Below, piece by piece: positions 1 to 57,755 of a DNA stretch of 57,755 nucleotides (the stretch's first letter is position 1; every line of letters begins with the position of its first letter). Both the position numbers and the translations under genes were made by a program. The DNA comes from a virus, in the IMG/VR virus record IMGVR_UViG_3300009183_000110, positions 1-57,755 of that record, one strand, 5' to 3'. The notes under the pieces are model-generated. The model was not told where the DNA came from, did not search any database, and saw only the letters and a program-made list of their open reading frames with translations.

Positions 1-90
1 AATATTCTTGAATGTAGTCACCCCGTAGAGTTCGTTAAATACTATCCGTGGGCTAGGACTTGCATGAAGTGTGGACAACGCCTCCCATAG
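1..90 (+). CDS. 3' end of a small zinc-ribbon protein
   Basis: The frame is open from the window edge to a TAG at 88-90 and gives 29 residues. It has Cys-Ser-His near its start and a Cys-Met-Lys-Cys-Gly knuckle before the end, a plausible CxH...CxxC zinc site. The start lies outside the window. The giant gene begins 49 bases downstream on the same strand. Function unknown; small zinc ribbons are common in actinophages. Confidence 0.5.
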   Translation, partial: NILECSHPVEFVKYYPWARTCMKCGQRLP

Positions 91-139
91 CTTATTTATC
101 TGTGTTTTAGCGCTGAAAGCAGTGCTATTATTGCTTTGA

Positions 140-3100
140 ATGTCTGTCGATGATAATGAGTTCCTTATTCCCATAGAGGAATCCCGTAGAGCGCGCCCTG
201 CCTCAGTAGAGCAGAAAGCGCTTGGAAATAGACTCGCCCGATTAGTCGGTAGCCGACTAGTGGATAGGCCAAGCATTGGCGAAGGAAGACGCCGCCGTGG
301 CGGGATGGACATTGATGCACCGACGGGCGGAGTTCGTGGCTACAGAAAACCCACCCTCAGCAACTTTGACCCCGACAATGACGGCTGGGTAGACGAAGGC
401 TCAACTAATCCACGTTTTATTGGCATAGATTCGCCCACAAGAGGCACTGAGACAGCCAGAAGAATGTCTTCGGGCGCTAACGAGGACTACAGAGGCCAGC
501 ATGGAGCTCCAGAAAGAGGCGCAGGCGCTCCCCTACATGACATGTTGGCAGATGGTGGAGTTTATCCAGAGGACGTCTATTCTGCCGATGCAATACGTTT
601 TTATGGTGTCGGGGATGACCAGCTTGACCCAATAGCCGCCAGCCTGATTAAGCAATACAAAGGCAAGCCAAATGCCGAGGTGACTATTTATCGTGCGGTG
701 CCTCTTTCAAACAGTAAAAAGATAGAAAAACTAGAAAAACAACTCGCCAGATATATGGCGCGTGGCAAACTTCCAGAAGGAACCAGCAGAAGTATCGAAC
801 CTAGCGATTGGTCTCAGGGTGTTCGAGACGAAATAGAGAGACTAAAGAATCTTCCACCAGACGACATGAAGATAACCCCCGGTGACTGGGTTACCCCAAT
901 TCGAGAGTACGCAGTTATGCACGGCGATGGAGCACTGCGTGGCGAATATCAAATCATAAAGAAGCGAGTCAAGGCTAAGGATATTTATACAGCCGGCGAC
1001 TCTTGGCTTGAATGGGGCTACGACCCAGAAGTAACCAAAAAACTTTCTAGTGGTACCGAAATAAATAATGCCGATATATCCGCAGCTTATACGCAGGAAA
1101 TATTTGGGAAACTAAGAGCCTTGAAAGAACGACTCGGTTACGGCACGAACTTTGAAGAAAAAGTAAGCAAAGAAAAACTCGATACAAGAATAAAAGAAAC
1201 AGCAGAGTCCGCCAAGCGTCAAATTGACTATTACTTTAAAAAAGATACAATTCTTCCGCAAGAGGCTATTGATTACATAAACGAAGTAGTAGCAGAAGGA
1301 AAGTTTTTTACTTCGGAGATGACCGGCAGGGATGCCGAGGCAGCGTTTTTCCCCATACAAGCAAGACTTCGTGAGTCTGGAGTATGGGCAAAAGGAGACC
1401 CTATTCCTCCGAGCGTAGCATTAGAAATATCAAGACAGATACATATCGCTAGGGGCGATACTGAAATGGTTGCAAAAATTGACGAGTTTAAAACTTATCT
1501 AAAAACAGCCACCCCAGAACAGTTGAATGCAGACATGAGGAAGGCGTCTGAAGCGTATGGTAAATCTATCGACACACGGGTGCTCGTAAGGACAAGAAGC
1601 ATTGCCTCGTTTATTAAGGGCAATCGCACCATACTCACTCAACATGACAAAGAAGAAAGAGAAGCAGCTGATATTGAGTCTATGAACCTAATAGGCGATG
1701 CTATTACTACCAGTGCCAGACGAAAGGTTGAAGGCAATCTATTAGGTTTACCGTTTGAAGAAGGGGTGGAAGACCCTCCAGAAGTAAGAGAACTTAGACC
1801 ATCATCGGGCTATGTTACTACTTCAAAAACAGCATTAGCACGAGAAGAAAAGTTTAAAAAAATATACGGAGACGACATTAAACTTATGTACGAAGGTCCT
1901 GCAGGAGCAGCACTAGAGGCTTCGCAGAACAGAACACAAAAGTACGGCGATTCACATTTTGTGCTACGACCAGAAGTTGCAGAGCGCACTAGGGTTTTTG
2001 ATGCAGACACAGTTGATATGTCAATGAAAGACAATGCGCCTCTTCAACTCAGTTCACTGGGTGAAGATGGAGTGTTTCTTAGTAGTTTTAGTCCACTTGG
2101 CATACTTTATGACTACAAGACTGGCGACACTTACCCAACACCATCCGGAGCATTTGAGGCTAGTTCCGACAATGGCATATCAGCAAGTTACAAAGAAGCA
2201 TTAGTTCTTGGAAGATTCAAGCCTGAAGAAGTTCAAGCAATAATTGCTACACCAAAAGAGTTTAGAAAAGAGTTGGGAGAACTTAGCAAGGACTACAACG
2301 AGAATAACGAAAGCAATGTGAGTCTCCTGATTGATATGGCGCAATCACGTGATGAACTAATGCGAGAGTATGGCATAGAGGTAGTTCCTAACATTAGGGG
2401 CGGAGTATTTAAAACTGACGATGTTGAGATGTTTAACCCAGCAATGACAGATGTGTGGTTTGACAAAAACTTCGGGGATAAGGGGTTGTCTAAAGAAGAA
2501 ATAATCCCAGATAAATCAACTACGCCATATGAAGCATGGCTAAGAGTTCTGGTCAAGTCCGAAAAACTCCCTGTTATATTTGAATACCGTGGTCCTAGTG
2601 GCAAGAGCGAAGAAGATAAAGATGTTTGGAAGAGAGATGTGCTCAAGGAAGAACTTGCCAGGGTTCTGTCAGTTAAAACCTCACGGGCTCCTGAAGTTGA
2701 CGATTCTCAAGCATTTAACCAGCTTGAGGAACAGATGGGAGACCGCCTATCTAGCGGCAAGGCTCCACGATATCCACGCGAACCAACGCTTGGAGCTTTC
2801 CTTGGTGAAGCAGATTCATACTTTGGCGACTCTAATTCATGGGAAGAGTTCAAGAAGAAATACAACGATGCCGAAATTGTATTTCTCGACTATGAGACAA
2901 CCGGCCTGAATTTTGACGAGTTTGGTAAAGCCACAACCAACGGAAAACCAACACAAATTGGCCTAGTTCGCATGAAAAATGGGGAAGAAATAGGCAGATT
3001 AAATCTGTTTATGAACCCAGAAGAACCACTAGGAGAATGGTCTTTAGCAAATCTTAAAGACGCAGACGGTAATCCGATTACCAATGAATGGCTTGCCACG

Positions 3101-6100
3101 CAAATGCCCATGGCTGAAGCGCATAGACAGGTTGCTGAGTTTATTGGCCCAGACGCAATCATCGGCGTTCAGAACGCAACTTTCGACAAGAACGTTCTTG
3201 ATGATGCTTTACGTGAAAGCGGTATCGATTGGACACCACGCGGTTATTTAGATACTCGCGAAATAAGTTCTCTTACCCTTCCGGTATGGAGCGAAGATAG
3301 CCCAGATGGCCCACATATCGTAAGTAGTAGAGACGGGACAACCAAACCATCCAGCAGCCTTGCCGCCATTACCGAATACCTCGGCGTGGAACTTGGCGAC
3401 GGACATCACAACGCAGACGCTGATGCCTTCGCAACCAGTCAGGTAATGCAAAAGATAATTGATGGTGCTATAGAAAACAACTGGGACACTTCTGTACTTA
3501 GCAGAAAGCGCCGCGATGAAAAACTAAGACTTGAGCGCGAAAAGTTTGACGCCGATGTAAAAAAATTTGAATCAGACAAAGAGTCTTTTGTTGCAGCCCA
3601 GAAAGAAGAGGGAAGCACAAGACTTTCTTCTGGCAGAGAATCAACTCGTTTTACCGTAGCCAGAGGTGGAAATCATGATGACAGTTTCGACCAAACACTC
3701 GAATTTGCCAACCCTGAGCAGGAGAAATTCAAGTATTGGGAACTTTACGAAAAATACAAGCGATACAACAGACTTGAGCCTGCCGAAGATGGTTTTGGAC
3801 AAATAGACAAAGAAGCACAAATTAGAGCACTAAATGAAGCATTCGGACCAGATGTTGATACTTGGGCAAAAGCACTTGAAATACTAAATGTCAGAAGAAA
3901 ACGTTTCAAAGAAGATGAAGCCTATAAAGAAGAACTAAAGCTAGAGCACATAAAACGATATGGGTACCTGTATAGCCCAGTTTACAAAAACGGCGAGAAA
4001 ACCAAAAAAGCTGTAATAGAAGTATACGACGACGAACTTGCATATAACTCCCTAGACGCATTGATTGGAAAAATAGGAAAGGGTACTGAAGGCCAGACAA
4101 AGGCTGTTAATAAAGTAAAAAAAGTCTTAGAAGGCCTCGAAGAATCAAACAAGCTTAAAAACAGAGCATTCAAACTTGAACATAATCCAGACGGTAGCGG
4201 ACTGTCTTATGTTCTTATGGATTTTGACGCAGAATTGAGTCGTCAAAAATCGGAAGAGATGGCCCGCTTGCGAGAAATATACAAAGCAGAAGGAATGTCT
4301 CTTCTTGATGCTATGTATAGGGCTATAGACGAGATAAAGAAAGACGAAAGATTTTCTGATGAAAAAATATACTCAAATCGCAACGAAGGGGAAAGCACAA
4401 GACTCTCTTCTGGCGCAAATGTAGTTGAAGCATTTAATGAACCCACAGAAGTAACCCAGCAAGAAGCTGCCGACATAGGACTAACTAGAGAGTCTTTAAC
4501 GGGTAAAAAAGTTGCCGAGAGAATAATTAAAAAAATAGAAGAAACGACAGGAAAAGAACTAACAAAACAACAGAAATATTCTATTGAAGATGCTATTCCC
4601 GGCTTGACCAAAGAAATTGCTGGGAAAACACTACTTGACGTTGAAGTGGACAATGCGTTTTCCGAAACCGGAAAACAGCTACTTGAATCAATATCGATTG
4701 ATATTTCTTCAGACGGAATTCCGTTTGTTTCCGCTGACCCGATACCTCAATTGGCAGAACAGATACCGGACAAACGAGACTGGCGTACCGTCGAGTTGCC
4801 TAAGCGTGATGACGTTATTTCAATACTTGATGAAGCAATGAAAGATACGGTTGTTTTCAATGGTTCCGTATGGAAAGATTCCGACGGAAACATTATTGCA
4901 AGAAAAATATACAAAAACGACGCTTCTACTTTAGAATTTGAAAACGACGAGGCGAGGGAAAGATTCCCCCTGTTGGAAATGTTGGCTCCAAAAGGATTTG
5001 TCATCAGGAGCGACAGTATTGGTTTGCCAGCATTAACTCAAGATACATTGCCGGAACCGTATCTTGAAGCGTGGAAAAAACATAGCAAGTTTGTTAGGGA
5101 ACTTACGCGCCGTGCGGGCGAACTAATGGGTGACGAGGAGCTTTTTCTTCCAGGTTCAAGAATCAGCCACAGCACGGATACATATCTTCGTGGCTACATA
5201 GGTGGAATAACTGACCCGCATAAATTCAATATGGGACTCTATGGCAAGGCACTTCAAGACACCCATGACCTATTCGGACATCTCGGAACCGGTAGAGCTT
5301 TTGACCGCCATGGAGAATGGGCAAACGACCTTGCCATGATGTCCCTTGCGGACCACCCAGACTCACCTCTAACGCCTCAAGAAAAAATGGTCGTTAAGCA
5401 TCTTCATTACATGATGTACTCCGCCGAACGAATGCTCAGGGTTGGCAGACTTGACGAGTCCGACCTAAATATGAACGAAACAATGGGCTACCGTAATCGA
5501 CCAAGAACCGTATTCGATATTGAAGGCGTATCTGACTCCGAAACGCGTATATATGCTGGTGATTTTAATTCAGTTATTAAGAAGCTTGATACAGCATCTA
5601 CTAGTGGACGACTGTCTTCTGGAAGCAAGCCAATTTATGAAGCCAACGAAGAAGATATTGAATTAGCTCTTGCGCACGATATTTTGGGAAAGAGCAGCAG
5701 ACCCTCACTTGCTTCAGGGCAGGAACGTCCGTCTATACAAATTAGACCAGATTCCCCCCAAAGACCAATAATAGAAATTGGTCGCAACGAGCGCGAACTT
5801 CTAAGAGAACACAGAGCCAAGGATTACAAGTACGGCGACAAGAGCGTGCTTGGCGGCGAGATAAGAAAGACTACAAATACATGGCTAAGAGGTCTCAGCT
5901 CTGAACAAATGGCTAAGGTTTTGGTTCCTTCAAATCGTGAAGAACATTTTCAAATGTGGCTCGACGACTACGCTGGCGCTGATGTTGTAGACCCTGCTAC
6001 TAGATTAAAATTTCAGAAATACTATGATGATTTTCATCAAAAAAACCCTTGGGATACCCCGGACTTCTCACCAGACAACGTAAAAGCCATGCAAGAACTC

Positions 6101-9100
6101 CTGGCACAATCCATTGAAGATAACCCACAAATGAAGTGGGCTTTTGAAAACCACGGAGCTCCTTCTTTCTCCTTCATGGACCCAGAAGGCATAGCAGCCT
6201 ATGAAGCAATACCAGAAGTGCGCGAGAAATTTGCAGCGATTGCAAAGCAACGCAACGACGGTAAGCCGGTTAGGGCAAGAGGAAGAATGAGTCCAAACAT
6301 GGACACCGTCTATCTCAACAAAGAGGTGTTTCTTGAAGCATTGGATGACTCAATACCGTCAGTAACCAAAAGCACTCTTCGATGGAATGGTCAGTCCCCA
6401 GTAAAAGGACAGAAGTCAATAGAAAACTCCCTTGCAGGAACGCTGCTTCACGAATGGGGTCACTGGCTGCACTTCAAGGCCATAGCTGACTCTGAGGGCG
6501 GACCAAAGACAACAATTCATACACGTCAAAGATACGGCAGCAAAGACAAGGGCAACACAAACTATGCTCGTGCACTTGCTGTTGCTTCTGAATTTAATAA
6601 ATTTACATATGACCAAGACAGAATAACAATGTTTGAAAACGATGTTCCGTTTTCTGAAACTCCAGACGTTCCTCGTTTGCTCACTTCATACGGAAACGTC
6701 AACATGGCAGAAACCATGGCTGAGGGCATTGTCGCCGTACTGCATCCAGACGAAAAAATACAAAATGAAATGATTAGTCCTTCCTTGAAGAAAGCTGTAA
6801 CAACCTTGCTTGGCGGAAACGACACCTATCAGCCATGGCGTGATGGCGACAGGGCTGGTCGGATTCTTTCATCTGGGCGTTCCCCTGGAGTAAGAGACGA
6901 ACGTCGCGGAAGACTAGAAAGTGCTCTTTCGGAAATAGAAGGTTTGCGCCGTTCTAGAATAACGGAAACTTCTATTCCTCAATCAAGAGATACGCAGTGG
7001 AAAAAAGCACAGATTGCCAAGTTTGTTCCAATACCGACAACTCGTAAGCCTTACTCGCCAACAAAACCTGCTGACGAAAAAGACGTCTTGCAGATGTTTA
7101 TTGACGATGCGGTTTCTATTCCTGGAACATACGATATTGATTCTAGTCTTGCTGCTCCAAAAATTAAAAGAGAGATTTCTAAAAAAATAGCAGAATCTAT
7201 GGATTTTACTCCTCAAGATTTTGTAAAAATGTTTCAGACTTCAATGCCTGGAAGCGGAGTTGGTTTTGCTGATGACGAGAATTTTAGAGACGTATCACTC
7301 ATCCTTAACAGAACACTCGAAGGAGTGCGCGATGGAAGTAAGTTTTTTTACAATCCCAAAAAAGGCTCGGTAGCTTCGGGAATAGATTTCAGTGTAGAAC
7401 AGCGCGTTCTCAAAATATGGAACGAATCTTTTATTCCTAAACTTGAATCACTGACTGCTGGTGAGCTTTTTGATAAATCAAGCATGTGGGACATGTATGA
7501 AAAAACCATGGATGATTATTCAATAGGCTCCATAGGTCCAACTGAAATGCGCCGCTGGTCCGGAGACCATATAACTGCAATAAAAACTCAGTTGTATTAC
7601 TTTGACATGTGGGGGAATAGGGAAACACGTCAAAGAAGAGAAGGCAATCCCGAAAATGACTACCTGGGCATATACAGGCTAAAAGACGGAACCTTAATAT
7701 CAATAGATTCATATTCTCTTATGAATAGTCCGGATGACTGGGAACAGATACTGCAAAAAGGCTACGGAATAAAGAAAGGTACTGATTACAAAGACTTGTC
7801 TGAATTGATGGTCGCCAAAATTGACAAAAATACGCCGGACGACGCAAAAGACCTAGAAGTATTAAAAGAACTAACTATACAAAATATTAAAAAAGTAATA
7901 CCTAGTCCTGAAGAATTGTTGAAAAGCCGTGGTCTTGTAGAGTTTGACGCCAATACCCCAGAAGGGCAAGGGGTTCTGAAGCAGGCGTTAATATCAGGAT
8001 TGGTTCATACATGGGCTATATCAGCAAACGACTCCAACGACGTTGCGTTATCAATGCAGAACGTAGCCAGAGAACTGTTCTCCGTAGACGGTGCTGTTGG
8101 TTGGGACCGAGGAAATCAATATAGGATGGACAGAGTTGTTGCATCCCCTGGCCCAGGACAGATTATGGAAGACTTCGATGGTGCTCCAGTCCTGAGCGAA
8201 ATGCAAAGAAAATTTGTTGGAGAATTCCTGCAAACATCTCATGAAGCAACGCAGCAGTATTTCGAAGACAGAGGGATAACACATCTTGCTGTATACAGAG
8301 GAATTACTGCTGGTGAAAATGCGTTTGGAGAACCAATAGCCATAGGCGATATGGATATACGTGAAGTACGTATGAGGCCACTTTCGTCTTGGTCAATCAA
8401 TGAAGCTACAGCCAGGTCGTTCAGTAGAAGACCAGGTAATGACCAAAGTGGATACGTCATAAAGGCTTTTGTGCCAATTAAAGATATTTTTTCTACTCCA
8501 TTTACTGGCTTTGGGTGTCTAGAAGAAGATGAAACAGTAATACTAGGCCGACCGATGCAGGCGATGGTTTTCAGAGTTGATGAAGCAACACGATACAGCG
8601 CAGACGGAGAGTCACTTGCTACAAAATTAGTTGACGTTGATAGAGACTCAATGGCTAAACAAATCGAGGCCAAGAAGCTTTCATCTGGAGAAACAGACGT
8701 ATTGGAAAAACCAACTCCGTACAAAGCTGATACCCGATTTAATACTTCTTACGAGAAAGAAAAACTAGACGAACAATCTTCCTATATGAGAAGATTTACT
8801 CAGGCCTTGGAGCATTATAATAAAACTGGCGACTGGCTTGGCGGAGACTTTGACGTTGTGGTTGCTTCAGATAAAAACATGAATGCTCCGACCATACATT
8901 CATCGGAAGCTCAAGCAAAAAACTTACTAAAAGCAGACATAGTGACGCGAGCTGAAGATGCGTTTACTGCAAGACATGAGTCGTGGACTAGATATCCGGG
9001 AAGCGACAAGGAACCCGAACGTGATTCTTTTGTTAAAAACTGGATTAAGAAATTTGAAGACGATATTAATGAAAAGTCAAGACTTTTAAAAGAAGAAGTA

Positions 9101-12100
9101 GCCTTGCTGCAATATAAACATGATAGCAAGAAGATAAGAATTGAACAAAACGTACTTGACCTAGAAGATATAACTCCAGAAGAGTACGATGACCTACTTA
9201 AAGAAACACGAGAGATATTAGAACTCAAACAAAATGATAGAGATAAATACTGGGAACTATTCGGTAATGGCGCTTCAGATGGAGAAAAATTCTTAATACA
9301 TCAAGGCTCATCAGAACTTGATGGCGGAGTCCTTAACCCTAAAAAAACTGTTGGTTCTGACGGTTTTAATGTTGCTTCTGCTGACACAAAAGCTCTTAAC
9401 AATATCAACGTCGCTGATGTAAAAGCTAGAAATAATCAAATAGAAAAACAAATTGAAGAATTAAAAAAGTTTATTGAATCAGCTTCTACTGATGGGACAA
9501 TACACGCTGGGAACTACAACAGAAATTCACTTGGATTGTTGTCTAGTAACCTATCTCAAGAATTTCGTCAGAATAGTCCAGACCAAGTAATAGACCTCGC
9601 TGCTAGAGGGTGGGATGTTGCTCACTTCATATCGGAAGCACATAAAAGAATTGCAGGACTTGAGAATGAACAAGTCGATGTAAAGTCTGTCATCAAGGCC
9701 CTCGAGGAAGCGGACAATCAGTTCTTGAGCGCACTCATGACTGGAGAAGAATTGGCCGGGGGGTATTTTGGTAGATACGCGCATCGAATAATCCCTAAAC
9801 ACATAGCAGAAAATCTTTCGAGAGATTGGGATTTCGAGAACAGAGGCAAAGACTTAAAAGTACATGACAGTGTAATGATGCAAAGATGGCAGTACGCCAT
9901 GCGTGGAACGCAGTGGATTATTGGTGGAGAACAACACAAACACTGGACCAACAAGCTTGGACCTGGTTATGAAAAACAAATAATCGGCATGCAGAGACCT
10001 TTTGTTGGATTCTCTTCCGTTACTCTTGATGAAGGCAGGAATAGACTGTATGCGATAACACCCGCACTTATTGTTAGAGCTATTAAAAACTATAAACAGG
10101 GCAACAAGAAAGTGGACTTATCAACACTGGTAAAACCTCGCTCCATTTCCGGAACAGAAGTACTGCAGCCTGATGAATTAAATCAAGAACTGCGCATGTC
10201 GTCCGGTAAGAAAAAAGTAGTAGAGAGCGTTATGAATGCAAACTACTACGGCATAGTTTCAGCAAGACATATTGAACACACATCTAAAGATGGAAACGAA
10301 ACTAGCTACTGGGTAGTTCTTGATGCTGGTGGAACCATAACTGCTTATGATACTGGAAGCGTAAATGACGCTAGACAAAAACTTTCCGAAAGCTGGACAA
10401 AACTTGGTTTCAATCCGATGACTGATAAAAAAGGGCCAGTTCCTATTGAAGAAGTAAACGTCTTAGATGCCCTAAAGCGAATGGAAGACTCCAAGAATTC
10501 GATAGGACTGATGACGACCATAAAGTGGAACGAGGATGACCACAGCGAAATCCTAAGGACTGGCGTAGCCAGAACCCGCAGACGTACGGGAATAGCATCA
10601 GAAATGATGCGCCTTCACAGGGATACATGGCCTGAACAGAACCTTCAACACTCTGATGCATTATCCCCGGATGGCAGAGCTTTTGCCGCTTCCGCCACTC
10701 CGGAAGTTCTTGACGGACAAAGAGAATCGGTTGGGAAAAACGCTGGAAAAAAGCTTTCGTCCGGACTAACCGAGCACGTAAGTAACGAACACGCCAAAGC
10801 CCTTGTTGCTGCCTATCCAAGGTCACTGAAGGAACCAACCGAAGATATTGCTATCGCAAGAAAAGAAGGAAGACCAGTATCTTGGCTTCTGGACGAAACT
10901 ATAGACCCTAAAATAGGTGCTGTTATTGGTGAACTAATTGATGGTGTACTCGATGACCCTCGTTTTAAAAAAGCATTCGACGGAGAAGAAATTAACCCAT
11001 TCCTACTAGAAACTTCAAAGGGGCCATGGGCACGTATTAGAGAGAGGTCTCCATTCAGTGAACGCATCGGTCCAGCAATTGACAAAATAACAGGAATAGT
11101 TTTATCTAGAGACCCTCAAATGATGGAATGGGATGCTGAAACCATTGCCAAAGGCTTGGTTCTTCGTGCCGGGATACACATAACACGCGCTAAGTATCTA
11201 GAAAATGAACGTAAAAAAATAATAATGTCCGCGGACATGCGTGTTAGAGGTACCGTTGAAGACTTGGTAAGCGAATACGATAAATACGCAAAAGAACTCG
11301 TTGGCATGGGTGGAGATTATTTCCAGCCAGGGCCAATGGATTATAATCGCGTAGTCGTTGCTGTAGACAAAGAAGCAATAAGCGGTCTTATAAAAAACAA
11401 AAAACTTCTTAGTCAGTTTGAAACAGGCAGAAGCAATGGACATTACAATCCTCAAGCTAGACAGCAAGCGGAAGTAACACTGTTTGGATATCCACCAGAT
11501 ATGGCTCCAGAATTCAGACCAATCTATGGAATGGCTGCATATGGTGGAGTAACTGAAGAAGTGGCTGGTTCTGGTCAGCAGTACGGCAACTACCTATTAG
11601 TCCTCAAGCCAGGAAATGAAGACAGAACAACCGTAACAGAATCAGACTCCCTCAGCTTAATGGGAACAACGTCAGCAATGAACTCTCCTGATATAAACAT
11701 GATGATGTTGAGAAACGCTGGAGAAAAAGACACTTTCGACTATCCAGTCGAAGCACAGGTACATCCCGGCGAGGGCGGAATTTCGCTAGACGATATTGCC
11801 TACATCATAGTAAGGGATGATTACACCGGAGAAAACCCAGACGAAGGAGAAAAACTTCAAGCGCTATCAAGACGTCTAGGCATACCTGCGGTTTCTGAAT
11901 ACGACATAGACTACGGCGGTACCCCTGGCGCATTCGATGAAGATTACATACTCAATGCTGGAGGAGAACAGGCAGGAGATTCCTCTCCTGAATCCACGCG
12001 ATTAAGTAGCGGCAGGTCAAATAGGAGGCTTCGCAAAGGCCGTCCAGGAGCAAAACCTCGCAGCGACGCTGAATATGTTGCTTATTCTGCAAATGAATTA

Positions 12101-12892
12101 TCAATCAGAGCCGTTCCGTCTTCCCCTGAAGAGCTTGCATCAATATTGAGAAGTTCTCCGCACACAAAGAATTCAAACAAGAGTATTAGAAAAATTAATA
12201 AACTCATTGAAGAACTAGAAATTAATTGGGATAAACAAAAAGAACTTCAGAAAAAAGTTGAATTGACACTAAGCAATTCACCATCATTGAGAAACATGCT
12301 CGGAAGATTTGACATACCACCAATGCTTCTAACTGACTTTGGGCTCAAGCAAGGGTTTATTTTTGAATCCGACCTAGAGCCAACTAACTGGTACGCCGGA
12401 GGCGGGGTATACACACCGTCTTATGGCTTCATAGCATTCCCAGACAAAGTCCTTAAGGACTATATTCCGGGGACAAACCTTACCGGAGAGTACGTAATAC
12501 GTCACGAACTTGGACACGCAATCCACGCTATGGCTAAAAAGACAAATAAAGCTGCATTCAAACGTGAATCAGAAGATTTAGATGGAATCTATAAAGAACT
12601 AAAAGCCGCCACCTCGTGGGCAAAAGACGAACTAAAAGCCGGAAGAAGTAGTTCCGAAATTGAAGACGAACTTTCCTCAATGGTAAACATGCTTTCAGAA
12701 TACGATTCATCACTAGCTAAGCAAATAAGCGATTACGCTGCAACCAACAGGGCGGAATACATAGCGGAAGCAATAGCTTACGCTACGGCTCCAGCAAACG
12801 AAGGACTAAGAAGGCTCAAAGCAGAGCACTACGATATGCTTTCAGAGTTCCTTGGATTAACCGTAGAAGAACTAAAGACGATGGGATTATAG
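140..12892 (+). CDS. Giant multidomain polyvalent protein (ART, exonuclease, zincin, GNAT modules)
   Basis: 4,250 residues, no signal peptide or membrane segment. Modules in order: a DPDNDG Ca-binding-like loop (about 75-85); an ART-like domain (YR184-185, GDWVTP 248-253, EWGYDP 291-296); an unassigned region 306-868; a DnaQ/RNase T-type DEDDh exonuclease (D917, E919, H1090, D1095); a mostly helical unassigned region 1166-1420; a domain with HDLFGH at 1709-1714; a zincin (HEWGH 2104-2108, E2195); a VIP2-like ART (YRG 2719-2721, SSWS 2749-2752, ExE 2796-2798); an unassigned region 2851-3350; a GNAT-like segment (RRRTGIA about 3480-3486); a DUF3626-like segment (SQFETG from 3758); and a C-terminal zincin (HELGH 4122-4126, E4206/E4210). 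Eleven SSG linkers separate the segments. This resembles phage polyvalent proteins thought to be delivered with DNA and processed in the host; that role is inference. Confidence 0.88.
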   Translation: MSVDDNEFLIPIEESRRARPASVEQKALGNRLARLVGSRLVDRPSIGEGRRRRGGMDIDAPTGGVRGYRKPTLSNFDPDNDGWVDEGSTNPRFIGIDSPTRGTETARRMSSGANEDYRGQHGAPERGAGAPLHDMLADGGVYPEDVYSADAIRFYGVGDDQLDPIAASLIKQYKGKPNAEVTIYRAVPLSNSKKIEKLEKQLARYMARGKLPEGTSRSIEPSDWSQGVRDEIERLKNLPPDDMKITPGDWVTPIREYAVMHGDGALRGEYQIIKKRVKAKDIYTAGDSWLEWGYDPEVTKKLSSGTEINNADISAAYTQEIFGKLRALKERLGYGTNFEEKVSKEKLDTRIKETAESAKRQIDYYFKKDTILPQEAIDYINEVVAEGKFFTSEMTGRDAEAAFFPIQARLRESGVWAKGDPIPPSVALEISRQIHIARGDTEMVAKIDEFKTYLKTATPEQLNADMRKASEAYGKSIDTRVLVRTRSIASFIKGNRTILTQHDKEEREAADIESMNLIGDAITTSARRKVEGNLLGLPFEEGVEDPPEVRELRPSSGYVTTSKTALAREEKFKKIYGDDIKLMYEGPAGAALEASQNRTQKYGDSHFVLRPEVAERTRVFDADTVDMSMKDNAPLQLSSLGEDGVFLSSFSPLGILYDYKTGDTYPTPSGAFEASSDNGISASYKEALVLGRFKPEEVQAIIATPKEFRKELGELSKDYNENNESNVSLLIDMAQSRDELMREYGIEVVPNIRGGVFKTDDVEMFNPAMTDVWFDKNFGDKGLSKEEIIPDKSTTPYEAWLRVLVKSEKLPVIFEYRGPSGKSEEDKDVWKRDVLKEELARVLSVKTSRAPEVDDSQAFNQLEEQMGDRLSSGKAPRYPREPTLGAFLGEADSYFGDSNSWEEFKKKYNDAEIVFLDYETTGLNFDEFGKATTNGKPTQIGLVRMKNGEEIGRLNLFMNPEEPLGEWSLANLKDADGNPITNEWLATQMPMAEAHRQVAEFIGPDAIIGVQNATFDKNVLDDALRESGIDWTPRGYLDTREISSLTLPVWSEDSPDGPHIVSSRDGTTKPSSSLAAITEYLGVELGDGHHNADADAFATSQVMQKIIDGAIENNWDTSVLSRKRRDEKLRLEREKFDADVKKFESDKESFVAAQKEEGSTRLSSGRESTRFTVARGGNHDDSFDQTLEFANPEQEKFKYWELYEKYKRYNRLEPAEDGFGQIDKEAQIRALNEAFGPDVDTWAKALEILNVRRKRFKEDEAYKEELKLEHIKRYGYLYSPVYKNGEKTKKAVIEVYDDELAYNSLDALIGKIGKGTEGQTKAVNKVKKVLEGLEESNKLKNRAFKLEHNPDGSGLSYVLMDFDAELSRQKSEEMARLREIYKAEGMSLLDAMYRAIDEIKKDERFSDEKIYSNRNEGESTRLSSGANVVEAFNEPTEVTQQEAADIGLTRESLTGKKVAERIIKKIEETTGKELTKQQKYSIEDAIPGLTKEIAGKTLLDVEVDNAFSETGKQLLESISIDISSDGIPFVSADPIPQLAEQIPDKRDWRTVELPKRDDVISILDEAMKDTVVFNGSVWKDSDGNIIARKIYKNDASTLEFENDEARERFPLLEMLAPKGFVIRSDSIGLPALTQDTLPEPYLEAWKKHSKFVRELTRRAGELMGDEELFLPGSRISHSTDTYLRGYIGGITDPHKFNMGLYGKALQDTHDLFGHLGTGRAFDRHGEWANDLAMMSLADHPDSPLTPQEKMVVKHLHYMMYSAERMLRVGRLDESDLNMNETMGYRNRPRTVFDIEGVSDSETRIYAGDFNSVIKKLDTASTSGRLSSGSKPIYEANEEDIELALAHDILGKSSRPSLASGQERPSIQIRPDSPQRPIIEIGRNERELLREHRAKDYKYGDKSVLGGEIRKTTNTWLRGLSSEQMAKVLVPSNREEHFQMWLDDYAGADVVDPATRLKFQKYYDDFHQKNPWDTPDFSPDNVKAMQELLAQSIEDNPQMKWAFENHGAPSFSFMDPEGIAAYEAIPEVREKFAAIAKQRNDGKPVRARGRMSPNMDTVYLNKEVFLEALDDSIPSVTKSTLRWNGQSPVKGQKSIENSLAGTLLHEWGHWLHFKAIADSEGGPKTTIHTRQRYGSKDKGNTNYARALAVASEFNKFTYDQDRITMFENDVPFSETPDVPRLLTSYGNVNMAETMAEGIVAVLHPDEKIQNEMISPSLKKAVTTLLGGNDTYQPWRDGDRAGRILSSGRSPGVRDERRGRLESALSEIEGLRRSRITETSIPQSRDTQWKKAQIAKFVPIPTTRKPYSPTKPADEKDVLQMFIDDAVSIPGTYDIDSSLAAPKIKREISKKIAESMDFTPQDFVKMFQTSMPGSGVGFADDENFRDVSLILNRTLEGVRDGSKFFYNPKKGSVASGIDFSVEQRVLKIWNESFIPKLESLTAGELFDKSSMWDMYEKTMDDYSIGSIGPTEMRRWSGDHITAIKTQLYYFDMWGNRETRQRREGNPENDYLGIYRLKDGTLISIDSYSLMNSPDDWEQILQKGYGIKKGTDYKDLSELMVAKIDKNTPDDAKDLEVLKELTIQNIKKVIPSPEELLKSRGLVEFDANTPEGQGVLKQALISGLVHTWAISANDSNDVALSMQNVARELFSVDGAVGWDRGNQYRMDRVVASPGPGQIMEDFDGAPVLSEMQRKFVGEFLQTSHEATQQYFEDRGITHLAVYRGITAGENAFGEPIAIGDMDIREVRMRPLSSWSINEATARSFSRRPGNDQSGYVIKAFVPIKDIFSTPFTGFGCLEEDETVILGRPMQAMVFRVDEATRYSADGESLATKLVDVDRDSMAKQIEAKKLSSGETDVLEKPTPYKADTRFNTSYEKEKLDEQSSYMRRFTQALEHYNKTGDWLGGDFDVVVASDKNMNAPTIHSSEAQAKNLLKADIVTRAEDAFTARHESWTRYPGSDKEPERDSFVKNWIKKFEDDINEKSRLLKEEVALLQYKHDSKKIRIEQNVLDLEDITPEEYDDLLKETREILELKQNDRDKYWELFGNGASDGEKFLIHQGSSELDGGVLNPKKTVGSDGFNVASADTKALNNINVADVKARNNQIEKQIEELKKFIESASTDGTIHAGNYNRNSLGLLSSNLSQEFRQNSPDQVIDLAARGWDVAHFISEAHKRIAGLENEQVDVKSVIKALEEADNQFLSALMTGEELAGGYFGRYAHRIIPKHIAENLSRDWDFENRGKDLKVHDSVMMQRWQYAMRGTQWIIGGEQHKHWTNKLGPGYEKQIIGMQRPFVGFSSVTLDEGRNRLYAITPALIVRAIKNYKQGNKKVDLSTLVKPRSISGTEVLQPDELNQELRMSSGKKKVVESVMNANYYGIVSARHIEHTSKDGNETSYWVVLDAGGTITAYDTGSVNDARQKLSESWTKLGFNPMTDKKGPVPIEEVNVLDALKRMEDSKNSIGLMTTIKWNEDDHSEILRTGVARTRRRTGIASEMMRLHRDTWPEQNLQHSDALSPDGRAFAASATPEVLDGQRESVGKNAGKKLSSGLTEHVSNEHAKALVAAYPRSLKEPTEDIAIARKEGRPVSWLLDETIDPKIGAVIGELIDGVLDDPRFKKAFDGEEINPFLLETSKGPWARIRERSPFSERIGPAIDKITGIVLSRDPQMMEWDAETIAKGLVLRAGIHITRAKYLENERKKIIMSADMRVRGTVEDLVSEYDKYAKELVGMGGDYFQPGPMDYNRVVVAVDKEAISGLIKNKKLLSQFETGRSNGHYNPQARQQAEVTLFGYPPDMAPEFRPIYGMAAYGGVTEEVAGSGQQYGNYLLVLKPGNEDRTTVTESDSLSLMGTTSAMNSPDINMMMLRNAGEKDTFDYPVEAQVHPGEGGISLDDIAYIIVRDDYTGENPDEGEKLQALSRRLGIPAVSEYDIDYGGTPGAFDEDYILNAGGEQAGDSSPESTRLSSGRSNRRLRKGRPGAKPRSDAEYVAYSANELSIRAVPSSPEELASILRSSPHTKNSNKSIRKINKLIEELEINWDKQKELQKKVELTLSNSPSLRNMLGRFDIPPMLLTDFGLKQGFIFESDLEPTNWYAGGGVYTPSYGFIAFPDKVLKDYIPGTNLTGEYVIRHELGHAIHAMAKKTNKAAFKRESEDLDGIYKELKAATSWAKDELKAGRSSSEIEDELSSMVNMLSEYDSSLAKQISDYAATNRAEYIAEAIAYATAPANEGLRRLKAEHYDMLSEFLGLTVEELKTMGL

Positions 12893-12893
12893 G

Positions 12894-13064
12894 ATGCTTC
12901 CTAGTAAGAAAATTGGCGAAAAAGGATACGAAGAAGAGACTAGAGCTATCTCTTCGTTCGGCATAAACATGGCCATGAATGAAGCAAGTGGAGAAAAAGC
13001 ATCCAGAACAAAAAGGGCCTTATCTGAATTGATACAAGTACTTCGTGATGGAGGCAAAAAATGA
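12894..13064 (+). CDS. Small helical hypothetical protein, 56 aa
   Basis: ATG lies one base after the giant gene's stop and the frame ends TGA overlapping the next ATG (ATGA junction), so it is translationally coupled on both sides. The product is lysine- and glutamate-rich, predicted helical, ending VLRDGGKK. No family recognised; its position suggests co-expression with the giant protein. Confidence 0.6.
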   Translation: MLPSKKIGEKGYEEETRAISSFGINMAMNEASGEKASRTKRALSELIQVLRDGGKK

Positions 13065-13252
13065 ACAAACTAATAGCAAAAAGGGACAACGACAAGCTGT
13101 TTGTTGATTCAGAAGAAGAAACCATCTCCGGAAAGATACGCCTTGGTTATGTAATCATGGGCAACGGGAAGAGAATTGATGTAAACGTGGACGACTTATT
13201 GTCCAGGAGTTCCTGGGACATGGTTGAAGAGCCCAATAAATCTTTCCAATAA
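13061..13252 (+). CDS. Hypothetical protein, 63 aa
   Basis: Starts in an ATGA overlap with the previous gene. The acidic product has alternating hydrophobic residues (IRLGYVIMGNGKRIDVNVDDLL) suggesting a small beta-rich fold. No motif recognised. Confidence 0.65.
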   Translation: MNKLIAKRDNDKLFVDSEEETISGKIRLGYVIMGNGKRIDVNVDDLLSRSSWDMVEEPNKSFQ

Positions 13253-13290
13253 CTTGACACCGTATAGATATAGACTTTGACAATACCCTT

Positions 13291-13539
13291 ATGACAAACA
13301 TAGATAACAATACAGAAAACGCAGACTGGTTAAAGTCCGTAAGACTAGACATACCAGGACTGGAAACGTTTGTCGACATAGTTAAATATTTCAATGTTCC
13401 ACAAGAACAGCCAGAAAGAAATATTGCTATCAGGAAAATAGCTAACGAGCATCCATGGGTCTACTCTTTAGAACCCGCAGAGATGTTTCAATTTGAACAA
13501 GCCTTCATGCAGCCCGACGAACAGCCTAAAGAGAAATAA
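13291..13539 (+). CDS. Hypothetical protein, 82 aa
   Basis: Acidic soluble protein. The 38-base gap before it contains two TTGACA hexamers (13254 and 13277) but I could not match a good -10 at normal spacing. No family recognised. It is followed after 2 bases by the next small gene. Confidence 0.65.
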   Translation: MTNIDNNTENADWLKSVRLDIPGLETFVDIVKYFNVPQEQPERNIAIRKIANEHPWVYSLEPAEMFQFEQAFMQPDEQPKEK

Positions 13540-13541
13540 TC

Positions 13542-13718
13542 ATGGGACGCAGCTTTGACGAAGACGACGACGAATACATCGAATTACTGTCTCTTTATGA
13601 GCGTTATGTAAAAAGCAGTCCTGGAGACTATGAAGACTTTGACGACTGGGTGGATGTTGAATTTGGTGCTTCCAAAAAACGTGTCTATAAACGCCCCAAT
13701 CGAGGAAGCAAAGAATAA
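13542..13718 (+). CDS. Acidic small protein, 58 aa
   Basis: ATG two bases after the upstream stop. The product has a run of Asp/Glu near the N-terminus (SFDEDDDEY) and a basic tail (KKRVYKRPNRGSK). Its TAA overlaps the next ATG. No family recognised. Confidence 0.6.
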   Translation: MGRSFDEDDDEYIELLSLYERYVKSSPGDYEDFDDWVDVEFGASKKRVYKRPNRGSKE

Positions 13719-13897
13719 TGACAACCTTCAATACCGACGCAGATATAAAAGTGCTTGGTGAAGCTGCTGCACTAGATGGACTAATGCGCGATAACAGTTT
13801 TCAGAATAAAATGGACTTAATTGCTATCTATGAACATTCAAAGAAGCGTAAAAAGTTAGAAGACGAGGAAGAGTCTACTTCTTCCGAGAAGTCTTAA
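13718..13897 (+). CDS. Small hypothetical protein, 59 aa
   Basis: ATG overlaps the preceding TAA (TAATG). Predicted helical, with a lysine-rich then acidic/serine tail. Its last 23 bases overlap the end of the convergent minus-strand gene at 13875. No family recognised. Confidence 0.55.
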   Translation: MTTFNTDADIKVLGEAAALDGLMRDNSFQNKMDLIAIYEHSKKRKKLEDEEESTSSEKS

Positions 13898-14123
13898 CTC
13901 TGTCCCGAATTTGACGAGTTGCTTTTTGCAGGTCTTTTAATTCCGCAAGATAAATCTCTTCGAACTCTTCAGTGTGGCGCTCCTTGAGGACCAGGTGAGC
14001 CCTACGGCGTGCTTCTTGTCTGAACGAGTTAAGAACACGAGACTGTTCTTGTTGTTCTGGAGTATGGCGAGGGCGTCCTCGGCTCATGATTCCCTTTTGC
14101 TTGAGTTTTTCATACTCTGACAT
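13875..14123 (-). CDS. Basic helical hypothetical protein, 82 aa
   Basis: I start at the ATG giving MSEYEKLKQ because a GGGG Shine-Dalgarno lies about 7 bases upstream; a longer in-frame start has none. The product is rich in Arg/Lys/Glu, with a GRPRH segment like an AT-hook core, and may bind nucleic acid. Transcribed away from ssb, whose terminator lies upstream. Confidence 0.55.
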   Translation of the reverse strand: MSEYEKLKQKGIMSRGRPRHTPEQQEQSRVLNSFRQEARRRAHLVLKERHTEEFEEIYLAELKDLQKATRQIRDRVKTSRKK

Positions 14124-14215
14124 ATATTCCCCTTTCAATGGGTTTATTTGTAGTTGTTTAGATATTAGTAGCATTTTTTAAAGATGACAACATTCTTATA
14201 AAATAATTTAGCGCA

Positions 14216-14258
14216 CAAAAAAAGCGCTCGTTCCCCATCTCTGGTTCCCGAGCGCTTC
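14216..14258 (-). terminator. Intrinsic terminator of ssb
   Basis: Perfect 9-bp stem, AAGCGCTCG at 14222-14230 with CGAGCGCTT at 14249-14257, followed in the minus direction by a run of seven T (14216-14222). It lies just after the ssb stop. Confidence 0.85.
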
Positions 14259-14279
14259 TTAAGTTTTCCTTAGGAGGAC

Positions 14280-14774
14280 CTAGAAGGGTTCATCCATTCC
14301 CTCGTTAGAGGAGCCTGAGACGCCAGCACTGGCGGTAACTGGACGGCTGCGGCGAGGTGCCCCACCCTGCTGATTTGAGCGCTGTGCAGGAGCTCCTGCG
14401 GCAGAACCTTCTCCACCGTTTCCACGGCGGCGCTCAATTGTTTCAAGAGACTTGGTTGCGATGGCGATTTCGTCTGCAACGATTTCAACGATGGAACGCT
14501 TGTTTCCCTCTTTGTCGTCGTATGAGCGCTGCTCAAGGCGACCGTAGATAACAACGCCGATTCCTTTTTCAAGGGTACGAGCAGAGTTCTCTGCGAGGTA
14601 ACGCCATGCAGTTACGTTGATGTAACTTGCCTTTTCCTGCTTTTCATTGCTCTGGTCATACCAGACATGATTTGTTGCTACGGAAAAGGACAATCGTGCC
14701 TGACCGTTCGTTGTAAAGGTCAATTGTGGTTCATCTGTGAGATTTCCAACAATAGTGACTGGTGCCATATTCAT
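14280..14774 (-). CDS. ssb: Single-stranded DNA-binding protein
   Basis: 164 residues. An N-terminal OB-fold (VTIVGNLTDEPQL..., YINVTAWRYLAENSARTLEKG, VYGRLEQRSYDD-type core) is followed by a Gly/Ala/Gln/Arg-rich disordered linker and an acidic C-terminal tip GMDEPF, the usual partner-docking tail of bacterial and phage SSBs. I chose MNMAPV because AGGAGG/GGAAAG lies 7-8 bases upstream. A TTGACA-17-TAATGT promoter and an intrinsic terminator bracket it, so it is monocistronic. Confidence 0.95.
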   Translation of the reverse strand: MNMAPVTIVGNLTDEPQLTFTTNGQARLSFSVATNHVWYDQSNEKQEKASYINVTAWRYLAENSARTLEKGIGVVIYGRLEQRSYDDKEGNKRSIVEIVADEIAIATKSLETIERRRGNGGEGSAAGAPAQRSNQQGGAPRRSRPVTASAGVSGSSNEGMDEPF

Positions 14775-14801
14775 ATTTCTTTCCTCCATACTAGGGACTG
14801 A

Positions 14802-14830
14802 TGTACACATTATCGGCATGGGTGTAGGAT
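14802..14830 (+). promoter_or_regulatory. Promoter for a probably leaderless gene at 14837
   Basis: TGTACA (14802-14807), 17-bp spacer, TAGGAT (14825-14830). The ATG at 14837 is 7 bases after the -10, at the expected transcription start, so the mRNA may be leaderless, which is common in actinobacteria. It shares bases with the ssb promoter. Confidence 0.5.
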
Positions 14831-14835
14831 GTCAA
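14807..14835 (-). promoter_or_regulatory. ssb promoter
   Basis: Minus strand TTGACA (14835-14830), 17-bp spacer, TAATGT (14812-14807), about 33 bases upstream of the ssb ATG. It overlaps the divergent plus-strand promoter. Confidence 0.75.
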
Positions 14836-14836
14836 C

Positions 14837-15085
14837 ATGACAGAGAATAAATTTTCCCATGAAGCCAGACTGGCAATAATCGACCAGATAGTGGACACTA
14901 TTCTCATATTCACGGACTTCAACAAGATAGATACCATAGCTGGTGCCGAACTCAAGTTCTCTATTGAAGACCTAGCCGAAAGGTTGGTCGAGTCCATGGG
15001 GCTGGAAGTTATTGACTTTAATGAAGTCTCAAAAGAAATATTCGTTAGAATATCTTTGCAAAATCCTTCTGACTTTGTAGAGTAG
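14837..15085 (+). CDS. Hypothetical protein, 82 aa
   Basis: Helical acidic protein with no Shine-Dalgarno but a -10-like hexamer directly upstream, so possibly leaderless. First gene of a plus-strand run that includes a possible nuclease and thioredoxin. No family recognised. Confidence 0.65.
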   Translation: MTENKFSHEARLAIIDQIVDTILIFTDFNKIDTIAGAELKFSIEDLAERLVESMGLEVIDFNEVSKEIFVRISLQNPSDFVE

Positions 15086-15089
15086 AAAA

Positions 15090-15542
15090 ATGACATCTAA
15101 AGAGTTCGACATACCAGGAAGAACTTTTGACTTTGTAAAAGACTTAAAGTTCGGCGAAGCCGGCGAAGAAACCATAAAAGGTTTTTTAGACGCTCTATCC
15201 GGTGGAGCTTTTGAGGTTAAATCTGATAGATACAGAAACGGCCGGATGGTTGTTGAGACAGAACAAAATCCACGTGGAATTAAGGATTCCGAGGGCACCC
15301 CAGTGTGGGTCAAAAGTGGAATAAACGTGACTACTGCAAAGTGGTGGGTTTACGTATACTCGCCAGACAATGCGTTCGTTGTAATTTCCGTTTCTCGCCT
15401 TAAAAATTATCTACGGTCTAACAAAAACAAATACAGCGATGCAACGAAACGAAACTTCGGTGGTTCAGATAACCCAGCAAAAGGTTTTCTGATAATGGAA
15501 ACCGACGTAGTTGATTTGTTAACTAACCCTCAGTATGATTAG
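15090..15542 (+). CDS. Possible PD-(D/E)XK-type nuclease, 150 aa
   Basis: Contains a Glu-rich first helix (GEAGEETIKGFLDAL), then AFEVKSDRY and RMVVETEQNPRG strands, then SGINVTTAKWWVYVY. An E-x-K pair after a helix and a later V-E strand fit a PD-(D/E)XK resolvase or endonuclease core, but the catalytic Asp is not certain. Four bases after the previous gene, 30 before thioredoxin. Assignment is by motif only. Confidence 0.5.
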   Translation: MTSKEFDIPGRTFDFVKDLKFGEAGEETIKGFLDALSGGAFEVKSDRYRNGRMVVETEQNPRGIKDSEGTPVWVKSGINVTTAKWWVYVYSPDNAFVVISVSRLKNYLRSNKNKYSDATKRNFGGSDNPAKGFLIMETDVVDLLTNPQYD

Positions 15543-15572
15543 CACCTACACTATTAGAAAAATTGGAGCAAT

Positions 15573-15914
15573 ATGACTATTCAGCTAACTTCCGAAACTT
15601 TTGATGAATTTGTTAAATCATCAACAAATCCAGTACTTATTGACTTCTGGGCCGAATGGTGCGGACCGTGCAAAATGATTGCGCCGATTATTGACGAGCT
15701 CTCAGGAGAAATGAATGACTCTTTCTCTATTGCGAAGGTTGACGTAGACGCGTTTCCTGAATTAGCAGCAAGATTTGAAATCAGGTCGATACCTGCGCTA
15801 CTAGTTTTTAAAGACGGTAATTTCGTTGACAAAGTACAAACTTCTTCCGGCCTATCGAAGGCCAAGATAGTTGACGGAATGAATAAAGCCATTTCAAATA
15901 TGGAGCAAAAATAA
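15573..15914 (+). CDS. trxA: Thioredoxin
   Basis: 113 residues with the classical FWAEWCGPCKMIAPI active site (the two Cys of WCGPC), KVDVDAFPELAARF and the cis-proline SIPALLVFKDG. Length matches bacterial thioredoxin. Many phages carry thioredoxin or glutaredoxin to feed reductants to ribonucleotide reductase or as a polymerase factor; which applies here is not visible. It overlaps nothing and is followed after one base by the next gene. Confidence 0.95.
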   Translation: MTIQLTSETFDEFVKSSTNPVLIDFWAEWCGPCKMIAPIIDELSGEMNDSFSIAKVDVDAFPELAARFEIRSIPALLVFKDGNFVDKVQTSSGLSKAKIVDGMNKAISNMEQK

Positions 15915-15915
15915 A

Positions 15916-16254
15916 ATGGAAATGCCCGACCTTCCGCCAGCACAAAAACGGATAGAAGAACGTAGAGCTCTCAAGTTTTGGGTTGACCATTGTCATTTTC
16001 TTGAGGAGAAACTTTCGCAAGCTAATGCAGAAAATTTGCAATTAACAAAAATCATAAAAACATGGATGCCGGAAGTAATGTCTGCACGGTCAGAAGATTA
16101 TTTTGCCGCTGGATGGCTTGCTGAGCTAGACACAGAGCTGCCCAAAATGGACTTAGACATACATAACGCAGCTACTATTCTCGGAGAAATACCAACCTAC
16201 TGGGATGGAAATAGTGACCCCGAAACGAATACCACTTGGCGAATATACAGCTAA
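15916..16254 (+). CDS. Hypothetical protein, 112 aa
   Basis: N-terminal coiled-coil-like stretch (ALKFWVDHCHFLEEKLSQAN) followed by a helical segment with several Trp. Directly follows thioredoxin and precedes the tRNA pair by 6 bases. No family recognised. Confidence 0.65.
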   Translation: MEMPDLPPAQKRIEERRALKFWVDHCHFLEEKLSQANAENLQLTKIIKTWMPEVMSARSEDYFAAGWLAELDTELPKMDLDIHNAATILGEIPTYWDGNSDPETNTTWRIYS

Positions 16255-16260
16255 CCTTTA

Positions 16261-16333
16261 GGGTTAGTAGCTCAGCGGTAAGAGCACCATTCTTATAAAA
16301 TGGCGGTCGCGGGTTCAATCCCCGTCTAGCCCA
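16261..16333 (+). tRNA. tRNA-Ile (anticodon UAU)
   Basis: 73 bases. Acceptor GGGTTAG pairs with CTAGCCC; D arm GCTC...GAGC; anticodon stem CCATT/AATGG with loop CTTATAA, giving anticodon TAT; T arm CGGG-TTCAATC-CCCG. CCA is not encoded. UAU reads AUA, which bacteria usually read with a lysidine-modified CAU tRNA, so this phage tRNA may boost AUA decoding. Confidence 0.9.
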
Positions 16334-16347
16334 CTAAGAAAAAATAC

Positions 16348-16421
16348 GGGCCCTTAGCTCAGTTGGTTAGAGCGCCGGACTCATAATCCGTCAGTCCTGG
16401 GTTCAAGTCCCAGAGGGCCCA
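16348..16421 (+). tRNA. tRNA-Met/CAU
   Basis: 74 bases. GGGCCCT pairs with AGGGCCC; D arm AGCTC/GAGC; anticodon loop CTCATAA gives CAT; T arm CTGGG-TTCAAGT-CCCAG. The first pair of the anticodon stem is a C/T mismatch. It lacks obvious initiator features, so elongator Met is likeliest, though a CAU tRNA-Ile2 cannot be excluded. CCA is not encoded. Confidence 0.85.
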
Positions 16422-16448
16422 CTAATAGTAATAAAAAGGAATAAACAA

Positions 16449-16643
16449 ATGAGTGATGAGACTTATAGAAAAGAAGAGCTTGCAAGGGACCTTGGCTTAA
16501 TGGTCAAAGCTGGACTTCTTGACATCTACATGCGAGAAGATGGTGAGTGGGTTTACAAAGTGAGTGATAAGTCTTTACTCATGACAGAGGAAGAGAAAGA
16601 AAGAATCATTTGTAATCTAGAAGATTACGCTGACGAAGAATGA
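16449..16643 (+). CDS. Hypothetical protein, 64 aa
   Basis: AAAAGGA Shine-Dalgarno before ATG. Acidic helical protein; the segment KEELARDLGLMVKAGLLDIYMREDGEWVYKVS resembles a winged-helix wing (Leu-rich helix, then short strand with Trp) and is similar in style to the product at 57265. Possibly DNA-binding; weak. Confidence 0.6.
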   Translation: MSDETYRKEELARDLGLMVKAGLLDIYMREDGEWVYKVSDKSLLMTEEEKERIICNLEDYADEE

Positions 16644-16867
16644 AACACATCATTCACGTTCATCAGCAAAACATTAAAAAAGGTCTTGCTGCAATCATTG
16701 ATAGAACATACAAGGGTTCAAAGCATCAGAGAACGCTTGACATAGTATGTCCACATTGTAATAATGTTGCAGCAACGGTAGTCCAGTCAGAAACTCCAGA
16801 TAAATGTGGGGCCAGGGTCTGGATTGAAGCAGAAAAAACAGGCGAATCTAATGACAACCATAGTTAA
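16640..16867 (+). CDS. Small zinc-binding-like protein, 75 aa
   Basis: ATGA overlap with the preceding gene. Basic N-terminal half with His residues, then VCPHCNN and a later Cys (DKCGARVW) as possible zinc ligands. No specific family. Confidence 0.6.
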   Translation: MKHIIHVHQQNIKKGLAAIIDRTYKGSKHQRTLDIVCPHCNNVAATVVQSETPDKCGARVWIEAEKTGESNDNHS

Positions 16868-17075
16868 TAACCAAAACATACAGGGCCAAGACTGGAAAGC
16901 TATTGCGCACCAACTTGCTCATGCTATAAAGGTATTGGAAGATGATTCTTCAAGCATGAAGAATTGGCATAGGGTCTTTTGGACGCTTGATAGATATGAA
17001 GAAATGGCAAAAAAAGATGAAACAATCAGCCGAGACAAATTTGGAAAATTTACACTCAGTACCAAGCAGTCCTGA
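16851..17075 (+). CDS. Hypothetical protein, 74 aa
   Basis: I use the ATG giving MTTIVNNQ, which limits the overlap with the upstream gene to 17 bases. Helical protein with HQLAHAIKVLEDD, a pattern often seen in small phage proteins. No family recognised. Confidence 0.55.
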   Translation: MTTIVNNQNIQGQDWKAIAHQLAHAIKVLEDDSSSMKNWHRVFWTLDRYEEMAKKDETISRDKFGKFTLSTKQS

Positions 17076-17283
17076 ACAAAAAGCACTAAGAGATGCAGAG
17101 TCTCGTGCGTTCAGCTTAAAGCTAGAGCTTATTGAGGCGCGCACTGCGCTAAACGACGCTCTCCGTGATGCGGATACACTAGCGTCTCACCTGTCTAATG
17201 TTTTATTACACGACCCAGAACCAGCAGAGATAGCAGACGCTGCCGCTTTTTTAGCTGAATTTATCCTCTCCAAGGAAAAATAA
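17017..17283 (+). CDS. Helical hypothetical protein, 88 aa
   Basis: Start uncertain: ATG at 17017 keeps the overlap with the previous gene below 60 bases; ATG at 16996 is also possible. The product is a long helix (EQKALRDAESRAFSLKLELI...) with an Ala/Leu-rich end. No family. Confidence 0.5.
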   Translation: MKQSAETNLENLHSVPSSPEQKALRDAESRAFSLKLELIEARTALNDALRDADTLASHLSNVLLHDPEPAEIADAAAFLAEFILSKEK

Positions 17284-17286
17284 CAA

Positions 17287-17490
17287 ATGTCTTACGACTT
17301 CTCTTCAGATGGAATAAAAATAAAAGGCGAAGATTCGTTTCACGTAATGAAGCTTGCTGATGTAGATGAATGGATTCTGCTGAGGTTGCGTAATGGAACC
17401 TCATATAGAGCTGGTTCTTTTATTTCCCCCGATGAAGCTAGAGCTTTCGCTCACTCCATGGGCCTAGAACTAACTAGAAACAAACAATAA
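17287..17490 (+). CDS. Hypothetical protein, 67 aa
   Basis: Compact alpha/beta protein with strands (KIKGEDSFHVMKL, EWILLRLRNGTSYRAG) and a final helix (PDEARAFAHSMGLEL). Last gene before convergence with the lysin. No family recognised. Confidence 0.6.
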   Translation: MSYDFSSDGIKIKGEDSFHVMKLADVDEWILLRLRNGTSYRAGSFISPDEARAFAHSMGLELTRNKQ

Positions 17491-17492
17491 GT

Positions 17493-17515
17493 ATTCAGAT
17501 AAATTTATCCTGAAT
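17493..17515. terminator. Inverted repeat between convergent genes
   Basis: ATTCAG at 17493-17498 pairs with CTGAAT at 17510-17515 around an AT-rich GATAAATTTATC core. It sits between convergent genes, so it may be a bidirectional terminator; similar AT cores recur at 22370, 42010 and 50597, so an operator is also possible. Confidence 0.4.
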
Positions 17516-17533
17516 CAACATGTCTTTATGTAT

Positions 17534-18535
17534 TTAGTTACTGCCTGAATTACTAGCCCAGTGATGAGCCCCACCGTTATTAAACAAGTAACGAGCAACC
17601 TTTAAATTGCACTTGCTATTCAACAACACTTTTAGGTCGCCAAACTTAGAACCGCACACTTGTGCAGTCACTGTTTTCCATGAGCTATTAATCTGCAGTA
17701 AGCCGTAATCTCTTGTGCCGTTACTGTTTAATTTAGACACAACCTTTTCGGTGCATCTACTTTCACGCCACATAATATAAGAAAACCTATCTACTGGAAC
17801 AAGGCCATTTGCGCGTAACTGAGCTTCCCATTTGGGGCACCTTTTAGTTTTGTCACTTGAGTGACTAACCGTGGATGACACGCTTGATTTACTAACGCTT
17901 CCCGAGGGAACAGAACTCTTTGTTTCACTACTAGGGCGCGTCTTTAACCACTCAGTCATTCCGGCTTCGGTGTATCTATCTCGCGTAGGTTTGCGGGTCT
18001 TCCAGTTAACACATGTCCTACCCCAGTTACTAGAGTTACGCCAACCAACGGCTGGGCGAAAGAAAGGCCTGTTGTTCAGCTTGTCATCAAGCGTACGAAA
18101 TACATTTCTTGTTTGATATCCAAAAAACGCCATACGGTTCGCAACAATAATCTGCTCTTCCTTGGTTGCCTTAGGTGGACGGGAAGCAAACTGACGTCCG
18201 CCATATCCCTCCCAGACAGACTGAGCCATTCCCAAACCGCCAGAGAAATATCCACCGTTTTCCCAGTTGTGGTTAGTCTCACACCAGGAGACAGCCTCCC
18301 AGAACTTGATGGAACCACCCTTTTTAGAACGTAGCTGAACCACTAGTTCGGGATGCATTGTGCTGACAGCCATCACGTTCACCTTGTTCTGCACAGCAGG
18401 GTTGATTACGGAAACCGCTGAGGTACTCGTTGTTGAACTATCACCCCCAGTCTTGACGCCCGCAGCGTCAACAACACTTACGGAAACGCAAGATGTAATT
18501 AAAAGGGATGTTAGGAAACGACGGTACTTAGACAA
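17534..18535 (-). CDS. Secreted lysin with Rpf-like and lysozyme-like domains
   Basis: 333 residues. N-terminal signal peptide (RRFLTSLLITSCVSVSVVDAA). Residues about 75-140 match resuscitation-promoting-factor transglycosylase: FWEAVSWCETNHNW (catalytic Glu86), GGLGMAQSVWEGYGG, ATKEEQIIVANRM. After a Ser/Thr-rich linker, residues about 232-333 look like a second lysozyme/SLT fold with MWRESRC (Glu258) and DYGLLQINSSW. Start is TTG with AGGAGA about 8 bases upstream. Rpf domains are actinobacterial, supporting the host assignment. Likely cleaves peptidoglycan at lysis or entry; export by Sec is inferred. Confidence 0.85.
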   Translation of the reverse strand: MSKYRRFLTSLLITSCVSVSVVDAAGVKTGGDSSTTSTSAVSVINPAVQNKVNVMAVSTMHPELVVQLRSKKGGSIKFWEAVSWCETNHNWENGGYFSGGLGMAQSVWEGYGGRQFASRPPKATKEEQIIVANRMAFFGYQTRNVFRTLDDKLNNRPFFRPAVGWRNSSNWGRTCVNWKTRKPTRDRYTEAGMTEWLKTRPSSETKSSVPSGSVSKSSVSSTVSHSSDKTKRCPKWEAQLRANGLVPVDRFSYIMWRESRCTEKVVSKLNSNGTRDYGLLQINSSWKTVTAQVCGSKFGDLKVLLNSKCNLKVARYLFNNGGAHHWASNSGSN

Positions 18536-18978
18536 TGATTTCTCCTGTCATAGGCGGATAATAAGCTCTTGTAGTATGCGAGCGCCCTCGTTCGGGGTAC
18601 CAACTATTATACAGTCACCACCTGCGGAGCGGGCACCCCCACCCCCGCGAGACCCCAAATATGGCTCTGAAAGCCTTACTAGTAAAGGGTTAGAAACCTT
18701 CAAAAAAATTTTTAGAATTTGGGTAAATTTATCCCAGTAATGCCCCGTTTGTTGATATTTAGAGGGGGTCCAAAAAGCTCAGGGAAGTTCATCGCCGGCA
18801 CTTTCAAATGAGCCATCCACGCAATACCTGCGGAAATATCAATAAGGGTTACAAAACAGTGTAAGGAGTAACAATTACTGGTCTGCGGTGACGAACCACA
18901 CCCAGAGAACAAACAAGGAGAACCATAACCAGAACATGCCAGAAACAATATCTAAACAACTAATAAAAAACAAACAAA
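18536..18978. other. Gap without a supported gene
   Basis: 443 bases upstream of the lysin. C-rich tract near 18635-18655 and AT-rich GGGTAAATTTATCCC at 18720-18734. A 34-codon minus-strand frame (18712-18816) reads like a peptide but has no Shine-Dalgarno; a 24-codon plus frame at 18936 is equally weak. I support neither as a gene. Confidence 0.4.
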
Positions 18979-19203
18979 TTAAAAAAATAGTTCAACAAGC
19001 TCATGAGTGATATCAGACACCTCATCAGAATAGAAGGGGTCACTACTGGTCCCCCTGAGCCTCTCAGCAGCCTCTGGAACCACCTCACACAACCGATTGA
19101 AGTACACCTGCCCATATCGTAGACCCGAACTTACAAACGCCTCATCGACGCCGGCCACAAACGCCAAATACGCAGGCTTCACAGGACCATCAAACATCAG
19201 CAC
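18979..19203 (-). CDS. Conserved-type actinophage hypothetical protein, 74 aa
   Basis: GTG start; an ATG two codons in is an alternative. Contains GLRYGQVYFNRLCEVVPEAAERLRG and SDPFY, a pattern I recognise from short actinophage proteins of unknown role. Isolated on the minus strand between two non-coding stretches. Confidence 0.7.
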   Translation of the reverse strand: MLMFDGPVKPAYLAFVAGVDEAFVSSGLRYGQVYFNRLCEVVPEAAERLRGTSSDPFYSDEVSDITHELVELFF

Positions 19204-19555
19204 ATCGTACCACCATCATAAAGACAAGCACGACACATAACTTTGGATAAATTTAAACAAACAACAGCCAGCTCTATTTTTTGATTTGTAGCTACCCACC
19301 CGGGTACGGGATACCGATAAAGTTTGCGGGGCTCACTAGGGCCTCCCACCACAGGGAGTGCACCCTATACACATTTTTTATTTGAGTGACCTCAGCCCCA
19401 CCACCATGGCTACAGCGCACGCCGTGACGAGGACGAATGAGACGATGGTTGTGTCAAGCATGGTGAGAGACGATACCAACCACATCACCTCATGACAATC
19501 ATTCGTCACTTCGTGTTGTATCACCCGTGATACACCCTTAGAGTACTTTACTCTT
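19204..19555. other. Gap, mostly non-coding
   Basis: Holds an AT-rich GGATAAATTTAAAC (19244-19257; near-copy at 52564) and GC-rich inverted segments near 19340-19365. A 35-codon minus frame (19378-19485) would encode one membrane helix (TTIVSFVLVTACAVAMVVGL) after a GAGGTG; possible but unproven. Confidence 0.35.
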
Positions 19556-19783
19556 ATGACAATAAATACTCCAACGATTGACAGCATGATTGATAGTGAT
19601 GATGACCTCACAACACTCGTGATGACACACAACGTAATGCTCATCAATGTAATAGACACATCAGTAGAGGTGTGGTTATCGCACCCCTCAGGCACACACA
19701 TCATTCGTCACATACCTTGTGTTACACACGCCCAAGCGCATGCCGTATCCGCAATGCTTAAGAGTGTATGGTGTAACGCATGA
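19556..19783 (+). CDS. Hypothetical protein, 75 aa
   Basis: Acidic N-terminal part followed by VEVWLSHPSGTHIIRHIPCVTHAQAHAVSAML, with regularly placed His residues. Coupled to the next gene by an ATGA overlap. No family. Confidence 0.6.
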   Translation: MTINTPTIDSMIDSDDDLTTLVMTHNVMLINVIDTSVEVWLSHPSGTHIIRHIPCVTHAQAHAVSAMLKSVWCNA

Positions 19784-19959
19784 GTGATACATACCGATTG
19801 ACTATCGCAATACGTAAACGCAATGACCTTGAGAGACCAACGTCAGAAGCTGAAGCAATCATGTTGGTGCACGACTTGTTGTCACATGGTTCGTTCGTTG
19901 ATGTGCTATCAGTAACGCCCGAGGCAGGGGCAACGAAGGATGACACCGTATGGAGATAG
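19780..19959 (+). CDS. Hypothetical protein, 59 aa
   Basis: ATG overlaps the TGA of the preceding gene. Soluble, alpha/beta-looking (YRLTIAIRKRND, EAEAIMLVHDLLSHG, FVDVLSVTPE). Probably forms a two-gene unit with its neighbour. Confidence 0.6.
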   Translation: MSDTYRLTIAIRKRNDLERPTSEAEAIMLVHDLLSHGSFVDVLSVTPEAGATKDDTVWR

Positions 19960-20281
19960 GGGTACGTACCCCTTGTCTAATGAGGTAACCATCACACCCC
20001 TTCATCGCTTACCCCCTCGCCCTCGTCACCTTGACCCAACACGTTTCGCAAGGCTACGGGTGGCTACGGGTGTTGAGATAGATAAGTCCCCCTCTATGTA
20101 CCCCCGTACCTCAACCCCATCTCACCCTCCCCTCCCTCATCCTTCACCTCCATACCCTCACATCGTGTAGAAGCGTGCCTAATAGGTACGCTTTTGCACA
20201 CACATCACCTCATCCACATACACGATGACCCGATGCGATAACAGGGACCGATACCCCTAGTAGTGATAGAGTGCCTATCTC
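19960..20281. other. Gap with a motif A copy and hairpin
   Basis: C-rich non-coding stretch. It holds a motif A/B-like hybrid (GAGATAGATAAGTCCCC, motif A at 20078-20087) and a hairpin at 20171-20195. A Pro-rich frame crosses it but looks non-coding. Confidence 0.5.
20171..20195 (+). terminator. Likely intrinsic terminator
   Basis: AAGCGT(G)CC, loop TAATA, GG(T)ACGCTT, then TTTT. Follows the 19556-19959 gene pair. Confidence 0.55.
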
Positions 20282-20662
20282 ATGACACCTATCGCCTTCT
20301 ACGTTGACACATCGTCTCTCTCTAAGACCATCGCTTCCTACTTAGTAGGACGTGGTAAACAGAAGAAGCACCCCTCTAAGCACGAGGAGTTGACTCGTTG
20401 GCATCTCGCCTCTCTCTTTATGACTAAGGTCTTTGATGCCTGTGCTGAACACAACGTCACCCCTATGACAGCCGATGGACAGTTCAGCCTCAACTCGCTC
20501 ATGCTTGACGCAGAGAGAGAGCTCGACATACACATCTCTGAAACGTCCTTCGCCCTAATGGATAAGGCATACAGAGAGAGGGCGTTGAGAGAAGTGACCG
20601 AGCGAAGGCAGTTCGCTTACTCATCACTGATAAGGATGACGTCTAATGGCTTCATCAAGTAA
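20282..20662 (+). CDS. Hypothetical protein, 126 aa
   Basis: Soluble, helical, basic in the middle (GRGKQKKHPSKHEELTRWHL). No Shine-Dalgarno close by. No family recognised. Confidence 0.65.
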   Translation: MTPIAFYVDTSSLSKTIASYLVGRGKQKKHPSKHEELTRWHLASLFMTKVFDACAEHNVTPMTADGQFSLNSLMLDAERELDIHISETSFALMDKAYRERALREVTERRQFAYSSLIRMTSNGFIK

Positions 20663-20683
20663 TCGCCTTTCTTGACGACCCCC

Positions 20684-20712
20684 GTGTAGGTCTGTACCTA
20701 TTGGTGTAGTAT
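20684..20712 (+). promoter_or_regulatory. Promoter of the TTGTAG-17-TANNNT family
   Basis: GTGTAG (20684-20689), 17 bp beginning GTCTGTACC, then TAGTAT (20707-20712); includes GTAGGT-CTGT-ACCTAT. ATG of the next gene lies 9 bases downstream. The earliest member of the family and without an adjacent motif A. Confidence 0.7.
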
Positions 20713-20720
20713 CACAGTCA

Positions 20721-20921
20721 ATGAATACCACACATGCCTCATCAGGTAGTCAACACGACGCTCTTGACACCTTCATCAATGAACACAAGAGGACGTTAGG
20801 TACTAATCCCCCTCACCCTTATGCCGACCAACACCTAATGACGTTGCTCATTCAGGTGGTCGAAGCCCTTAGACCCTCTCGCTCAAACATCGACGCAACA
20901 GCCACGGGTAGCCATGGGTGA
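20721..20921 (+). CDS. Hypothetical protein, 66 aa
   Basis: First gene after the promoter at 20684. Contains ALDTFINEHKRTLG and a helical LMTLLIQVVEALRPSRS. Ends in an ATGGGTGA overlap with the next gene. No family. Confidence 0.6.
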   Translation: MNTTHASSGSQHDALDTFINEHKRTLGTNPPHPYADQHLMTLLIQVVEALRPSRSNIDATATGSHG

Positions 20922-21165
20922 TACAGGATGGACTTGGTTCCTCTTCGCAATGGAGATAGTAGGTGTATGTGGCATGTTCGCCGTTGGACGCCTGCATTGG
21001 TGGGGATGGTTGATTGTCCTACTACATAGCGTGCCATGGTTTGTGTACAGCATCAGTCATGATAAGCCCGGCTTCATAGCCATGTCCCTCATGTGGTGGA
21101 TAACACATGCCTACAACATGATGAAGTGGCGCAAAGATTCATCAACCCCCGTGCATAGACACTAG
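20914..21165 (+). CDS. Membrane protein, 83 aa
   Basis: Trp-rich protein with two to three hydrophobic segments (FLFAMEIVGVCGMFAVG, WWGWLIVLLHSVPWFVYSI, GFIAMSLMWWITHAYNM) and a basic tail. Overlaps the previous gene by 8 bases. Its TAG stop abuts motif A at 21166. Function unknown. Confidence 0.65.
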   Translation: MGDTGWTWFLFAMEIVGVCGMFAVGRLHWWGWLIVLLHSVPWFVYSISHDKPGFIAMSLMWWITHAYNMMKWRKDSSTPVHRH

Positions 21166-21184
21166 ATAGATAAGTACCCACATC

Positions 21185-21586
21185 ATGACCACAACAAACA
21201 CAGTGCTCTGTTCAGCATGCCATACATCAGTACCATGCACTCAACAGGAGTTGTACCCTGATAATGGTTGGGTCTTACCCTTCGACACCTTTGGTTACTA
21301 TGGTGGCTTCGATGACAACATGCCTGTACTACTAGGCGATAGACGTCCTCGTCAGTGGATTATGTGTCATGACTGTGTTGCGAAGTTCCTTGCCGTATTC
21401 CCTCTATTGGGAGAGACGGTAGGACCATCGTGTCATGTGGTGTCAAGAGAAGATGGTGAAGAGCCGTGCTGTAGGCACGCTTGGCGAGGCACTGAACTGT
21501 TCGGTCGATTTGAGTATGGCGTCCATACCCAGTCATCGTGGCCTGATGGCGTGTGGCATGACGACCAGCCTGAGGCGAACGGTTAG
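21185..21586 (+). CDS. Zinc-binding-like hypothetical protein, 133 aa
   Basis: Cys pairs LCSACHTSVPC and MCHDCVAKF suggest a zinc site, with a later EEPCCRHAW. Trp/Gly-rich in between. No named family; shares a C-x-x-C plus acidic style with other small proteins here. Confidence 0.65.
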   Translation: MTTTNTVLCSACHTSVPCTQQELYPDNGWVLPFDTFGYYGGFDDNMPVLLGDRRPRQWIMCHDCVAKFLAVFPLLGETVGPSCHVVSREDGEEPCCRHAWRGTELFGRFEYGVHTQSSWPDGVWHDDQPEANG

Positions 21587-21595
21587 TCCGATTTC

Positions 21596-21841
21596 TTATG
21601 CCACGGGTGACGTAGTACCTCTGTACTTACGCATCCACTCTTTGGTGTCCATGTAGCAATACAGTAGTGCTTCATTAAGGGAGTCACATTGACCGCTCTG
21701 CCCCCATGGCACATCGTCTAGTGATGATGCCATGCCTCTACTCCATGCACTCACTACCCATACCCCTGAGCGATTGGTTGCTTCGAAGTCCATATCATGC
21801 ATGTCAAACCATTTAGCGTATTGCTCTACATATGAACTCAT
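21596..21841 (-). CDS. Hypothetical protein, 81 aa
   Basis: I choose the ATG giving MSSYVEQYAKWF, with GAGAG upstream. The body (SGVWVVSAWSRGM..., CDSLNEALLYCYMDTKEWMRKYR) looks like an alpha/beta protein that combines a strand with a helix from a 'sequence-to-column' phage family, not identified. A one-base-short motif A (CTTATCTATT) lies at 21897. Confidence 0.55.
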   Translation of the reverse strand: MSSYVEQYAKWFDMHDMDFEATNRSGVWVVSAWSRGMASSLDDVPWGQSGQCDSLNEALLYCYMDTKEWMRKYRGTTSPVA

Positions 21842-21943
21842 AGTTCTCTCGCTTTTTTCTGGGTGACCGTAAAGTACTGGCATAGTGAAAGCATAGCTTA
21901 TCTATTAGGATGCTGTACAGTGATGATGAAAATAAGGAGAATC

Positions 21944-22288
21944 ATGAAAGACATTGACACACGCCATTCGTTCGATAGGTTTATCGATTGGATTGACGAT
22001 ATGAACTCGTCAGTAAAGAACGGCATCGACCCATACACCGTGTTTCACATAGTAGGGATAATGCTTATCGCATTGCCTGCACTTGGTATCTTCTCGATAG
22101 TGCTTGGTTACGCAATGGCTGACTTCATGAAAGTAGCCACGGGTATAGTGTTGTTGCTAGTAGGCACCATAGGCGCAACGCTAGGAGGCCTTGTTATCTA
22201 TAACGAAGTTGAGGATGCTAAGCAATCAGCCAAGCGCAATCACCCCGCCTACCCATACAGGCGTTCCTCTTCTAAATCCGAGGACTAA
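21944..22288 (+). CDS. Membrane protein, 114 aa
   Basis: ATG chosen for the AAGGAGA 5 bases upstream. Two transmembrane helices (FHIVGIMLIALPALGIFSIV and ATGIVLLLVGTIGATLGGLV) between a charged N-terminus and a basic, Ser-rich tail. Its 3' end runs into a short tandem repeat. Confidence 0.65.
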   Translation: MKDIDTRHSFDRFIDWIDDMNSSVKNGIDPYTVFHIVGIMLIALPALGIFSIVLGYAMADFMKVATGIVLLLVGTIGATLGGLVIYNEVEDAKQSAKRNHPAYPYRRSSSKSED

Positions 22289-22338
22289 ACATTTCTAAAC
22301 TCGAGGACTAAACATTTCTAAACTCGAGGATTAAACAC
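22279..22338 (+). repeat. 23-bp tandem repeat, about 2.6 copies
   Basis: Unit CGAGGACTAAACATTTCTAAACT at 22279, 22302 and (partial) 22325; stated here in two parts, CGAGGACTAAAC then ATTTCTAAACT. The first copy contains the stop of the membrane protein gene, so the array duplicates a gene end. Confidence 0.85.
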
Positions 22339-22408
22339 CACAGACGTCCCTGTTGTGTAAACTTCATTCAGATAGATTTATCTAAACATATAGAGAGACG
22401 GACACGTT

Positions 22409-23434
22409 ATGGCTCATCAACTAGAAATCGAATCAGACGGCACAGCACGAATGGCTTTTGCTGATAGAGAAATCCCTTGGCACAGACTCGGAACCCCTAT
22501 GAAGGGACTCCAAACCGCCGAAGCAATGCTTACCGCTGCTCAGGCAGATTTTGATGTAGTGACCACGCGTGTTGCTGTGTGCGATGACAATGGTGAACCT
22601 ATTCGCAACTCCGATGGTACGCCTGTCCTAGTTCCTGACAGTAGAGCCACGGTAAGAGTCAACCCGAATGGAACCTTTGATGGATTGGCTACGGTAGGCA
22701 CACGGTATGTGGTGCAGCAGAACCGTGAATGTCTTGATTACGCCCTTGCCATAGCCGGCGCTTCATCTGGTGATGCCGTTGTTGATACTTGTGGAGTGCT
22801 TAATGGTGGCAGAGAGTTCTTCTCATCCATAGACCTAGGCGCTCTCGTTATTGACCCAAAGGGTATTAATGATGAGATTGCTCGTTACCTACTTGTACAC
22901 AATGGTCACGATGGCAAGACCGCTATCACCTTTGCGAATACATCAATTAGAGCCGTTTGCAAGAACACAGTGACCGCAGGCATCACGGGTGCCAAACGGG
23001 TGTTTACTGCTCGCCACACACGCAACGCTGACAGAGTAATGGAAGAGGCTAACGAAGTACTCAACATCTCTAACGAATGGGCACGCCAATTCACGCAGAC
23101 GGCAGAACGTTTGTTGGCCATTCCGGTAGCACCACGCTCTAAGCTTCTCAATGACTTACTTATCGCTACATTTCCTATTGATTCAGGGGCCACGGAGAGA
23201 CAGAAGAAGAACCATGACAACGTAATGTCACTTGTTCGTGGAGTCTACGAAAACCAGAACAACGCAAAAGGCTACGGGTACAACGGGTGGTCTGCTGTTA
23301 ACGCAATCGGTGAATACCTTGACCATTACCGTGACGCGTCCATACGTGAACGCGCGCTCGCATCAATGGATTCGAACTCATGGGTGACAAGAGCTAAGCT
23401 GAAGTCGCAACATTTCCTCTTGTCGTCTATCTAA
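22409..23434 (+). CDS. DUF932 family phage/plasmid-like protein
   Basis: 341 residues. N-terminal DREIPWHRLGTPM is the typical opening of the DUF932/TIGR03299 family, with TVGTRYVVQQNRECLDYA, NGGREFFSSIDL and LVHNGHDGKTAITFANTSIRAVCKNT matching the rest of the fold. Members are common in phages and plasmids of actinobacteria; molecular role unknown. Full-length. Confidence 0.85.
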   Translation: MAHQLEIESDGTARMAFADREIPWHRLGTPMKGLQTAEAMLTAAQADFDVVTTRVAVCDDNGEPIRNSDGTPVLVPDSRATVRVNPNGTFDGLATVGTRYVVQQNRECLDYALAIAGASSGDAVVDTCGVLNGGREFFSSIDLGALVIDPKGINDEIARYLLVHNGHDGKTAITFANTSIRAVCKNTVTAGITGAKRVFTARHTRNADRVMEEANEVLNISNEWARQFTQTAERLLAIPVAPRSKLLNDLLIATFPIDSGATERQKKNHDNVMSLVRGVYENQNNAKGYGYNGWSAVNAIGEYLDHYRDASIRERALASMDSNSWVTRAKLKSQHFLLSSI

Positions 23435-23481
23435 CATCATTACGCTGTATCATTGTGTATCACGAGATTAAGTGAGGCATC

Positions 23482-23937
23482 ATGGACAACAATAGTGATA
23501 ATGAACGTTTCTATGACTTCGACTCAGAAGACGACGATGCCCCAACCACTGAAGAGTTAGCGGTATGGCTATCGGACTTCATGTCTCAATCAAGTAAGGC
23601 AGAAAAGATGTACCGGTCACACTTCTGCTCTATCGTTGTCAATCGTCTCTGGAAAGAGTTCGGCGTTGAAGGCATGTGTGAATTGATGCTCGCTATCGAT
23701 AAGCGTGCTGGGTGGATTTCAGACATAATCCTTGAGGATGCTGACCTTCATGATGCCCTCTTTGATAACCACGGGGTGTTCGACGACGATGCTGTCATAA
23801 AGGCACGTATGAGTAACCGCCTAATGGAGATGAACAAGAAGATTTGGCGCTTACGGAGAAAATACTCCAAGCTAATAGCCGCAGAAATCGTCAATGGCGT
23901 CGATACTAACGAGTCAGAAGACGCTCCAAAGCCCTAG
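23482..23937 (+). CDS. Acidic hypothetical protein, 151 aa
   Basis: Acidic N-terminus (DFDSEDDDAPTTEEL) followed by a helical body with a basic patch (KKIWRLRRKYSKLI). Its stop overlaps the stop of the convergent helicase gene by 4 bases. No family recognised. Confidence 0.65.
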   Translation: MDNNSDNERFYDFDSEDDDAPTTEELAVWLSDFMSQSSKAEKMYRSHFCSIVVNRLWKEFGVEGMCELMLAIDKRAGWISDIILEDADLHDALFDNHGVFDDDAVIKARMSNRLMEMNKKIWRLRRKYSKLIAAEIVNGVDTNESEDAPKP

Positions 23938-25853
23938 CGAGCCCTATCAAATAGGCCCATAATCATCTGTACGGTGCCATTTACGCTAGATACTTCGCCA
24001 CCTTCTACGGCTGCATCGACTACGGAACGCTTTTTATCTATTAAATCGTAAATATCTTCATCGATTGTTCCGGCTGCTAATAGATAAGTCGCCGTCACGC
24101 TGCCCTTTTGTCCCAGTCTGTGCAATCTGCTGTAAGTTTGGTCTACGTCCGCGGGTGTCCACGGGAGTTCCACGAACAGACAGTTCTCCGAAGCAGTCAA
24201 CGTGTGTCCGGTCTTTGCTGCCTGCATCGACAAAACGATTACGGGTGCCTTGTCGACGCCTAACTCTTGGAACTTCTTCTTGTTTAGTTCGACTTCCTCT
24301 ACGGACATCCCTCCTTGGATACGTAGATTGCCGTACTTATTAGACAACTCGTCGACTATCTCTCTGTGGTGAGCAGCAATCACTACCTTCTTGCCGTCCT
24401 CTAGGTGCGCATCAACCCATTCGTGTACGGAATCCATCTTCGCTTTGGCAGCAAGTCTTCTAAGTATGGACAACCGAACGAGGTGTTCATTGGCTTCGGC
24501 TCTAATCATTGCAGCCATCGCTGCTTTGTGAGACGGCTCGCCTCGTTCTATAGCAAGTTGCCGTGCGCGTTCAGCGATGTAGAACAAGATGTCCTTTTCT
24601 GCCTTGACATACTCCTTCATTCCGGCCGAGCTTCCTTCGACGACAAGCCGGCTATGGACTACGGGTGGCAACTCGGAAAGAACTTGGTCTTTTGTTCGGC
24701 GTATGTAACACGCTCCACGTAGTCTGTCGTTGAGTTCATCTAAGTGAGAGTTCCCACTGATGTTCCATTGACCAAACGAGTCTTGATACGCAGCACAATA
24801 ACGCCGGTAGAAACCCCACAACCCACCGAACTCTTTGAGTCTTCCGAGTATCTCGAGTTGTGAAGCGTATTCGTTTGGCCGGTTGGTCACGGGTGTTCCG
24901 GTAAGACAGAGAACAAGACCTTCCTTCGGAGCACTACGGGCTATCTTGACTGCTGCCTTGGTTCGTTGTGCAGTAGGCGTCTTACAATAGTGACTCTCGT
25001 CGAAAATGTACGAGCGATGTCCGGTGAGCCTCTTCTCCCAGTGAGGGATGTTGCTGTAACCAACGATGACAACGTCATATGTTTCTTCATCTGGAAACAC
25101 TTTCCTATTCGTTACGGTAGTTACTCGTCTCTCGGGTAACCACTTATTCCACTCCTTAGCCCAGTTAAGTACAAGGCTCGGTGGGCATACAACTACTACC
25201 GGATACGAATCCATTACGTACTCAACAGTGCATATTGCCTGAATTGTCTTTCCAAGACCCATCTCGTCTGCGATGAATGTTCTACGAGCGTTGGCTGCAT
25301 ACTGCACACCGGCTCTTTGATACGGAAGCAAATCACCCTGCAACTTATCTATTGCTATGACTGCATCAGTAGAGCGAGATGCTTCGATGAGTTGATTAGT
25401 CTTTTCTTCTACATGGGTTGCTTCGACCATGATTTCGTTATCAACCGTAACGTTAAACATTCCAGCCCACGCAATTACGTTCTTGACTGATGACATGGGT
25501 GCAGTCCACGCTCGTTGTTCCCCATCCCAAGACACTGCGGGTATTTGCTTGATTGCTTTAATGGCCACGCGCTCGTACGGGTAACGAATACTGATACTGC
25601 CGGCGTTTATCCATACACGAGCAGCAGATGGCTTCTTGTCTTGAGGAACAGTGAACTTCATTACATCAACGGTTACATCAAACCCGTGCTTGAGTGCGAA
25701 GTCTCTTCCTTCGGTTACAGAGGTGATAGGTAGTCGCCACAATTTCGTAAGCTTGTCCCAGCGAGCACCGGAGATTGCTTTGAGTTCATTCACTTGCTCT
25801 TTATCGAACGGAAAGTCAAGAACTATCTCGTCGTTGTCTAAATAAAGTCGCAT
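23934..25853 (-). CDS. SNF2/SMARCAL1-like helicase
   Basis: 639 residues from the ATG preceded by AGGG (an upstream GTG adds five). Residues about 1-150 hold two repeats like the HARP domain of annealing helicases (FPFDKEQVNELKAISGARWD... WRLPITS; SWDGEQRAWTAPMSS). The SNF2 ATPase follows: MGLGKTIQAI (Walker A about 199-203), FDESH (about 285-288), LTGTPVTNRPNE; the C-terminal lobe has VIVLSMQAAKTGHTLTAS and SRLHRLGQKGSVTATYLLAAGTIDEDIY. Such proteins remodel DNA at forks or help phage replication. Motif A (24080) lies antisense here, encoding TYLL. Confidence 0.88.
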   Translation of the reverse strand: MRLYLDNDEIVLDFPFDKEQVNELKAISGARWDKLTKLWRLPITSVTEGRDFALKHGFDVTVDVMKFTVPQDKKPSAARVWINAGSISIRYPYERVAIKAIKQIPAVSWDGEQRAWTAPMSSVKNVIAWAGMFNVTVDNEIMVEATHVEEKTNQLIEASRSTDAVIAIDKLQGDLLPYQRAGVQYAANARRTFIADEMGLGKTIQAICTVEYVMDSYPVVVVCPPSLVLNWAKEWNKWLPERRVTTVTNRKVFPDEETYDVVIVGYSNIPHWEKRLTGHRSYIFDESHYCKTPTAQRTKAAVKIARSAPKEGLVLCLTGTPVTNRPNEYASQLEILGRLKEFGGLWGFYRRYCAAYQDSFGQWNISGNSHLDELNDRLRGACYIRRTKDQVLSELPPVVHSRLVVEGSSAGMKEYVKAEKDILFYIAERARQLAIERGEPSHKAAMAAMIRAEANEHLVRLSILRRLAAKAKMDSVHEWVDAHLEDGKKVVIAAHHREIVDELSNKYGNLRIQGGMSVEEVELNKKKFQELGVDKAPVIVLSMQAAKTGHTLTASENCLFVELPWTPADVDQTYSRLHRLGQKGSVTATYLLAAGTIDEDIYDLIDKKRSVVDAAVEGGEVSSVNGTVQMIMGLFDRAR

Positions 25854-25971
25854 ACTGTGAGCCCTCACCCCTTACAAGATAAAAGGCTAGCGAGACATGC
25901 ACGTGAAGGGGGTACCGAAAGGAGAAACGGAAGCACATGTCCCACTAGCCATAATTTATCCTACACTGCGT

Positions 25972-26000
25972 TTGCGTAAATGTGCACCTATGGGTATCAT
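25972..26000 (+). promoter_or_regulatory. Sigma70-like promoter for 26030
   Basis: TTGCGT (25972-25977), 17 bp, TATCAT (25995-26000), with TGGG before the -10. AAGGAGGAG lies just upstream of the following ATG. Confidence 0.55.
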
Positions 26001-26029
26001 TCAGTCATTAAGCCAAGGAGGAGAAACCA

Positions 26030-26575
26030 ATGGTATGCGCAGAGTGCAGGGAACCAATAGACCCTGAAGGTGGTGATGACAGTCGCTATGCCTCTGTCAA
26101 GGAGGACTATGTCTGCTGGAGTTGCTGGGAAAGTGACAGCCAGTCAGCGTCAACTATCAACCTAATCGAGGATAAGGTAGTGAAAATCTACGTCGGCGAC
26201 CTTGACATCTTTAACGAATTCGGAAACCCTGTGGACCCCCACAAACTCAACATCAAACGCGAATGGGTATCGAGCGATGGATGGCGTGGTCACTACGACA
26301 CCACAATCGAAGGGTGGGACAATGTACTCACTGGGTGGACTACAGCGAATTGGGGAGGCGACCCAATCGGTGAACGCAAAGCGAACTTTAATGAATGGGC
26401 AGACGCTATGCTTGCAGGGGAAATCTATTCACCATGCCCGGTCGCTATAGTGGCCGACCCAACATCAAACGTATTCTCAACAGGAATAGCCGTGTTAGTA
26501 AAAAAGAAAGACATTAAATCTTTCCGCTCATGGCTATCTGATGATTACTACAACCTTGACTCATCCCTACGTTAG
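26030..26575 (+). CDS. Zinc-ribbon protein, 181 aa
   Basis: Strong Shine-Dalgarno AAGGAGGAG. N-terminal CAECREP and CWSCWES form a four-Cys zinc ribbon. The rest is Trp-rich (EWVSSDGWRGHYDTTIEGWDNVLTGWT) with no family I know. First of four plus-strand genes. Confidence 0.7.
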   Translation: MVCAECREPIDPEGGDDSRYASVKEDYVCWSCWESDSQSASTINLIEDKVVKIYVGDLDIFNEFGNPVDPHKLNIKREWVSSDGWRGHYDTTIEGWDNVLTGWTTANWGGDPIGERKANFNEWADAMLAGEIYSPCPVAIVADPTSNVFSTGIAVLVKKKDIKSFRSWLSDDYYNLDSSLR

Positions 26576-26584
26576 GAGAAACTA

Positions 26585-26794
26585 ATGAATACAAATACTG
26601 AAACAGCAACTGAAAACAAGTACGAGTGTCCCCGTTGTGGTGGACAGATTCCGAACAATATATATCCGGGCGCATATCCGGGGGCTCTCTCCCGTTTGGA
26701 CAACAAAACAGAAATCTGCTCCGGATGCGGAACTGACGAAGCCCTTGAGGATTATTCCTTTGGTTACGTGGTTGATTGGATGGCTAACAAGTGA
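26585..26794 (+). CDS. Conserved actinophage zinc protein, 69 aa
   Basis: AGGAG upstream. CPRCGG...NNIYPGAYPGALSRLDN...ICSGCG is a pattern I recognise as widely conserved in actinophages, with two CxxC zinc ligands. Function unknown. TGA overlaps the next GTG. Confidence 0.8.
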   Translation: MNTNTETATENKYECPRCGGQIPNNIYPGAYPGALSRLDNKTEICSGCGTDEALEDYSFGYVVDWMANK

Positions 26795-26997
26795 GTGGAA
26801 TTCCGCCTCTTTACACATGCGAGGTGTGCGGGTTTGCTCTTCGGCCTCAAGACAATGGGTGCAGCAGATTGGCTATCGTCTGGCTTAGAGGCAAGACCAA
26901 TACTGTTGCCGGCGTAGTTGAGGACCTTCATCGATACAAACATGATGTATGTGACCATAAAAACCTCAATGTGTCTATTCAGGATGCCCTTTTCTAG
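26791..26997 (+). CDS. Small zinc-binding-like protein, 68 aa
   Basis: GTG start in a GTGA overlap. CEVCGFALRPQDNGC and a later HDVCDHK could bind zinc. Compare the upstream zinc proteins; possibly a coordinated cluster. Function unknown. Confidence 0.65.
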   Translation: MSGIPPLYTCEVCGFALRPQDNGCSRLAIVWLRGKTNTVAGVVEDLHRYKHDVCDHKNLNVSIQDALF

Positions 26998-27008
26998 GAG
27001 TTGTACCA

Positions 27009-27356
27009 GTGCAGGTGACCATCATCTACAATATACGTATGGCAACACGCAAGAAAACAGATGAATTTGGCAACGAGACCGTCGAAGTAGACGAAATAGT
27101 TACGGAAGCCACAGAAGAGCAAGTAGTTGAGCCTGTCCAAGAAGAGACAGTAGTCGAGCCAGAGCCAATCATTGAGCCTGCTCCAGTTGAGCCAGAGCCG
27201 GTAGTCGAGGCAATCGTTGAGCCAGTAGTAGAGACTGCTCCGGTTGTTGAGGAAATAGCAAAGAAGTCAACCCCTGTATCAAGCGCAGTAAAGCTTGCCG
27301 GCGACATTGTGAAAGCACATCGTCCAACGCGCATCGGGCGCACTCGCTGCTGCTAA
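27009..27356 (+). CDS. Pro/Glu/Val-rich repeat protein, 115 aa
   Basis: GTG start 8 bases after AGGAG; an internal ATG (27039) is the alternative. Residues about 38-85 are an imperfect EPEP/VEP repeat, resembling periplasm-spanning or spacer segments; then a basic tail ending RIGRTRCC. Soluble, unstructured. Function unknown. Confidence 0.6.
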   Translation: MQVTIIYNIRMATRKKTDEFGNETVEVDEIVTEATEEQVVEPVQEETVVEPEPIIEPAPVEPEPVVEAIVEPVVETAPVVEEIAKKSTPVSSAVKLAGDIVKAHRPTRIGRTRCC

Positions 27357-27364
27357 TCAGCGAC

Positions 27365-27574
27365 TTATCTATCTAGAACCCCATTCACGTCACCCAAATG
27401 GAGTGCGTAAAGTGAATTTGCTGCAGCAGATATAATCAGTAGCGTTGCTATGAAGTCTGATGTGTTCATCAGCCCCATGAACCCAGCAAGCAGACTCATT
27501 AGCAAGTGGAATATTGCGCTGTTCCTTAAGAAAGCTACGAATTCATCAACTACTTCGAGTAGTGATTGCGCCAC
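27365..27574 (-). CDS. Membrane protein, about 69 aa
   Basis: Start uncertain: I use GTG at 27574, which shortens the overlap with the upstream gene; an ATG at 27649 would overlap it by 100 bases. Two hydrophobic segments (IFHLLMSLLAGFMGLMN, FIATLLIISAAANSLYAL). Motif A (27363) covers the stop codon. Confidence 0.5.
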   Translation of the reverse strand: MAQSLLEVVDEFVAFLRNSAIFHLLMSLLAGFMGLMNTSDFIATLLIISAAANSLYALHLGDVNGVLDR

Positions 27575-27861
27575 TGGCTCGGCGAGTGTGCGTCCTCTAT
27601 TGATTGCTTGTGCTCTTCGCTCTCGTACATACGAATCACGTGAATGCATGGGTCTCCCTCTTCGAATTCTGACTCTTCTTCTTCGGACATTGGCAGCCCA
27701 TCATGGGTATAACAGACCGGTGGACCACACCATCCGGACTCAAGTCCTACTTTAATCCATTCATCGAACGTCATCTTTTTCTCCTCTTTCATACGGGCCA
27801 TCATATCGGAAGGGTCGAATCCCCATGCATCTTTCCCCACCACCGGTTCAGCCTTCTCCAA
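27550..27861 (-). CDS. Actinophage hypothetical protein, 103 aa
   Basis: The segment MTFDEWIKVGLESGWCGPPVCYTHDG...DPCIHVIRMYESEEHKQ...HSPSQWR matches a family I recognise from actinophages (Cys pairs, acidic centre). Start ATG overlaps the end of the upstream lysine-rich gene; MTFDEW is an alternative start. Role unknown. Confidence 0.75.
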   Translation of the reverse strand: MEKAEPVVGKDAWGFDPSDMMARMKEEKKMTFDEWIKVGLESGWCGPPVCYTHDGLPMSEEEESEFEEGDPCIHVIRMYESEEHKQSIEDAHSPSQWRNHYSK

Positions 27862-28051
27862 ATACGATTGTTACGTTGACTGACTTAATACGGGTATCTG
27901 TCGACTTTGTAATTACCTTCGGGAAGCTCGTGACGTACGTAAGAGGCTGCGTGCTGGTCACGTTACCCACTGTCACCGTACGCACTACTGGCTCGGCTTT
28001 TTTCTTAGCCGGCGATTTACGCGATGTGGCTTTCTTCTTTGGTTCTCCCAT
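27848..28051 (-). CDS. Lysine-rich small protein, 67 aa
   Basis: Strong AGGAGG 5 bases before ATG. N-terminus KKKATSRKSPAKKKAEP is histone-tail-like and may bind DNA; C-terminal half is beta-rich (VRTVTVGNVTSTQ, VNVTIVFGEG). Its 3' end overlaps the next gene's start by 14 bases. Confidence 0.65.
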   Translation of the reverse strand: MGEPKKKATSRKSPAKKKAEPVVRTVTVGNVTSTQPLTYVTSFPKVITKSTDTRIKSVNVTIVFGEG

Positions 28052-28106
28052 GATGTCCTCCTGAATAGTTAAGCAATCCTACACATCTTTAAACAATCTC
28101 ACAAGA

Positions 28107-28140
28107 GAGCCCCGTGTGAAACGGAGTCACCCGGGGCTTC
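28107..28140. terminator. GAGCCCCG-family hairpin
   Basis: GAGCCCCG (28107-28114) pairs with CGGGGCTT (28132-28139). No T run, so terminator function is unproven. First member of the hairpin family in this window. Confidence 0.45.
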
Positions 28141-28200
28141 CTTGGCGCGGGGTACTTATCTATTACAGATACAAGACTCGAATGTGCATGGACACGACAA

Positions 28201-28228
28201 GTCCCCCGAGCAATGACACTCGGGGGAC
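28201..28228. terminator. Hairpin abutting motif A
   Basis: GTCCCCCGAG, loop CAATGACA, CTCGGGGGAC, a perfect 10-bp stem. Its last two bases begin motif A at 28227. Lies just after the stop of the 28266 gene. Confidence 0.6.
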
Positions 28229-28265
28229 TTATCTATTCAGTAGGGAGCCGTTGTGGCTCTGTTGG

Positions 28266-28607
28266 TTAGACCAGTATTTCTCTGATGTACCCTACGAGTT
28301 GCTGAGCCTGCGAGCCTCTGCCGTTCGCTGTGGTGCGCTCCGTCACTCCGAGTTGCCCTGCGAGCCAGTAGAGAAAATCTAGATTGTAGATAGCCTCTAA
28401 TTCAGGAATGACATTGCCGTCCTCGTCAAAGATGGTGGATTTCCACGAGCCGTGAGATTCGTGCTTACGAATAAGGCTAGAGAGTTCCTCTGCCGTGAAG
28501 TACGGCTCGTAGAACTCGGGAGCGAACAGAGTGTGCCCGTCCCCGATAACCTTGCCTGCCGTGAGTGCTTCCTGCACTCTGTTGATGAATGTAATGTCTG
28601 ATGACAT
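28266..28607 (-). CDS. Hypothetical protein, 113 aa
   Basis: Monocistronic in a complete cassette: promoter at 28635-28663 with motif A upstream, AAGGGG before ATG, and hairpin plus motif A after the stop. Product is soluble and acidic with LYWLAGQLGVTERTTANGRG at the C-terminus. No family. Confidence 0.65.
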   Translation of the reverse strand: MSSDITFINRVQEALTAGKVIGDGHTLFAPEFYEPYFTAEELSSLIRKHESHGSWKSTIFDEDGNVIPELEAIYNLDFLYWLAGQLGVTERTTANGRGSQAQQLVGYIREILV

Positions 28608-28634
28608 TGCGTACCCCTTTCCTTAGGTGACCAC

Positions 28635-28663
28635 ACAGTACCACCGTAGGTTCAGACCTACAA
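28635..28663 (-). promoter_or_regulatory. TTGTAG-family promoter
   Basis: TTGTAG, 17 bp, TACTGT on the minus strand; contains GTAGGT-CTGA-ACCTAC. Motif A (28669) lies 5 bp upstream. Confidence 0.8.
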
Positions 28664-28694
28664 TTGGCACTTATCTATTACCAATAATTGAGCG

Positions 28695-29201
28695 CTAGAG
28701 CCACTCAAATAAATCGCCGTCAGCAATTTCGTCGTAGTCAAGGTCATTCGCATCAGCAATTGCCTGCCACACATTCTCCTCTGTCATAGGAGCGTCACCG
28801 AGATGGTCTTGCCAGCTCATGACCTTCTTCGTCTCTGCCTTGGTGATGAACACTGCGGAGCGAGCAAGACGCTCGGCTACTTCGTGAATGTCTTTGACCA
28901 ATTCTTCACGGAGACCCATTGTGTCACCTTCATCATCAGCACCGCCAGTGAATACAACATCACCCACGATAATGTCACGCCCTGCACCGTATGCATTGTC
29001 ATAGAAGTGTTGAGCAATGATGTTCTGCGAGAGACCGTCTAGTTTGCCTTCTTCGTTGCACCACATAGTCAGCGAGTTGGTGAAGTTTATTGCTTCAATG
29101 TATCCGCCCACTGCACTCTGCAGTGTTGCTAGTTCGTCACCCTCTAGGTCAAGCATTACTACTTCACCTGTGGTCTTTACTTGTAGAGCCGTCTTTGGCA
29201 T
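28695..29201 (-). CDS. DUF3846-domain protein, 168 aa
   Basis: ATG chosen for GAAGGGG upstream. The N-terminal about 100 residues (ALQVKTTGEVVMLDL..., GGYIEAINF, LTMWCNEEGKLDGLSQN, GRDIIVGDVVFTGG) match DUF3846, found in actinophages and a second copy at 40996. C-terminal extension is acidic and helical. Function unknown. Confidence 0.75.
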   Translation of the reverse strand: MPKTALQVKTTGEVVMLDLEGDELATLQSAVGGYIEAINFTNSLTMWCNEEGKLDGLSQNIIAQHFYDNAYGAGRDIIVGDVVFTGGADDEGDTMGLREELVKDIHEVAERLARSAVFITKAETKKVMSWQDHLGDAPMTEENVWQAIADANDLDYDEIADGDLFEWL

Positions 29202-29229
29202 CTCGTACCCCTTCCGTTGGTATGACCAC

Positions 29230-29258
29230 ACTGTACTGCACTAGGTACAGACCTACAC
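29230..29258 (-). promoter_or_regulatory. TTGTAG-family promoter
   Basis: GTGTAG, 17 bp, TACAGT, with GTAGGT-CTGT-ACCTAG. The upstream neighbour here is motif B (29257-29276), not motif A. Confidence 0.75.
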
Positions 29259-29303
29259 TTTTTTATCACGACCCCCAATGCACTCTCGCTCGCTCGCCGA
29301 TGA

Positions 29304-29347
29304 GAGCCCCGTCGGAGACGAACGGACTCCGCCGAAGACGGGGCTTC
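29304..29347. terminator. GAGCCCCG-family hairpin
   Basis: GAGCCCCGT pairs with ACGGGGCTT; the loop has further GGACTCCG-type pairing. Function as terminator inferred. Confidence 0.45.
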
Positions 29348-29403
29348 ATCACAACAGGGGACTTATCTATTACAAGTACGGGCTGGGTCACGGGCAAAGA
29401 AAA

Positions 29404-29430
29404 TCCCCCGAGCGGGGGGTGCTCGGGGGA
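29404..29430. terminator. Hairpin abutting motif A
   Basis: TCCCCCGAGC, loop GGGGGGT, GCTCGGGGGA; motif A starts at 29430. Located right after the 29443 gene. Confidence 0.55.
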
Positions 29431-29442
29431 CTTATCTATTAC

Positions 29443-29745
29443 CTATTGTTCGGCGAGGAGGCGGTAGCCCTCTTGCATCGCATCCAGTTGTGCGAGCGCA
29501 ATTTCCAGTGGAGCGCGGGTGATGGCCATGTAGCAATCGTAGGCCTTCATCGCAATCTCTTGACATTCGTTAGAGAGGTCGCGAACTGCGTTCTCAAAAT
29601 CGCGATAATTCTCAGCGTTCTCCTCGTCTGAGAAGCAGCAATCGCATGGTGTTGGCGTTCTTAGCGCCTCTACCATTTTCTTCATCTGGTCTGTTGATGC
29701 TTCCAGTTGCTCTTTGAGCATCTCGAATTTTTCCGTTGTTATCAT
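29443..29745 (-). CDS. Helical hypothetical protein, 100 aa
   Basis: ATG chosen for GAAGGGG about 7 bases upstream; a longer frame beginning in motif A has no Shine-Dalgarno. Long helices with PCDCCFSDEENAENYRDF suggesting a coiled-coil with a Cys motif. No family. Confidence 0.6.
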   Translation of the reverse strand: MITTEKFEMLKEQLEASTDQMKKMVEALRTPTPCDCCFSDEENAENYRDFENAVRDLSNECQEIAMKAYDCYMAITRAPLEIALAQLDAMQEGYRLLAEQ

Positions 29746-29771
29746 GGAAACCCCTTCCGTGGTCTGAACAG

Positions 29772-29800
29772 AGCGTACTACATAAGGTACAGAACTACAA
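29772..29800 (-). promoter_or_regulatory. TTGTAG-family promoter
   Basis: TTGTAG, 17 bp, TACGCT; motif A (29805) is 4 bp upstream. Confidence 0.8.
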
Positions 29801-29819
29801 GGGGACTTATCTATCACCA

Positions 29820-30119
29820 CTAGTCAACCCTCCAATGGTCTGGTTTGCCGTGGAAACCGTTCGGGTCTCGCAGGACGAACATTCCGTCTCGCACACTGCC
29901 GTTGTATTCGTGGTCAAGTGAATCGGCCTGATAAATTGCGAGACCCATTCTCTGAGCGATTTCGTCTGCGAACGAACGCAAATCTTTGTATCGGTCAAAG
30001 GCCACAGTTATGACGAACGATTTGTCGGGATTCCCGACTTCCATTTCCTCAACTAATTCATCTACCGAAATGCCTAGGCCTTCGGCTTTCTTTTTGAGAG
30101 AGCGTGTCTCTTTCCTCAT
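29820..30119 (-). CDS. Hypothetical protein, 99 aa
   Basis: GAAGGGG before ATG. Basic N-terminal helix (RKETRSLKKKAEGLG) then alpha/beta body (SFVITVAFDRYKDLRSFADEIAQRMG, GMFVLRDPNG). No family. Confidence 0.6.
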   Translation of the reverse strand: MRKETRSLKKKAEGLGISVDELVEEMEVGNPDKSFVITVAFDRYKDLRSFADEIAQRMGLAIYQADSLDHEYNGSVRDGMFVLRDPNGFHGKPDHWRVD

Positions 30120-30148
30120 TGGTCAACCCCTTCTACTGGTCTGATGAA

Positions 30149-30177
30149 ATCGTACCACAGCAGGTACAGGATTGCAA
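30149..30177 (-). promoter_or_regulatory. TTGTAG-family promoter (variant)
   Basis: TTGCAA, 17 bp, TACGAT; -35 deviates. Motif B (30193) lies 15 bp upstream. Confidence 0.6.
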
Positions 30178-30238
30178 CCTTTTCTTTTGGAAACTTTTCT
30201 ATCGCGACCCCCAATCATTCTCGCTCGCTCGCCGATGA

Positions 30239-30315
30239 GAGCCCCGTTCGTGCCGAACAGCCACGGGGCTGTCTTGAGAACGGGAAGAACCCCACCCGAG
30301 TGAGGTGGGGTTCTC
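30239..30315. terminator. Two adjacent GC-rich hairpins
   Basis: GAGCCCCGT (30239) with ACGGGGCT (ends 30270), then GAACCCCACC (30286) with GGTGGGGTTC (ends 30314). Located after the 30332 gene. Confidence 0.5.
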
Positions 30316-30331
30316 CGCTGGGGGGACTTAT

Positions 30332-30613
30332 CTATTCAGTAAGAGCGTCAGCGATGAACCTGGTAGCCCAACCCATTGGCTCGCACCGAATCACTTCGCC
30401 ATCAACTGTGACTTCGTCTCCAACTGAAAGCGCAGTGTGTGTGCGTGTGGCTGGCAGGAGCGGTTCCAGTTCGTCCCATATCGGACCAGCGTAAACATTC
30501 GTTTGGTGGAATATTGCATCGCATATCTCCAACGCGCTTGCGCTCGTGTCAAGCGCGAGTGCAGCCGATGTTGGTTCGCCGAACGCTTTCCATGTGATTG
30601 TTACTTGCTTCAT
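30332..30613 (-). CDS. Hypothetical protein, 93 aa
   Basis: ATG chosen for GAAGGG upstream. Contains VTITWKAFGEPTSAALAL and LSVGDEVTVDGEVIRCEPMGW, a small beta-rich protein. Stop TAG lies in motif A (30326). No family. Confidence 0.6.
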   Translation of the reverse strand: MKQVTITWKAFGEPTSAALALDTSASALEICDAIFHQTNVYAGPIWDELEPLLPATRTHTALSVGDEVTVDGEVIRCEPMGWATRFIADALTE

Positions 30614-30653
30614 GACTTTCCCTTCATGGGCGGGTACTTCCCGCCGTACAAGC

Positions 30654-30682
30654 ATCGTACCTGGTCAGGTACAGACCTACAC
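30654..30682 (-). promoter_or_regulatory. TTGTAG-family promoter
   Basis: GTGTAG, 17 bp, TACGAT; motif A (30681) is directly adjacent, sharing 2 bases, and fused to motif B-like CACAACCCCC. Confidence 0.75.
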
Positions 30683-30736
30683 TTATCTATCACAACCCCC
30701 ATCGCGTGTTGTTCGCGCCGAACACCCGAGCCGATG

Positions 30737-30781
30737 AGAGCCCCGTTCGAAACAATAGAGAACGAACGAGAACGGGGCTTC
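30737..30781. terminator. GAGCCCCG-family hairpin
   Basis: GAGCCCCGTTC pairs with GAACGGGGCTT; long loop with second pairing. No T-run. Confidence 0.45.
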
Positions 30782-30846
30782 TACCATTAGCGCAAAATCT
30801 TTCCGATTCCGGCAAGAAATTCCGGTGAAGAAAAAACCCGCCGGAA

Positions 30847-30882
30847 TTTCTCCCCGGCAGGGAATTTCGTGCCGGGGAGAAA
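30847..30882 (-). terminator. Likely terminator after 30898 gene
   Basis: TTTCTCCCCGGCA (30847-30859) pairs perfectly with TGCCGGGGAGAAA (30870-30882), and a T run follows on the minus strand (30831-30836). Confidence 0.6.
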
Positions 30883-30897
30883 AAGTTCACCGGGTGT

Positions 30898-31227
30898 CTA
30901 ACTCGCTTGCCTGACCAACTCATCGAAGCCCTTGCGAGCCTCTGTGAGCGTGCAGAAGTCAGGGTGGAGCGTGTAGGGCGCATTGGCCTCTAGGCCGTCC
31001 CACACGAGGACTACAGGGCAATCCACAAGGCAAGGGATGTATCCGCCACGCTCGTGCTCTGCTGCGTATTCCATCTCCTGAATCCATATTTCGATACGGG
31101 TGGTATCGCTCTTCCATGAGGCCACTGTGTGCTCCTCCCAGCAGGTTCCGATGGGTTCTAGGGCGAGGTTGTTTTTCTCGGCCCATGCTTCGGCTTTGGT
31201 GTAATCGGTGAAGTGTTTTTTTGTCAT
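30898..31227 (-). CDS. Hypothetical protein, 109 aa
   Basis: ATG lies 7 bases after the -10 of the promoter at 31234, so likely leaderless. Trp/His-rich (DYTKAEAWAEKNNLALEPIG, TRIEIWIQEMEYAAEHERGG). No family. Confidence 0.6.
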   Translation of the reverse strand: MTKKHFTDYTKAEAWAEKNNLALEPIGTCWEEHTVASWKSDTTRIEIWIQEMEYAAEHERGGYIPCLVDCPVVLVWDGLEANAPYTLHPDFCTLTEARKGFDELVRQAS

Positions 31228-31233
31228 GGCCAC

Positions 31234-31262
31234 AGAGTACCCGGGGAGGTACAGACCTACGG
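31234..31262 (-). promoter_or_regulatory. TTGTAG-family promoter, leaderless
   Basis: CCGTAG, 17 bp, TACTCT; the ATG at 31227 coincides with the expected start site. Confidence 0.65.
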
Positions 31263-31282
31263 ACATTTCGCGCTAACGATGA

Positions 31283-31369
31283 GAGCCCCGACGGAAACGA
31301 ACCCGAACGGGGCTTGTCCCTGCGATAAACCCCACGCCCCTGATGGAAGGGGGGGTGGGGGCGTGGGGA
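31283..31369. terminator. Two GC-rich hairpins
   Basis: GAGCCCCG (31283) with CGGGGCTT (ends 31315), then CCCCACGCCCC with GGGGGCGTGGGG (31331-31369). Follows 31394 gene. Confidence 0.5.
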
Positions 31370-31393
31370 GAACTTATCTATTCCAAGAGGTGG

Positions 31394-32002
31394 CTAGTAG
31401 CTGTCCTCGTAATCCAAGCGGTATTGCTCGTCCTGCTCCTCTTGCGTCATGTGTTCCATGCTGATGGAACGGTGACCTGCTTCGCACTCCCAACCAACTC
31501 GCACGCCGTTGCGAATGACATCTGCGAGCTTCGCACCACAATCAACGATTGCGTAGCGGTTGCCTGACTCTGCTGCTCGTTCACCGAGGCTTTCACCGTG
31601 CCACTGCCTGTGTTCGGCGTTCTCCTCATCTGTGTATTCGGGGTTCGGCACGAATGGGAAAGCTGCTTCCCATGAGCGCTCTACGAGCCAACCACAACGG
31701 CTAGCTGCCTCTTGTTCTTCGCGCCAGCGCTTGTACGCCTCTTGCTCTGCTTCGCGCTCTCGGTCGCCTTCCTCAATAATCCAGCCGTAAACATCTTGAC
31801 GAAGCTCGCAAAGCTCCTTGACTGCTTTGAGCGCCTGCTTGATTGTGAGCGCCTTGTCTCCGTCCCAGCCGAATGTTTCTACAAGCTCCTCGTCTGAGTA
31901 GCACTCGGCTAGTTCTGACTCAAAGAATGTCTGCGGGTCTGTGTAAGCAGGTAGCGCCTTGATTGCGTCTACTACTGCTGCGTGGTGTGGGTGTGTGTTC
32001 AT
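31394..32002 (-). CDS. Acidic hypothetical protein, 202 aa
   Basis: Glu-rich helical protein with a long coiled-coil-like centre (EEGDREREAEQEAYKRWREEQE). C-terminus acidic. No family; sits alone downstream of the 32030 peptide gene, with motif A (31372) after its stop. Confidence 0.65.
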   Translation of the reverse strand: MNTHPHHAAVVDAIKALPAYTDPQTFFESELAECYSDEELVETFGWDGDKALTIKQALKAVKELCELRQDVYGWIIEEGDREREAEQEAYKRWREEQEAASRCGWLVERSWEAAFPFVPNPEYTDEENAEHRQWHGESLGERAAESGNRYAIVDCGAKLADVIRNGVRVGWECEAGHRSISMEHMTQEEQDEQYRLDYEDSY

Positions 32003-32029
32003 CGGGTGTGGTTCCTTCCTTTGTCCGAA

Positions 32030-32131
32030 TTACTTTTTATCTTTTGGCTTTGATTTGCCGCGCTTATTCCAATGACCTGCGCCGCCTACGAATGAGGTAG
32101 GTGGGCGGCTGTTCTTATCGTGTGGCTTCAT
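32030..32131 (-). CDS. Small basic protein, 33 aa
   Basis: AAGGAG 6 bases before ATG. Product MKPHDKNSRPPTSFVGGAGH then a Lys-rich tail. First gene downstream of the TATAAT promoter, just upstream of 31394. No family. Confidence 0.55.
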   Translation of the reverse strand: MKPHDKNSRPPTSFVGGAGHWNKRGKSKPKDKK

Positions 32132-32175
32132 GTGGGCTCCTTGTGGGTTGTTGTGGTGGTTGTGGGCGTGCGCGG

Positions 32176-32204
32176 ATTATACAAAAGTAGGTACAAACCT
32201 ACAT
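32176..32204 (-). promoter_or_regulatory. TTGTAG-family promoter with TATAAT
   Basis: ATGTAG, 17 bp, TATAAT, the strongest -10 of the family, with GTAGGT-TTGT-ACCTAC. Supports treating TTGTAG/TANNNT as true promoter elements. Confidence 0.85.
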
Positions 32205-32300
32205 TTTTACGACCGCAAACCCTTTATTTGCAAGGAGTTGCGTTTTGCAATCGGTCAGTTTTGTAAAAGATTTAAACCACTTATCTATCCCTTATTTCGC

Positions 32301-32326
32301 CAGCTCCCAGCTCCCAGCTCCCAGCT
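32301..32326 (+). repeat. 7-bp tandem repeat
   Basis: CAGCTCC repeated three times plus CAGCTG. Confidence 0.8.
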
Positions 32327-32335
32327 GAAATCTTG

Positions 32336-32472
32336 CTTATTTATCGCGACCCCCCAAGCTTGCTGCTCTCGGCGTCACGCGCGCGAGGTAGAAGCCCCGT
32401 TAGGAGCGAACAGCATCGGGGCTCCCATGCGCTGGCATAACTGCCTTGCAACGGGGGTAGAGATAGAAAAGT
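32336..32472. repeat. Palindromic MITE-like element E1
   Basis: Motif B inverted at both ends (32336-32355 minus, 32453-32472 plus) around a GAAGCCCCG/CGGGGCTCC hairpin (32391-32425). 137 bp. Confidence 0.75.
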
Positions 32473-32724
32473 TGCTGACTCGCTTACTTTCTCCGAGCGA
32501 AGCCTGCTTTCTATTACTGAATAGATAAGTCGTTTCGTTTTCGTATCAAGATGACGCTTCTATCAACTGCGAGCATCGTTTTCAGAAACGGAGACGATGA
32601 CACGTCTAATAGGTAACGGACAAAAACTTTTGACATAAAGAGATGCAAGGACTCTTGTAAAAGATGTAAGAAAAAATGTCCGATTGTAAAACACAAGCAA
32701 CCTCATAAGAGGTGAGAGGAAAAA

Positions 32725-33036
32725 ATGAAAAAAACAAAAGCACTCCAACCGTACTTTGCAACTAGCACCAACCAGTTCTCTGATGAGTACGAGCAAGATG
32801 ACATGACTACATCTGTCATCTATGACGAGATTGCCGATGGCTACATCTGTGCGTACTGCGCCGAGGACTTAGGTCTCAACAGCGAAGAGATAAAAACGCA
32901 TCAAGCATTGTTGAGTGAGTACGAAGGTGGTGGTCATCTTTCATCTGCGTACATCGTCAAGAGAAAAACAAAAAAGACACTTGCACATTACGATTGTTTG
33001 CAATGCGACTTACCAGTGTCTCGTTCGTTTGATTAG
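32725..33036 (+). CDS. Zinc-binding-like protein, 103 aa
   Basis: Shine-Dalgarno GAGAGG. CAYCAEDLG and CLQCDLP are two CxxC zinc pairs. The only plus-strand gene inside the minus block. Motif A (33039) lies 2 bases after its stop. Confidence 0.7.
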   Translation: MKKTKALQPYFATSTNQFSDEYEQDDMTTSVIYDEIADGYICAYCAEDLGLNSEEIKTHQALLSEYEGGGHLSSAYIVKRKTKKTLAHYDCLQCDLPVSRSFD

Positions 33037-33050
33037 TAATAGATAAGTGT

Positions 33051-33125
33051 TCACCACCATCTATCGTCACGAACTATTGCTATTAGAACTGCAAGCGTTA
33101 CTGCAATAACAAATAAAAAAACCAT
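33051..33125 (-). CDS. Micro membrane protein, 24 aa
   Basis: AAAGGA 6 bases before ATG. Product is one transmembrane helix (VFLFVIAVTLAVLIAIV) plus RDDRWW. It follows the 33138 membrane protein by 12 bases; may be a small regulator or holin-like peptide (inference). Confidence 0.5.
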   Translation of the reverse strand: MVFLFVIAVTLAVLIAIVRDDRWW

Positions 33126-33137
33126 AATCAATCCTTT

Positions 33138-33428
33138 CTATGAGTCCATGTATGGGTCGTACCATTCCCATGTGCCGTTCTCATTGAGAACAACGCTTTG
33201 GTAATGACGGCAATCTGCAAGCGTCTTGGTTGGATTGAGCACTGCGAACTCACGAGCGTTCCATGTGAAGTCACGCTCTAATGTCACATCACAATCGGGT
33301 GTTTCATCAGATGCAAAAACTGCAATAGATGTTGTAACAATCCACATGATTACTGCGAGTATCGTTCCCCAAAAGATAAAACGAATGACAGACCTAAGTG
33401 TGTAATAACTATCGCTTTTGTTATTCAT
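33138..33428 (-). CDS. Membrane protein, 96 aa
   Basis: One N-terminal transmembrane helix (FIFWGTILAVIMWIVTTSIAVFA) preceded by a basic stretch, then an extracytoplasmic part with Cys pair (PDCDV, LADCRHY). Coupled with 33431 and 33670 genes. Confidence 0.65.
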   Translation of the reverse strand: MNNKSDSYYTLRSVIRFIFWGTILAVIMWIVTTSIAVFASDETPDCDVTLERDFTWNAREFAVLNPTKTLADCRHYQSVVLNENGTWEWYDPYMDS

Positions 33429-33430
33429 GA

Positions 33431-33670
33431 TTAGTAGTCCTCTGACTTATCTATTACCCATAGTGGGAATGGTTGCTTGTAACAAAAGTATTCGTAATCT
33501 CTTTCAGCAATGCCTGTCACCCACATTGCATCAGTTCTTTCGTGGAGAGGTGTTGTACGGTCATCGCCTATGCGAGCACTGACATTCTGCATTGCTACTG
33601 CCATTGCTCCATCGTCATCTTCTGCCTCAACATCAAGCGTGACCTGAACAGTTACACGGTAAGTAAACAT
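33431..33670 (-). CDS. Hypothetical protein, 79 aa
   Basis: Begins in a TGATG overlap with the 33670 gene. Beta-rich (YRVTVQVTLDVEAEDDDGAM). Its C-terminus WVIDKSEDY includes motif A in frame (33445), so the motif has extended or replaced the original tail. Confidence 0.65.
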   Translation of the reverse strand: MFTYRVTVQVTLDVEAEDDDGAMAVAMQNVSARIGDDRTTPLHERTDAMWVTGIAERDYEYFCYKQPFPLWVIDKSEDY

Positions 33671-34083
33671 CAGCAACCTGCCATTCGTTCAGCACGACTT
33701 TCAGATGCGCTATCAAATGCGTACTGACGGTAGTTGTCAATGAACTCAATAACTTCTTCAGGCAATGCGCCTTCGTTCATCTCATAGACCTTTCCACTTC
33801 CATCACACGCTTCACAACGGTCATCGTAAGCACCACGCAAGTACGCTTCACGAGACTCATCGCTCCACTCTGCAAACTCTTCTGAACTCATTGCACCGAA
33901 ACGGCGAGAGTGTCCACCGTTGCCACGGCAGTAATCACAGATGACCCACTCCATGTGGAATGTGAAAGGTGCAAGTTCTTCATCTTTCACGGCATCAAGT
34001 AAAGCATCAAGCAACTTTTTATCTGACTCAATAACTTGAGCCTCGTACGAAAGTTGTATTCCGTCATAATCTATTTTTGACAT
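33670..34083 (-). CDS. DnaJ-like zinc-finger protein, 137 aa
   Basis: CDYCRGNGGH and CEACDGSGKV are the paired CxxCxGxG motifs of DnaJ/YtxH-type zinc fingers; no J domain. GAAGGGGG before ATG. Likely protein- or nucleic-acid-binding adaptor. First gene of a four-gene minus unit from the 34122 promoter. Confidence 0.75.
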   Translation of the reverse strand: MSKIDYDGIQLSYEAQVIESDKKLLDALLDAVKDEELAPFTFHMEWVICDYCRGNGGHSRRFGAMSSEEFAEWSDESREAYLRGAYDDRCEACDGSGKVYEMNEGALPEEVIEFIDNYRQYAFDSASESRAERMAGC

Positions 34084-34121
34084 TTAGTTCCCCCTTCAGG
34101 AAAGTGTTATGTGGTCACTCA

Positions 34122-34150
34122 ATAGTAACCCAATAGGTACAGAACTGCTA
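34122..34150 (-). promoter_or_regulatory. TTGTAG-family promoter
   Basis: TAGCAG, 17 bp, TACTAT; motif A (34156) is 5 bp upstream. Confidence 0.65.
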
Positions 34151-34249
34151 GGGGTACTTATCTATTACAGATAACCCGAGCTTCTCCCTCGCAACGAGGA
34201 GCAGACTTTTTTATCACGACCCCCACCACCGAAGCAAGCGAAGCGCAAG

Positions 34250-34334
34250 GGAGCCCCGTTGGGAACGAGCGAGCCGGGGCTTCCTTGGTCATCACTCTGA
34301 GCGAGTTCTTCTTTCACTCAGAGTGGTTGATGAC
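34250..34334. terminator. Two hairpins after 34342
   Basis: GGAGCCCCG (34250) pairs with CCGGGGCTTCC (ends 34284). A second hairpin, GTCATCACTCTGAG (34288) with CTCAGAGTGGTTGATGAC (ends 34334), runs into motif A (34333). Confidence 0.5.
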
Positions 34335-34341
34335 TTATCTA

Positions 34342-34863
34342 TTACCGATTGGCTGGGAGTGCTGGTAGCAACTCCCAATGCTCAACTGCAAGGCACTCGG
34401 CTTCGGGGTAGGTGCCATGCGAGGTCTCCACCATTGTGGTCTCGTAGTTGATAACGGACTTGGTTTCCGAAACGCCGTGGATGTCCTCGGAGAGCCACTT
34501 GCCTTCAACAAGAATGAGCGAGCCTTCGGCGATTGCAGCGCTTTTTGGAAACTGCACAAATGCGAACCCTCTCGGAATGTCATCCCATCCGTTGCTTCCC
34601 CAATTGAGATAGCCCGTGCCTTCGGTGAGGCACCAAATGCAACCACAGGCTTCCATCGCTGAACCCTGCTCGTCGTCCTCTGCTTGGTTGTAAGAGCACT
34701 GGCGCTCTTCCTTGATGAGATTGACAATGTCTTGGTCAAAGAAGTTGGGGTGGAATGTTCCAACCACAGCGAGTGCATCGCCTTCCTCTTTGACTTCGTA
34801 AACGAAAAGCACAGTGCGAGCCTGCACCTCTTCGTCCTCCAACTGCTGAACAACACCGAACAT
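34342..34863 (-). CDS. Hypothetical protein, 173 aa
   Basis: ATG chosen for GGAAGGG upstream. Cys-rich segment QGSAMEACGCIWCLTEG. Stop TAA is followed by motif A. No family recognised. Confidence 0.6.
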   Translation of the reverse strand: MFGVVQQLEDEEVQARTVLFVYEVKEEGDALAVVGTFHPNFFDQDIVNLIKEERQCSYNQAEDDEQGSAMEACGCIWCLTEGTGYLNWGSNGWDDIPRGFAFVQFPKSAAIAEGSLILVEGKWLSEDIHGVSETKSVINYETTMVETSHGTYPEAECLAVEHWELLPALPANR

Positions 34864-34904
34864 GGCATCCCTTCCTGCTGGGAGACCATCCCCCAACTGG
34901 ACAC

Positions 34905-34933
34905 AGAGTACATGGTGAGGTACAAACCTCCAC
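34905..34933 (-). promoter_or_regulatory. TTGTAG-family promoter (variant)
   Basis: GTGGAG, 17 bp, TACTCT; motif A (34938) is 4 bp upstream. Confidence 0.6.
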
Positions 34934-34976
34934 CGAGACTTATCTATGAAAGAAAGACCCTGACCGATTAGATGAA

Positions 34977-35113
34977 ACTTTTTTATCACGACCCCCAAGA
35001 GTAGGGAAGCGCCCTTCCCGATGGGAGCCCCGAGGGAACCGAGCGCGAACGGGGCTCCAACCGTAAGAGTCCGAGAGACTCCGAGGCTGTGACGGGGGTT
35101 GAGATAGATAAGC
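34977..35113. repeat. Palindromic MITE-like element E2
   Basis: Motif B at both ends (34977-34996 minus; 35094-35113 plus, the latter fused to a motif A-like ATAGATAAGC) around GGAGCCCCG/CGGGGCTCC (35024-35058). 137 bp, same length as E1. This lies between divergent genes and marks the strand switch. Confidence 0.75.
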
Positions 35114-35173
35114 CCAACTATCGGGGGTTGCCGAGTGGCGAGGCGTGAGCGTATCGGTAATAGATAAGTCCCA

Positions 35174-35202
35174 CAGTAGTTCCGTACCTACGATGGTACT
35201 AT
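35174..35202 (+). promoter_or_regulatory. TTGTAG-family promoter
   Basis: CAGTAG, 17 bp, TACTAT; motif A (35160) is 4 bp upstream. Confidence 0.7.
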
Positions 35203-35234
35203 GCGAGTAGTCAAACAACCATGAAGGGGTAACC

Positions 35235-35669
35235 ATGACCACAGCAACCACCAACCTACTAGCGCAAGCCAAGCGCCGTGAGCGTGACCGTGAGGTCACC
35301 TACCGTTGGCAGTCCTCAAAGGTAGACATTCCGCATGTCCACAGCAATGACTTGTGGGGTGAGCAAATAGAACTTGAGTTCAGCCATGACGCTAAGCGCA
35401 AGCAGTATGAGGCAACTATCCGTCTAGTTCACTGGCAACCACACGCCACCATGAGCGTGACATCATTTACCGTCTTTGACTTCGCTACCTACCCTGCTAC
35501 CAAGTTTGCCACGCAAGCGGTGGGGCGCTACGGCGATAAGTCCTTCGCCGAGTTTGAGCGCACAGTCCTAGCCTCATTGGGCAAGTACCTAGACGGCACA
35601 GCGCCTGACTACTACGCTGACGGCATACTTACGGGATTACTCGCAAGGGCTAGCGCCTTTCCTGAATAG
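35235..35669 (+). CDS. Hypothetical protein, 144 aa
   Basis: Shine-Dalgarno GAAGGGG. Basic N-terminus (LLAQAKRRERDREVTYRWQS), a beta-rich middle and helical end. TAG stop lies in motif A (35666). No family. Confidence 0.65.
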   Translation: MTTATTNLLAQAKRRERDREVTYRWQSSKVDIPHVHSNDLWGEQIELEFSHDAKRKQYEATIRLVHWQPHATMSVTSFTVFDFATYPATKFATQAVGRYGDKSFAEFERTVLASLGKYLDGTAPDYYADGILTGLLARASAFPE

Positions 35670-35688
35670 ATAAGTGCTAGATAGTCTC

Positions 35689-35797
35689 GCCTTGACTTAC
35701 TCTCACGGGTAGGTCAAGGCTTGACCTTGCGCCCGATGGGAGCCCCGGCATGACTCAGCGCGAACGGGGCCCCCACCGAGAAGTGACGGGTGGGGGC
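35689..35797. terminator. Three consecutive hairpins
   Basis: GCCTTGAC/GTCAAGGC, then GGAGCCCCG/CGGGGCCCC, then GCCCCCACC/GGTGGGGGC. Follow the 35235 gene; T runs are absent. Confidence 0.5.
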
Positions 35798-35948
35798 GCA
35801 ACGGGGGTAGAGATAAAAAAGAGTGCTGGTGCTGGTAGGTGCGAGGCGTGGGTGATTACTGAATAGATAAGTCCGAGCGAAGTATGCGAGCCAACTGCGA
35901 GCGTATCCGAGTGGATACTGCGAGCCGATACTGAATAGATAAGTCCCC

Positions 35949-35977
35949 TAGTAGTTCCGTACCTTTGCTGGTATTGT
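35949..35977 (+). promoter_or_regulatory. TTGTAG-family promoter
   Basis: TAGTAG, 17 bp, TATTGT; motif A (35935) is 4 bp upstream. Confidence 0.75.
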
Positions 35978-36010
35978 ACGAGTAGTCAAACTACTTAGAA
36001 GGGGTAAGAC

Positions 36011-36499
36011 ATGACCACACCACCACTAGACCGATTAGAAATAATCGCTAATTTCTTGCGTGAGAACGCTAAGAGTAATTCGTTCTATGCGAGCGTACTT
36101 AGTTCGCTAGACCGTTTCGGCTCTCTCACTATCAAGCAGATAGAAGCCGTAGAGGCGAGCATGGCGAAGGCTAAGGCGAGTGCGCCTGCGAACCTTGACC
36201 CTGTTACCGAAATCGGTATGTATCGCAATGCTGACGGCGTTGTTTATCGTGTGAAGTACAACAAGGATAAATCAGGAATGTACGCCATGCGTTTCGTTCC
36301 CGAAGGCACAACGAAGTCCGAGCGCATTGTCTTTGAGCGTGGGGCGTTCTATCGCCTTACTGCGAGTATGCGTATGACTATTGCCGAGTGCGCTGAACTT
36401 GGCTTGCTGTACTCAATGTGCGTTATCTGTGGGGCAGACCTAACTGACCCTAAGAGCGTTGCTAGGGGCATGGGTAGCACCTGTGCTGGAAAGGTCTGA
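36011..36499 (+). CDS. Phage protein with C-terminal Cys motif, 162 aa
   Basis: AGAAGGGG before ATG. C-terminus MCVICGADLTDPKSVARGMGSTCAGK matches the zinc-like tail of actinophage proteins (DUF6011-like). N-terminal part is helical and basic. Role unknown. Confidence 0.65.
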   Translation: MTTPPLDRLEIIANFLRENAKSNSFYASVLSSLDRFGSLTIKQIEAVEASMAKAKASAPANLDPVTEIGMYRNADGVVYRVKYNKDKSGMYAMRFVPEGTTKSERIVFERGAFYRLTASMRMTIAECAELGLLYSMCVICGADLTDPKSVARGMGSTCAGKV

Positions 36500-36500
36500 C

Positions 36501-36809
36501 ATGACTGACATAGATAAGTCCGATACGCCCGAACTGACGCATGAGGATTGTCTTGATTACGATAATCCTGACTCCCCGTGCGAAGGCTCCGTGAACTACG
36601 AGGTGACTATCCCCGTGCGCTACTACCGTTCGGGTGCGTTCGTTACCTTCCCACGCTGTGAGAAGCATTACGAGGCGTACTACGAGGAATGTGAAGCCCG
36701 TGAGAACCGTGAGCGTGAGTATCAGGCGAGCCTCTACTGTAAGCACGGTAATTATGTGGGTGACGCTTGGGGTGCTGACTACCTGTGTGGCAGGTGCGAG
36801 TCCGAGTAG
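36501..36809 (+). CDS. Zinc-binding-like protein, 102 aa
   Basis: Starts one base after the previous stop, with motif A encoding its residues 3-6 (MTDIDKSD). YCKHGN...YLCGRCESE could bind zinc. Bicistronic with 36011. Confidence 0.65.
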   Translation: MTDIDKSDTPELTHEDCLDYDNPDSPCEGSVNYEVTIPVRYYRSGAFVTFPRCEKHYEAYYEECEARENREREYQASLYCKHGNYVGDAWGADYLCGRCESE

Positions 36810-36825
36810 CCCTCTAACAGCCTTT

Positions 36826-36858
36826 GCCCTGACTTATCTATTACGGATAGGTCAGGGC
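36826..36858 (+). terminator. Hairpin with motif A in the loop
   Basis: GCCCTGAC pairs with GTCAGGGC; the loop holds TTATCTATT (motif A at 36832). Followed by TTTG. Follows 36501 gene. Confidence 0.55.
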
Positions 36859-36972
36859 TTTGCTGTGTGCGTGGACTTATCTATTACAGATACGAGCCGT
36901 GCGCCCGTGCGTGAGCGAACTCACTCCACCGATACAAGCCGTGCGATAAAGTTCGCAACCCGATAGAACTCC

Positions 36973-37113
36973 ACATTTCTATCTCTACCCCCGTCATGCG
37001 AGCAAAGCGTCACGCACGAGGGGAGCCCCGATGGAAACGAGCGAGGTCGGGGCTCCAACAGAAAGCGTCTTTTTTGACGCTTTTGTGAGCATGGGGGGTC
37101 GTGATAAAAAAGT
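36973..37113. repeat. Palindromic MITE-like element E3
   Basis: Motif B at both ends; GGAGCCCCG/CGGGGCTCC (37022-37056) in the centre, then AAAGCGTC/GACGCTTT hairpin (37062-37083). The inner arms (ATGC...AAGCGTC) also pair, so the whole 141 bp could form a cruciform. Confidence 0.75.
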
Positions 37114-37161
37114 CAGATTGTGAGTGGGTCGGGCGTGTTGGTAATAGATAAGTGGGCAGGG

Positions 37162-37190
37162 TTGTAGGTTTGTACCTCTACTGGTATTCT
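37162..37190 (+). promoter_or_regulatory. TTGTAG-family promoter
   Basis: TTGTAG, 17 bp, TATTCT; motif A (37144) is 8 bp upstream. Confidence 0.8.
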
Positions 37191-37218
37191 GCAAGCAAGT
37201 CAAACGGAAGGAAACGAA

Positions 37219-37524
37219 ATGACTATGAACAATGACCACATGACAACTGCGAGGTTTATTGACCAGCAGGCGAGCAAACACCTCGTGTACCACTACAACG
37301 GCGCACAAGCGTATGTGCGAGCAAGCCGAGATAATTCGGTATTGCTGATTATTGACCTTTCAGACATTGAGAATGTCACCATCACTACCATCATTGACGC
37401 AAGCGATTATTTCTTGGCGTATGCGAACTATCCATCTCACTACAAGAGTTTGTTAGAGGCGTACCCATTGGAAGCGCACTTCTCAATGTTCGGCACTCGC
37501 CCTGTAATCACGGTGGGTAAATAA
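37219..37524 (+). CDS. Hypothetical protein, 101 aa
   Basis: GGAAGGAAACG upstream. Alpha/beta (NSVLLIIDLSDIENVTITTIIDASDYFLAYANYP). First of four coupled genes (37219-38359). No family. Confidence 0.6.
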   Translation: MTMNNDHMTTARFIDQQASKHLVYHYNGAQAYVRASRDNSVLLIIDLSDIENVTITTIIDASDYFLAYANYPSHYKSLLEAYPLEAHFSMFGTRPVITVGK

Positions 37525-37525
37525 C

Positions 37526-37957
37526 ATGAGTACACGAGCAATAATCGCAAGCGAACTAGCAGGGGGCAGGTGGCATGGGCGTTACGCTCATTGGGACAAC
37601 TACCCATCTCGTATCGTGCCTCTCTTGGCTGAACTGCGAGAGCGTGACGGATTAGCGAAAGTGGTTCAGACGCTTTTGCACGACCACAACTCTTGGTCAG
37701 TAATCACCACCGAACCTCGTGAGGAAACTGCAAGCGATAACTACTGCGAGGGCTACGGTATTTTTCACACCGATACGCCTGATGACGAGTATGCGTGGTA
37801 TGCGCCAGAGGACAAATCGTTCTCATGGGCTGACTATGTGTATGTAATGCGTAAAGATGGTGTCACCGTTTATGCCGTAGAGGGATTAGACGAAAATCAA
37901 ACATTGGCAGAAATTGCAAATTATTCGTGGGCAGACGCTATGAAAGTGAGTGCGTGA
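37526..37957 (+). CDS. Phage protein, 143 aa
   Basis: Begins STRAIIASEL..GRWHGRYAHWDNYP, a pattern I recognise from many actinophage hypothetical proteins. Starts one base after the previous stop. Function unknown. Confidence 0.65.
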   Translation: MSTRAIIASELAGGRWHGRYAHWDNYPSRIVPLLAELRERDGLAKVVQTLLHDHNSWSVITTEPREETASDNYCEGYGIFHTDTPDDEYAWYAPEDKSFSWADYVYVMRKDGVTVYAVEGLDENQTLAEIANYSWADAMKVSA

Positions 37958-37958
37958 A

Positions 37959-38249
37959 ATGGTAATAGATAAGTACAAGCGTAGGCGTTTCGCTTTCGGC
38001 ACTACCTCGCTTATTGTTCTGCTGTTCTCTCTCCCTCTCGCTGGTGCTGTTGTGGGGTGGATTACGGCTGACCGTACCCACTTCACTTGTGACACGCCTA
38101 CGGTGAATGTTGAGAAGGGTGACACGGTGTGGAGTATCGCTCGCACAAATTGTCACGGAGACACGGGGGCTGTCATCTCACGGCTCGTGGATTTCTACGG
38201 AACTAGCCTAGACACTTGGCAAGTGCTGACCATGCCACATGACAGATGA
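37959..38249 (+). CDS. Membrane-anchored LysM-like protein, 96 aa
   Basis: ATG at 37959 lies in ATGGTAATAGATAAGT, so motif A supplies residues 3-5 (MVIDK). A transmembrane helix (TSLIVLLFSLPLAGAVVGWI) is followed by NVEKGDTVWSIARTNC..., a LysM-like fold that would face the cell wall. Function: maybe peptidoglycan binding (inference). Confidence 0.65.
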   Translation: MVIDKYKRRRFAFGTTSLIVLLFSLPLAGAVVGWITADRTHFTCDTPTVNVEKGDTVWSIARTNCHGDTGAVISRLVDFYGTSLDTWQVLTMPHDR

Positions 38250-38359
38250 GAACGCTCGTGATACTCGCCCTCTGTTCACCGTTGCTCGGTGTTGCTCTCA
38301 TGGCAGGCGTTGTGGCGTGGCACTTGTCTATTGAGGATAGGCACGAGGGCAGAGAGTGA
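38246..38359 (+). CDS. Micro membrane protein, 37 aa
   Basis: ATG overlaps the TGA of the LysM gene. One transmembrane helix (LVILALCSPLLGVALMAGVVA) plus charged tail. Possible partner of the LysM protein. Confidence 0.55.
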   Translation: MRTLVILALCSPLLGVALMAGVVAWHLSIEDRHEGRE

Positions 38360-38451
38360 CACGCTCGCTCTATCTCTCGGCTGTCTCGGTATCAGCAATA
38401 GATAAGTCACCCAACCCAACCAATTCACTCGGCTCGGCTTCCTTTCCCATT

Positions 38452-38484
38452 GGAGCCCCGCCGTTGGCGAAATGCCCGGGGCTC
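38452..38484. terminator. GGAGCCCCG hairpin
   Basis: GGAGCCCCG pairs with CCGGGGCTC. Flanked by motif A (38398) and motif B (38523). Follows the 37219-38359 unit. Confidence 0.45.
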
Positions 38485-38625
38485 TTTCCGAACACGCCAA
38501 GGCGAGGGCGAACGAGGGGCTTGGGGGTCGTGATAAAAAAGTCAAAAAATAGCGAGAAGGGTTGTGGGTTGTCCTGTTAGTGAATGACGGTGGTGGAAGT
38601 CTTTTTTCTGAATAGATAAGTGCCA

Positions 38626-38654
38626 TTGTAGTTCTGTACCTAATCGTGTACGCT
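38626..38654 (+). promoter_or_regulatory. TTGTAG-family promoter
   Basis: TTGTAG, 17 bp, TACGCT; motif A (38612) is 4 bp upstream. Confidence 0.8.
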
Positions 38655-38688
38655 GTCCTTGTCACAACAAACCACGAAGGGAAACGCT

Positions 38689-39153
38689 ATGACACTTTCA
38701 TTACTCGCTACGGCAGAGTTGGCAGAAGCCAAACTCCACCACCTACTCAGTCACCCGACTAATCCTGATGACCAGTTCCAACTGTCCTCATCTCGCCTCT
38801 ACGGTGTCACTATCACCAACAACGAAGCGAAACTCACTCACCTCTCGTCACATGATGATGTTTATGACCTACTGGACAAGGCAGACCGTAAGGTTGCTAA
38901 GTCATACGAGTTCACGGCAGTAGTTACAACGGGTTGGGCTGCGCCACTTCCCAAGGACTTTGACGCAGAAGTTGGTCTTGACACTCCACCAAGTCAGCAC
39001 CCTGAAAAGCGTCGTGTTCGTCTCGTTGTGGTTGCTACTCGTGAAGATGTTGTAAGCGTTCTCCGTTTCCAAGACGAGCCTGATGACACGATTACTGATG
39101 AAGGTGGCGCAACTGGCAGTCTCAATGACGCTATTCGCAACTTCATGCGCTAA
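38689..39153 (+). CDS. Hypothetical protein, 154 aa
   Basis: ATG chosen for GAAGGGAAACG upstream; an earlier in-frame ATG has none. Helical start, beta-rich middle (RRVRLVVVATREDVVSVLRF). Followed by a perfect hairpin and inverted motif A. Confidence 0.65.
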   Translation: MTLSLLATAELAEAKLHHLLSHPTNPDDQFQLSSSRLYGVTITNNEAKLTHLSSHDDVYDLLDKADRKVAKSYEFTAVVTTGWAAPLPKDFDAEVGLDTPPSQHPEKRRVRLVVVATREDVVSVLRFQDEPDDTITDEGGATGSLNDAIRNFMR

Positions 39154-39169
39154 CACTTAGCAAGCCTTA

Positions 39170-39201
39170 GCCCCTGTCAGCCACCCCATGCTGACAGGGG
39201 C
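39170..39201 (+). terminator. Strong hairpin after 38689 gene
   Basis: GCCCCTGTCAG pairs perfectly (11 bp) with CTGACAGGGGC, followed by TTT. Motif A in minus orientation starts 5 bases downstream (39206). Confidence 0.7.
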
Positions 39202-39307
39202 TTTGACTTATCTATTACCAAGGTGACCTGACTTATCTATTACGGTTGTGCGAGCGTTACGGTTTTTTGATTATTCCAAATAGATAAGTTACGCAACCCC
39301 GAACTCA

Positions 39308-39435
39308 ACTTTTCTATCTCAACCCCCAAGTGCGCTCTTGTTCTCTCGTTTCGGAATGAGCCCCGTTGATAACGAACTAGGTCGGGGCTTTCTTGCGAAC
39401 ACATGGCGAGGGACGGGGGGGCGAGATAAAAATGT
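39308..39435. repeat. Palindromic MITE-like element E4
   Basis: Motif B at both ends (39308-39327 minus, 39416-39435 plus) around GAGCCCCG/CGGGGCTT (39358-39390). 128 bp. Confidence 0.7.
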
Positions 39436-39450
39436 AATAGATAAGTGGGC

Positions 39451-39479
39451 GTGTAGGTCTGTACCTTGAGTGGTACGGT
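39451..39479 (+). promoter_or_regulatory. TTGTAG-family promoter
   Basis: GTGTAG, 17 bp, TACGGT; motif A (39437) is 4 bp upstream. Confidence 0.75.
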
Positions 39480-39522
39480 ATGCGAGTCAGCACCCACCTA
39501 CAAGGCTGGCAGGAGAAACCAA

Positions 39523-39942
39523 ATGAAACAGAAATCCATAAATGTAAAGGTCAGCACTAAGAAAGTGATTGACGCATTACAGAAGGCTCTTGACTTTCGC
39601 AATAAGCAAATGTCCGATTACGAAAAAGCAAAAAAAGAATACGAAAAAGAAGTCAAAGACTTCCAAGACAGTCTTTCGGAGTTGTTTCGTTCAGGCAAGG
39701 GCAAGGTCACAAATGTCAGCAAGTACAACAACTACCGTAACGAGGAAGGCAACAAGTACGAACTCACGATTGAGTTTCCTGCTTCGGTGAAAGCACCAAA
39801 AGAGCCTGAACAAGACTTCGTTCATTGGGCTATCAAATCAGAGATTGAGGAGTTGGAGAACGCTATCAGTATCCTTCGTATGACAGACGAGGAAACAGTA
39901 AGCACCAACACCTACGCAGGGGTCGCTCGCTACATAAAGTAG
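39523..39942 (+). CDS. Coiled-coil hypothetical protein, 139 aa
   Basis: ATG chosen for GGAGAAACC upstream. Long Lys/Glu helix (EKAKKEYEKEVKDFQDSL) then a beta-rich end. Followed by an intrinsic terminator. No family. Confidence 0.65.
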   Translation: MKQKSINVKVSTKKVIDALQKALDFRNKQMSDYEKAKKEYEKEVKDFQDSLSELFRSGKGKVTNVSKYNNYRNEEGNKYELTIEFPASVKAPKEPEQDFVHWAIKSEIEELENAISILRMTDEETVSTNTYAGVARYIK

Positions 39943-40009
39943 TTGAGCGAGGGCTTAGTACCTCTGTCCCCCCTTCCTTTCAGAAGGGAAACGCCCACAC
40001 CAACAAAGA

Positions 40010-40046
40010 GGGAGACTTATCTATTACAGATGAGTCTCCCTTTTTT
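40010..40046 (+). terminator. Intrinsic terminator with motif A in the loop
   Basis: GGGAGACT (40010-40017) pairs with AGTCTCCC (40033-40040), followed by TTTTTT; the loop contains most of motif A (40015-40024). Confidence 0.85.
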
Positions 40047-40212
40047 GGTTTTCTACCTGAATAGATAAGTCGTTCTCCACGAGTACGAACTTGCTTCGCT
40101 CTAACCTTGCCCGTGTCTGACTGTTGAGCAGACGCACGGCACTCACTAGCCGTTCTACTTCTGTGAGCCGAGCATAAATCCGAGCCAGTCTGCGCTTATC
40201 CAAATCGTTCAC
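40024..40212 (-). CDS. Possible basic helical protein, 62 aa
   Basis: GTG start giving VNDLDKRRLARIYARLTEVERLVSAVRLLN; Arg-rich, looks protein-like, but has no clear promoter or Shine-Dalgarno and its end overlaps the terminator. Could be a decayed gene. Confidence 0.3.
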   Translation of the reverse strand: MNDLDKRRLARIYARLTEVERLVSAVRLLNSQTRARLERSKFVLVENDLSIQVENQKRETHL

Positions 40213-40354
40213 TTTTCTATCTCTACTCCCCATGCGAACTTGCCTATCGGGGGGTTTGCCGAAGGGAGCCCCGATGATGCCCGACTAGAACGGGGCTCCA
40301 ACCGAGAAGGGGCGAAAAGGAGAGGCGAGGCATGGGGGGTCGTGATAAATAAGA
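40211..40354. repeat. Palindromic MITE-like element E5
   Basis: Motif B at both ends, with ATGC next to each, around GGGAGCCCCG/CGGGGCTCC (40264-40299). 144 bp. Confidence 0.75.
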
Positions 40355-40403
40355 GACTAACTGTGAGGGTGCGAGGGGAGTTGTAAATAGATAAGTCAAA
40401 AGG

Positions 40404-40432
40404 TTGTAGTTCTGTACCTGACCGTGTACGCT
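40404..40432 (+). promoter_or_regulatory. TTGTAG-family promoter
   Basis: TTGTAG, 17 bp, TACGCT; motif A (40387) is 7 bp upstream. Confidence 0.8.
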
Positions 40433-40475
40433 TGTGGGTACCACAAGCGATACACACCCACGAAAGGGGTACATC

Positions 40476-40880
40476 ATGGAAGCAGAAACAATCAACCAAG
40501 CAGTAGAGGCTTTTCTCACTGCTCTAACAGCCAAAGAGCAAGCCGAGCAGGCGCATGACGAAGCGAGAGAGTTGCTTATCGCAACATTCGCAATCGCAGG
40601 CGTGAGCGAAGCCGAGTTCGCAGAACTGAATGTCAAAGTCTCGCCAGCAGAACGCCGTTCGTTCTCTGTTGAGAAATTGCGTGAGCAACTTTCGCCAGCA
40701 TTGTTTCGCAAGGTCACCAAGCCAGCGATTGACACTAAGGCGTGGGACAGCGCAGTAGGCAAGGGCGAAATCACCAAGAAGGTCATCAAGTCCTGCGTGG
40801 AAATCACGAACAGTGTGCGAGTTCTCGTGAAGCCTGCCAAAGGTTCAGTCAAGCCTGCGAGCAAAGCAGAAGCCGTCTAA
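40476..40880 (+). CDS. Helical hypothetical protein, 134 aa
   Basis: ATG chosen for AAAGGGG upstream. Ala/Glu-rich helices (EAFLTALTAKEQAEQAHDEAREL) with a basic Lys/Pro/Ala tail. No family. Confidence 0.65.
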   Translation: MEAETINQAVEAFLTALTAKEQAEQAHDEARELLIATFAIAGVSEAEFAELNVKVSPAERRSFSVEKLREQLSPALFRKVTKPAIDTKAWDSAVGKGEITKKVIKSCVEITNSVRVLVKPAKGSVKPASKAEAV

Positions 40881-40893
40881 CCAATTCATCTGC

Positions 40894-40921
40894 GAGTAGT
40901 GGGGAGAAGTCCCCACTACTC
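40894..40921. terminator. Perfect 12-bp hairpin
   Basis: GAGTAGTGGGGA, loop GAAG, TCCCCACTACTC. No T run. Overlaps the start of AATAGATAAGT (40922). Confidence 0.55.
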
Positions 40922-40936
40922 AATAGATAAGTCCAC

Positions 40937-40965
40937 CAGTAGTTCTGTACCCACAGTGGTACGCT
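40937..40965 (+). promoter_or_regulatory. TTGTAG-family promoter
   Basis: CAGTAG, 17 bp, TACGCT; motif A (40923) is 4 bp upstream. Confidence 0.7.
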
Positions 40966-40995
40966 ATCAACACCTACCAAACAAGGAGAGCCATC

Positions 40996-41439
40996 ATGGC
41001 AACAGCAATAATCATCAAGTCCACAGGTGAAGTATTCACGCAGGACATACCAAGCGAGAACGGTCACACACTCATTCACGAAATCGTGGGTGGCTGGTTT
41101 GACTGTGTACGAGGCGAAGAAATCGTGGGCTATGTCCATGACGAAGGATTGCTTATCGGGCTACCAGTGAACGCCGTAGCGTCTATGTTGTTCCAGCGTC
41201 CACTTGTGGGTGACTGCGTTGTAATCGGCTCTCTCAACGAGCGTGGCGAGTATGACGGAGAGAACCACGACATTCCAGCAACCTACACATCAGGACGCTT
41301 TTTTGACTTTGCGAAAGAAATCGCAGAGATGGAAGTCATCAAAGAAATGCTGACCAAAGAAATCGCTGAAATGGATTTCAGACCAACCATTACCGAGATG
41401 ACAGATGAGCAGATGAACGCTTGGTTGGGTGGCGAGTAA
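40996..41439 (+). CDS. DUF3846-domain protein, 147 aa
   Basis: GGAGAG before ATG. GGWFDCVRGEEIVGYVHDEG and GLPVNAVASMLFQRPLVGDCVVIG match DUF3846; paralogue of 28695 but divergent. Its end overlaps the next ATG in a TAATG. Confidence 0.75.
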   Translation: MATAIIIKSTGEVFTQDIPSENGHTLIHEIVGGWFDCVRGEEIVGYVHDEGLLIGLPVNAVASMLFQRPLVGDCVVIGSLNERGEYDGENHDIPATYTSGRFFDFAKEIAEMEVIKEMLTKEIAEMDFRPTITEMTDEQMNAWLGGE

Positions 41440-41756
41440 TGTCAATAGATAAGTCCCCTACCGAGACATACCCAATGCGATTGCTGAAAGTGGGTGACAC
41501 ATTCACTCCTAGCAGTGGCAGTAATCCTGTCACCATTCTCGCTTGCTGGCTCTCTCGCCCGTCTGACATTGACGCTTACGCCGTGTGGGTTGTTCTCTGT
41601 CTCTTGCCACACAACACGCTTCACCCGTTCGCAGTGTGGAACGCCGTAGACCGTCCCGAAGGTTGGCACATGGAGAATGGTGATTACCGTGAAACCGTTA
41701 CTGAGGCTACTGCTCAATACGAGAGGCGTGGTGGGCATTATCTCCTGACCGAGTGA
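41439..41756 (+). CDS. Hypothetical protein, 105 aa
   Basis: ATG at 41439 overlaps the upstream TAA; motif A encodes residues 3-5 (MSIDKSPT). Pro/Trp-rich (CWLSRPSDIDAYAVWVVLCLLPHNTLHPFAVW). Followed at 41759 by minus motif A, so this two-gene cassette (40923-41768) has inverted motif A ends. Confidence 0.65.
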   Translation: MSIDKSPTETYPMRLLKVGDTFTPSSGSNPVTILACWLSRPSDIDAYAVWVVLCLLPHNTLHPFAVWNAVDRPEGWHMENGDYRETVTEATAQYERRGGHYLLTE

Positions 41757-41837
41757 CCACTTATCTATTCAGTAGTCTCCCTTGCGCTCGGCAGGGGAGA
41801 TTGCTCTATGTAATAGATAAGTCCCATCTTCTCCATT

Positions 41838-41871
41838 GGAGCCCCGCCTGCGCTGGTCCGTCCGGGGCTCT
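41838..41871. terminator. GGAGCCCCG hairpin
   Basis: GGAGCCCCG pairs with CCGGGGCTC, followed by TTTC. Confidence 0.5.
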
Positions 41872-42000
41872 TTCGGAACAGGGCAAAAATCTGGGGGGTC
41901 GGGATAAAAAAGTTGATTTTTTGCGAATTCGTCGGTCGAGCTGGGGGTCGCGATAAAAAAGTCGCCGTTAGCAATTGACGGTGGTGGATGAGTCTGCTGA

Positions 42001-42029
42001 TTGACTTTTCGGATAAATCTATCTACACT
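42001..42029 (+). promoter_or_regulatory. TTGACT-17-TACACT promoter, leaderless
   Basis: TTGACT (42001-42006), 17 bp containing GGATAAATCTATC, TACACT (42024-42029). ATG at 42037 lies 7 bases after the -10, so likely leaderless. Confidence 0.6.
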
Positions 42030-42036
42030 AAAAAAC

Positions 42037-42348
42037 ATGACTGACCTAAACATAGAAGAAATCTTTGACAGCGTTCCTGACGAACTGCGCCCTGACAAGA
42101 TGGGGTACAGGTTTGCTCTACAAGAGGAGAGCGAACATGACCGAGGGATTTACTGGAAGGCAGTTGTCTCACGCAATGGTGTGGAGTTCCTGACCGTGTA
42201 CAACATGGGAGAAGGTGGGTGCAACCGTTACACGGAGACGAACGAGTTGATGTTCTCGGACTTCCAGTTCCTAGCCTCGGACGCATTTCCGTCAATGTCA
42301 GAGCCGTTGGACATTCTCGTACTGTGGCTTGACTACCTCTGTTCATGA
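42037..42348 (+). CDS. Hypothetical protein, 103 aa
   Basis: No Shine-Dalgarno; the -10 of the 42001 promoter ends 7 bases upstream, so leaderless. Beta-rich protein (IYWKAVVSRNGVEFLTVYNMGEGG). TGA abuts motif A (42349). No family. Confidence 0.6.
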   Translation: MTDLNIEEIFDSVPDELRPDKMGYRFALQEESEHDRGIYWKAVVSRNGVEFLTVYNMGEGGCNRYTETNELMFSDFQFLASDAFPSMSEPLDILVLWLDYLCS

Positions 42349-42363
42349 ATAGATAAGTCCCCC

Positions 42364-42392
42364 TTGTAGTTCCGTACCTCTTGTGGTACAGT
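42364..42392 (+). promoter_or_regulatory. TTGTAG-family promoter
   Basis: TTGTAG, 17 bp, TACAGT; motif A (42349) is 5 bp upstream. Confidence 0.85.
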
Positions 42393-42423
42393 GAAGGCGA
42401 AGCCAACCACAAAGGGGAAAGTA

Positions 42424-42639
42424 ATGGCAACAAAAGAATACGAAATAATCGCTCTGCTGACAAAGCAGGAAAAGATTGGTCTTGCCGAGTGGACAGAAGA
42501 TACCACCGTAGAAGCCAAGAGCCTAAAAGAAGCAGGCAAAATGGCTAGAACATTCGGCAGGAATGTTGCAGGCTTGGCAGGAGCCAAGTTGGAAGATGCT
42601 TACGCTATTGACATGGAAACAGGAGAACACTCAGAATGA
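42424..42639 (+). CDS. Hypothetical protein, 71 aa
   Basis: AAAGGGGAAAG upstream. First of a five-gene unit (42424-43635). Helical (AKSLKEAGKMARTFGRNVAGLAG). ATGA overlap with next. Confidence 0.65.
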   Translation: MATKEYEIIALLTKQEKIGLAEWTEDTTVEAKSLKEAGKMARTFGRNVAGLAGAKLEDAYAIDMETGEHSE

Positions 42640-42863
42640 GTACAGATACAAAATACCCACACATCAACATTCCACTAGTAGGAGAGGACGGCAACGCCTT
42701 CTCCATACTTGGGCGTGTGCAGAGAATTGCTCGGCGAGCAGGATTGACTGCCGATGAGATAGAGGCGTTTCGTGCCGAAGCAACATCGGGCGATTACGAT
42801 AACCTGCTTCTAACAGTGATGCGCTGGTTCTCCGTGGACAGCGACTATGAAGATGAGGAATAG
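42636..42863 (+). CDS. Conserved phage protein, 75 aa
   Basis: INIPLVGEDGNAFSILGRVQRIARRAG...SGDYDNLLLTVMRWF is a pattern I recognise from many actinophages. TAG lies in motif A (42860); the next gene's GTG follows in the same element (TAGATAAGTG). Confidence 0.8.
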   Translation: MSTDTKYPHINIPLVGEDGNAFSILGRVQRIARRAGLTADEIEAFRAEATSGDYDNLLLTVMRWFSVDSDYEDEE

Positions 42864-42867
42864 ATAA

Positions 42868-43083
42868 GTGGCTCTTTACGAAGTAACAGCAATAGTTGGA
42901 CCAGCAACAGTAAGGGAAGTGCTGAGCATTGACTCGGCAAATCTTTCTACGGAAGAAGTTGCGAACCTTGCGATGGAAGTTGTACTGGACAGATGGAAAG
43001 CATCGTTTGGTGTAGATTTCTCAAAAATTGCAGACACGATTTCATCGCACGTAGCAGAGGAAGTACAAAATGACGAAAACTAG
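42868..43083 (+). CDS. Hypothetical protein, 71 aa
   Basis: GTG start is the tail of motif A (ATAAGTGGC), which thus supplies stop and start at once. Alpha/beta (YEVTAIVGPATVREVLSI). No Shine-Dalgarno; translation by coupling. Confidence 0.6.
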   Translation: MALYEVTAIVGPATVREVLSIDSANLSTEEVANLAMEVVLDRWKASFGVDFSKIADTISSHVAEEVQNDEN

Positions 43084-43315
43084 CAAATACGCAGTTGATG
43101 AAATCCTATGGGAAAACTATTACAGCATTGGCGTTAGTCGTGCTGGCGCAATGGCGAACATTTGGTGTGACTACGAGAACGGAATGATGTTCCCGTGGGC
43201 TAACGAGGAATGGGGCATTACCGAAAAAGAACTGCTGGAATCCATTGCACGATTGACTATTGCCCTGATTGGTACCGACCTGACCGAACAGTTCAGCGTT
43301 TGGCGAAGGGCATGA
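43070..43315 (+). CDS. Hypothetical protein, 81 aa
   Basis: Overlaps the previous gene by 14 bases. Aromatic-rich (ILWENYYSIGVSRAGAMANIWCDYENG). No family. Confidence 0.6.
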   Translation: MTKTSKYAVDEILWENYYSIGVSRAGAMANIWCDYENGMMFPWANEEWGITEKELLESIARLTIALIGTDLTEQFSVWRRA

Positions 43316-43317
43316 GA

Positions 43318-43635
43318 ATGGTAATAGATAAGTCATTCGCCCACATTTGGTCTTTGATAAAGACTCTCTTTCTGATGATGACAAAAAAAAAGTTTATTGG
43401 AGCGCAGTGCCAGATAAAGCCACAGAGGTCTTATGGCTCTTATGAGGGATACGAGAACATGTACATCTCGTTCTCACCCAAGCCCGAGCGTGGATTCTTT
43501 GATAGCCACGGCGTTCCGTTGGAAGATGTGTTCACGCACCTTACCGATGTCAAGGAACTACTGCACTACATGACACACCGTCACGCTTACGGCTGGTACA
43601 TCCACTCGGCACAACTCGTAACTCTCCCTATGTAA
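43318..43635 (+). CDS. Hypothetical protein, 105 aa
   Basis: ATG in ATGGTAATAGATAAGT (as at 37959), so residues 2-5 are VIDK. An alternative ATG at 43375 (MTKKKFIGAQ) has GATGAT upstream and is possible. Ends LVTLPM-TAA abutting motif A (43635). Confidence 0.55.
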   Translation: MVIDKSFAHIWSLIKTLFLMMTKKKFIGAQCQIKPQRSYGSYEGYENMYISFSPKPERGFFDSHGVPLEDVFTHLTDVKELLHYMTHRHAYGWYIHSAQLVTLPM

Positions 43636-43657
43636 TAGATAAGTCCTTTTCCCAAAA

Positions 43658-43691
43658 GAGCCCCGGGGCGAACCAAACTGGTCGGGGCTCC
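43658..43691. terminator. GAGCCCCG hairpin
   Basis: GAGCCCCG pairs with CGGGGCTC; followed by motif B (43730 and 43760). Confidence 0.5.
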
Positions 43692-43830
43692 TTCGGAACA
43701 CGGCGAAAAAGAGAAAAAATCGGCGCATGGGGGGTAGAGATAGAAAAGTCAAAAATCTTGGGGGATGAGATAGAAAACTTTTGCTCGTTAGTCAATGACG
43801 GTGGTGGATGAGTAATAGATAAGTCCCCCC

Positions 43831-43859
43831 GAGTAGTTCTGAACCTGTGCTGGTACGCT
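43831..43859 (+). promoter_or_regulatory. TTGTAG-family promoter
   Basis: GAGTAG, 17 bp, TACGCT; motif A (43815) is 6 bp upstream, and it is directly after motif C (43796). Confidence 0.7.
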
Positions 43860-43893
43860 CATTGCATACCACCACTAACCCGAAAGGACTACC

Positions 43894-44550
43894 ATGCCAA
43901 ACTGGTGCTTCTCAAACCTTGTTGTTGCAGGGAACAAAACAGAAACTCGTAAGTTTCTCAAAGCAATCTCAATGCCCGAAGATTATGATGAACTAGGGCG
44001 CAAGATAAACGCTCACTATGACATGAACCATCTAGTACCTATCCCTGACGAGAGTGAATGGGTGGACAAACTTGATTCTTTCTTTGGTGGCGCACTTGGC
44101 GTGTGGGGAAGCAAGTGGGGTGCTTGTGACATAGAGATTGACGATAAAGATTCGTACCCACTACATCTGCGCTACACGAGCGCATGGAGTCCATGTGACA
44201 AGTTGATTGAGAACATCAGCAAGCAGTTCCCTAAATTGGTATTTGGGTACAGTTGCACAGAAGAAGCAGATTTCTACGCTGGTTGGGAACTTTACTGTGA
44301 CGGCGAAAAGATTGCAGAGGACATGTGTGACATGACGCAACCACCTGAACTGATACAGATGTACGAAAAAGCGTCAGAATCAGGGCTTGACGAGTTGTAT
44401 GACGAGTTCTACGAAGCACAAAGTGAATGGCGCAATCTCATCACTGACCAGCATGACATAGATTTGGATGCCACTATCAGGGAGTATGTGGCATGGAGAA
44501 GGGGAAATAAAAGGAGAAAGGTGTTTCAGAGTTTCATTCCGTCATTCTGA
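43894..44550 (+). CDS. DUF1281/Api92-like ferredoxin-fold protein
   Basis: 218 residues starting MPNWCFSNLVVAGN, with GVWGSKWGACDIEIDD and HLRYTSAWSPCDKLIENISKQFP, diagnostic of the phage Api92-like/YubB family. Role unknown; members occur in phages and mobile elements. CGAAAGGA before ATG. Confidence 0.8.
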   Translation: MPNWCFSNLVVAGNKTETRKFLKAISMPEDYDELGRKINAHYDMNHLVPIPDESEWVDKLDSFFGGALGVWGSKWGACDIEIDDKDSYPLHLRYTSAWSPCDKLIENISKQFPKLVFGYSCTEEADFYAGWELYCDGEKIAEDMCDMTQPPELIQMYEKASESGLDELYDEFYEAQSEWRNLITDQHDIDLDATIREYVAWRRGNKRRKVFQSFIPSF

Positions 44551-44584
44551 ACTAAATAGATAAGTCCCCAAGAGAGGAAACAAC

Positions 44585-44791
44585 ATGGGAAACGCAACAG
44601 AAGTAATTGCCACACGGCTAAAAACTGAAAGAAAAGAAAGAGGCTGGTCACAAGAGGAACTAGCAAAGCGAGCAGGGCTGGAACGAAAAACGGTGAACCG
44701 TATTGAGAACCAACATTATTCGCCGAGCGTGGACACTCTTGTCTCGCTAAGTGACGCACTAAGTCTCCCCATTCAGGGGTTGCTTGGATAG
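44585..44791 (+). CDS. XRE-family HTH regulator, 68 aa
   Basis: ATG after GAGAGGAAAC. TRLKTERKERGWSQEELAKRAGLERKTVNRIEN is a typical Cro/CI-like HTH; no C-terminal domain. It lies directly upstream of a TTGTAG promoter (44792, overlaps its stop). Candidate binder of motif A or the promoter operator (inference). Confidence 0.85.
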   Translation: MGNATEVIATRLKTERKERGWSQEELAKRAGLERKTVNRIENQHYSPSVDTLVSLSDALSLPIQGLLG

Positions 44792-44820
44792 TTGTAGTTC
44801 TGTACCTGTACTGGTACGAT
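44792..44820 (+). promoter_or_regulatory. TTGTAG-family promoter
   Basis: TTGTAG, 17 bp, TACGAT. No motif A directly upstream; begins at the stop of the XRE gene. Confidence 0.8.
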
Positions 44821-44851
44821 GACTGCACACCTACCAACAAGGAGAAAGCCA

Positions 44852-45520
44852 ATGGCTATCAACGAAACCATTTCAGAAGAAATGTCAAAAATAATGCTGG
44901 ATGTTCTTGACCGTACTAAGTACGCCAAAGAGCAAATGTGCAAAGACGAGGGGATGACAGACACTCCCCCACTCATGCTCGTTGCTTACAAGAGCGATGA
45001 CGAAGATGCAGTTGAGTATCAGGAAGAAAACGAATTATCTTCTCCATACAAGATTGCAATGATTCCACTCATTCACCGTGAAGATGTATTAGAGGCGTAC
45101 GAAGATGTAGTCAAGGCTATGCCTATCCGTGAGTTCTCTTTCCTCTTTCTCTGTGTAGAGGGTTTCTGCCGTAGTGCAGACACATCAGAAGAAATTGACT
45201 TTGAGCGTGGCGAAATGCAGAAAGACTTTTCAGAGAATCCTTTTTCAGAAGTCCGTGAAGCAATCGTTGTTACTGGCATGGACTGGGATGGTTCGTTGAT
45301 TGGTAGTGCTACTCAAATGTATCGCTACGATGACTTTGGAGTTCCTGTGTATTCGGAAGAAGATTACATGGCAGATGTAAGCGAAGTAAAAGAAGGTCAG
45401 GAGTACGGACGCATGGTTGAGGCTATGGGTGCTACCACTGCCTACATGAAACTCGCCGTAGTTGCTCACCGTTACCACGACCTACTTGGTAACGCTAAGA
45501 AAAAGAAAGATGAGGAATAG
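44852..45520 (+). CDS. Hypothetical protein, 222 aa
   Basis: ATG chosen for AAGGAG upstream. Acidic helical-beta mix (HREDVLEAYEDVVKAMPIREFSFLFLCVEG). TAG in motif A (45517). No family. Confidence 0.65.
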   Translation: MAINETISEEMSKIMLDVLDRTKYAKEQMCKDEGMTDTPPLMLVAYKSDDEDAVEYQEENELSSPYKIAMIPLIHREDVLEAYEDVVKAMPIREFSFLFLCVEGFCRSADTSEEIDFERGEMQKDFSENPFSEVREAIVVTGMDWDGSLIGSATQMYRYDDFGVPVYSEEDYMADVSEVKEGQEYGRMVEAMGATTAYMKLAVVAHRYHDLLGNAKKKKDEE

Positions 45521-45524
45521 ATAA

Positions 45525-45764
45525 GTGTCTGAGCCAAAAACAATCACAGTAACTCGCACCAATACTGTCACATTTGATGTGGCAGAAACGGCAAAGCGAT
45601 TCAGAGAGGACAACGATGAGAAGCCCGACTTTGATGACATCATGGAAATGATTATGTTGGAAGCCGATGAATACTTTGACGACTGTGCAGGAGAGGGAAA
45701 GAAGAAGTACACCGATGAAGAAGGCAACGAACTTGACATGGTTATTTACGGGTACGCAGAATGA
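45525..45764 (+). CDS. Acidic hypothetical protein, 79 aa
   Basis: GTG start is the tail of motif A (ATAAGTGTC), as at 42868. Contains TITVTRTNTVTFDVAETAKRFRE. ATGA overlap with next gene. Confidence 0.6.
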   Translation: MSEPKTITVTRTNTVTFDVAETAKRFREDNDEKPDFDDIMEMIMLEADEYFDDCAGEGKKKYTDEEGNELDMVIYGYAE

Positions 45765-45919
45765 GTGAAGAATCTGTAATAGATAAGTCACCAATCGTCT
45801 TGTTGATTGACAAAGCAATCTCCCACTGTTCAGGCAGAGACATTGTTTCGTCATTAGAAATGACAGATTTTCTATTAGACATGCGAATCATCGCGTTACA
45901 AGAGAAAGAGCCAGCATGA
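45761..45919 (+). CDS. Hypothetical protein, 52 aa
   Basis: ATG overlaps the previous TGA. Motif A in frame (SVIDKSPI, 45779). Ends in ATGA with the next gene. Helical; no family. Confidence 0.55.
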   Translation: MSEESVIDKSPIVLLIDKAISHCSGRDIVSSLEMTDFLLDMRIIALQEKEPA

Positions 45920-46125
45920 TAGATAAGTTGTCAGCAGGACTAGAAGCACTTATTGGCAGGAGAATCAGGCTGATTTACACATCTGACATTCACACCAAAC
46001 TATCCAAAGGAGATGAAGGGGTCATTACCGACTTTGATTCACTAGGAACAATGTTTGTGCAGTGGGATAGTGGGTCTAGTCTCGGACTAATCAAGGGAGA
46101 GGACAGTTGGGTTGTTATTGACTAA
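45916..46125 (+). CDS. DUF4314 protein, 69 aa
   Basis: ATG fused to motif A (ATGATAGATAAGTTG). RIRLIYTSDIHTKLSKGDEGVITDFDSLGTMFVQWDSGSSLGLI matches the KOW-like DUF4314 of phages. Downstream minus motif A (46137) closes the unit. Confidence 0.8.
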   Translation: MIDKLSAGLEALIGRRIRLIYTSDIHTKLSKGDEGVITDFDSLGTMFVQWDSGSSLGLIKGEDSWVVID

Positions 46126-46205
46126 CAGCCCAACTTACTTATCTATCAAAAAAACGATTTTTTAGAAAAAAACTAAACGGTAGAAACTGCAAAAAAAAGG
46201 AAAAA

Positions 46206-46688
46206 ATGCAAACTATTACAGATGACCTAATCAAAGAAGTACACAAAGAACATTGGGCAGTGCTTCTCAAAAAATACAAAAACGCAACAGCAGTTCCGTT
46301 CTCGGAAGTTTCTTATGTTTCTGAAATAAACAGAGGACTTTATGTATTGCAGATTTGGCAACGAGAAGGTGGACAGCGTGTACCACAATCGTACCTAAGT
46401 ACATACTCGGTGCAGGCAGAAGTATCAAAGTACCTTCTATCAACATTCATCGGACTATCTGACGCACAGGTAGAAGTAGAACGCACAGAGAAGCGCAAAG
46501 ATAAGTGGTCAGCATTTGAGCAGTGGTCAAGCGAACATCAGGCAGAGCAATTTACATCTGACCAACTCACAGAACAATCAGGATTCTCTTACCAGACAAC
46601 TTTGACCTACCTCAAAGAATCTCCATTATTTCGCAAAATCAAAAATGGACTATGGGAAGTTCTTATGGTTCCCAAACGAGAAAAATAA
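46206..46688 (+). CDS. Hypothetical protein with winged-helix-like C-terminus, 160 aa
   Basis: AAAAAGGA before ATG. C-terminal part (FTSDQLTEQSGFSYQTTLTYLKES..., IKNGLWEVL) resembles a winged helix. N-terminal half alpha/beta. Possible DNA-binding; weak. Confidence 0.6.
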   Translation: MQTITDDLIKEVHKEHWAVLLKKYKNATAVPFSEVSYVSEINRGLYVLQIWQREGGQRVPQSYLSTYSVQAEVSKYLLSTFIGLSDAQVEVERTEKRKDKWSAFEQWSSEHQAEQFTSDQLTEQSGFSYQTTLTYLKESPLFRKIKNGLWEVLMVPKREK

Positions 46689-46722
46689 AACTATCTGTAA
46701 TAGATAAGTCCCCTTTCCCATA

Positions 46723-46757
46723 GGAGCCCCGGCACTGCTCGGCAACATCGGGGCTCC
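46723..46757. terminator. GGAGCCCCG hairpin
   Basis: GGAGCCCCG pairs with CGGGGCTCC; motif A (46700) before, motif B (46784) after. Confidence 0.5.
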
Positions 46758-46913
46758 AACGCAGAAGGGCGTGTGGCGAGCATGGGGGTAGAGATAAAAA
46801 AGTTTGCGCTGGCGCACTCGCTCGCTCGCTTGCCCACAAGTGGAGAGTGAATAGATAAGTGGTGCGCTTCTGATACTGAATAGATAAGTCTCTACTGAAT
46901 AGATAAGTCAGGT

Positions 46914-46942
46914 TTGTAGGTCTGTACCTACGCTGGTATGGT
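46914..46942 (+). promoter_or_regulatory. TTGTAG-family promoter
   Basis: TTGTAG, 17 bp, TATGGT, with GTAGGT-CTGT-ACCTAC. Three motif A copies (46851, 46880, 46899) lie upstream, the last by 5 bp. Confidence 0.85.
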
Positions 46943-46977
46943 GTGTTCACCACTCACCAACAACAAGGAGAATAGAG

Positions 46978-47703
46978 ATGGAATCAACAACAACGGAAAG
47001 CCTGCCTCAGTGCTGGACTGACCTCAATGACGCTCTCAATGCAGGCATTGACCGAGTAATCCTGTTTGGACCTGCTGGAATCGGCAAGACCTACGCAGGT
47101 ATGACAATGGGCAATGTGGAAGCAGGCGCATACCGTCTTGTTTGCACAGAGGACATGACAAACATGGATGTAACTGGTGGCTTCATGCCAAGTAATAACG
47201 GTGGCTTCCAATGGCTTGACGGTTCTGCCCTCAAAGCATGGAACGGCAACGGCACAGTTGGCGCACGACTTATCGTGGACGAAATTGACAAGGCTGGTGG
47301 CGATGTGTTCGCAACACTTCTCGCCATGCTTGATTCACCTGAATCTGCTTCATTTGAGCATCCTGAAACTGGCTCGGTAGTCCGACCCAAAGAAGGCTTC
47401 TCTGCAATTATGACCACGAACATTGAGAACATGGGCGAATTGCCAACAGCACTCGCTGACCGTTTCCCAATCCGTATTCGTATCAACGAACCACACCCAC
47501 ACGCTCTGCTCGCATTGTCAAAGGATTTGCGTGGATACGCAATCCGTATGGCTGACGCTGGCGATGACCGTATCTCGTTGCGAGCATTTATGGCTCTTGA
47601 CAAGTTGCGTAAGAGCGTAGGCATGGAACGAGCATGCCAACTCACATTCGGCAAGCGAGCAAAGCAGATTCTTGACGCTATCGCAGTTGATTCGGTGGTC
47701 TAA
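46978..47703 (+). CDS. MoxR/CobS-like AAA+ ATPase
   Basis: 241 residues. Walker A GPAGIGKT, Walker B ARLIVDEIDKAGGD, sensor-1 IMTTNIENMGELPTALADRFP, typical of AAA_5 MoxR/CobS-type chaperones. Downstream protein has VWA and HExxH, the usual partner. Function: remodel a target with the VWA partner, target unknown. Confidence 0.9.
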   Translation: MESTTTESLPQCWTDLNDALNAGIDRVILFGPAGIGKTYAGMTMGNVEAGAYRLVCTEDMTNMDVTGGFMPSNNGGFQWLDGSALKAWNGNGTVGARLIVDEIDKAGGDVFATLLAMLDSPESASFEHPETGSVVRPKEGFSAIMTTNIENMGELPTALADRFPIRIRINEPHPHALLALSKDLRGYAIRMADAGDDRISLRAFMALDKLRKSVGMERACQLTFGKRAKQILDAIAVDSVV

Positions 47704-47705
47704 CC

Positions 47706-49253
47706 ATGAGTATCAAGCCAGCACGAAAGAGCGTTGGTAAGCCGTTCCCCTCGTCAATAGATAAGTCAGGGGGAACGGCGAAAGCCGAGCCAAACTTCAT
47801 CGGGCGCAAAGACTTAGCGCATGGACGATGGACAGTAGAAGAATGTCAAGCAGTCAGAGGCGAGCCAAGCACTGACCTGAATACTCGCACAATGTTCACA
47901 CCGTCACAGACGGACGAACTCGCTCGCTGTATTCGTGGGCATGAACTCATGCACTCAAAAGTTTCACCAAACTCTGAACAATTTGAGATGTGGGTTGCTC
48001 GTGAAATGGCTTCTGCTACTGCACTGACCGTTGTAGAGGAATTACGCATAAACATTCTTTGCCAAGAGGCAGGATTTGATGTGAAGAAGAATCTCGCTGA
48101 CGGTGGAGAACTCAATGACGGAGAACGCCTAGCGAAAACTGGAGATTGGGCTGGTGCAGTAACAGGTGCAATCGCAACTGCTGGCACTGCTGGACACAAG
48201 CAATTCCTGAACGGTATTCGCAGGCACAATCGTGCATGGGGTGACGCTCTGCTTGACATCAGCAAGCGAGCAGTCCGTGAGATGAAGAAAGCGCACAAGA
48301 CACGCTCTCTCGCCAACACAACAGAACATCACGGCATTGCGCCATACGGATTCGTTCACACAGAAAGAATCGCAGAATGGGTGGACAGGCTCGCTTCATT
48401 CCCACCACCAAAAGAGCGTGAGAAAGAAGGCAAGGCTGGTGCAGGTGCAAAGGGAATAGATAAGTCAGGCGAAGGCGAAGAAGGCGAGAAAGACCCTGCT
48501 ACGGCAGTCCATTCCAACGAAGGCGATTCAGAGGAAGGTGACAAGAAAGGTATTCCTCATCAGAGCATTACCCCAACATCACACAGTGGCACTGGCAAGT
48601 GGGCAGAACTACGCATTGAGCGTGTTCCTATGCCACGCTTACACGCTGGCACAATCGGCAAGAAGCGTGTTGCTACGAACATGGGGCGCAGACCACGCCG
48701 TATGCACCGTTACATGACTGACCCTGCAAAGCGAGTATTTGACAAGACCGTTCGTGGCAGTGGTGGCATGGTCATCATTGACGCAAGTGGTTCTATGTCA
48801 TTCACCAAAGAGCAGATTTGGCAGATTACAGATTTGGCAAAAGGCGCAACGGTGGCAATCTATTCAGACCGTCACAAAAAGAACGGTGCGAACATGTGGA
48901 TTATCGCTGATAAGGGACGAATGATTGAGACATTGGAGAACATTCCTTACGGACACGGAAACGGTGTTGATTATCCTGCAATCGTGTGGGGCGTAGAGAA
49001 TCGCCAGTATCGCAACACTCCTCTCGTTTGGATTACAGACGGTGGAGTGTGTGGCGAAGGTGATGGTTACACAGACCTGCTCGCTATGCAGTGCCTAACT
49101 TACGCAATGAAACACAACTACATTGTTGTGCCACACATTGAGGAAGCGATTGAGCAACTGTCCAACATGAACAAAGGCATAAAGCCAAAGAGCGTGTATC
49201 CGTCAATGTTCGTTCACACTTATCGTCAGCACATGGGCGTGAACATTCAGTAA
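47706..49253 (+). CDS. HExxH/VWA protein, partner of MoxR ATPase
   Basis: 515 residues. HELMH (79-83) is HExxH-like; MIDAS DASGS (359-363) with TDGG marks a CobT/VWA C-terminus. A Glu/Gly/Lys-rich linker separates them. Two motif A in frame: SSIDKSGG (47757) and KGIDKSGE (48456). TAA is followed by motif A (49253). MoxR-VWA pairs can be proteins for metallo-cofactor insertion or toxin-like defence; which is not visible. Confidence 0.85.
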   Translation: MSIKPARKSVGKPFPSSIDKSGGTAKAEPNFIGRKDLAHGRWTVEECQAVRGEPSTDLNTRTMFTPSQTDELARCIRGHELMHSKVSPNSEQFEMWVAREMASATALTVVEELRINILCQEAGFDVKKNLADGGELNDGERLAKTGDWAGAVTGAIATAGTAGHKQFLNGIRRHNRAWGDALLDISKRAVREMKKAHKTRSLANTTEHHGIAPYGFVHTERIAEWVDRLASFPPPKEREKEGKAGAGAKGIDKSGEGEEGEKDPATAVHSNEGDSEEGDKKGIPHQSITPTSHSGTGKWAELRIERVPMPRLHAGTIGKKRVATNMGRRPRRMHRYMTDPAKRVFDKTVRGSGGMVIIDASGSMSFTKEQIWQITDLAKGATVAIYSDRHKKNGANMWIIADKGRMIETLENIPYGHGNGVDYPAIVWGVENRQYRNTPLVWITDGGVCGEGDGYTDLLAMQCLTYAMKHNYIVVPHIEEAIEQLSNMNKGIKPKSVYPSMFVHTYRQHMGVNIQ

Positions 49254-49441
49254 TAGATAAGTCCCTGCCTCTGTTGGTTTCTTGGTTGTTCCCAACAGAG
49301 GCACTGGTGCTAGTGTCTCTCGGTAATCGTGTTTCTCCTTTGGTGGGTACTACACATTGCCGAGAGACATTGGCGTTTCACTTATCTATTCATGTACCAC
49401 ATCTGACACTTATCTATTACTAATCAAAAAAAGGATTTTTT

Positions 49442-49645
49442 ATGACCGAGCCATCTGAATCAGAATTACTAACAGACTTGCAGGCGAGTCTTACGAGCGC
49501 AATTAGATACTACTCTGCAATACAAGACGAGATAATCGCAGGCACATACACGCCACAGAAAGCGTACGAGGACTACGATAATCTGATGTGGAATGAAGGC
49601 AATAACATTATGTCCGTTCTTGCTGAACTTGCTGATAGACAGTAG
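49442..49645 (+). CDS. Hypothetical protein, 67 aa
   Basis: AAAAAGGATTTTTT before ATG (as before 46206), with two minus motif A (49380, 49408). Helical acidic (TDLQASLTSAIRYYSAIQDEIIAG). No family. Confidence 0.6.
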   Translation: MTEPSESELLTDLQASLTSAIRYYSAIQDEIIAGTYTPQKAYEDYDNLMWNEGNNIMSVLAELADRQ

Positions 49646-49647
49646 TC

Positions 49648-50094
49648 ATGGAGATTCTGCTATTCATTCTTGCGCTACTCACAGAGCCGTACACGCTCGC
49701 TCTGTCACTACTACTCATTCTCACTCAACTCGTTACCGTGACGCTCACACAGAGCCGTACAGTGATAGATAAGTCAATCGCTCGCTATCGCTACTGGCGC
49801 ATGGCTCTCTCTACGCCACGCCACACCATGAGAAGTGATGACAAGCCGAGCGTCTGCCACAGTGACAGGCTCACCTCTGTCACGCCAGCAGAGCGCAAGA
49901 TGTGTAGCGCACCGTCAATGACCAAAGTGTTGATTGCGCTCGCCACCAAAAATCCCAAGAGAGCCCCGCTTGATTCTGACTCCTTCGGCTTGATAGGAGC
50001 CCCGCGAAAATCGTCTCGGATTACTCTCGGGTACGCTGCGCCCCCGTTTAATTTTTCGTTTTTTCTGAGATTCATGTTCTCTCCCTCACGTTAG
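49648..50094 (+). CDS. Possible membrane protein, doubtful full length
   Basis: N-terminal hydrophobic segment (ILLFILALLTEPYTLALSLLLILTQL) is plausible, with motif A in frame (TVIDKSIA, 49765), but the frame then overlaps the minus gene 49791-50075 completely. Likely real only at its start, if at all. Confidence 0.35.
   Translation: MEILLFILALLTEPYTLALSLLLILTQLVTVTLTQSRTVIDKSIARYRYWRMALSTPRHTMRSDDKPSVCHSDRLTSVTPAERKMCSAPSMTKVLIALATKNPKRAPLDSDSFGLIGAPRKSSRITLGYAAPPFNFSFFLRFMFSPSR
49791..50075 (-). CDS. Membrane protein, 94 aa
   Basis: GGGAGAG before ATG. Basic N-terminus, then two transmembrane segments (ALLGFLVASAINTLVID, LWQTLGLSSLLMVW). Favoured over the overlapping plus frame. Confidence 0.55.
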   Translation of the reverse strand: MNLRKNEKLNGGAAYPRVIRDDFRGAPIKPKESESSGALLGFLVASAINTLVIDGALHILRSAGVTEVSLSLWQTLGLSSLLMVWRGVERAMRQ

Positions 50095-50123
50095 TGAATG
50101 ACGGTGGTGGATGACTTTTATTA

Positions 50124-50498
50124 TTAATCGATTTTAAGTTTCTTAACTATTTGATGAACCCGCTGCCGAGACAAATCAAACTCATCGGCGATTTCCCGAA
50201 GGGACTTTCCCTCGATACGCATTTCTTTAATAATTTCATTTCTTTTGATGTCCGTCGCAGGACCCGGCTGAAATGGACCCCACTGCCAGCCAGCAATTTC
50301 TTGCATTTTTGAAACACGTTCTGGATGGAGTTGATTTTTACGATATCTCTGACGAATATATCCGGACCATGCCCCTAGGGAAATATCATTTTCTTGAAAT
50401 TTTTCGATATGAATTGCCGGAATTCGAGAATCCCCTTCTCGGGAAATGTACTGCTCGAGAGCTCCTGTATAAATATTGAATTTTGTGAGGTTATCCAT
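50124..50498 (-). CDS. Helicase-associated-domain and HTH protein, 124 aa
   Basis: ATG chosen for AGGA upstream. GAWSGYIRQRYRKNQLHPERVSKMQEIAGWQW is a helicase-associated (HA) domain; SLREIADEFDLSRQRVHQIVKKL is a sigma4/HTH-like end. Upstream is a LexA-type palindrome (50514). Probably a DNA-binding regulator, SOS-controlled (inference); candidate reader of motif A. Confidence 0.75.
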   Translation of the reverse strand: MDNLTKFNIYTGALEQYISREGDSRIPAIHIEKFQENDISLGAWSGYIRQRYRKNQLHPERVSKMQEIAGWQWGPFQPGPATDIKRNEIIKEMRIEGKSLREIADEFDLSRQRVHQIVKKLKID

Positions 50499-50513
50499 GA
50501 ACACATCCTAGTA

Positions 50514-50527
50514 CGAACATATGTTCG
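50514..50527. promoter_or_regulatory. LexA-type SOS box
   Basis: CGAACATATGTTCG, a perfect 14-bp palindrome matching the actinobacterial SOS core GAAC-N4-GTTC. It lies 16 bp upstream of the HA/HTH gene and 53 bp before the divergent promoter. Confidence 0.75.
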
Positions 50528-50579
50528 CTGTAAAGAAATGTCACCTTAATCATTTATCCAAAGTTATTTATTAGTGGGG

Positions 50580-50608
50580 TTGACAAAAGCTGCGGTGGCG
50601 GATAGATT
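50580..50608 (+). promoter_or_regulatory. TTGACA-17-TAGATT promoter
   Basis: TTGACA (50580-50585), 17 bp, TAGATT (50603-50608). Precedes AATGAGGAG and ATG at 50634. Confidence 0.75.
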
Positions 50609-50633
50609 TATTACATAACGAATGAGGAGTCTC

Positions 50634-50846
50634 ATGAAAGCTGGCAGAATCAGTAGTGTCAAGAAATCCACCGAACGTACCTCTAGTCGAGACCCCTCCT
50701 ACTTCGTAACCGTCAGTGTGGAAACTGGGGCTCAACAATACGAAGACCTCAGGCTGGAATTCGACTCCGCTGCCGAGCAAGAAAAAACGTTTAAATATTG
50801 GGGGGCTCTTTACGAGCTCAGCCAGAACATGCAAGAAAAAGGATAA
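50634..50846 (+). CDS. Hypothetical protein, 70 aa
   Basis: GAGGAG before ATG. Basic N-terminus, beta-rich middle (SYFVTVSVETGAQQYEDLRLEF). Followed by 50849 after 2 bases. Confidence 0.65.
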   Translation: MKAGRISSVKKSTERTSSRDPSYFVTVSVETGAQQYEDLRLEFDSAAEQEKTFKYWGALYELSQNMQEKG

Positions 50847-50848
50847 AT

Positions 50849-51115
50849 ATGAGCGACCTCGACCCGTACGTGTTCACCGCACTTCCTTTTGACCCAATGT
50901 CTCTTGTAGAAGAAGCTCGTGAGAGTCTTATTCTTGAGCAGCTTGATATTGAAAATTCGACAAATATTCGAGAGTTTCTCCTGGAAGCTGAAGAAGAGAC
51001 CTTGAATTTAGTGACAAATTTATGCATGAACGACCCAAGGCTTTGGGAAATTTACTGGTCAGTCATTTATGAAGCTGCAGTAGACGCTATAAAAATCTCA
51101 AATCTTAAAAAGTAA
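50849..51115 (+). CDS. Acidic helical protein, 88 aa
   Basis: AAAGGATAA before ATG. Glu/Leu-rich helices; no family. Terminator-like ACGTAGC/GCTGCGT hairpin and a 7A-TCG-7T palindrome follow (51121-51163). Confidence 0.6.
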   Translation: MSDLDPYVFTALPFDPMSLVEEARESLILEQLDIENSTNIREFLLEAEEETLNLVTNLCMNDPRLWEIYWSVIYEAAVDAIKISNLKK

Positions 51116-51193
51116 CGCGCTACGTAGCAGCCGCTGCGTGCCTAAAAAAATCGTTTTTTTAAACATAACTATCGGGCCCTTAGAAAGGTAACC

Positions 51194-51676
51194 ATGGAAG
51201 AAAAGCAAAATAGTAAATGGAATGCCATCGACAAACTAAATGTCCCTGGAGCTCGAGACGATAATGCTGAATTATTGAAAATTTTGACAGATGCATCTAT
51301 GGATGTGGATGTTGCTCATGAAGTAATTTCCCAGCTCAGAGAGGCCTCTGGGGAAAAGCATAATATTATCTTTATTTTCACGGAGGGGGACTACGTCGTG
51401 ACGGCCATACACGTTCCCCAAAAATCAATAAATGGAGAAACTGGACCAGTTCTGCTGCGAGGGGCAACAGACAAAAGCATCATCGCAGCTTTTTCTAAAG
51501 AATATATACAATCAGAGATATCAAATGTCGATTCGATAGAAGAGGGAGCGGGGCTCACTGGTATCGCGGACGCAGCATGGTTGGCGAAGTTGGAAAAGAT
51601 GGCACTCGCCGTTAAGGTAGAGATGGACACGAACCCGCCCGAAAAGTGGGAAGACTTACTTAGTGGGGGTAATTAG
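51194..51676 (+). CDS. Hypothetical protein, 160 aa
   Basis: AGAAAGGTAACC before ATG. Alpha/beta (NIIFIFTEGDYVVTAIHVPQKS, helical end). Its TAG abuts the next ATG, part of motif C. Confidence 0.65.
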   Translation: MEEKQNSKWNAIDKLNVPGARDDNAELLKILTDASMDVDVAHEVISQLREASGEKHNIIFIFTEGDYVVTAIHVPQKSINGETGPVLLRGATDKSIIAAFSKEYIQSEISNVDSIEEGAGLTGIADAAWLAKLEKMALAVKVEMDTNPPEKWEDLLSGGN

Positions 51677-52354
51677 ATGTTGACGGTGGTGGATGAACTG
51701 AATCCTGGTCAGCCAGAACGTTGGCAAGATGCTGCCAAAATCTGTGTTTCTCAAATATTCGACTTAATAGATAAGTCCCTCGACCAAATGAACTCCCAAC
51801 CGCACGTAGCTCGAGTTGACAGTTCAAAAAATCAAGAAATTGACCCATGCCTGGAAGCTGTTCTGGAAGGCCTTCATCGCCTGGATGTTCAGTTTGAAGG
51901 AATGGTGAATAATTCTAAATGTTTTGACTCAGACCAGATGTATTGGACAGAAGAGTGGAAAATCCTTGGCATCACCGCGGCAGCGGCGGGGATAAAAAAT
52001 GGAGAATTATTGCCATTACTGGGAGCTCCAGGGCCACTGGATAATCATCCAGAATTTGAAAAAATTGACAATCCCGCAGCGGCCGGCGAATTTGACTCCT
52101 GGATGATTCGCGAGCAAATTACAGAAACCTTGATTCGTAAGCAAATGGATTACGGGCATAACAACATCGCACGCTTTGGAAGAATCGGATTAATTATCAG
52201 GACTCATGACAAGCTAGCGCGCTTGAGGAATTTACATCTCTCAAGCAACAACCCCCAGAACGAAGCACTTACTGACACGTATGTCGATATCATTGGTTAC
52301 TCAGCCATCGGTATGATGTGGGAGCGCGGCTGGTTTTTATTGGATATCAAGTGA
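51677..52354 (+). CDS. DUF1599/nucleotide-modification-like protein, 225 aa
   Basis: C-terminal half (RKQMDYGHNNIARFGRIGLI...HDKLARLRNLH, LTDTYVDIIGYSAIGMMWERGW) matches the DUF1599 all-alpha pyrophosphatase-like fold of phages. N-terminal MLTVVDELN is read from motif C, and motif A lies in frame (FDLIDKSLDQ, 51767). Role in nucleotide metabolism is family inference. Confidence 0.75.
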   Translation: MLTVVDELNPGQPERWQDAAKICVSQIFDLIDKSLDQMNSQPHVARVDSSKNQEIDPCLEAVLEGLHRLDVQFEGMVNNSKCFDSDQMYWTEEWKILGITAAAAGIKNGELLPLLGAPGPLDNHPEFEKIDNPAAAGEFDSWMIREQITETLIRKQMDYGHNNIARFGRIGLIIRTHDKLARLRNLHLSSNNPQNEALTDTYVDIIGYSAIGMMWERGWFLLDIK

Positions 52355-52388
52355 GTTTTCTCACGTTAACGAATGACGGTGGTGGATG

Positions 52389-52550
52389 ATGCAAGACATT
52401 AGTCAACTAGGACCAAAGCGCGCAGCGATTGCTCGTGCCTTAACTCAAAAGGGAATCCCAATCTGGGAAGGAATCCCGCAGCACGTAATCGAAGAGCTCG
52501 AGCGCGCCGGCTACAAAATTAAGAAAAAAAAGAAAAAGAAACTTCACTAA
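52389..52550 (+). CDS. Small basic protein, 53 aa
   Basis: ATG lies in motif C, whose GGTGG acts as Shine-Dalgarno. QLGPKRAAIARALTQKGIPIWEG and a Lys-rich tail (KIKKKKKKKLH). Possibly DNA-binding. Confidence 0.6.
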   Translation: MQDISQLGPKRAAIARALTQKGIPIWEGIPQHVIEELERAGYKIKKKKKKKLH

Positions 52551-52619
52551 ATTCTTGTAGACTTTAGATAAATTTAAACGCGCACGCGTTATACGTGCAT
52601 CAATTAGAAAGGGTCCGCT

Positions 52620-52859
52620 ATGACTATTAAACAATTAGCAGAAGACTGGTGGGAATGCACATGCGGCAACCGCCCAGACAGTGACGGGTTCTACCCATGT
52701 ACAAAAGATGGAGAACTAGTAGAGCCAACACCCAAGGACTGGGACGACTACTACCTATGTTATCTATGCGGGGACATCGTCCATTATGAAACCTTCGAAA
52801 TTGCTGGCCGCGCAGCTCCAGAAATCATGAAGAAAAACGAAGAATTCTTCAAACGATGA
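52620..52859 (+). CDS. Zinc-ribbon protein, 79 aa
   Basis: GAAAGGGT before ATG. CTCGNRPD...YPCTKDG...LCYLCGD: Cys ligands for zinc. ATGA overlap with next. Confidence 0.7.
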   Translation: MTIKQLAEDWWECTCGNRPDSDGFYPCTKDGELVEPTPKDWDDYYLCYLCGDIVHYETFEIAGRAAPEIMKKNEEFFKR

Positions 52860-53095
52860 GCACGTACCGCGACGGTCTCCCAGATATTGTTGGAATTTCA
52901 TTTAATTTGCATTATTCCGCGGCGGAAGCTCGAGCTGAGCTAGCTGCGGCCGGCGAAGAAATTACAAAAAATGCGATTATTGACAAGATGCTGGGTTGGG
53001 CCCAGATTGATATTGCAAAAAATGACGTTTTAATTCTGTTTACCGACCCGCTAACTGGGGATGAAGTACACTTCCCTCAAGATTCTCAATTTTAG
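52856..53095 (+). CDS. Hypothetical protein, 79 aa
   Basis: Overlaps previous by 4 bases. Helical Ala-rich middle, beta end (DVLILFTDPLTGDEVHFP). No family. Confidence 0.65.
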   Translation: MSTYRDGLPDIVGISFNLHYSAAEARAELAAAGEEITKNAIIDKMLGWAQIDIAKNDVLILFTDPLTGDEVHFPQDSQF

Positions 53096-53103
53096 GAGAA
53101 AAA

Positions 53104-53460
53104 ATGAAACAATTCACTATTACAGCTGCGGCCATCGCTGCGCTAATTATTTGGTTTTTTGACTCAAAATCTGTCGAACGTCGTAGGACCCAGAAGAAGT
53201 ACTCAAAAGAATTCAATAAATATGTTGAGGCCCAGACGTCTCTGGTAGACGAAGAGCTTCAAGAGATGTTGAATCATGAGTACGGTCACAAGCATATGGA
53301 CAAAGACCTCAGGTCAACCCTCAGTGTACAAATGATGGGCAACCCCAATTGGTCGTACTTCGATAAAGAATCCATGGGCAAGGCAGCATTCCGCCGCGCC
53401 AAGGAAATAAAAGACAAAAAGAACAGACCGTTCTGGCCTGACTGGGACGTCTACGAGTAG
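53104..53460 (+). CDS. Membrane-anchored hypothetical protein, 118 aa
   Basis: AGGAG before ATG. N-terminal membrane segment (ITAAAIAALIIWFF) then a basic soluble part with NHEYGHKHMDKDL. HEYGH is HExxH-like, so a metallopeptidase is possible but the remaining ligand is not obvious. Confidence 0.6.
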   Translation: MKQFTITAAAIAALIIWFFDSKSVERRRTQKKYSKEFNKYVEAQTSLVDEELQEMLNHEYGHKHMDKDLRSTLSVQMMGNPNWSYFDKESMGKAAFRRAKEIKDKKNRPFWPDWDVYE

Positions 53461-54018
53461 AGATGGGAAACCCCGGAGGAGTTTTCCGGTAAGCCACCTA
53501 CCAACGTTCCAGAAAACTCAACTCCAGGGTCCTACTTCCATAGGAGGTCGAAAGGGGTAAACCCTCCCGTAGAAGCCCCGGCCAATTTAGCAGCATAACG
53601 GCTCGAGCGCGCGTCAAGACTTATCCGAACCGTGACACGAACACGTCAACAAAAAATATTTCGCCGGCTTTTAAAAGATTCCTCGCGTTAGGGGTTGACG
53701 GTGGTGGATGATGCTGCTACCATCACCTCCGCAAGTTCAATAGAGCTTGAATGTGATTCACATGACATAGGCATATGTCACTTCTTAGCATCTTTGTACC
53801 ACCCAATCAACTCGGTGGGCATTAGCATGCGTGGGCGCTGGAGCAAATCTAAAGGTTCCCCCCACACCCCCCTCCAAAAGGGAGCGCAGCGACCGTCCTT
53901 CACTAGGCGAAACATCTTCCGTCCACGGAAAAGAAGCCAACGTCAAAACCGTAGCCTTCTCCATCAGGCTTAAGGAGAACTCTGTGTGTAATCACAAATT
54001 AAGGGATAGATTCATAAA
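53461..54018. other. Gap with structured RNA candidate
   Basis: 558 bases. 53473-53575 holds mutually exclusive hairpins (CCGGA/TCCGG and GAGTTTTC/GAAAACTC) with TCCTA/TAGGA. Motif C at 53696. A TTG-started 92-codon frame (53695-53973) follows it but does not look like a folded protein. Confidence 0.45.
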
Positions 54019-54402
54019 ATGGTAGATGATAAAAAAGTAAGAGGTCCCAGCGCTCACAATAGGAGTAAGGGAGACCTAGCCAAAACTGTCTCCAATGTTC
54101 TAATAGAAGAAATCTTTGAGTACTGGAAGGTAGCTATGGGCAAGACCAAACGCCGCGCTGCTCTCGATGTAAACCGCCACAGAGATATCGGGTGGGCAAT
54201 TGCTGTATATGGAGTAGAAGCCTGTAGGGATGCCATAGACGGCTGTGCCAATGACCCGTGGTGGATGGGCCAGAATAATAGGGGCCAGGCCTATAACGAT
54301 GTGTCAGTCATATTCAGAAACGCCGGCAATGTAGAGAAGTTCCTCGAGCTGCATGACAAGCAGAGCGAAACCTCAGCTAAAGACGAATGGATAAACGAAT
54401 GA
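54019..54402 (+). CDS. Replication-associated protein, 127 aa
   Basis: IFEYWKVAMGKTKRRAALDVNRHRDIGWAIAVYGVEACRDAIDGCANDPWWMGQNNRGQAYNDVSVIFRNAGNVEKFLEL matches the C-terminal domain of phage replication initiators. Likely recruits or loads the helicase; N-terminal initiator part is missing. ATGA overlap with the next. Confidence 0.7.
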   Translation: MVDDKKVRGPSAHNRSKGDLAKTVSNVLIEEIFEYWKVAMGKTKRRAALDVNRHRDIGWAIAVYGVEACRDAIDGCANDPWWMGQNNRGQAYNDVSVIFRNAGNVEKFLELHDKQSETSAKDEWINE

Positions 54403-54878
54403 CCAAAGAAGAGCTGTGCTCACTAGTGGACCAGGCCTACATGACCTTTAATGTCCCTCTCCCTGTAGGACCCGCACCAACTAAGTTGCTTTATGCATCT
54501 TGGTTCGACTTGTTGCACGATTTGGATTACAAGGATGCGAAGGCAGCATTCCTTACTCTGGCTGTAGAAGCGCAGTTCCTCCCCCGCCCAGGAGAGATAC
54601 GCCGCACCGCAATAAATAGGGTCACAAAAATGACCCAATTCGAAGACCCCCTTTCTGCTTGGGGTACTTGGATTACCATACAAAAAGACGTCAACTCAGG
54701 TATGGCTCCTTCTATTGGGGTATCAGAAGCACTGAAAGAAACTGTCAAACAATTAGGGGATGCTGCAATCGGCATGCACACCAACTCAGACAGGGAAGCC
54801 TTCTGCCGGACCTACACTAGGATAGTGTCAGAGATGGATATCGCAAGATATGCGGTCCCTCTAATAGAGGAACAATAG
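54399..54878 (+). CDS. Helicase-loader-like protein, 159 aa
   Basis: ATGA overlap favours this ATG; ATG at 54387 is an alternative. YASWFDLLHDLDYKDAKAAFLTLAVEAQFLPRPGEIRRTA matches the G39P/loader-type N-terminal fold of phage. Works with the adjacent replication protein (inference). Confidence 0.65.
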   Translation: MTKEELCSLVDQAYMTFNVPLPVGPAPTKLLYASWFDLLHDLDYKDAKAAFLTLAVEAQFLPRPGEIRRTAINRVTKMTQFEDPLSAWGTWITIQKDVNSGMAPSIGVSEALKETVKQLGDAAIGMHTNSDREAFCRTYTRIVSEMDIARYAVPLIEEQ

Positions 54879-54902
54879 TTCCCAACAATAGTGAGGTTAT
54901 TA

Positions 54903-55046
54903 ATGTTACCCTTTTTAAAAGTCCTAATTTTATTTTGTTCTAGTGCCCTCATCTGGTCGACAATGTACTCCAGTCAGAAGTTCGCAACAAAGCTAATAAC
55001 CGTATTGCTTATCGTTGTTGCAATCAGGACGTTCGTATTGCAGTAA
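54903..55046 (+). CDS. Micro membrane protein, 47 aa
   Basis: ATG after AGTGAGG. Two hydrophobic segments (LPFLKVLILFCSSALIW, LITVLLIVVAI). No family. Confidence 0.5.
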   Translation: MLPFLKVLILFCSSALIWSTMYSSQKFATKLITVLLIVVAIRTFVLQ

Positions 55047-55056
55047 ATTCTCTTGC

Positions 55057-55224
55057 ATGAAGAGAAATCCTGGCCGTCCAGTAACCATTCCTACTAAACC
55101 AGTAGTAACACTCACGCTGCGCGTTACAAAAGAGTTTAAAGAAAAGCTCATAAACCAATCATCTGCTGTAGACCTGACGCTCACCGCTTACTTGCAATCA
55201 TTGGTAGAACGCGATGGGGCGTAA
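55057..55224 (+). CDS. Ribbon-helix-helix protein, 55 aa
   Basis: ATG with no strong Shine-Dalgarno. PVVTLTLRVTKEFKEKLINQSSAVDLTLTAYLQSLVERD is RHH-like. Overlaps the next by 11 bases, which is also RHH-like. Confidence 0.65.
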   Translation: MKRNPGRPVTIPTKPVVTLTLRVTKEFKEKLINQSSAVDLTLTAYLQSLVERDGA

Positions 55225-55558
55225 GTCTGAAAAGACTAAATTCCCCGATAGGTACGTCACTATACAAATACGCCTAAAAGGCAAACAAAAAAATGAGATA
55301 GTTGACTATGCGCGCGCAAAGGGCTACTCAGTAAACGAAGTAGTGCTGTATGCCGTGTGGCAATTCATTCAGAACGAGAAGGGAATACCGGACGCCGGCA
55401 CCCCACAGTTCTCAATACCAACAGTCGAAGAGACAGTTCTTGCCTACATCAGGGGCGAACAGATACTAAAACCCTGCGGACAAAAAGAATGCGTCCAAAA
55501 ATTAACACTATTAAATGAAATGCAATACTGTACGACCTGTAATTTGAGGATTTTGTAG
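55214..55558 (+). CDS. RHH-like protein with C-terminal zinc-like motif, 114 aa
   Basis: RYVTIQIRLKGKQKNEIVDYARAKGYSVNEVVLYAVWQFI is RHH-like; the end has CGQKEC and CTTCN. Possibly a regulator with 55057. Confidence 0.6.
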   Translation: MGRKSEKTKFPDRYVTIQIRLKGKQKNEIVDYARAKGYSVNEVVLYAVWQFIQNEKGIPDAGTPQFSIPTVEETVLAYIRGEQILKPCGQKECVQKLTLLNEMQYCTTCNLRIL

Positions 55559-55772
55559 TTAATACTGACAAATTTTCTCAAAAAAGAAAAAAAGAGCAAA
55601 TTCGCAAGCTTCCGGAGGTTTTTTGCGTTTATTCCTTTTGCGGGTGGAAAGCTATACGGGTGTTGCTTTTGTTTATGGCCGGCGATAAAGTTTCTTTTGC
55701 TGGGTCGGTGGATGCTCAAACCACACAAAAAGGCGCGATTGCTAACGGACTTCCGGCCCAGCCCTTTCTCTT

Positions 55773-55835
55773 CTAGTAGGAACTCCACCATAGGATGAAA
55801 GCGTAAATAATTCCCAGCATGATAAAAGTGACCAT
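55773..55835 (-). CDS. Micro membrane protein, 20 aa
   Basis: ATG 4 bases after the WhiB stop. One transmembrane helix (VTFIMLGIIYAFILWW). Very short; plausible only because of its position. Confidence 0.4.
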   Translation of the reverse strand: MVTFIMLGIIYAFILWWSSY

Positions 55836-55838
55836 AAG

Positions 55839-56189
55839 TTAGTTACCCCACATTTGTGCGAGTGTTGGGCGTATTGGTTTTATCTTGCGCCTTCTTTGTT
55901 CTGCGGCTAGTTGTCTTGATGTGAGTCCTGCCCATACTCCGTGCATATCAGCTGGCGGGAACTCTAGTGCGTACTCCAAACAGTTATCTATCACTGGGCA
56001 TGTTCTGCACAATGCTCTCGCCTGAGCGATATAAGTAATGTCCTTATGTTGTTTGGGGAACATTAGTTCGGTCTTTCCTTTACAGGCTGCCATTCCAAAC
56101 CAAGCTTTTTTAGGTATAGCTAGACTTTCTACAGGTAAGGTATTTTTATTGGGTAATTTTTGTTGGGTCTTTTTGTTGTCTGATTCCAC
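55839..56189 (-). CDS. WhiB-family regulator
   Basis: 116 residues. AACKG, CRTCPVIDNCLEYAL: the four Cys (C...CxxCxxxxxC) for a [4Fe-4S] cluster. GVWAGLTSRQLA is the conserved turn, followed by a basic tail RRRKIKPIRP. WhiB proteins are actinobacteria-specific and common in actinophages; act with sigma region 4. Confidence 0.92.
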   Translation of the reverse strand: MESDNKKTQQKLPNKNTLPVESLAIPKKAWFGMAACKGKTELMFPKQHKDITYIAQARALCRTCPVIDNCLEYALEFPPADMHGVWAGLTSRQLAAEQRRRKIKPIRPTLAQMWGN

Positions 56190-56266
56190 TATGTGTCCTT
56201 GTGTAAAAGCTTATTTTTAAGTACTACACAATTATTAGTACACTCGTACTCACAGGGGGGTGTTAA

Positions 56267-56404
56267 GTGGATTCTGTGACAATGCCCGCAGAGCAGAAAA
56301 AGGGTAGGTGTTTCTACTACTCCCTAGAGTTTGTTTACTCCTACATAGAAGAGTTAGACACCTATGGTGATTACACGGACTTTTCTTACACGTGGATGGG
56401 TTAA
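56267..56404 (+). CDS. Small hypothetical protein, 45 aa
   Basis: GTG 7 bases after GGGGGG. Tyr-rich (CFYYSLEFVYSYIEELDTYGDYTDFSYTW). No family. Confidence 0.5.
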   Translation: MDSVTMPAEQKKGRCFYYSLEFVYSYIEELDTYGDYTDFSYTWMG

Positions 56405-56464
56405 AAAGGCGTTTCTTTATCTATCTACCCAGATATGGAGATAGTTGAGTCAAAGGTCGTGGGA

Positions 56465-56602
56465 TTATTCCCAGCGGTATCCTTCTCGTATTTTCCTGAA
56501 GTGCTCACGCATGGAGCGAATTAGGACAATCAAGCCAATAACGATAGGCAAGGAGATGATGAAGGATGCTGTTGCGGCTAGTTTTTGGCTTTTTGTTGGC
56601 AT
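56465..56602 (-). CDS. Small membrane protein, 45 aa
   Basis: Transmembrane helix (ASFIISLPIVIGLIVLI) with basic ends. Lies 30 bases after the Ntn hydrolase stop. No family. Confidence 0.55.
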   Translation of the reverse strand: MPTKSQKLAATASFIISLPIVIGLIVLIRSMREHFRKIREGYRWE

Positions 56603-56632
56603 GAGTTAATTATATATCCTGTGATGACTTAT

Positions 56633-57268
56633 CTATTGAGACTTAGGTGCAGGGGGTTTTTCGGCTCCCTGTACGAAGGCGTGGTACGGCGCTCCCGTAT
56701 ATGGGTCAAACTTTGCGGCCACATTGATTGCGCGCATTGCTATTTTCTTTGCCATTGGCAGGGTTAGTTTGCCTTTTGGCATCTGTGTATAGAGAGAACC
56801 GAGTGCGTATTGGGCTCCGCTCCCTATGGCAAACAAGCCAGAGGAGTCAGATATCCAGGAGTAATCTCCATCAATGATATAGATAGTGCCGTTTATGGCC
56901 ATGAATACAGTGGAGGCATGCTCCGCCATGTGAGTCTTTTCATCTTTATCAGGCATTGCGTATCCGGAAGACTCGAATACTTCTCTTAAAGCTGGGATAA
57001 ATTTAACTGTAACGAAGTGGTCGAGCTTCTTGCCTTTAAGTGTTGGCGGTGCCGGCGGAGGCTGGAAAGCGTGATGCAGTATGTTTATGGCGCGCAAATC
57101 CCCTGCCGCGCCCAACAAGTAGCGACCATTTAAGGCTATTTTCGTATTCGTCTCTTTTAGACTGACAAATTGCGAAATCAAATTAGACCCGCCCTCAAGC
57201 TCTGAGATGCGAGAATCAGTTGTTGCTATACAAAAGCCATCACCCTGTATGCCAATTATTGTTGTCAT
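56633..57268 (-). CDS. Proteasome-like Ntn hydrolase
   Basis: 211 residues. After Met removal the product begins TTIIGIQGDGFCIATTDSRI: Thr1, Asp17 and Arg19 match proteasome beta positions exactly; NTKIAL may hold the equivalent of Lys33 after an insertion; AIGSGAQYALGSL matches the Ser129/Gly131 segment. Probably a self-compartmentalising or stand-alone protease; may help process phage or host proteins. Stop lies in motif A (56627). ATGA overlap with upstream gene. Confidence 0.8.
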   Translation of the reverse strand: MTTIIGIQGDGFCIATTDSRISELEGGSNLISQFVSLKETNTKIALNGRYLLGAAGDLRAINILHHAFQPPPAPPTLKGKKLDHFVTVKFIPALREVFESSGYAMPDKDEKTHMAEHASTVFMAINGTIYIIDGDYSWISDSSGLFAIGSGAQYALGSLYTQMPKGKLTLPMAKKIAMRAINVAAKFDPYTGAPYHAFVQGAEKPPAPKSQ

Positions 57269-57498
57269 AGGTCACGCTCTTCCTCCATCATGTTTTCCAT
57301 GAGTAATGCGATAGTACCCCATATGTCATCGGTTTCATGGCGAAGTTCTTCAACAAGTTGTTTTGATGTGGGGGAAAGGTTGTAAAGCCACTCTCCCTCG
57401 TCATTTATCCCAACAATATCGATGAGACCCTTGTCTCTTAAGGATTCTAGGTCTTCTCTGAGGTTTGGCATGTTCTCGCCAAAGTCGTATCCGCTCAT
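57265..57498 (-). CDS. Hypothetical protein, 77 aa
   Basis: ATG overlaps the upstream TGA. LREDLESLRDKGLIDIVGINDEGEWLYNLS looks winged-helix-like, cf. 16449. Next to the Ntn hydrolase in one operon. Confidence 0.6.
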   Translation of the reverse strand: MSGYDFGENMPNLREDLESLRDKGLIDIVGINDEGEWLYNLSPTSKQLVEELRHETDDIWGTIALLMENMMEEERDL

Positions 57499-57755
57499 TG
57501 GGCAACGTACTCCACTCCGCGAAGGATGCCTCGGCCGTTGTAAATCCACATTGGTTCGTAGTTGAACCACTCTTCGCCTACTCCGTAAGGCTGGTAAGTA
57601 ACTATTCCTAGTCCTTGTTGCCAGTTCTCGGCTCCTTGGAGGAGTGGTCTACCAAATTCGTCCATACCTGATTTCGTGGATGGAACAGCGCCGTCTACTC
57701 TGCAGAGACATCCAGGACTTGCGGCCATGATTGTTCGTGGACCCTTGTCTGTACG
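57495..57755 (-). CDS. Hypothetical protein, 5' end uncertain
   Basis: The frame is open to the window edge; an ATG at 57728 has no strong Shine-Dalgarno. Gly/Trp/Tyr-rich (VTYQPYGVGEEWFNYEPMWIYNGRG). Probably extends beyond the window. Confidence 0.55.
   Translation of the reverse strand, partial: RTDKGPRTIMAASPGCLCRVDGAVPSTKSGMDEFGRPLLQGAENWQQGLGIVTYQPYGVGEEWFNYEPMWIYNGRGILRGVEYVAQ

Follow-up and report, generated by a model that had tools for sequence, protein, structure and literature searches.

What is the function of the five palindromic elements, E1 to E5, in the viral DNA analysed here (IMG/VR record IMGVR_UViG_3300009183_000110, positions 1–57,755; this whole stretch of 57,755 nucleotides is referred to as the window)? 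A first-pass annotation, made from the letters alone, had proposed non-autonomous mobile elements, bidirectional terminators, or protein-bound insulators. In all five, as annotated, a GAGCCCCG/CGGGGCTC hairpin lies between two copies of a 20-bp motif B that point outward: E1 (32335–32472), B(−) at 32335–32354, hairpin at 32391–32425, B(+) at 32453–32472; E2 (34977–35113), B(−) at 34977–34996, hairpin at 35024–35058, B(+) at 35094–35113; E3 (36973–37113), B(−) at 36973–36992, hairpin at 37022–37056, B(+) at 37094–37113; E4 (39308–39435), B(−) at 39308–39327, hairpin at 39358–39390, B(+) at 39416–39435; E5 (40211–40354), B(−) at 40211–40230, hairpin at 40265–40299, B(+) at 40335–40354. The annotated limits hold for E2 to E5, and the left edge of E1 was one base off. 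The length of 137 bp is common to E1 and E2 and is no family length (E3, 141 bp; E4, 128 bp; E5, 144 bp). The B arms, identical at 14–16 of 20 positions within each of E2 to E5, flank the hairpins about 90–105 bp apart. E2 is flanked by the divergent genes 34342–34863 (−) and 35235–35669 (+); no gene was called beyond B(−) of E3 and E4; the start of a small minus-strand gene is directly preceded or overlapped by B(−) of E5, whose role at this place would be gene regulation and not insulation.

The hairpin cores of E1 to E5 fold at −14.3, −20.1, −23.0, −14.5, and −18.9 kcal/mol, with z below −2 in three (E2, E3, and E5; E1, −1.02; E4, −1.84). Folding of the whole elements, a check proposed with the annotation, gave negative z in all five (RNA, −2.5 to −5.3; DNA, −1.2 to −4.9), strongest in E3, whose inner arms pair as had been claimed. 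The proposed alignment returned as conserved blocks both copies of B and both arms of the hairpin, with variable spacers and interiors that are neither homologous nor near-identical; the spacers are at best weakly alike (z above 2 in 5 of 20 comparisons, largest 3.3). Target duplications were looked for at E1 to E5 and none was convincing, the flanks matching at best over five bases with shifted edges (E1), three bases (E2), or with no match of at least three (E3 to E5).

E1 to E5 belong to a commoner module of hairpin and B, of which they represent the two-sided form. Within tolerance of five mismatches, motif B (GGGGGTCGTGATAAAAAAGT) occurs 23 times in the window, compared with a mean of 0.33 and a maximum of 2 in 30 dinucleotide shuffles, and it stands on one or both sides of 14 of the 16 hairpins of this kind. 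The annotation had given the others one B only; nine further hairpins do carry B on one side, and two have none (28107–28139 and 31283–31315). On the minus strand, the one-sided modules are 29257–29346 (hairpin, 29304–29346; B(−), 29257–29276, directly before a putative promoter P(−)), 30193–30271 (hairpin, 30239–30271; B(−), 30193–30212), 30681–30780 (hairpin, 30738–30780; B(−), 30681–30700, directly before P(−)), and 34205–34282 (hairpin, 34251–34282; B(−), 34205–34224). Those on the plus strand are 35740–35822 (hairpin, 35740–35772; B(+), 35803–35822), 38453–38542 (hairpin, 38453–38484; B(+), 38523–38542), 41839–41962 (hairpin, 41839–41870; two B(+), 41894–41913 and 41943–41962), 43658–43779 (hairpin, 43658–43690; two B(+), 43730–43749 and 43760–43779), and 46724–46803 (hairpin, 46724–46756; B(+), 46784–46803).

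The module is polar. Across five phages, a hairpin lies directly behind B in 83 of 111 copies, only ahead in one, and nowhere within 130 nt in 27 (window, 21/0/2; G002, 17/0/5; G003, 21/1/8; G004, 14/0/6; G012, 10/0/6, in the same order); for each genome the pattern start and the permitted mismatches were chosen manually, and sides seen by eye, at the E4 homologue of G003 (110342) and on the left of the E5 homologue of G002 (24166), are outside these counts. The distance from B to the hairpin is 24–31 nt in 60 of the 83 cases with a hairpin behind; eight B copies of the window are 35–39 nt away. A U-tract, taken as at least five T among the 8 nt that follow the stem, is absent from all 76 B-bearing hairpin sides, where T averages 1.2. 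In bidirectional intrinsic terminators, a GC-rich stem separates transcription units and reads alike from either side. The modules resemble them in such a stem and differ in that an oriented site at a set distance takes the place of the U-tract. A generic terminator scan found 28 sites compared with 17.1 (sd 6.0) in shuffles, and the 16 hairpins were absent from its matches, save one overlapped by an alternative stem at 28110–28126.

The 3′ half of B is common to a second motif, A (AATAGATAAGT, 11 bp), with 54 exact copies in the window and none in the same 30 shuffles. These span 24079–56637, 45 of them at 30–50 kb. The confinement to one region recurs in whole genomes: 53 of 55 copies within 40–70 kb of the 158.7-kb G001, 67 of 67 at 10–50 kb of G002, 59 of 61 at 90–130 kb of G003, and 45 of 46 at 0–30 kb of G004. 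A is found at gene ends, at gene starts, and beside putative promoters, also overlapping stop codons and inside genes, and mostly points along transcription. Among sites near genes of a single strand (42 of 64, 51 of 69, 54 of 89, and 37 of 48 sites in G001 to G004), its direction is that of the gene in 36/42, 40/51, 43/54, and 34/37, with 8–22% of this counted set pointing against their genes. Nineteen boxes that we take for putative promoters (P; a GTAG[GT]TCTGTACC-like box, then GTA[CT]NNT) span 28642–46950; a core of A or B lies 0–10 nt upstream of 16 of the 19, at a gap of 6–7 nt in 11 of the 16, and this near-fixed gap hints at a direct promoter role. A generic sigma-70 scan found 10 promoters compared with 18.4 expected and did not single out P, which is thus no textbook sigma-70 promoter.

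In relatives, positions are largely kept while letters are replaced. At homologous junctions the letters of A and B change jointly; the joint forms (A with B) are AATAGATAAGTC with GGGGGTNGNGATARAWAAGT, GGTGTAGGTAAGTC with ACGGGTG..CGGCAGGTA, GAGTAGATAASTC with ACGGGGGagTaGTAGATAAGT, and CTAATAGATAACT with ACGGGGGGCTTCCGATAAC. In two orthologous genes, A lies inside codons 2–7 in three phages and the encoded peptides change along with it. Such joint change, even within orthologous codons, suggests a lineage-specific DNA-binding protein that reads A and B. The upstream position of A is shared between orthologues although the motif letters differ (A in both/G001 only/other only/neither: G002, 8/2/2/19, p = 2e-4; G003, 9/1/6/14, p = 0.005; G004, 11/0/1/15, p = 9e-7; orthologues being reciprocal best hits with a G001 gene start between 20 and 56 kb of the window, 31, 30, and 27, respectively). 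At stop codons the position is less conserved (p = 0.007, 0.06, and 0.06). G002 and G003 have E5 homologues, and G004 carries a pair of two-sided elements (121 and 120 bp) made from its own B. About a dozen motif forms occur among the relatives (best 80 of 113; G015 covered to base 160000 of 160449), in classes chosen from k-mers of the same loci on which they were scored; G002 and G005 have the same motif. The DNA tag thus differs from one virus lineage to the next, and the group is one of large uncultured viruses of actinobacteria; no near DNA relatives were found among known phages.

The annotation had also proposed a search for empty sites, which here covered E4 and E5 among the five elements. 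Hairpin and B are absent from the E4 junction in G002, and by eye the element is present in G003; conversely, the window has no module at 40880–40996, where G002 and G003 have one. At the E4 junction of G002 no duplicated or precise target was seen, and neither difference showed a target duplication. Base-by-base conservation without empty sites, named beforehand as evidence against mobility, was found only in part: positions are kept, letters are not, and presence/absence differences exist. These could also have arisen through deletions between directly repeated cores.

Our tentative preference is for E1 to E5 as two-way transcription boundaries, in which a hairpin lacking a U-tract would be combined with polar protein roadblocks; judged on its anatomy, the element fits a combination of the terminator and insulator of the annotation, with the hairpin inside and outward-oriented sites outside. 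A sequence-specific, probably phage-encoded protein would read the core common to A and B and, on B, would form a polar roadblock for RNA polymerase. Having transcribed the hairpin, a polymerase would run into this protein about 24–31 nt downstream and stall with its active centre about 8–15 nt beyond the stem, a distance estimated from the footprint of the polymerase, at which a terminator hairpin is able to free the RNA. In this way the roadblock would stand in for the missing U-tract, and B on both sides would make the boundary work in both directions. Copies of A at gene ends, at gene starts, and upstream of P would be further sites of the same protein, which may isolate or silence the short transcription units of a single region.

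Somewhat unlikely, and the strongest rival, is that a phage repressor uses A and B as operators or stoperators, its main task being to shut down the entire region, be it during late infection, in a carrier state, or when another phage of the same motif type superinfects; the hairpins would then be separate intergenic terminators that are neighbours by chance. As described in excerpts of PMC6550527 and PMC9283540, the stoperators of cluster A mycobacteriophages (L5/Bxb1) are dozens of short asymmetric sites, mostly along transcription, in short gaps and at promoters, with a consensus that varies by lineage. The sites described here are likewise multi-copy, asymmetric, and oriented (54 exact A; the strand counts above), lie in short intergenic spaces, at start and stop codons, and at 16 of 19 P, and have lineage-specific forms, and beside E5 a copy of B adjoins a small gene at its start, all of which a repressor would explain. 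They differ in being mostly in one 30–50-kb region and not throughout the genome, in comprising two site types with a common core, in sequence, and in the hairpin that accompanies B at a set distance, sometimes with B on both sides; the strict polarity of hairpin behind B and the preferred spacing are left unexplained by a repressor. In cluster A, a two-domain cognate repressor binds its site as a monomer and halts elongation, and prophages are inherited by means of integrase or parABS; here the reader or repressor is only putative, with none of the candidates examined tracking the motif, and no integrase was found (PF00589, 0 of 6 records; PF00239 integrase/resolvase, 0 of 17 and 0 of 9). A ParB_N domain protein was present in 9 of 9 records and a partial ParA-like match in three of nine (G002, G003, and G012; not G001). 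A prophage reading was set aside, no integrase or resolvase having been found and ParA-like matches being limited to those three. As two-way boundaries, E1 to E5 would resemble cluster A stoperators in how they work; membership among these is at most putative, with a repressor only conjectured, no integrase found, and sites confined to one region.

That A, and B in its place, are activator or UP-like sites of P, the other copies being decoys or weak internal promoters, is improbable: the A/T-richness of A and its place at P would fit, but only about 16 sites are at P compared with 54 exact A, many at gene ends or inside genes, and the distance to the promoter-like box, judged by eye, varies widely in G002 and G003. 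Less probable still is an RNA element read in transcripts (a processing, translation, or antitermination signal), with the B arms pairing in RNA. The orientation of A with genes and the folding of whole elements as RNA agree with it; against it, A just upstream of P would be missing from P's own transcript, single B without a partner arm is common (9 of the 14 B-bearing hairpins of the window are one-sided), and 28000–47500 gave no Rfam match. MITE-like elements, for which the inverted ends and the differences at two homologous junctions speak, can be dismissed almost entirely, because no target duplication is convincing, spacers are weakly alike, and positions are largely kept in relatives; moreover, a degenerate B pattern matched 15 stretches in 10 IMG/VR contigs, with 13 matches in each of two records of this same phage and one in each of the eight others, so that repeated B was found only in records of this phage.

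Two further repeat systems were compared with the proposed two-way boundaries. Cluster K phages, in excerpts of PMC3203893, PMC11373665, and PMC12699233, have oriented 13-bp repeats (SAS) in the non-structural genome part, 3–9 bp before start codons, with Shine-Dalgarno letters and one consensus; upstream of some, 17-bp inverted repeats (ESAS) hold a putative promoter and have a consensus that differs by subcluster; according to the same excerpts, their function is not established. The likeness is in oriented short repeats, some with inverted repeats of variable consensus; A, by contrast, occurs at gene ends and within codons as well, with changing letters, and ESAS repeats are 4–14 bp apart whereas B arms flank a hairpin. 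The SAS consensus GGGATAGGAGCCC was not enriched (2 matches at up to two mismatches compared with 0.68 expected). The 17-bp dyad repeats of cluster O, as given in an excerpt of PMC4351075, resemble A and B in copy number (more than 30), in being often intergenic, and in occurring in phages without integrase; unlike A and B they are palindromic, without clear orientation to transcription, and of one conserved sequence.

Multi-copy oriented sites at phage gene boundaries are known from a few cultured mycobacteriophages, with a mechanism established, among the kinds compared, only for stoperators. Here, dozens of related uncultured contigs carry lineage-specific repeated sites, and in the five genomes examined in detail these have a partner hairpin at a set distance and are kept at homologous positions while letters change. 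A phage family with a protein-assisted two-way terminator, in which a DNA-bound roadblock at a set distance takes over from the U-tract and whose recognition letters have repeatedly been exchanged as a whole, as an immunity-like code in apparently non-integrating phages, would be an unlikely reading; the exchange would then probably reflect a need of each lineage to stay insensitive, in co-infected cells, to the roadblock proteins of related phages. This natural series raises the questions of how a protein-DNA code with dozens of sites stays functional throughout such a change, and whether bacterial termination can rely on a roadblock in place of the U-tract.

Candidates for the reader were sought among part of the encoded proteins, and none was accepted. 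The 68-aa HTH_3 (Cro/C1-type) protein at 44585–44791 (+), of a family present in 9 of 13 records, has a nearly invariant recognition helix while motifs differ; the recognition region of the helicase-associated/sigma-r4-like protein (50124–50498) is nearly invariant across aligned loci; a TrmB-like wHTH protein (9 of 9 at E 0.1, five over the cut-off) is conserved with no motif-linked change seen. In these three HTH-type candidates, recognition regions are conserved and do not vary with the motif. The protein at 46206–46688 (75 of 85 loci) is likewise conserved, with no motif-linked change seen. A screen for genes more alike between G002 and G005, which share a motif, than either is to G003 had an 81-aa acidic protein as top match, which was not accepted; G005 is without part of the region. 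Gene 56633–57268 has a suggestive similarity pattern and encodes a proteasome-family protein. A as a late promoter of a phage RNA polymerase was set aside because A overlaps stop codons and occurs inside genes, and because no RNA polymerase family matched three giant proteins (4250 aa, by Pfam over the whole and PHROGs over the first 1353 aa; 3369 and 2645 aa, by PHROGs). In Pfam scans of 100 G001 proteins, 19 families were matched in one half and 43 in the other (25 of the 43 listed).

The five two-sided elements proposed in the first-pass annotation (E1–E5) are present, E1 starting at 32335, and each consists of a reversed copy of the 20-bp motif B, a spacer, a hairpin (GAGCCCCG...CGGGGCTC), a second spacer and a forward B. 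Motif B occurs 23 times in the window (shuffle mean 0.33); its 3′ half, GATARAWAAGT, is a core resembling the 11-bp motif A (AATAGATAAGT), of which 54 exact copies are found (0 in shuffles). Of 16 hairpins in the window, five have B on both sides, nine on one side and two on neither; elements with B on both sides are one particular form of a hairpin plus B module. Two-sided elements number 5, 5, 5, 2 and 2 in the window and the related phage records G002, G003, G004 and G012, respectively, and the two in G004 (121 and 120 bp) are made from that phage's own B.

Folding of whole elements exceeded shuffles by >2 sd in 5/5 cases as RNA and in 4/5 as DNA, one element falling short; hairpin cores alone did so in three elements and not in the other two. 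Two inverted copies of a single motif would pair at their outer ends in any case, and B copies present on one side only have the same consensus; B is therefore read as a probable double-stranded DNA site. Its orientation is away from the hairpin: a hairpin lies behind/only ahead/nowhere near for 21/0/2 copies in the window, 17/0/5 in G002, 21/1/8 in G003, 14/0/6 in G004 and 10/0/6 in G012. The hairpin-to-B distance is 24–31 nt in 60 of the 83 hairpin-behind cases in these five genomes (35–39 nt in eight window cases); no U-tract was found on any of 76 B-bearing hairpin sides.

In a typical rightward unit (e.g., 38397–38689) the order is gene end, A, hairpin, B, TGACGGTGGTGGA, A, P, gene, P being a putative promoter in which GTA[CT]NNT comes after a GTAG[GT]TCTGTACC-like box. 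An A or B core lies 0–10 nt upstream in 16/19 P (6–7 nt in 11), a near-fixed spacing suggestive of promoter function for a subset. Because a generic sigma-70 scan of the window did not single out P sites (10 sites vs 18.4 expected), P is called a promoter from its position. Among A copies scored near genes, 8–22% are oriented against those genes. In several window units (e.g., near 38586–38600 and 41968–41982) a second repeat, TGACGGTGGTGGA(AGA), separates B from the A closest to P; its letters are constant across the family, whereas A and B change, and it reaches at least six copies in 28 of 80 relative loci (among 113 matched stretches).

An elongating polymerase extends about 14–20 nt forward of its active centre. 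With a protein bound to B, 24–31 nt beyond the stem, the active centre would be halted ~8–15 nt past the stem, near the usual release point of intrinsic terminators; the hairpin, lacking a U-tract, would then act as a terminator only while B is occupied, and E1–E5 would give B-dependent termination in both directions. We tentatively favour such a roadblock-assisted hairpin terminator. Less easily accommodated by it are the 27/111 B copies with no hairpin nearby, the minus-strand B of E3 and E4 with no called gene beyond it, the A copies oriented against their genes and the near-fixed A-to-P spacing. At E5, too, the minus-strand B sits immediately before, or runs into, the start of a small gene on the minus strand, discernible by eye in 3/3 phages, so that B there would regulate rather than insulate. 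This ORF is uncalled (leftward from 40233, minus strand, 69 codons, start codon abutting B); similar ORFs have 58 codons in G002 and about 62 in G003.

Plain silencing in the manner of stoperators is rated as less probable than roadblock-assisted termination. As far as sequence can tell, the A/B system works like the stoperators described in PMC6550527 and PMC9283540, but A/B sites cluster in one part of the genome. With sites regional, no motif-linked repressor found among the HTH candidates and no integrase found when sought in this phage group, the system is not classed as a stoperator member. As candidate partition genes, a partial ParA-like match occurs in 3/9 records (G002, G003 and G012, not G001) and a ParB_N-domain protein in 9/9. 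Other repeat systems compared are SAS/ESAS (PMC3203893, PMC12699233, PMC11373665) and cluster O repeats (PMC4351075); a literature search returned no account of phages of this kind with oriented sites paired to hairpins, which is not proof of absence.

The MITE-like mobile-element reading is not borne out by target duplications, flank matches being 5 bases with shifted edges at E1, 3 bases at E2 and none of at least 3 bases at E3–E5. Spacer comparisons gave z > 2 in 5/20 (maximum 3.3). A degenerate B pattern searched across IMG/VR was repeated in only two records, both of the window's phage, with single matches in eight other contigs. Homologues of E5 occur in G002 (left B degenerate, by eye) and G003, and of E4 in G003 and not G002; window 40880–40996 has no module, one being present there in G002 and G003. 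G002 and G003 lack clear syntenic orthologues of the genes flanking E1 and E2 and match those flanking E3 only in part.

The letters of A differ per relative at the corresponding region (G002, AGGTGTAGGTAAGTC; G003, GAGTAGATAASTC; G004, CTAATAGATAACT), and B varies along with them (G002, ACGGGTG..CGGCAGGTA; G003, ACGGGGGagTaGTAGATAAGT; G004, ACGGGGGGCTTCCGATAAC). Strict A counts are 55, 67, 61 and 46 in G001 (the longer record of the window's phage), G002, G003 and G004, clustered within 40–70 kb (53/55), 10–50 kb (67/67), 90–130 kb (59/61) and 0–30 kb (45/46), respectively. At reciprocal-best-hit orthologues, A upstream of genes (both/G001 only/other only/neither) scored 8/2/2/19 for G002 (p 2e-4), 9/1/6/14 for G003 (p 0.005) and 11/0/1/15 for G004 (p 9e-7); at stop codons its position is less conserved (p 0.007, 0.06 and 0.06). 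A also lies within codons 2–7 of two genes in 3/3 phages compared, where the peptide follows the motif (MSIDKS, VEGVGKS, MGVDKS); position being kept while peptide varies with motif, selection on nucleic-acid letters is indicated. Among the matches listed, one of 13 A classes reaches at least six copies in 44 of 80 loci, two unrelated classes co-occur in 0 of 80, and in 36 of 80 none of the tried A-type patterns reaches six copies; the patterns were picked from these same 80 loci, distant classes being counted by copy number alone. The A/B letters thus appear to shift together region-wide, as expected if a trans-acting reader, a DNA-binding protein recognising the core, had changed. HTH candidates for the reader were rejected, their recognition regions being invariant with respect to motif.

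The window's record (57,755 bases) belongs to a phage also found in two further IMG/VR records (identity 99.95–100% over compared stretches); one of the two, G001, has 158,714 bases, a 101-base terminal repeat and the window in reverse. Related records have 158,021 (G002), 156,276 (G003), 170,425 (G004), 145,204 (G005), 151,107 (G012) and 153,913 (G014) bases. The window's AAA ATPase as query matched 113 stretches, the 80 loci being those among the matches listed; six genome-contig matches are labelled Actinomycetota or Ilumatobacteraceae (four), Gammaproteobacteria (one) and Elusimicrobia (one, 28% identity). No near DNA match to the window was found among known phages, and its helicase shares 31–33% identity with Arthrobacter phage proteins; the phage is taken to belong to a family of large phages of actinobacteria that is uncultured. 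Many genes in 26030–36000 have no clear syntenic orthologue in G002–G004, 37–52 kb being mostly syntenic, and gene turnover is high in part of the A/B-carrying region.

Three giant proteins are encoded: 4250 aa (window 140–12892, plus strand; ParB-like, exonuclease and DUF3626 matches), 3369 aa (G001, L045:121–10227, minus strand; head-maturation protease, anti-restriction and helicase matches) and 2645 aa (G001, L044:10342–18276, minus strand; no match found). A phage-encoded proteasome-family protein (PF00227; 56633–57268, minus strand) occurs in 8/8 relatives compared. At 46978–49253 (plus strand), a large partner gene comes after a MoxR/CobS-like AAA ATPase, the gene order also annotated in Actinomycetia phage DSL-LC01 (AAA ATPase, cobalamin biosynthesis protein). 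That phage (L198, OQ999401.1, lake water) carries its own repeat, CTAAAGATGTTATA, in about 16 copies in 40 kb, possibly a further motif of boundaries or promoters. At 16261–16422 (plus strand) there are two tRNA genes, Ile(tat) and Met(cat).
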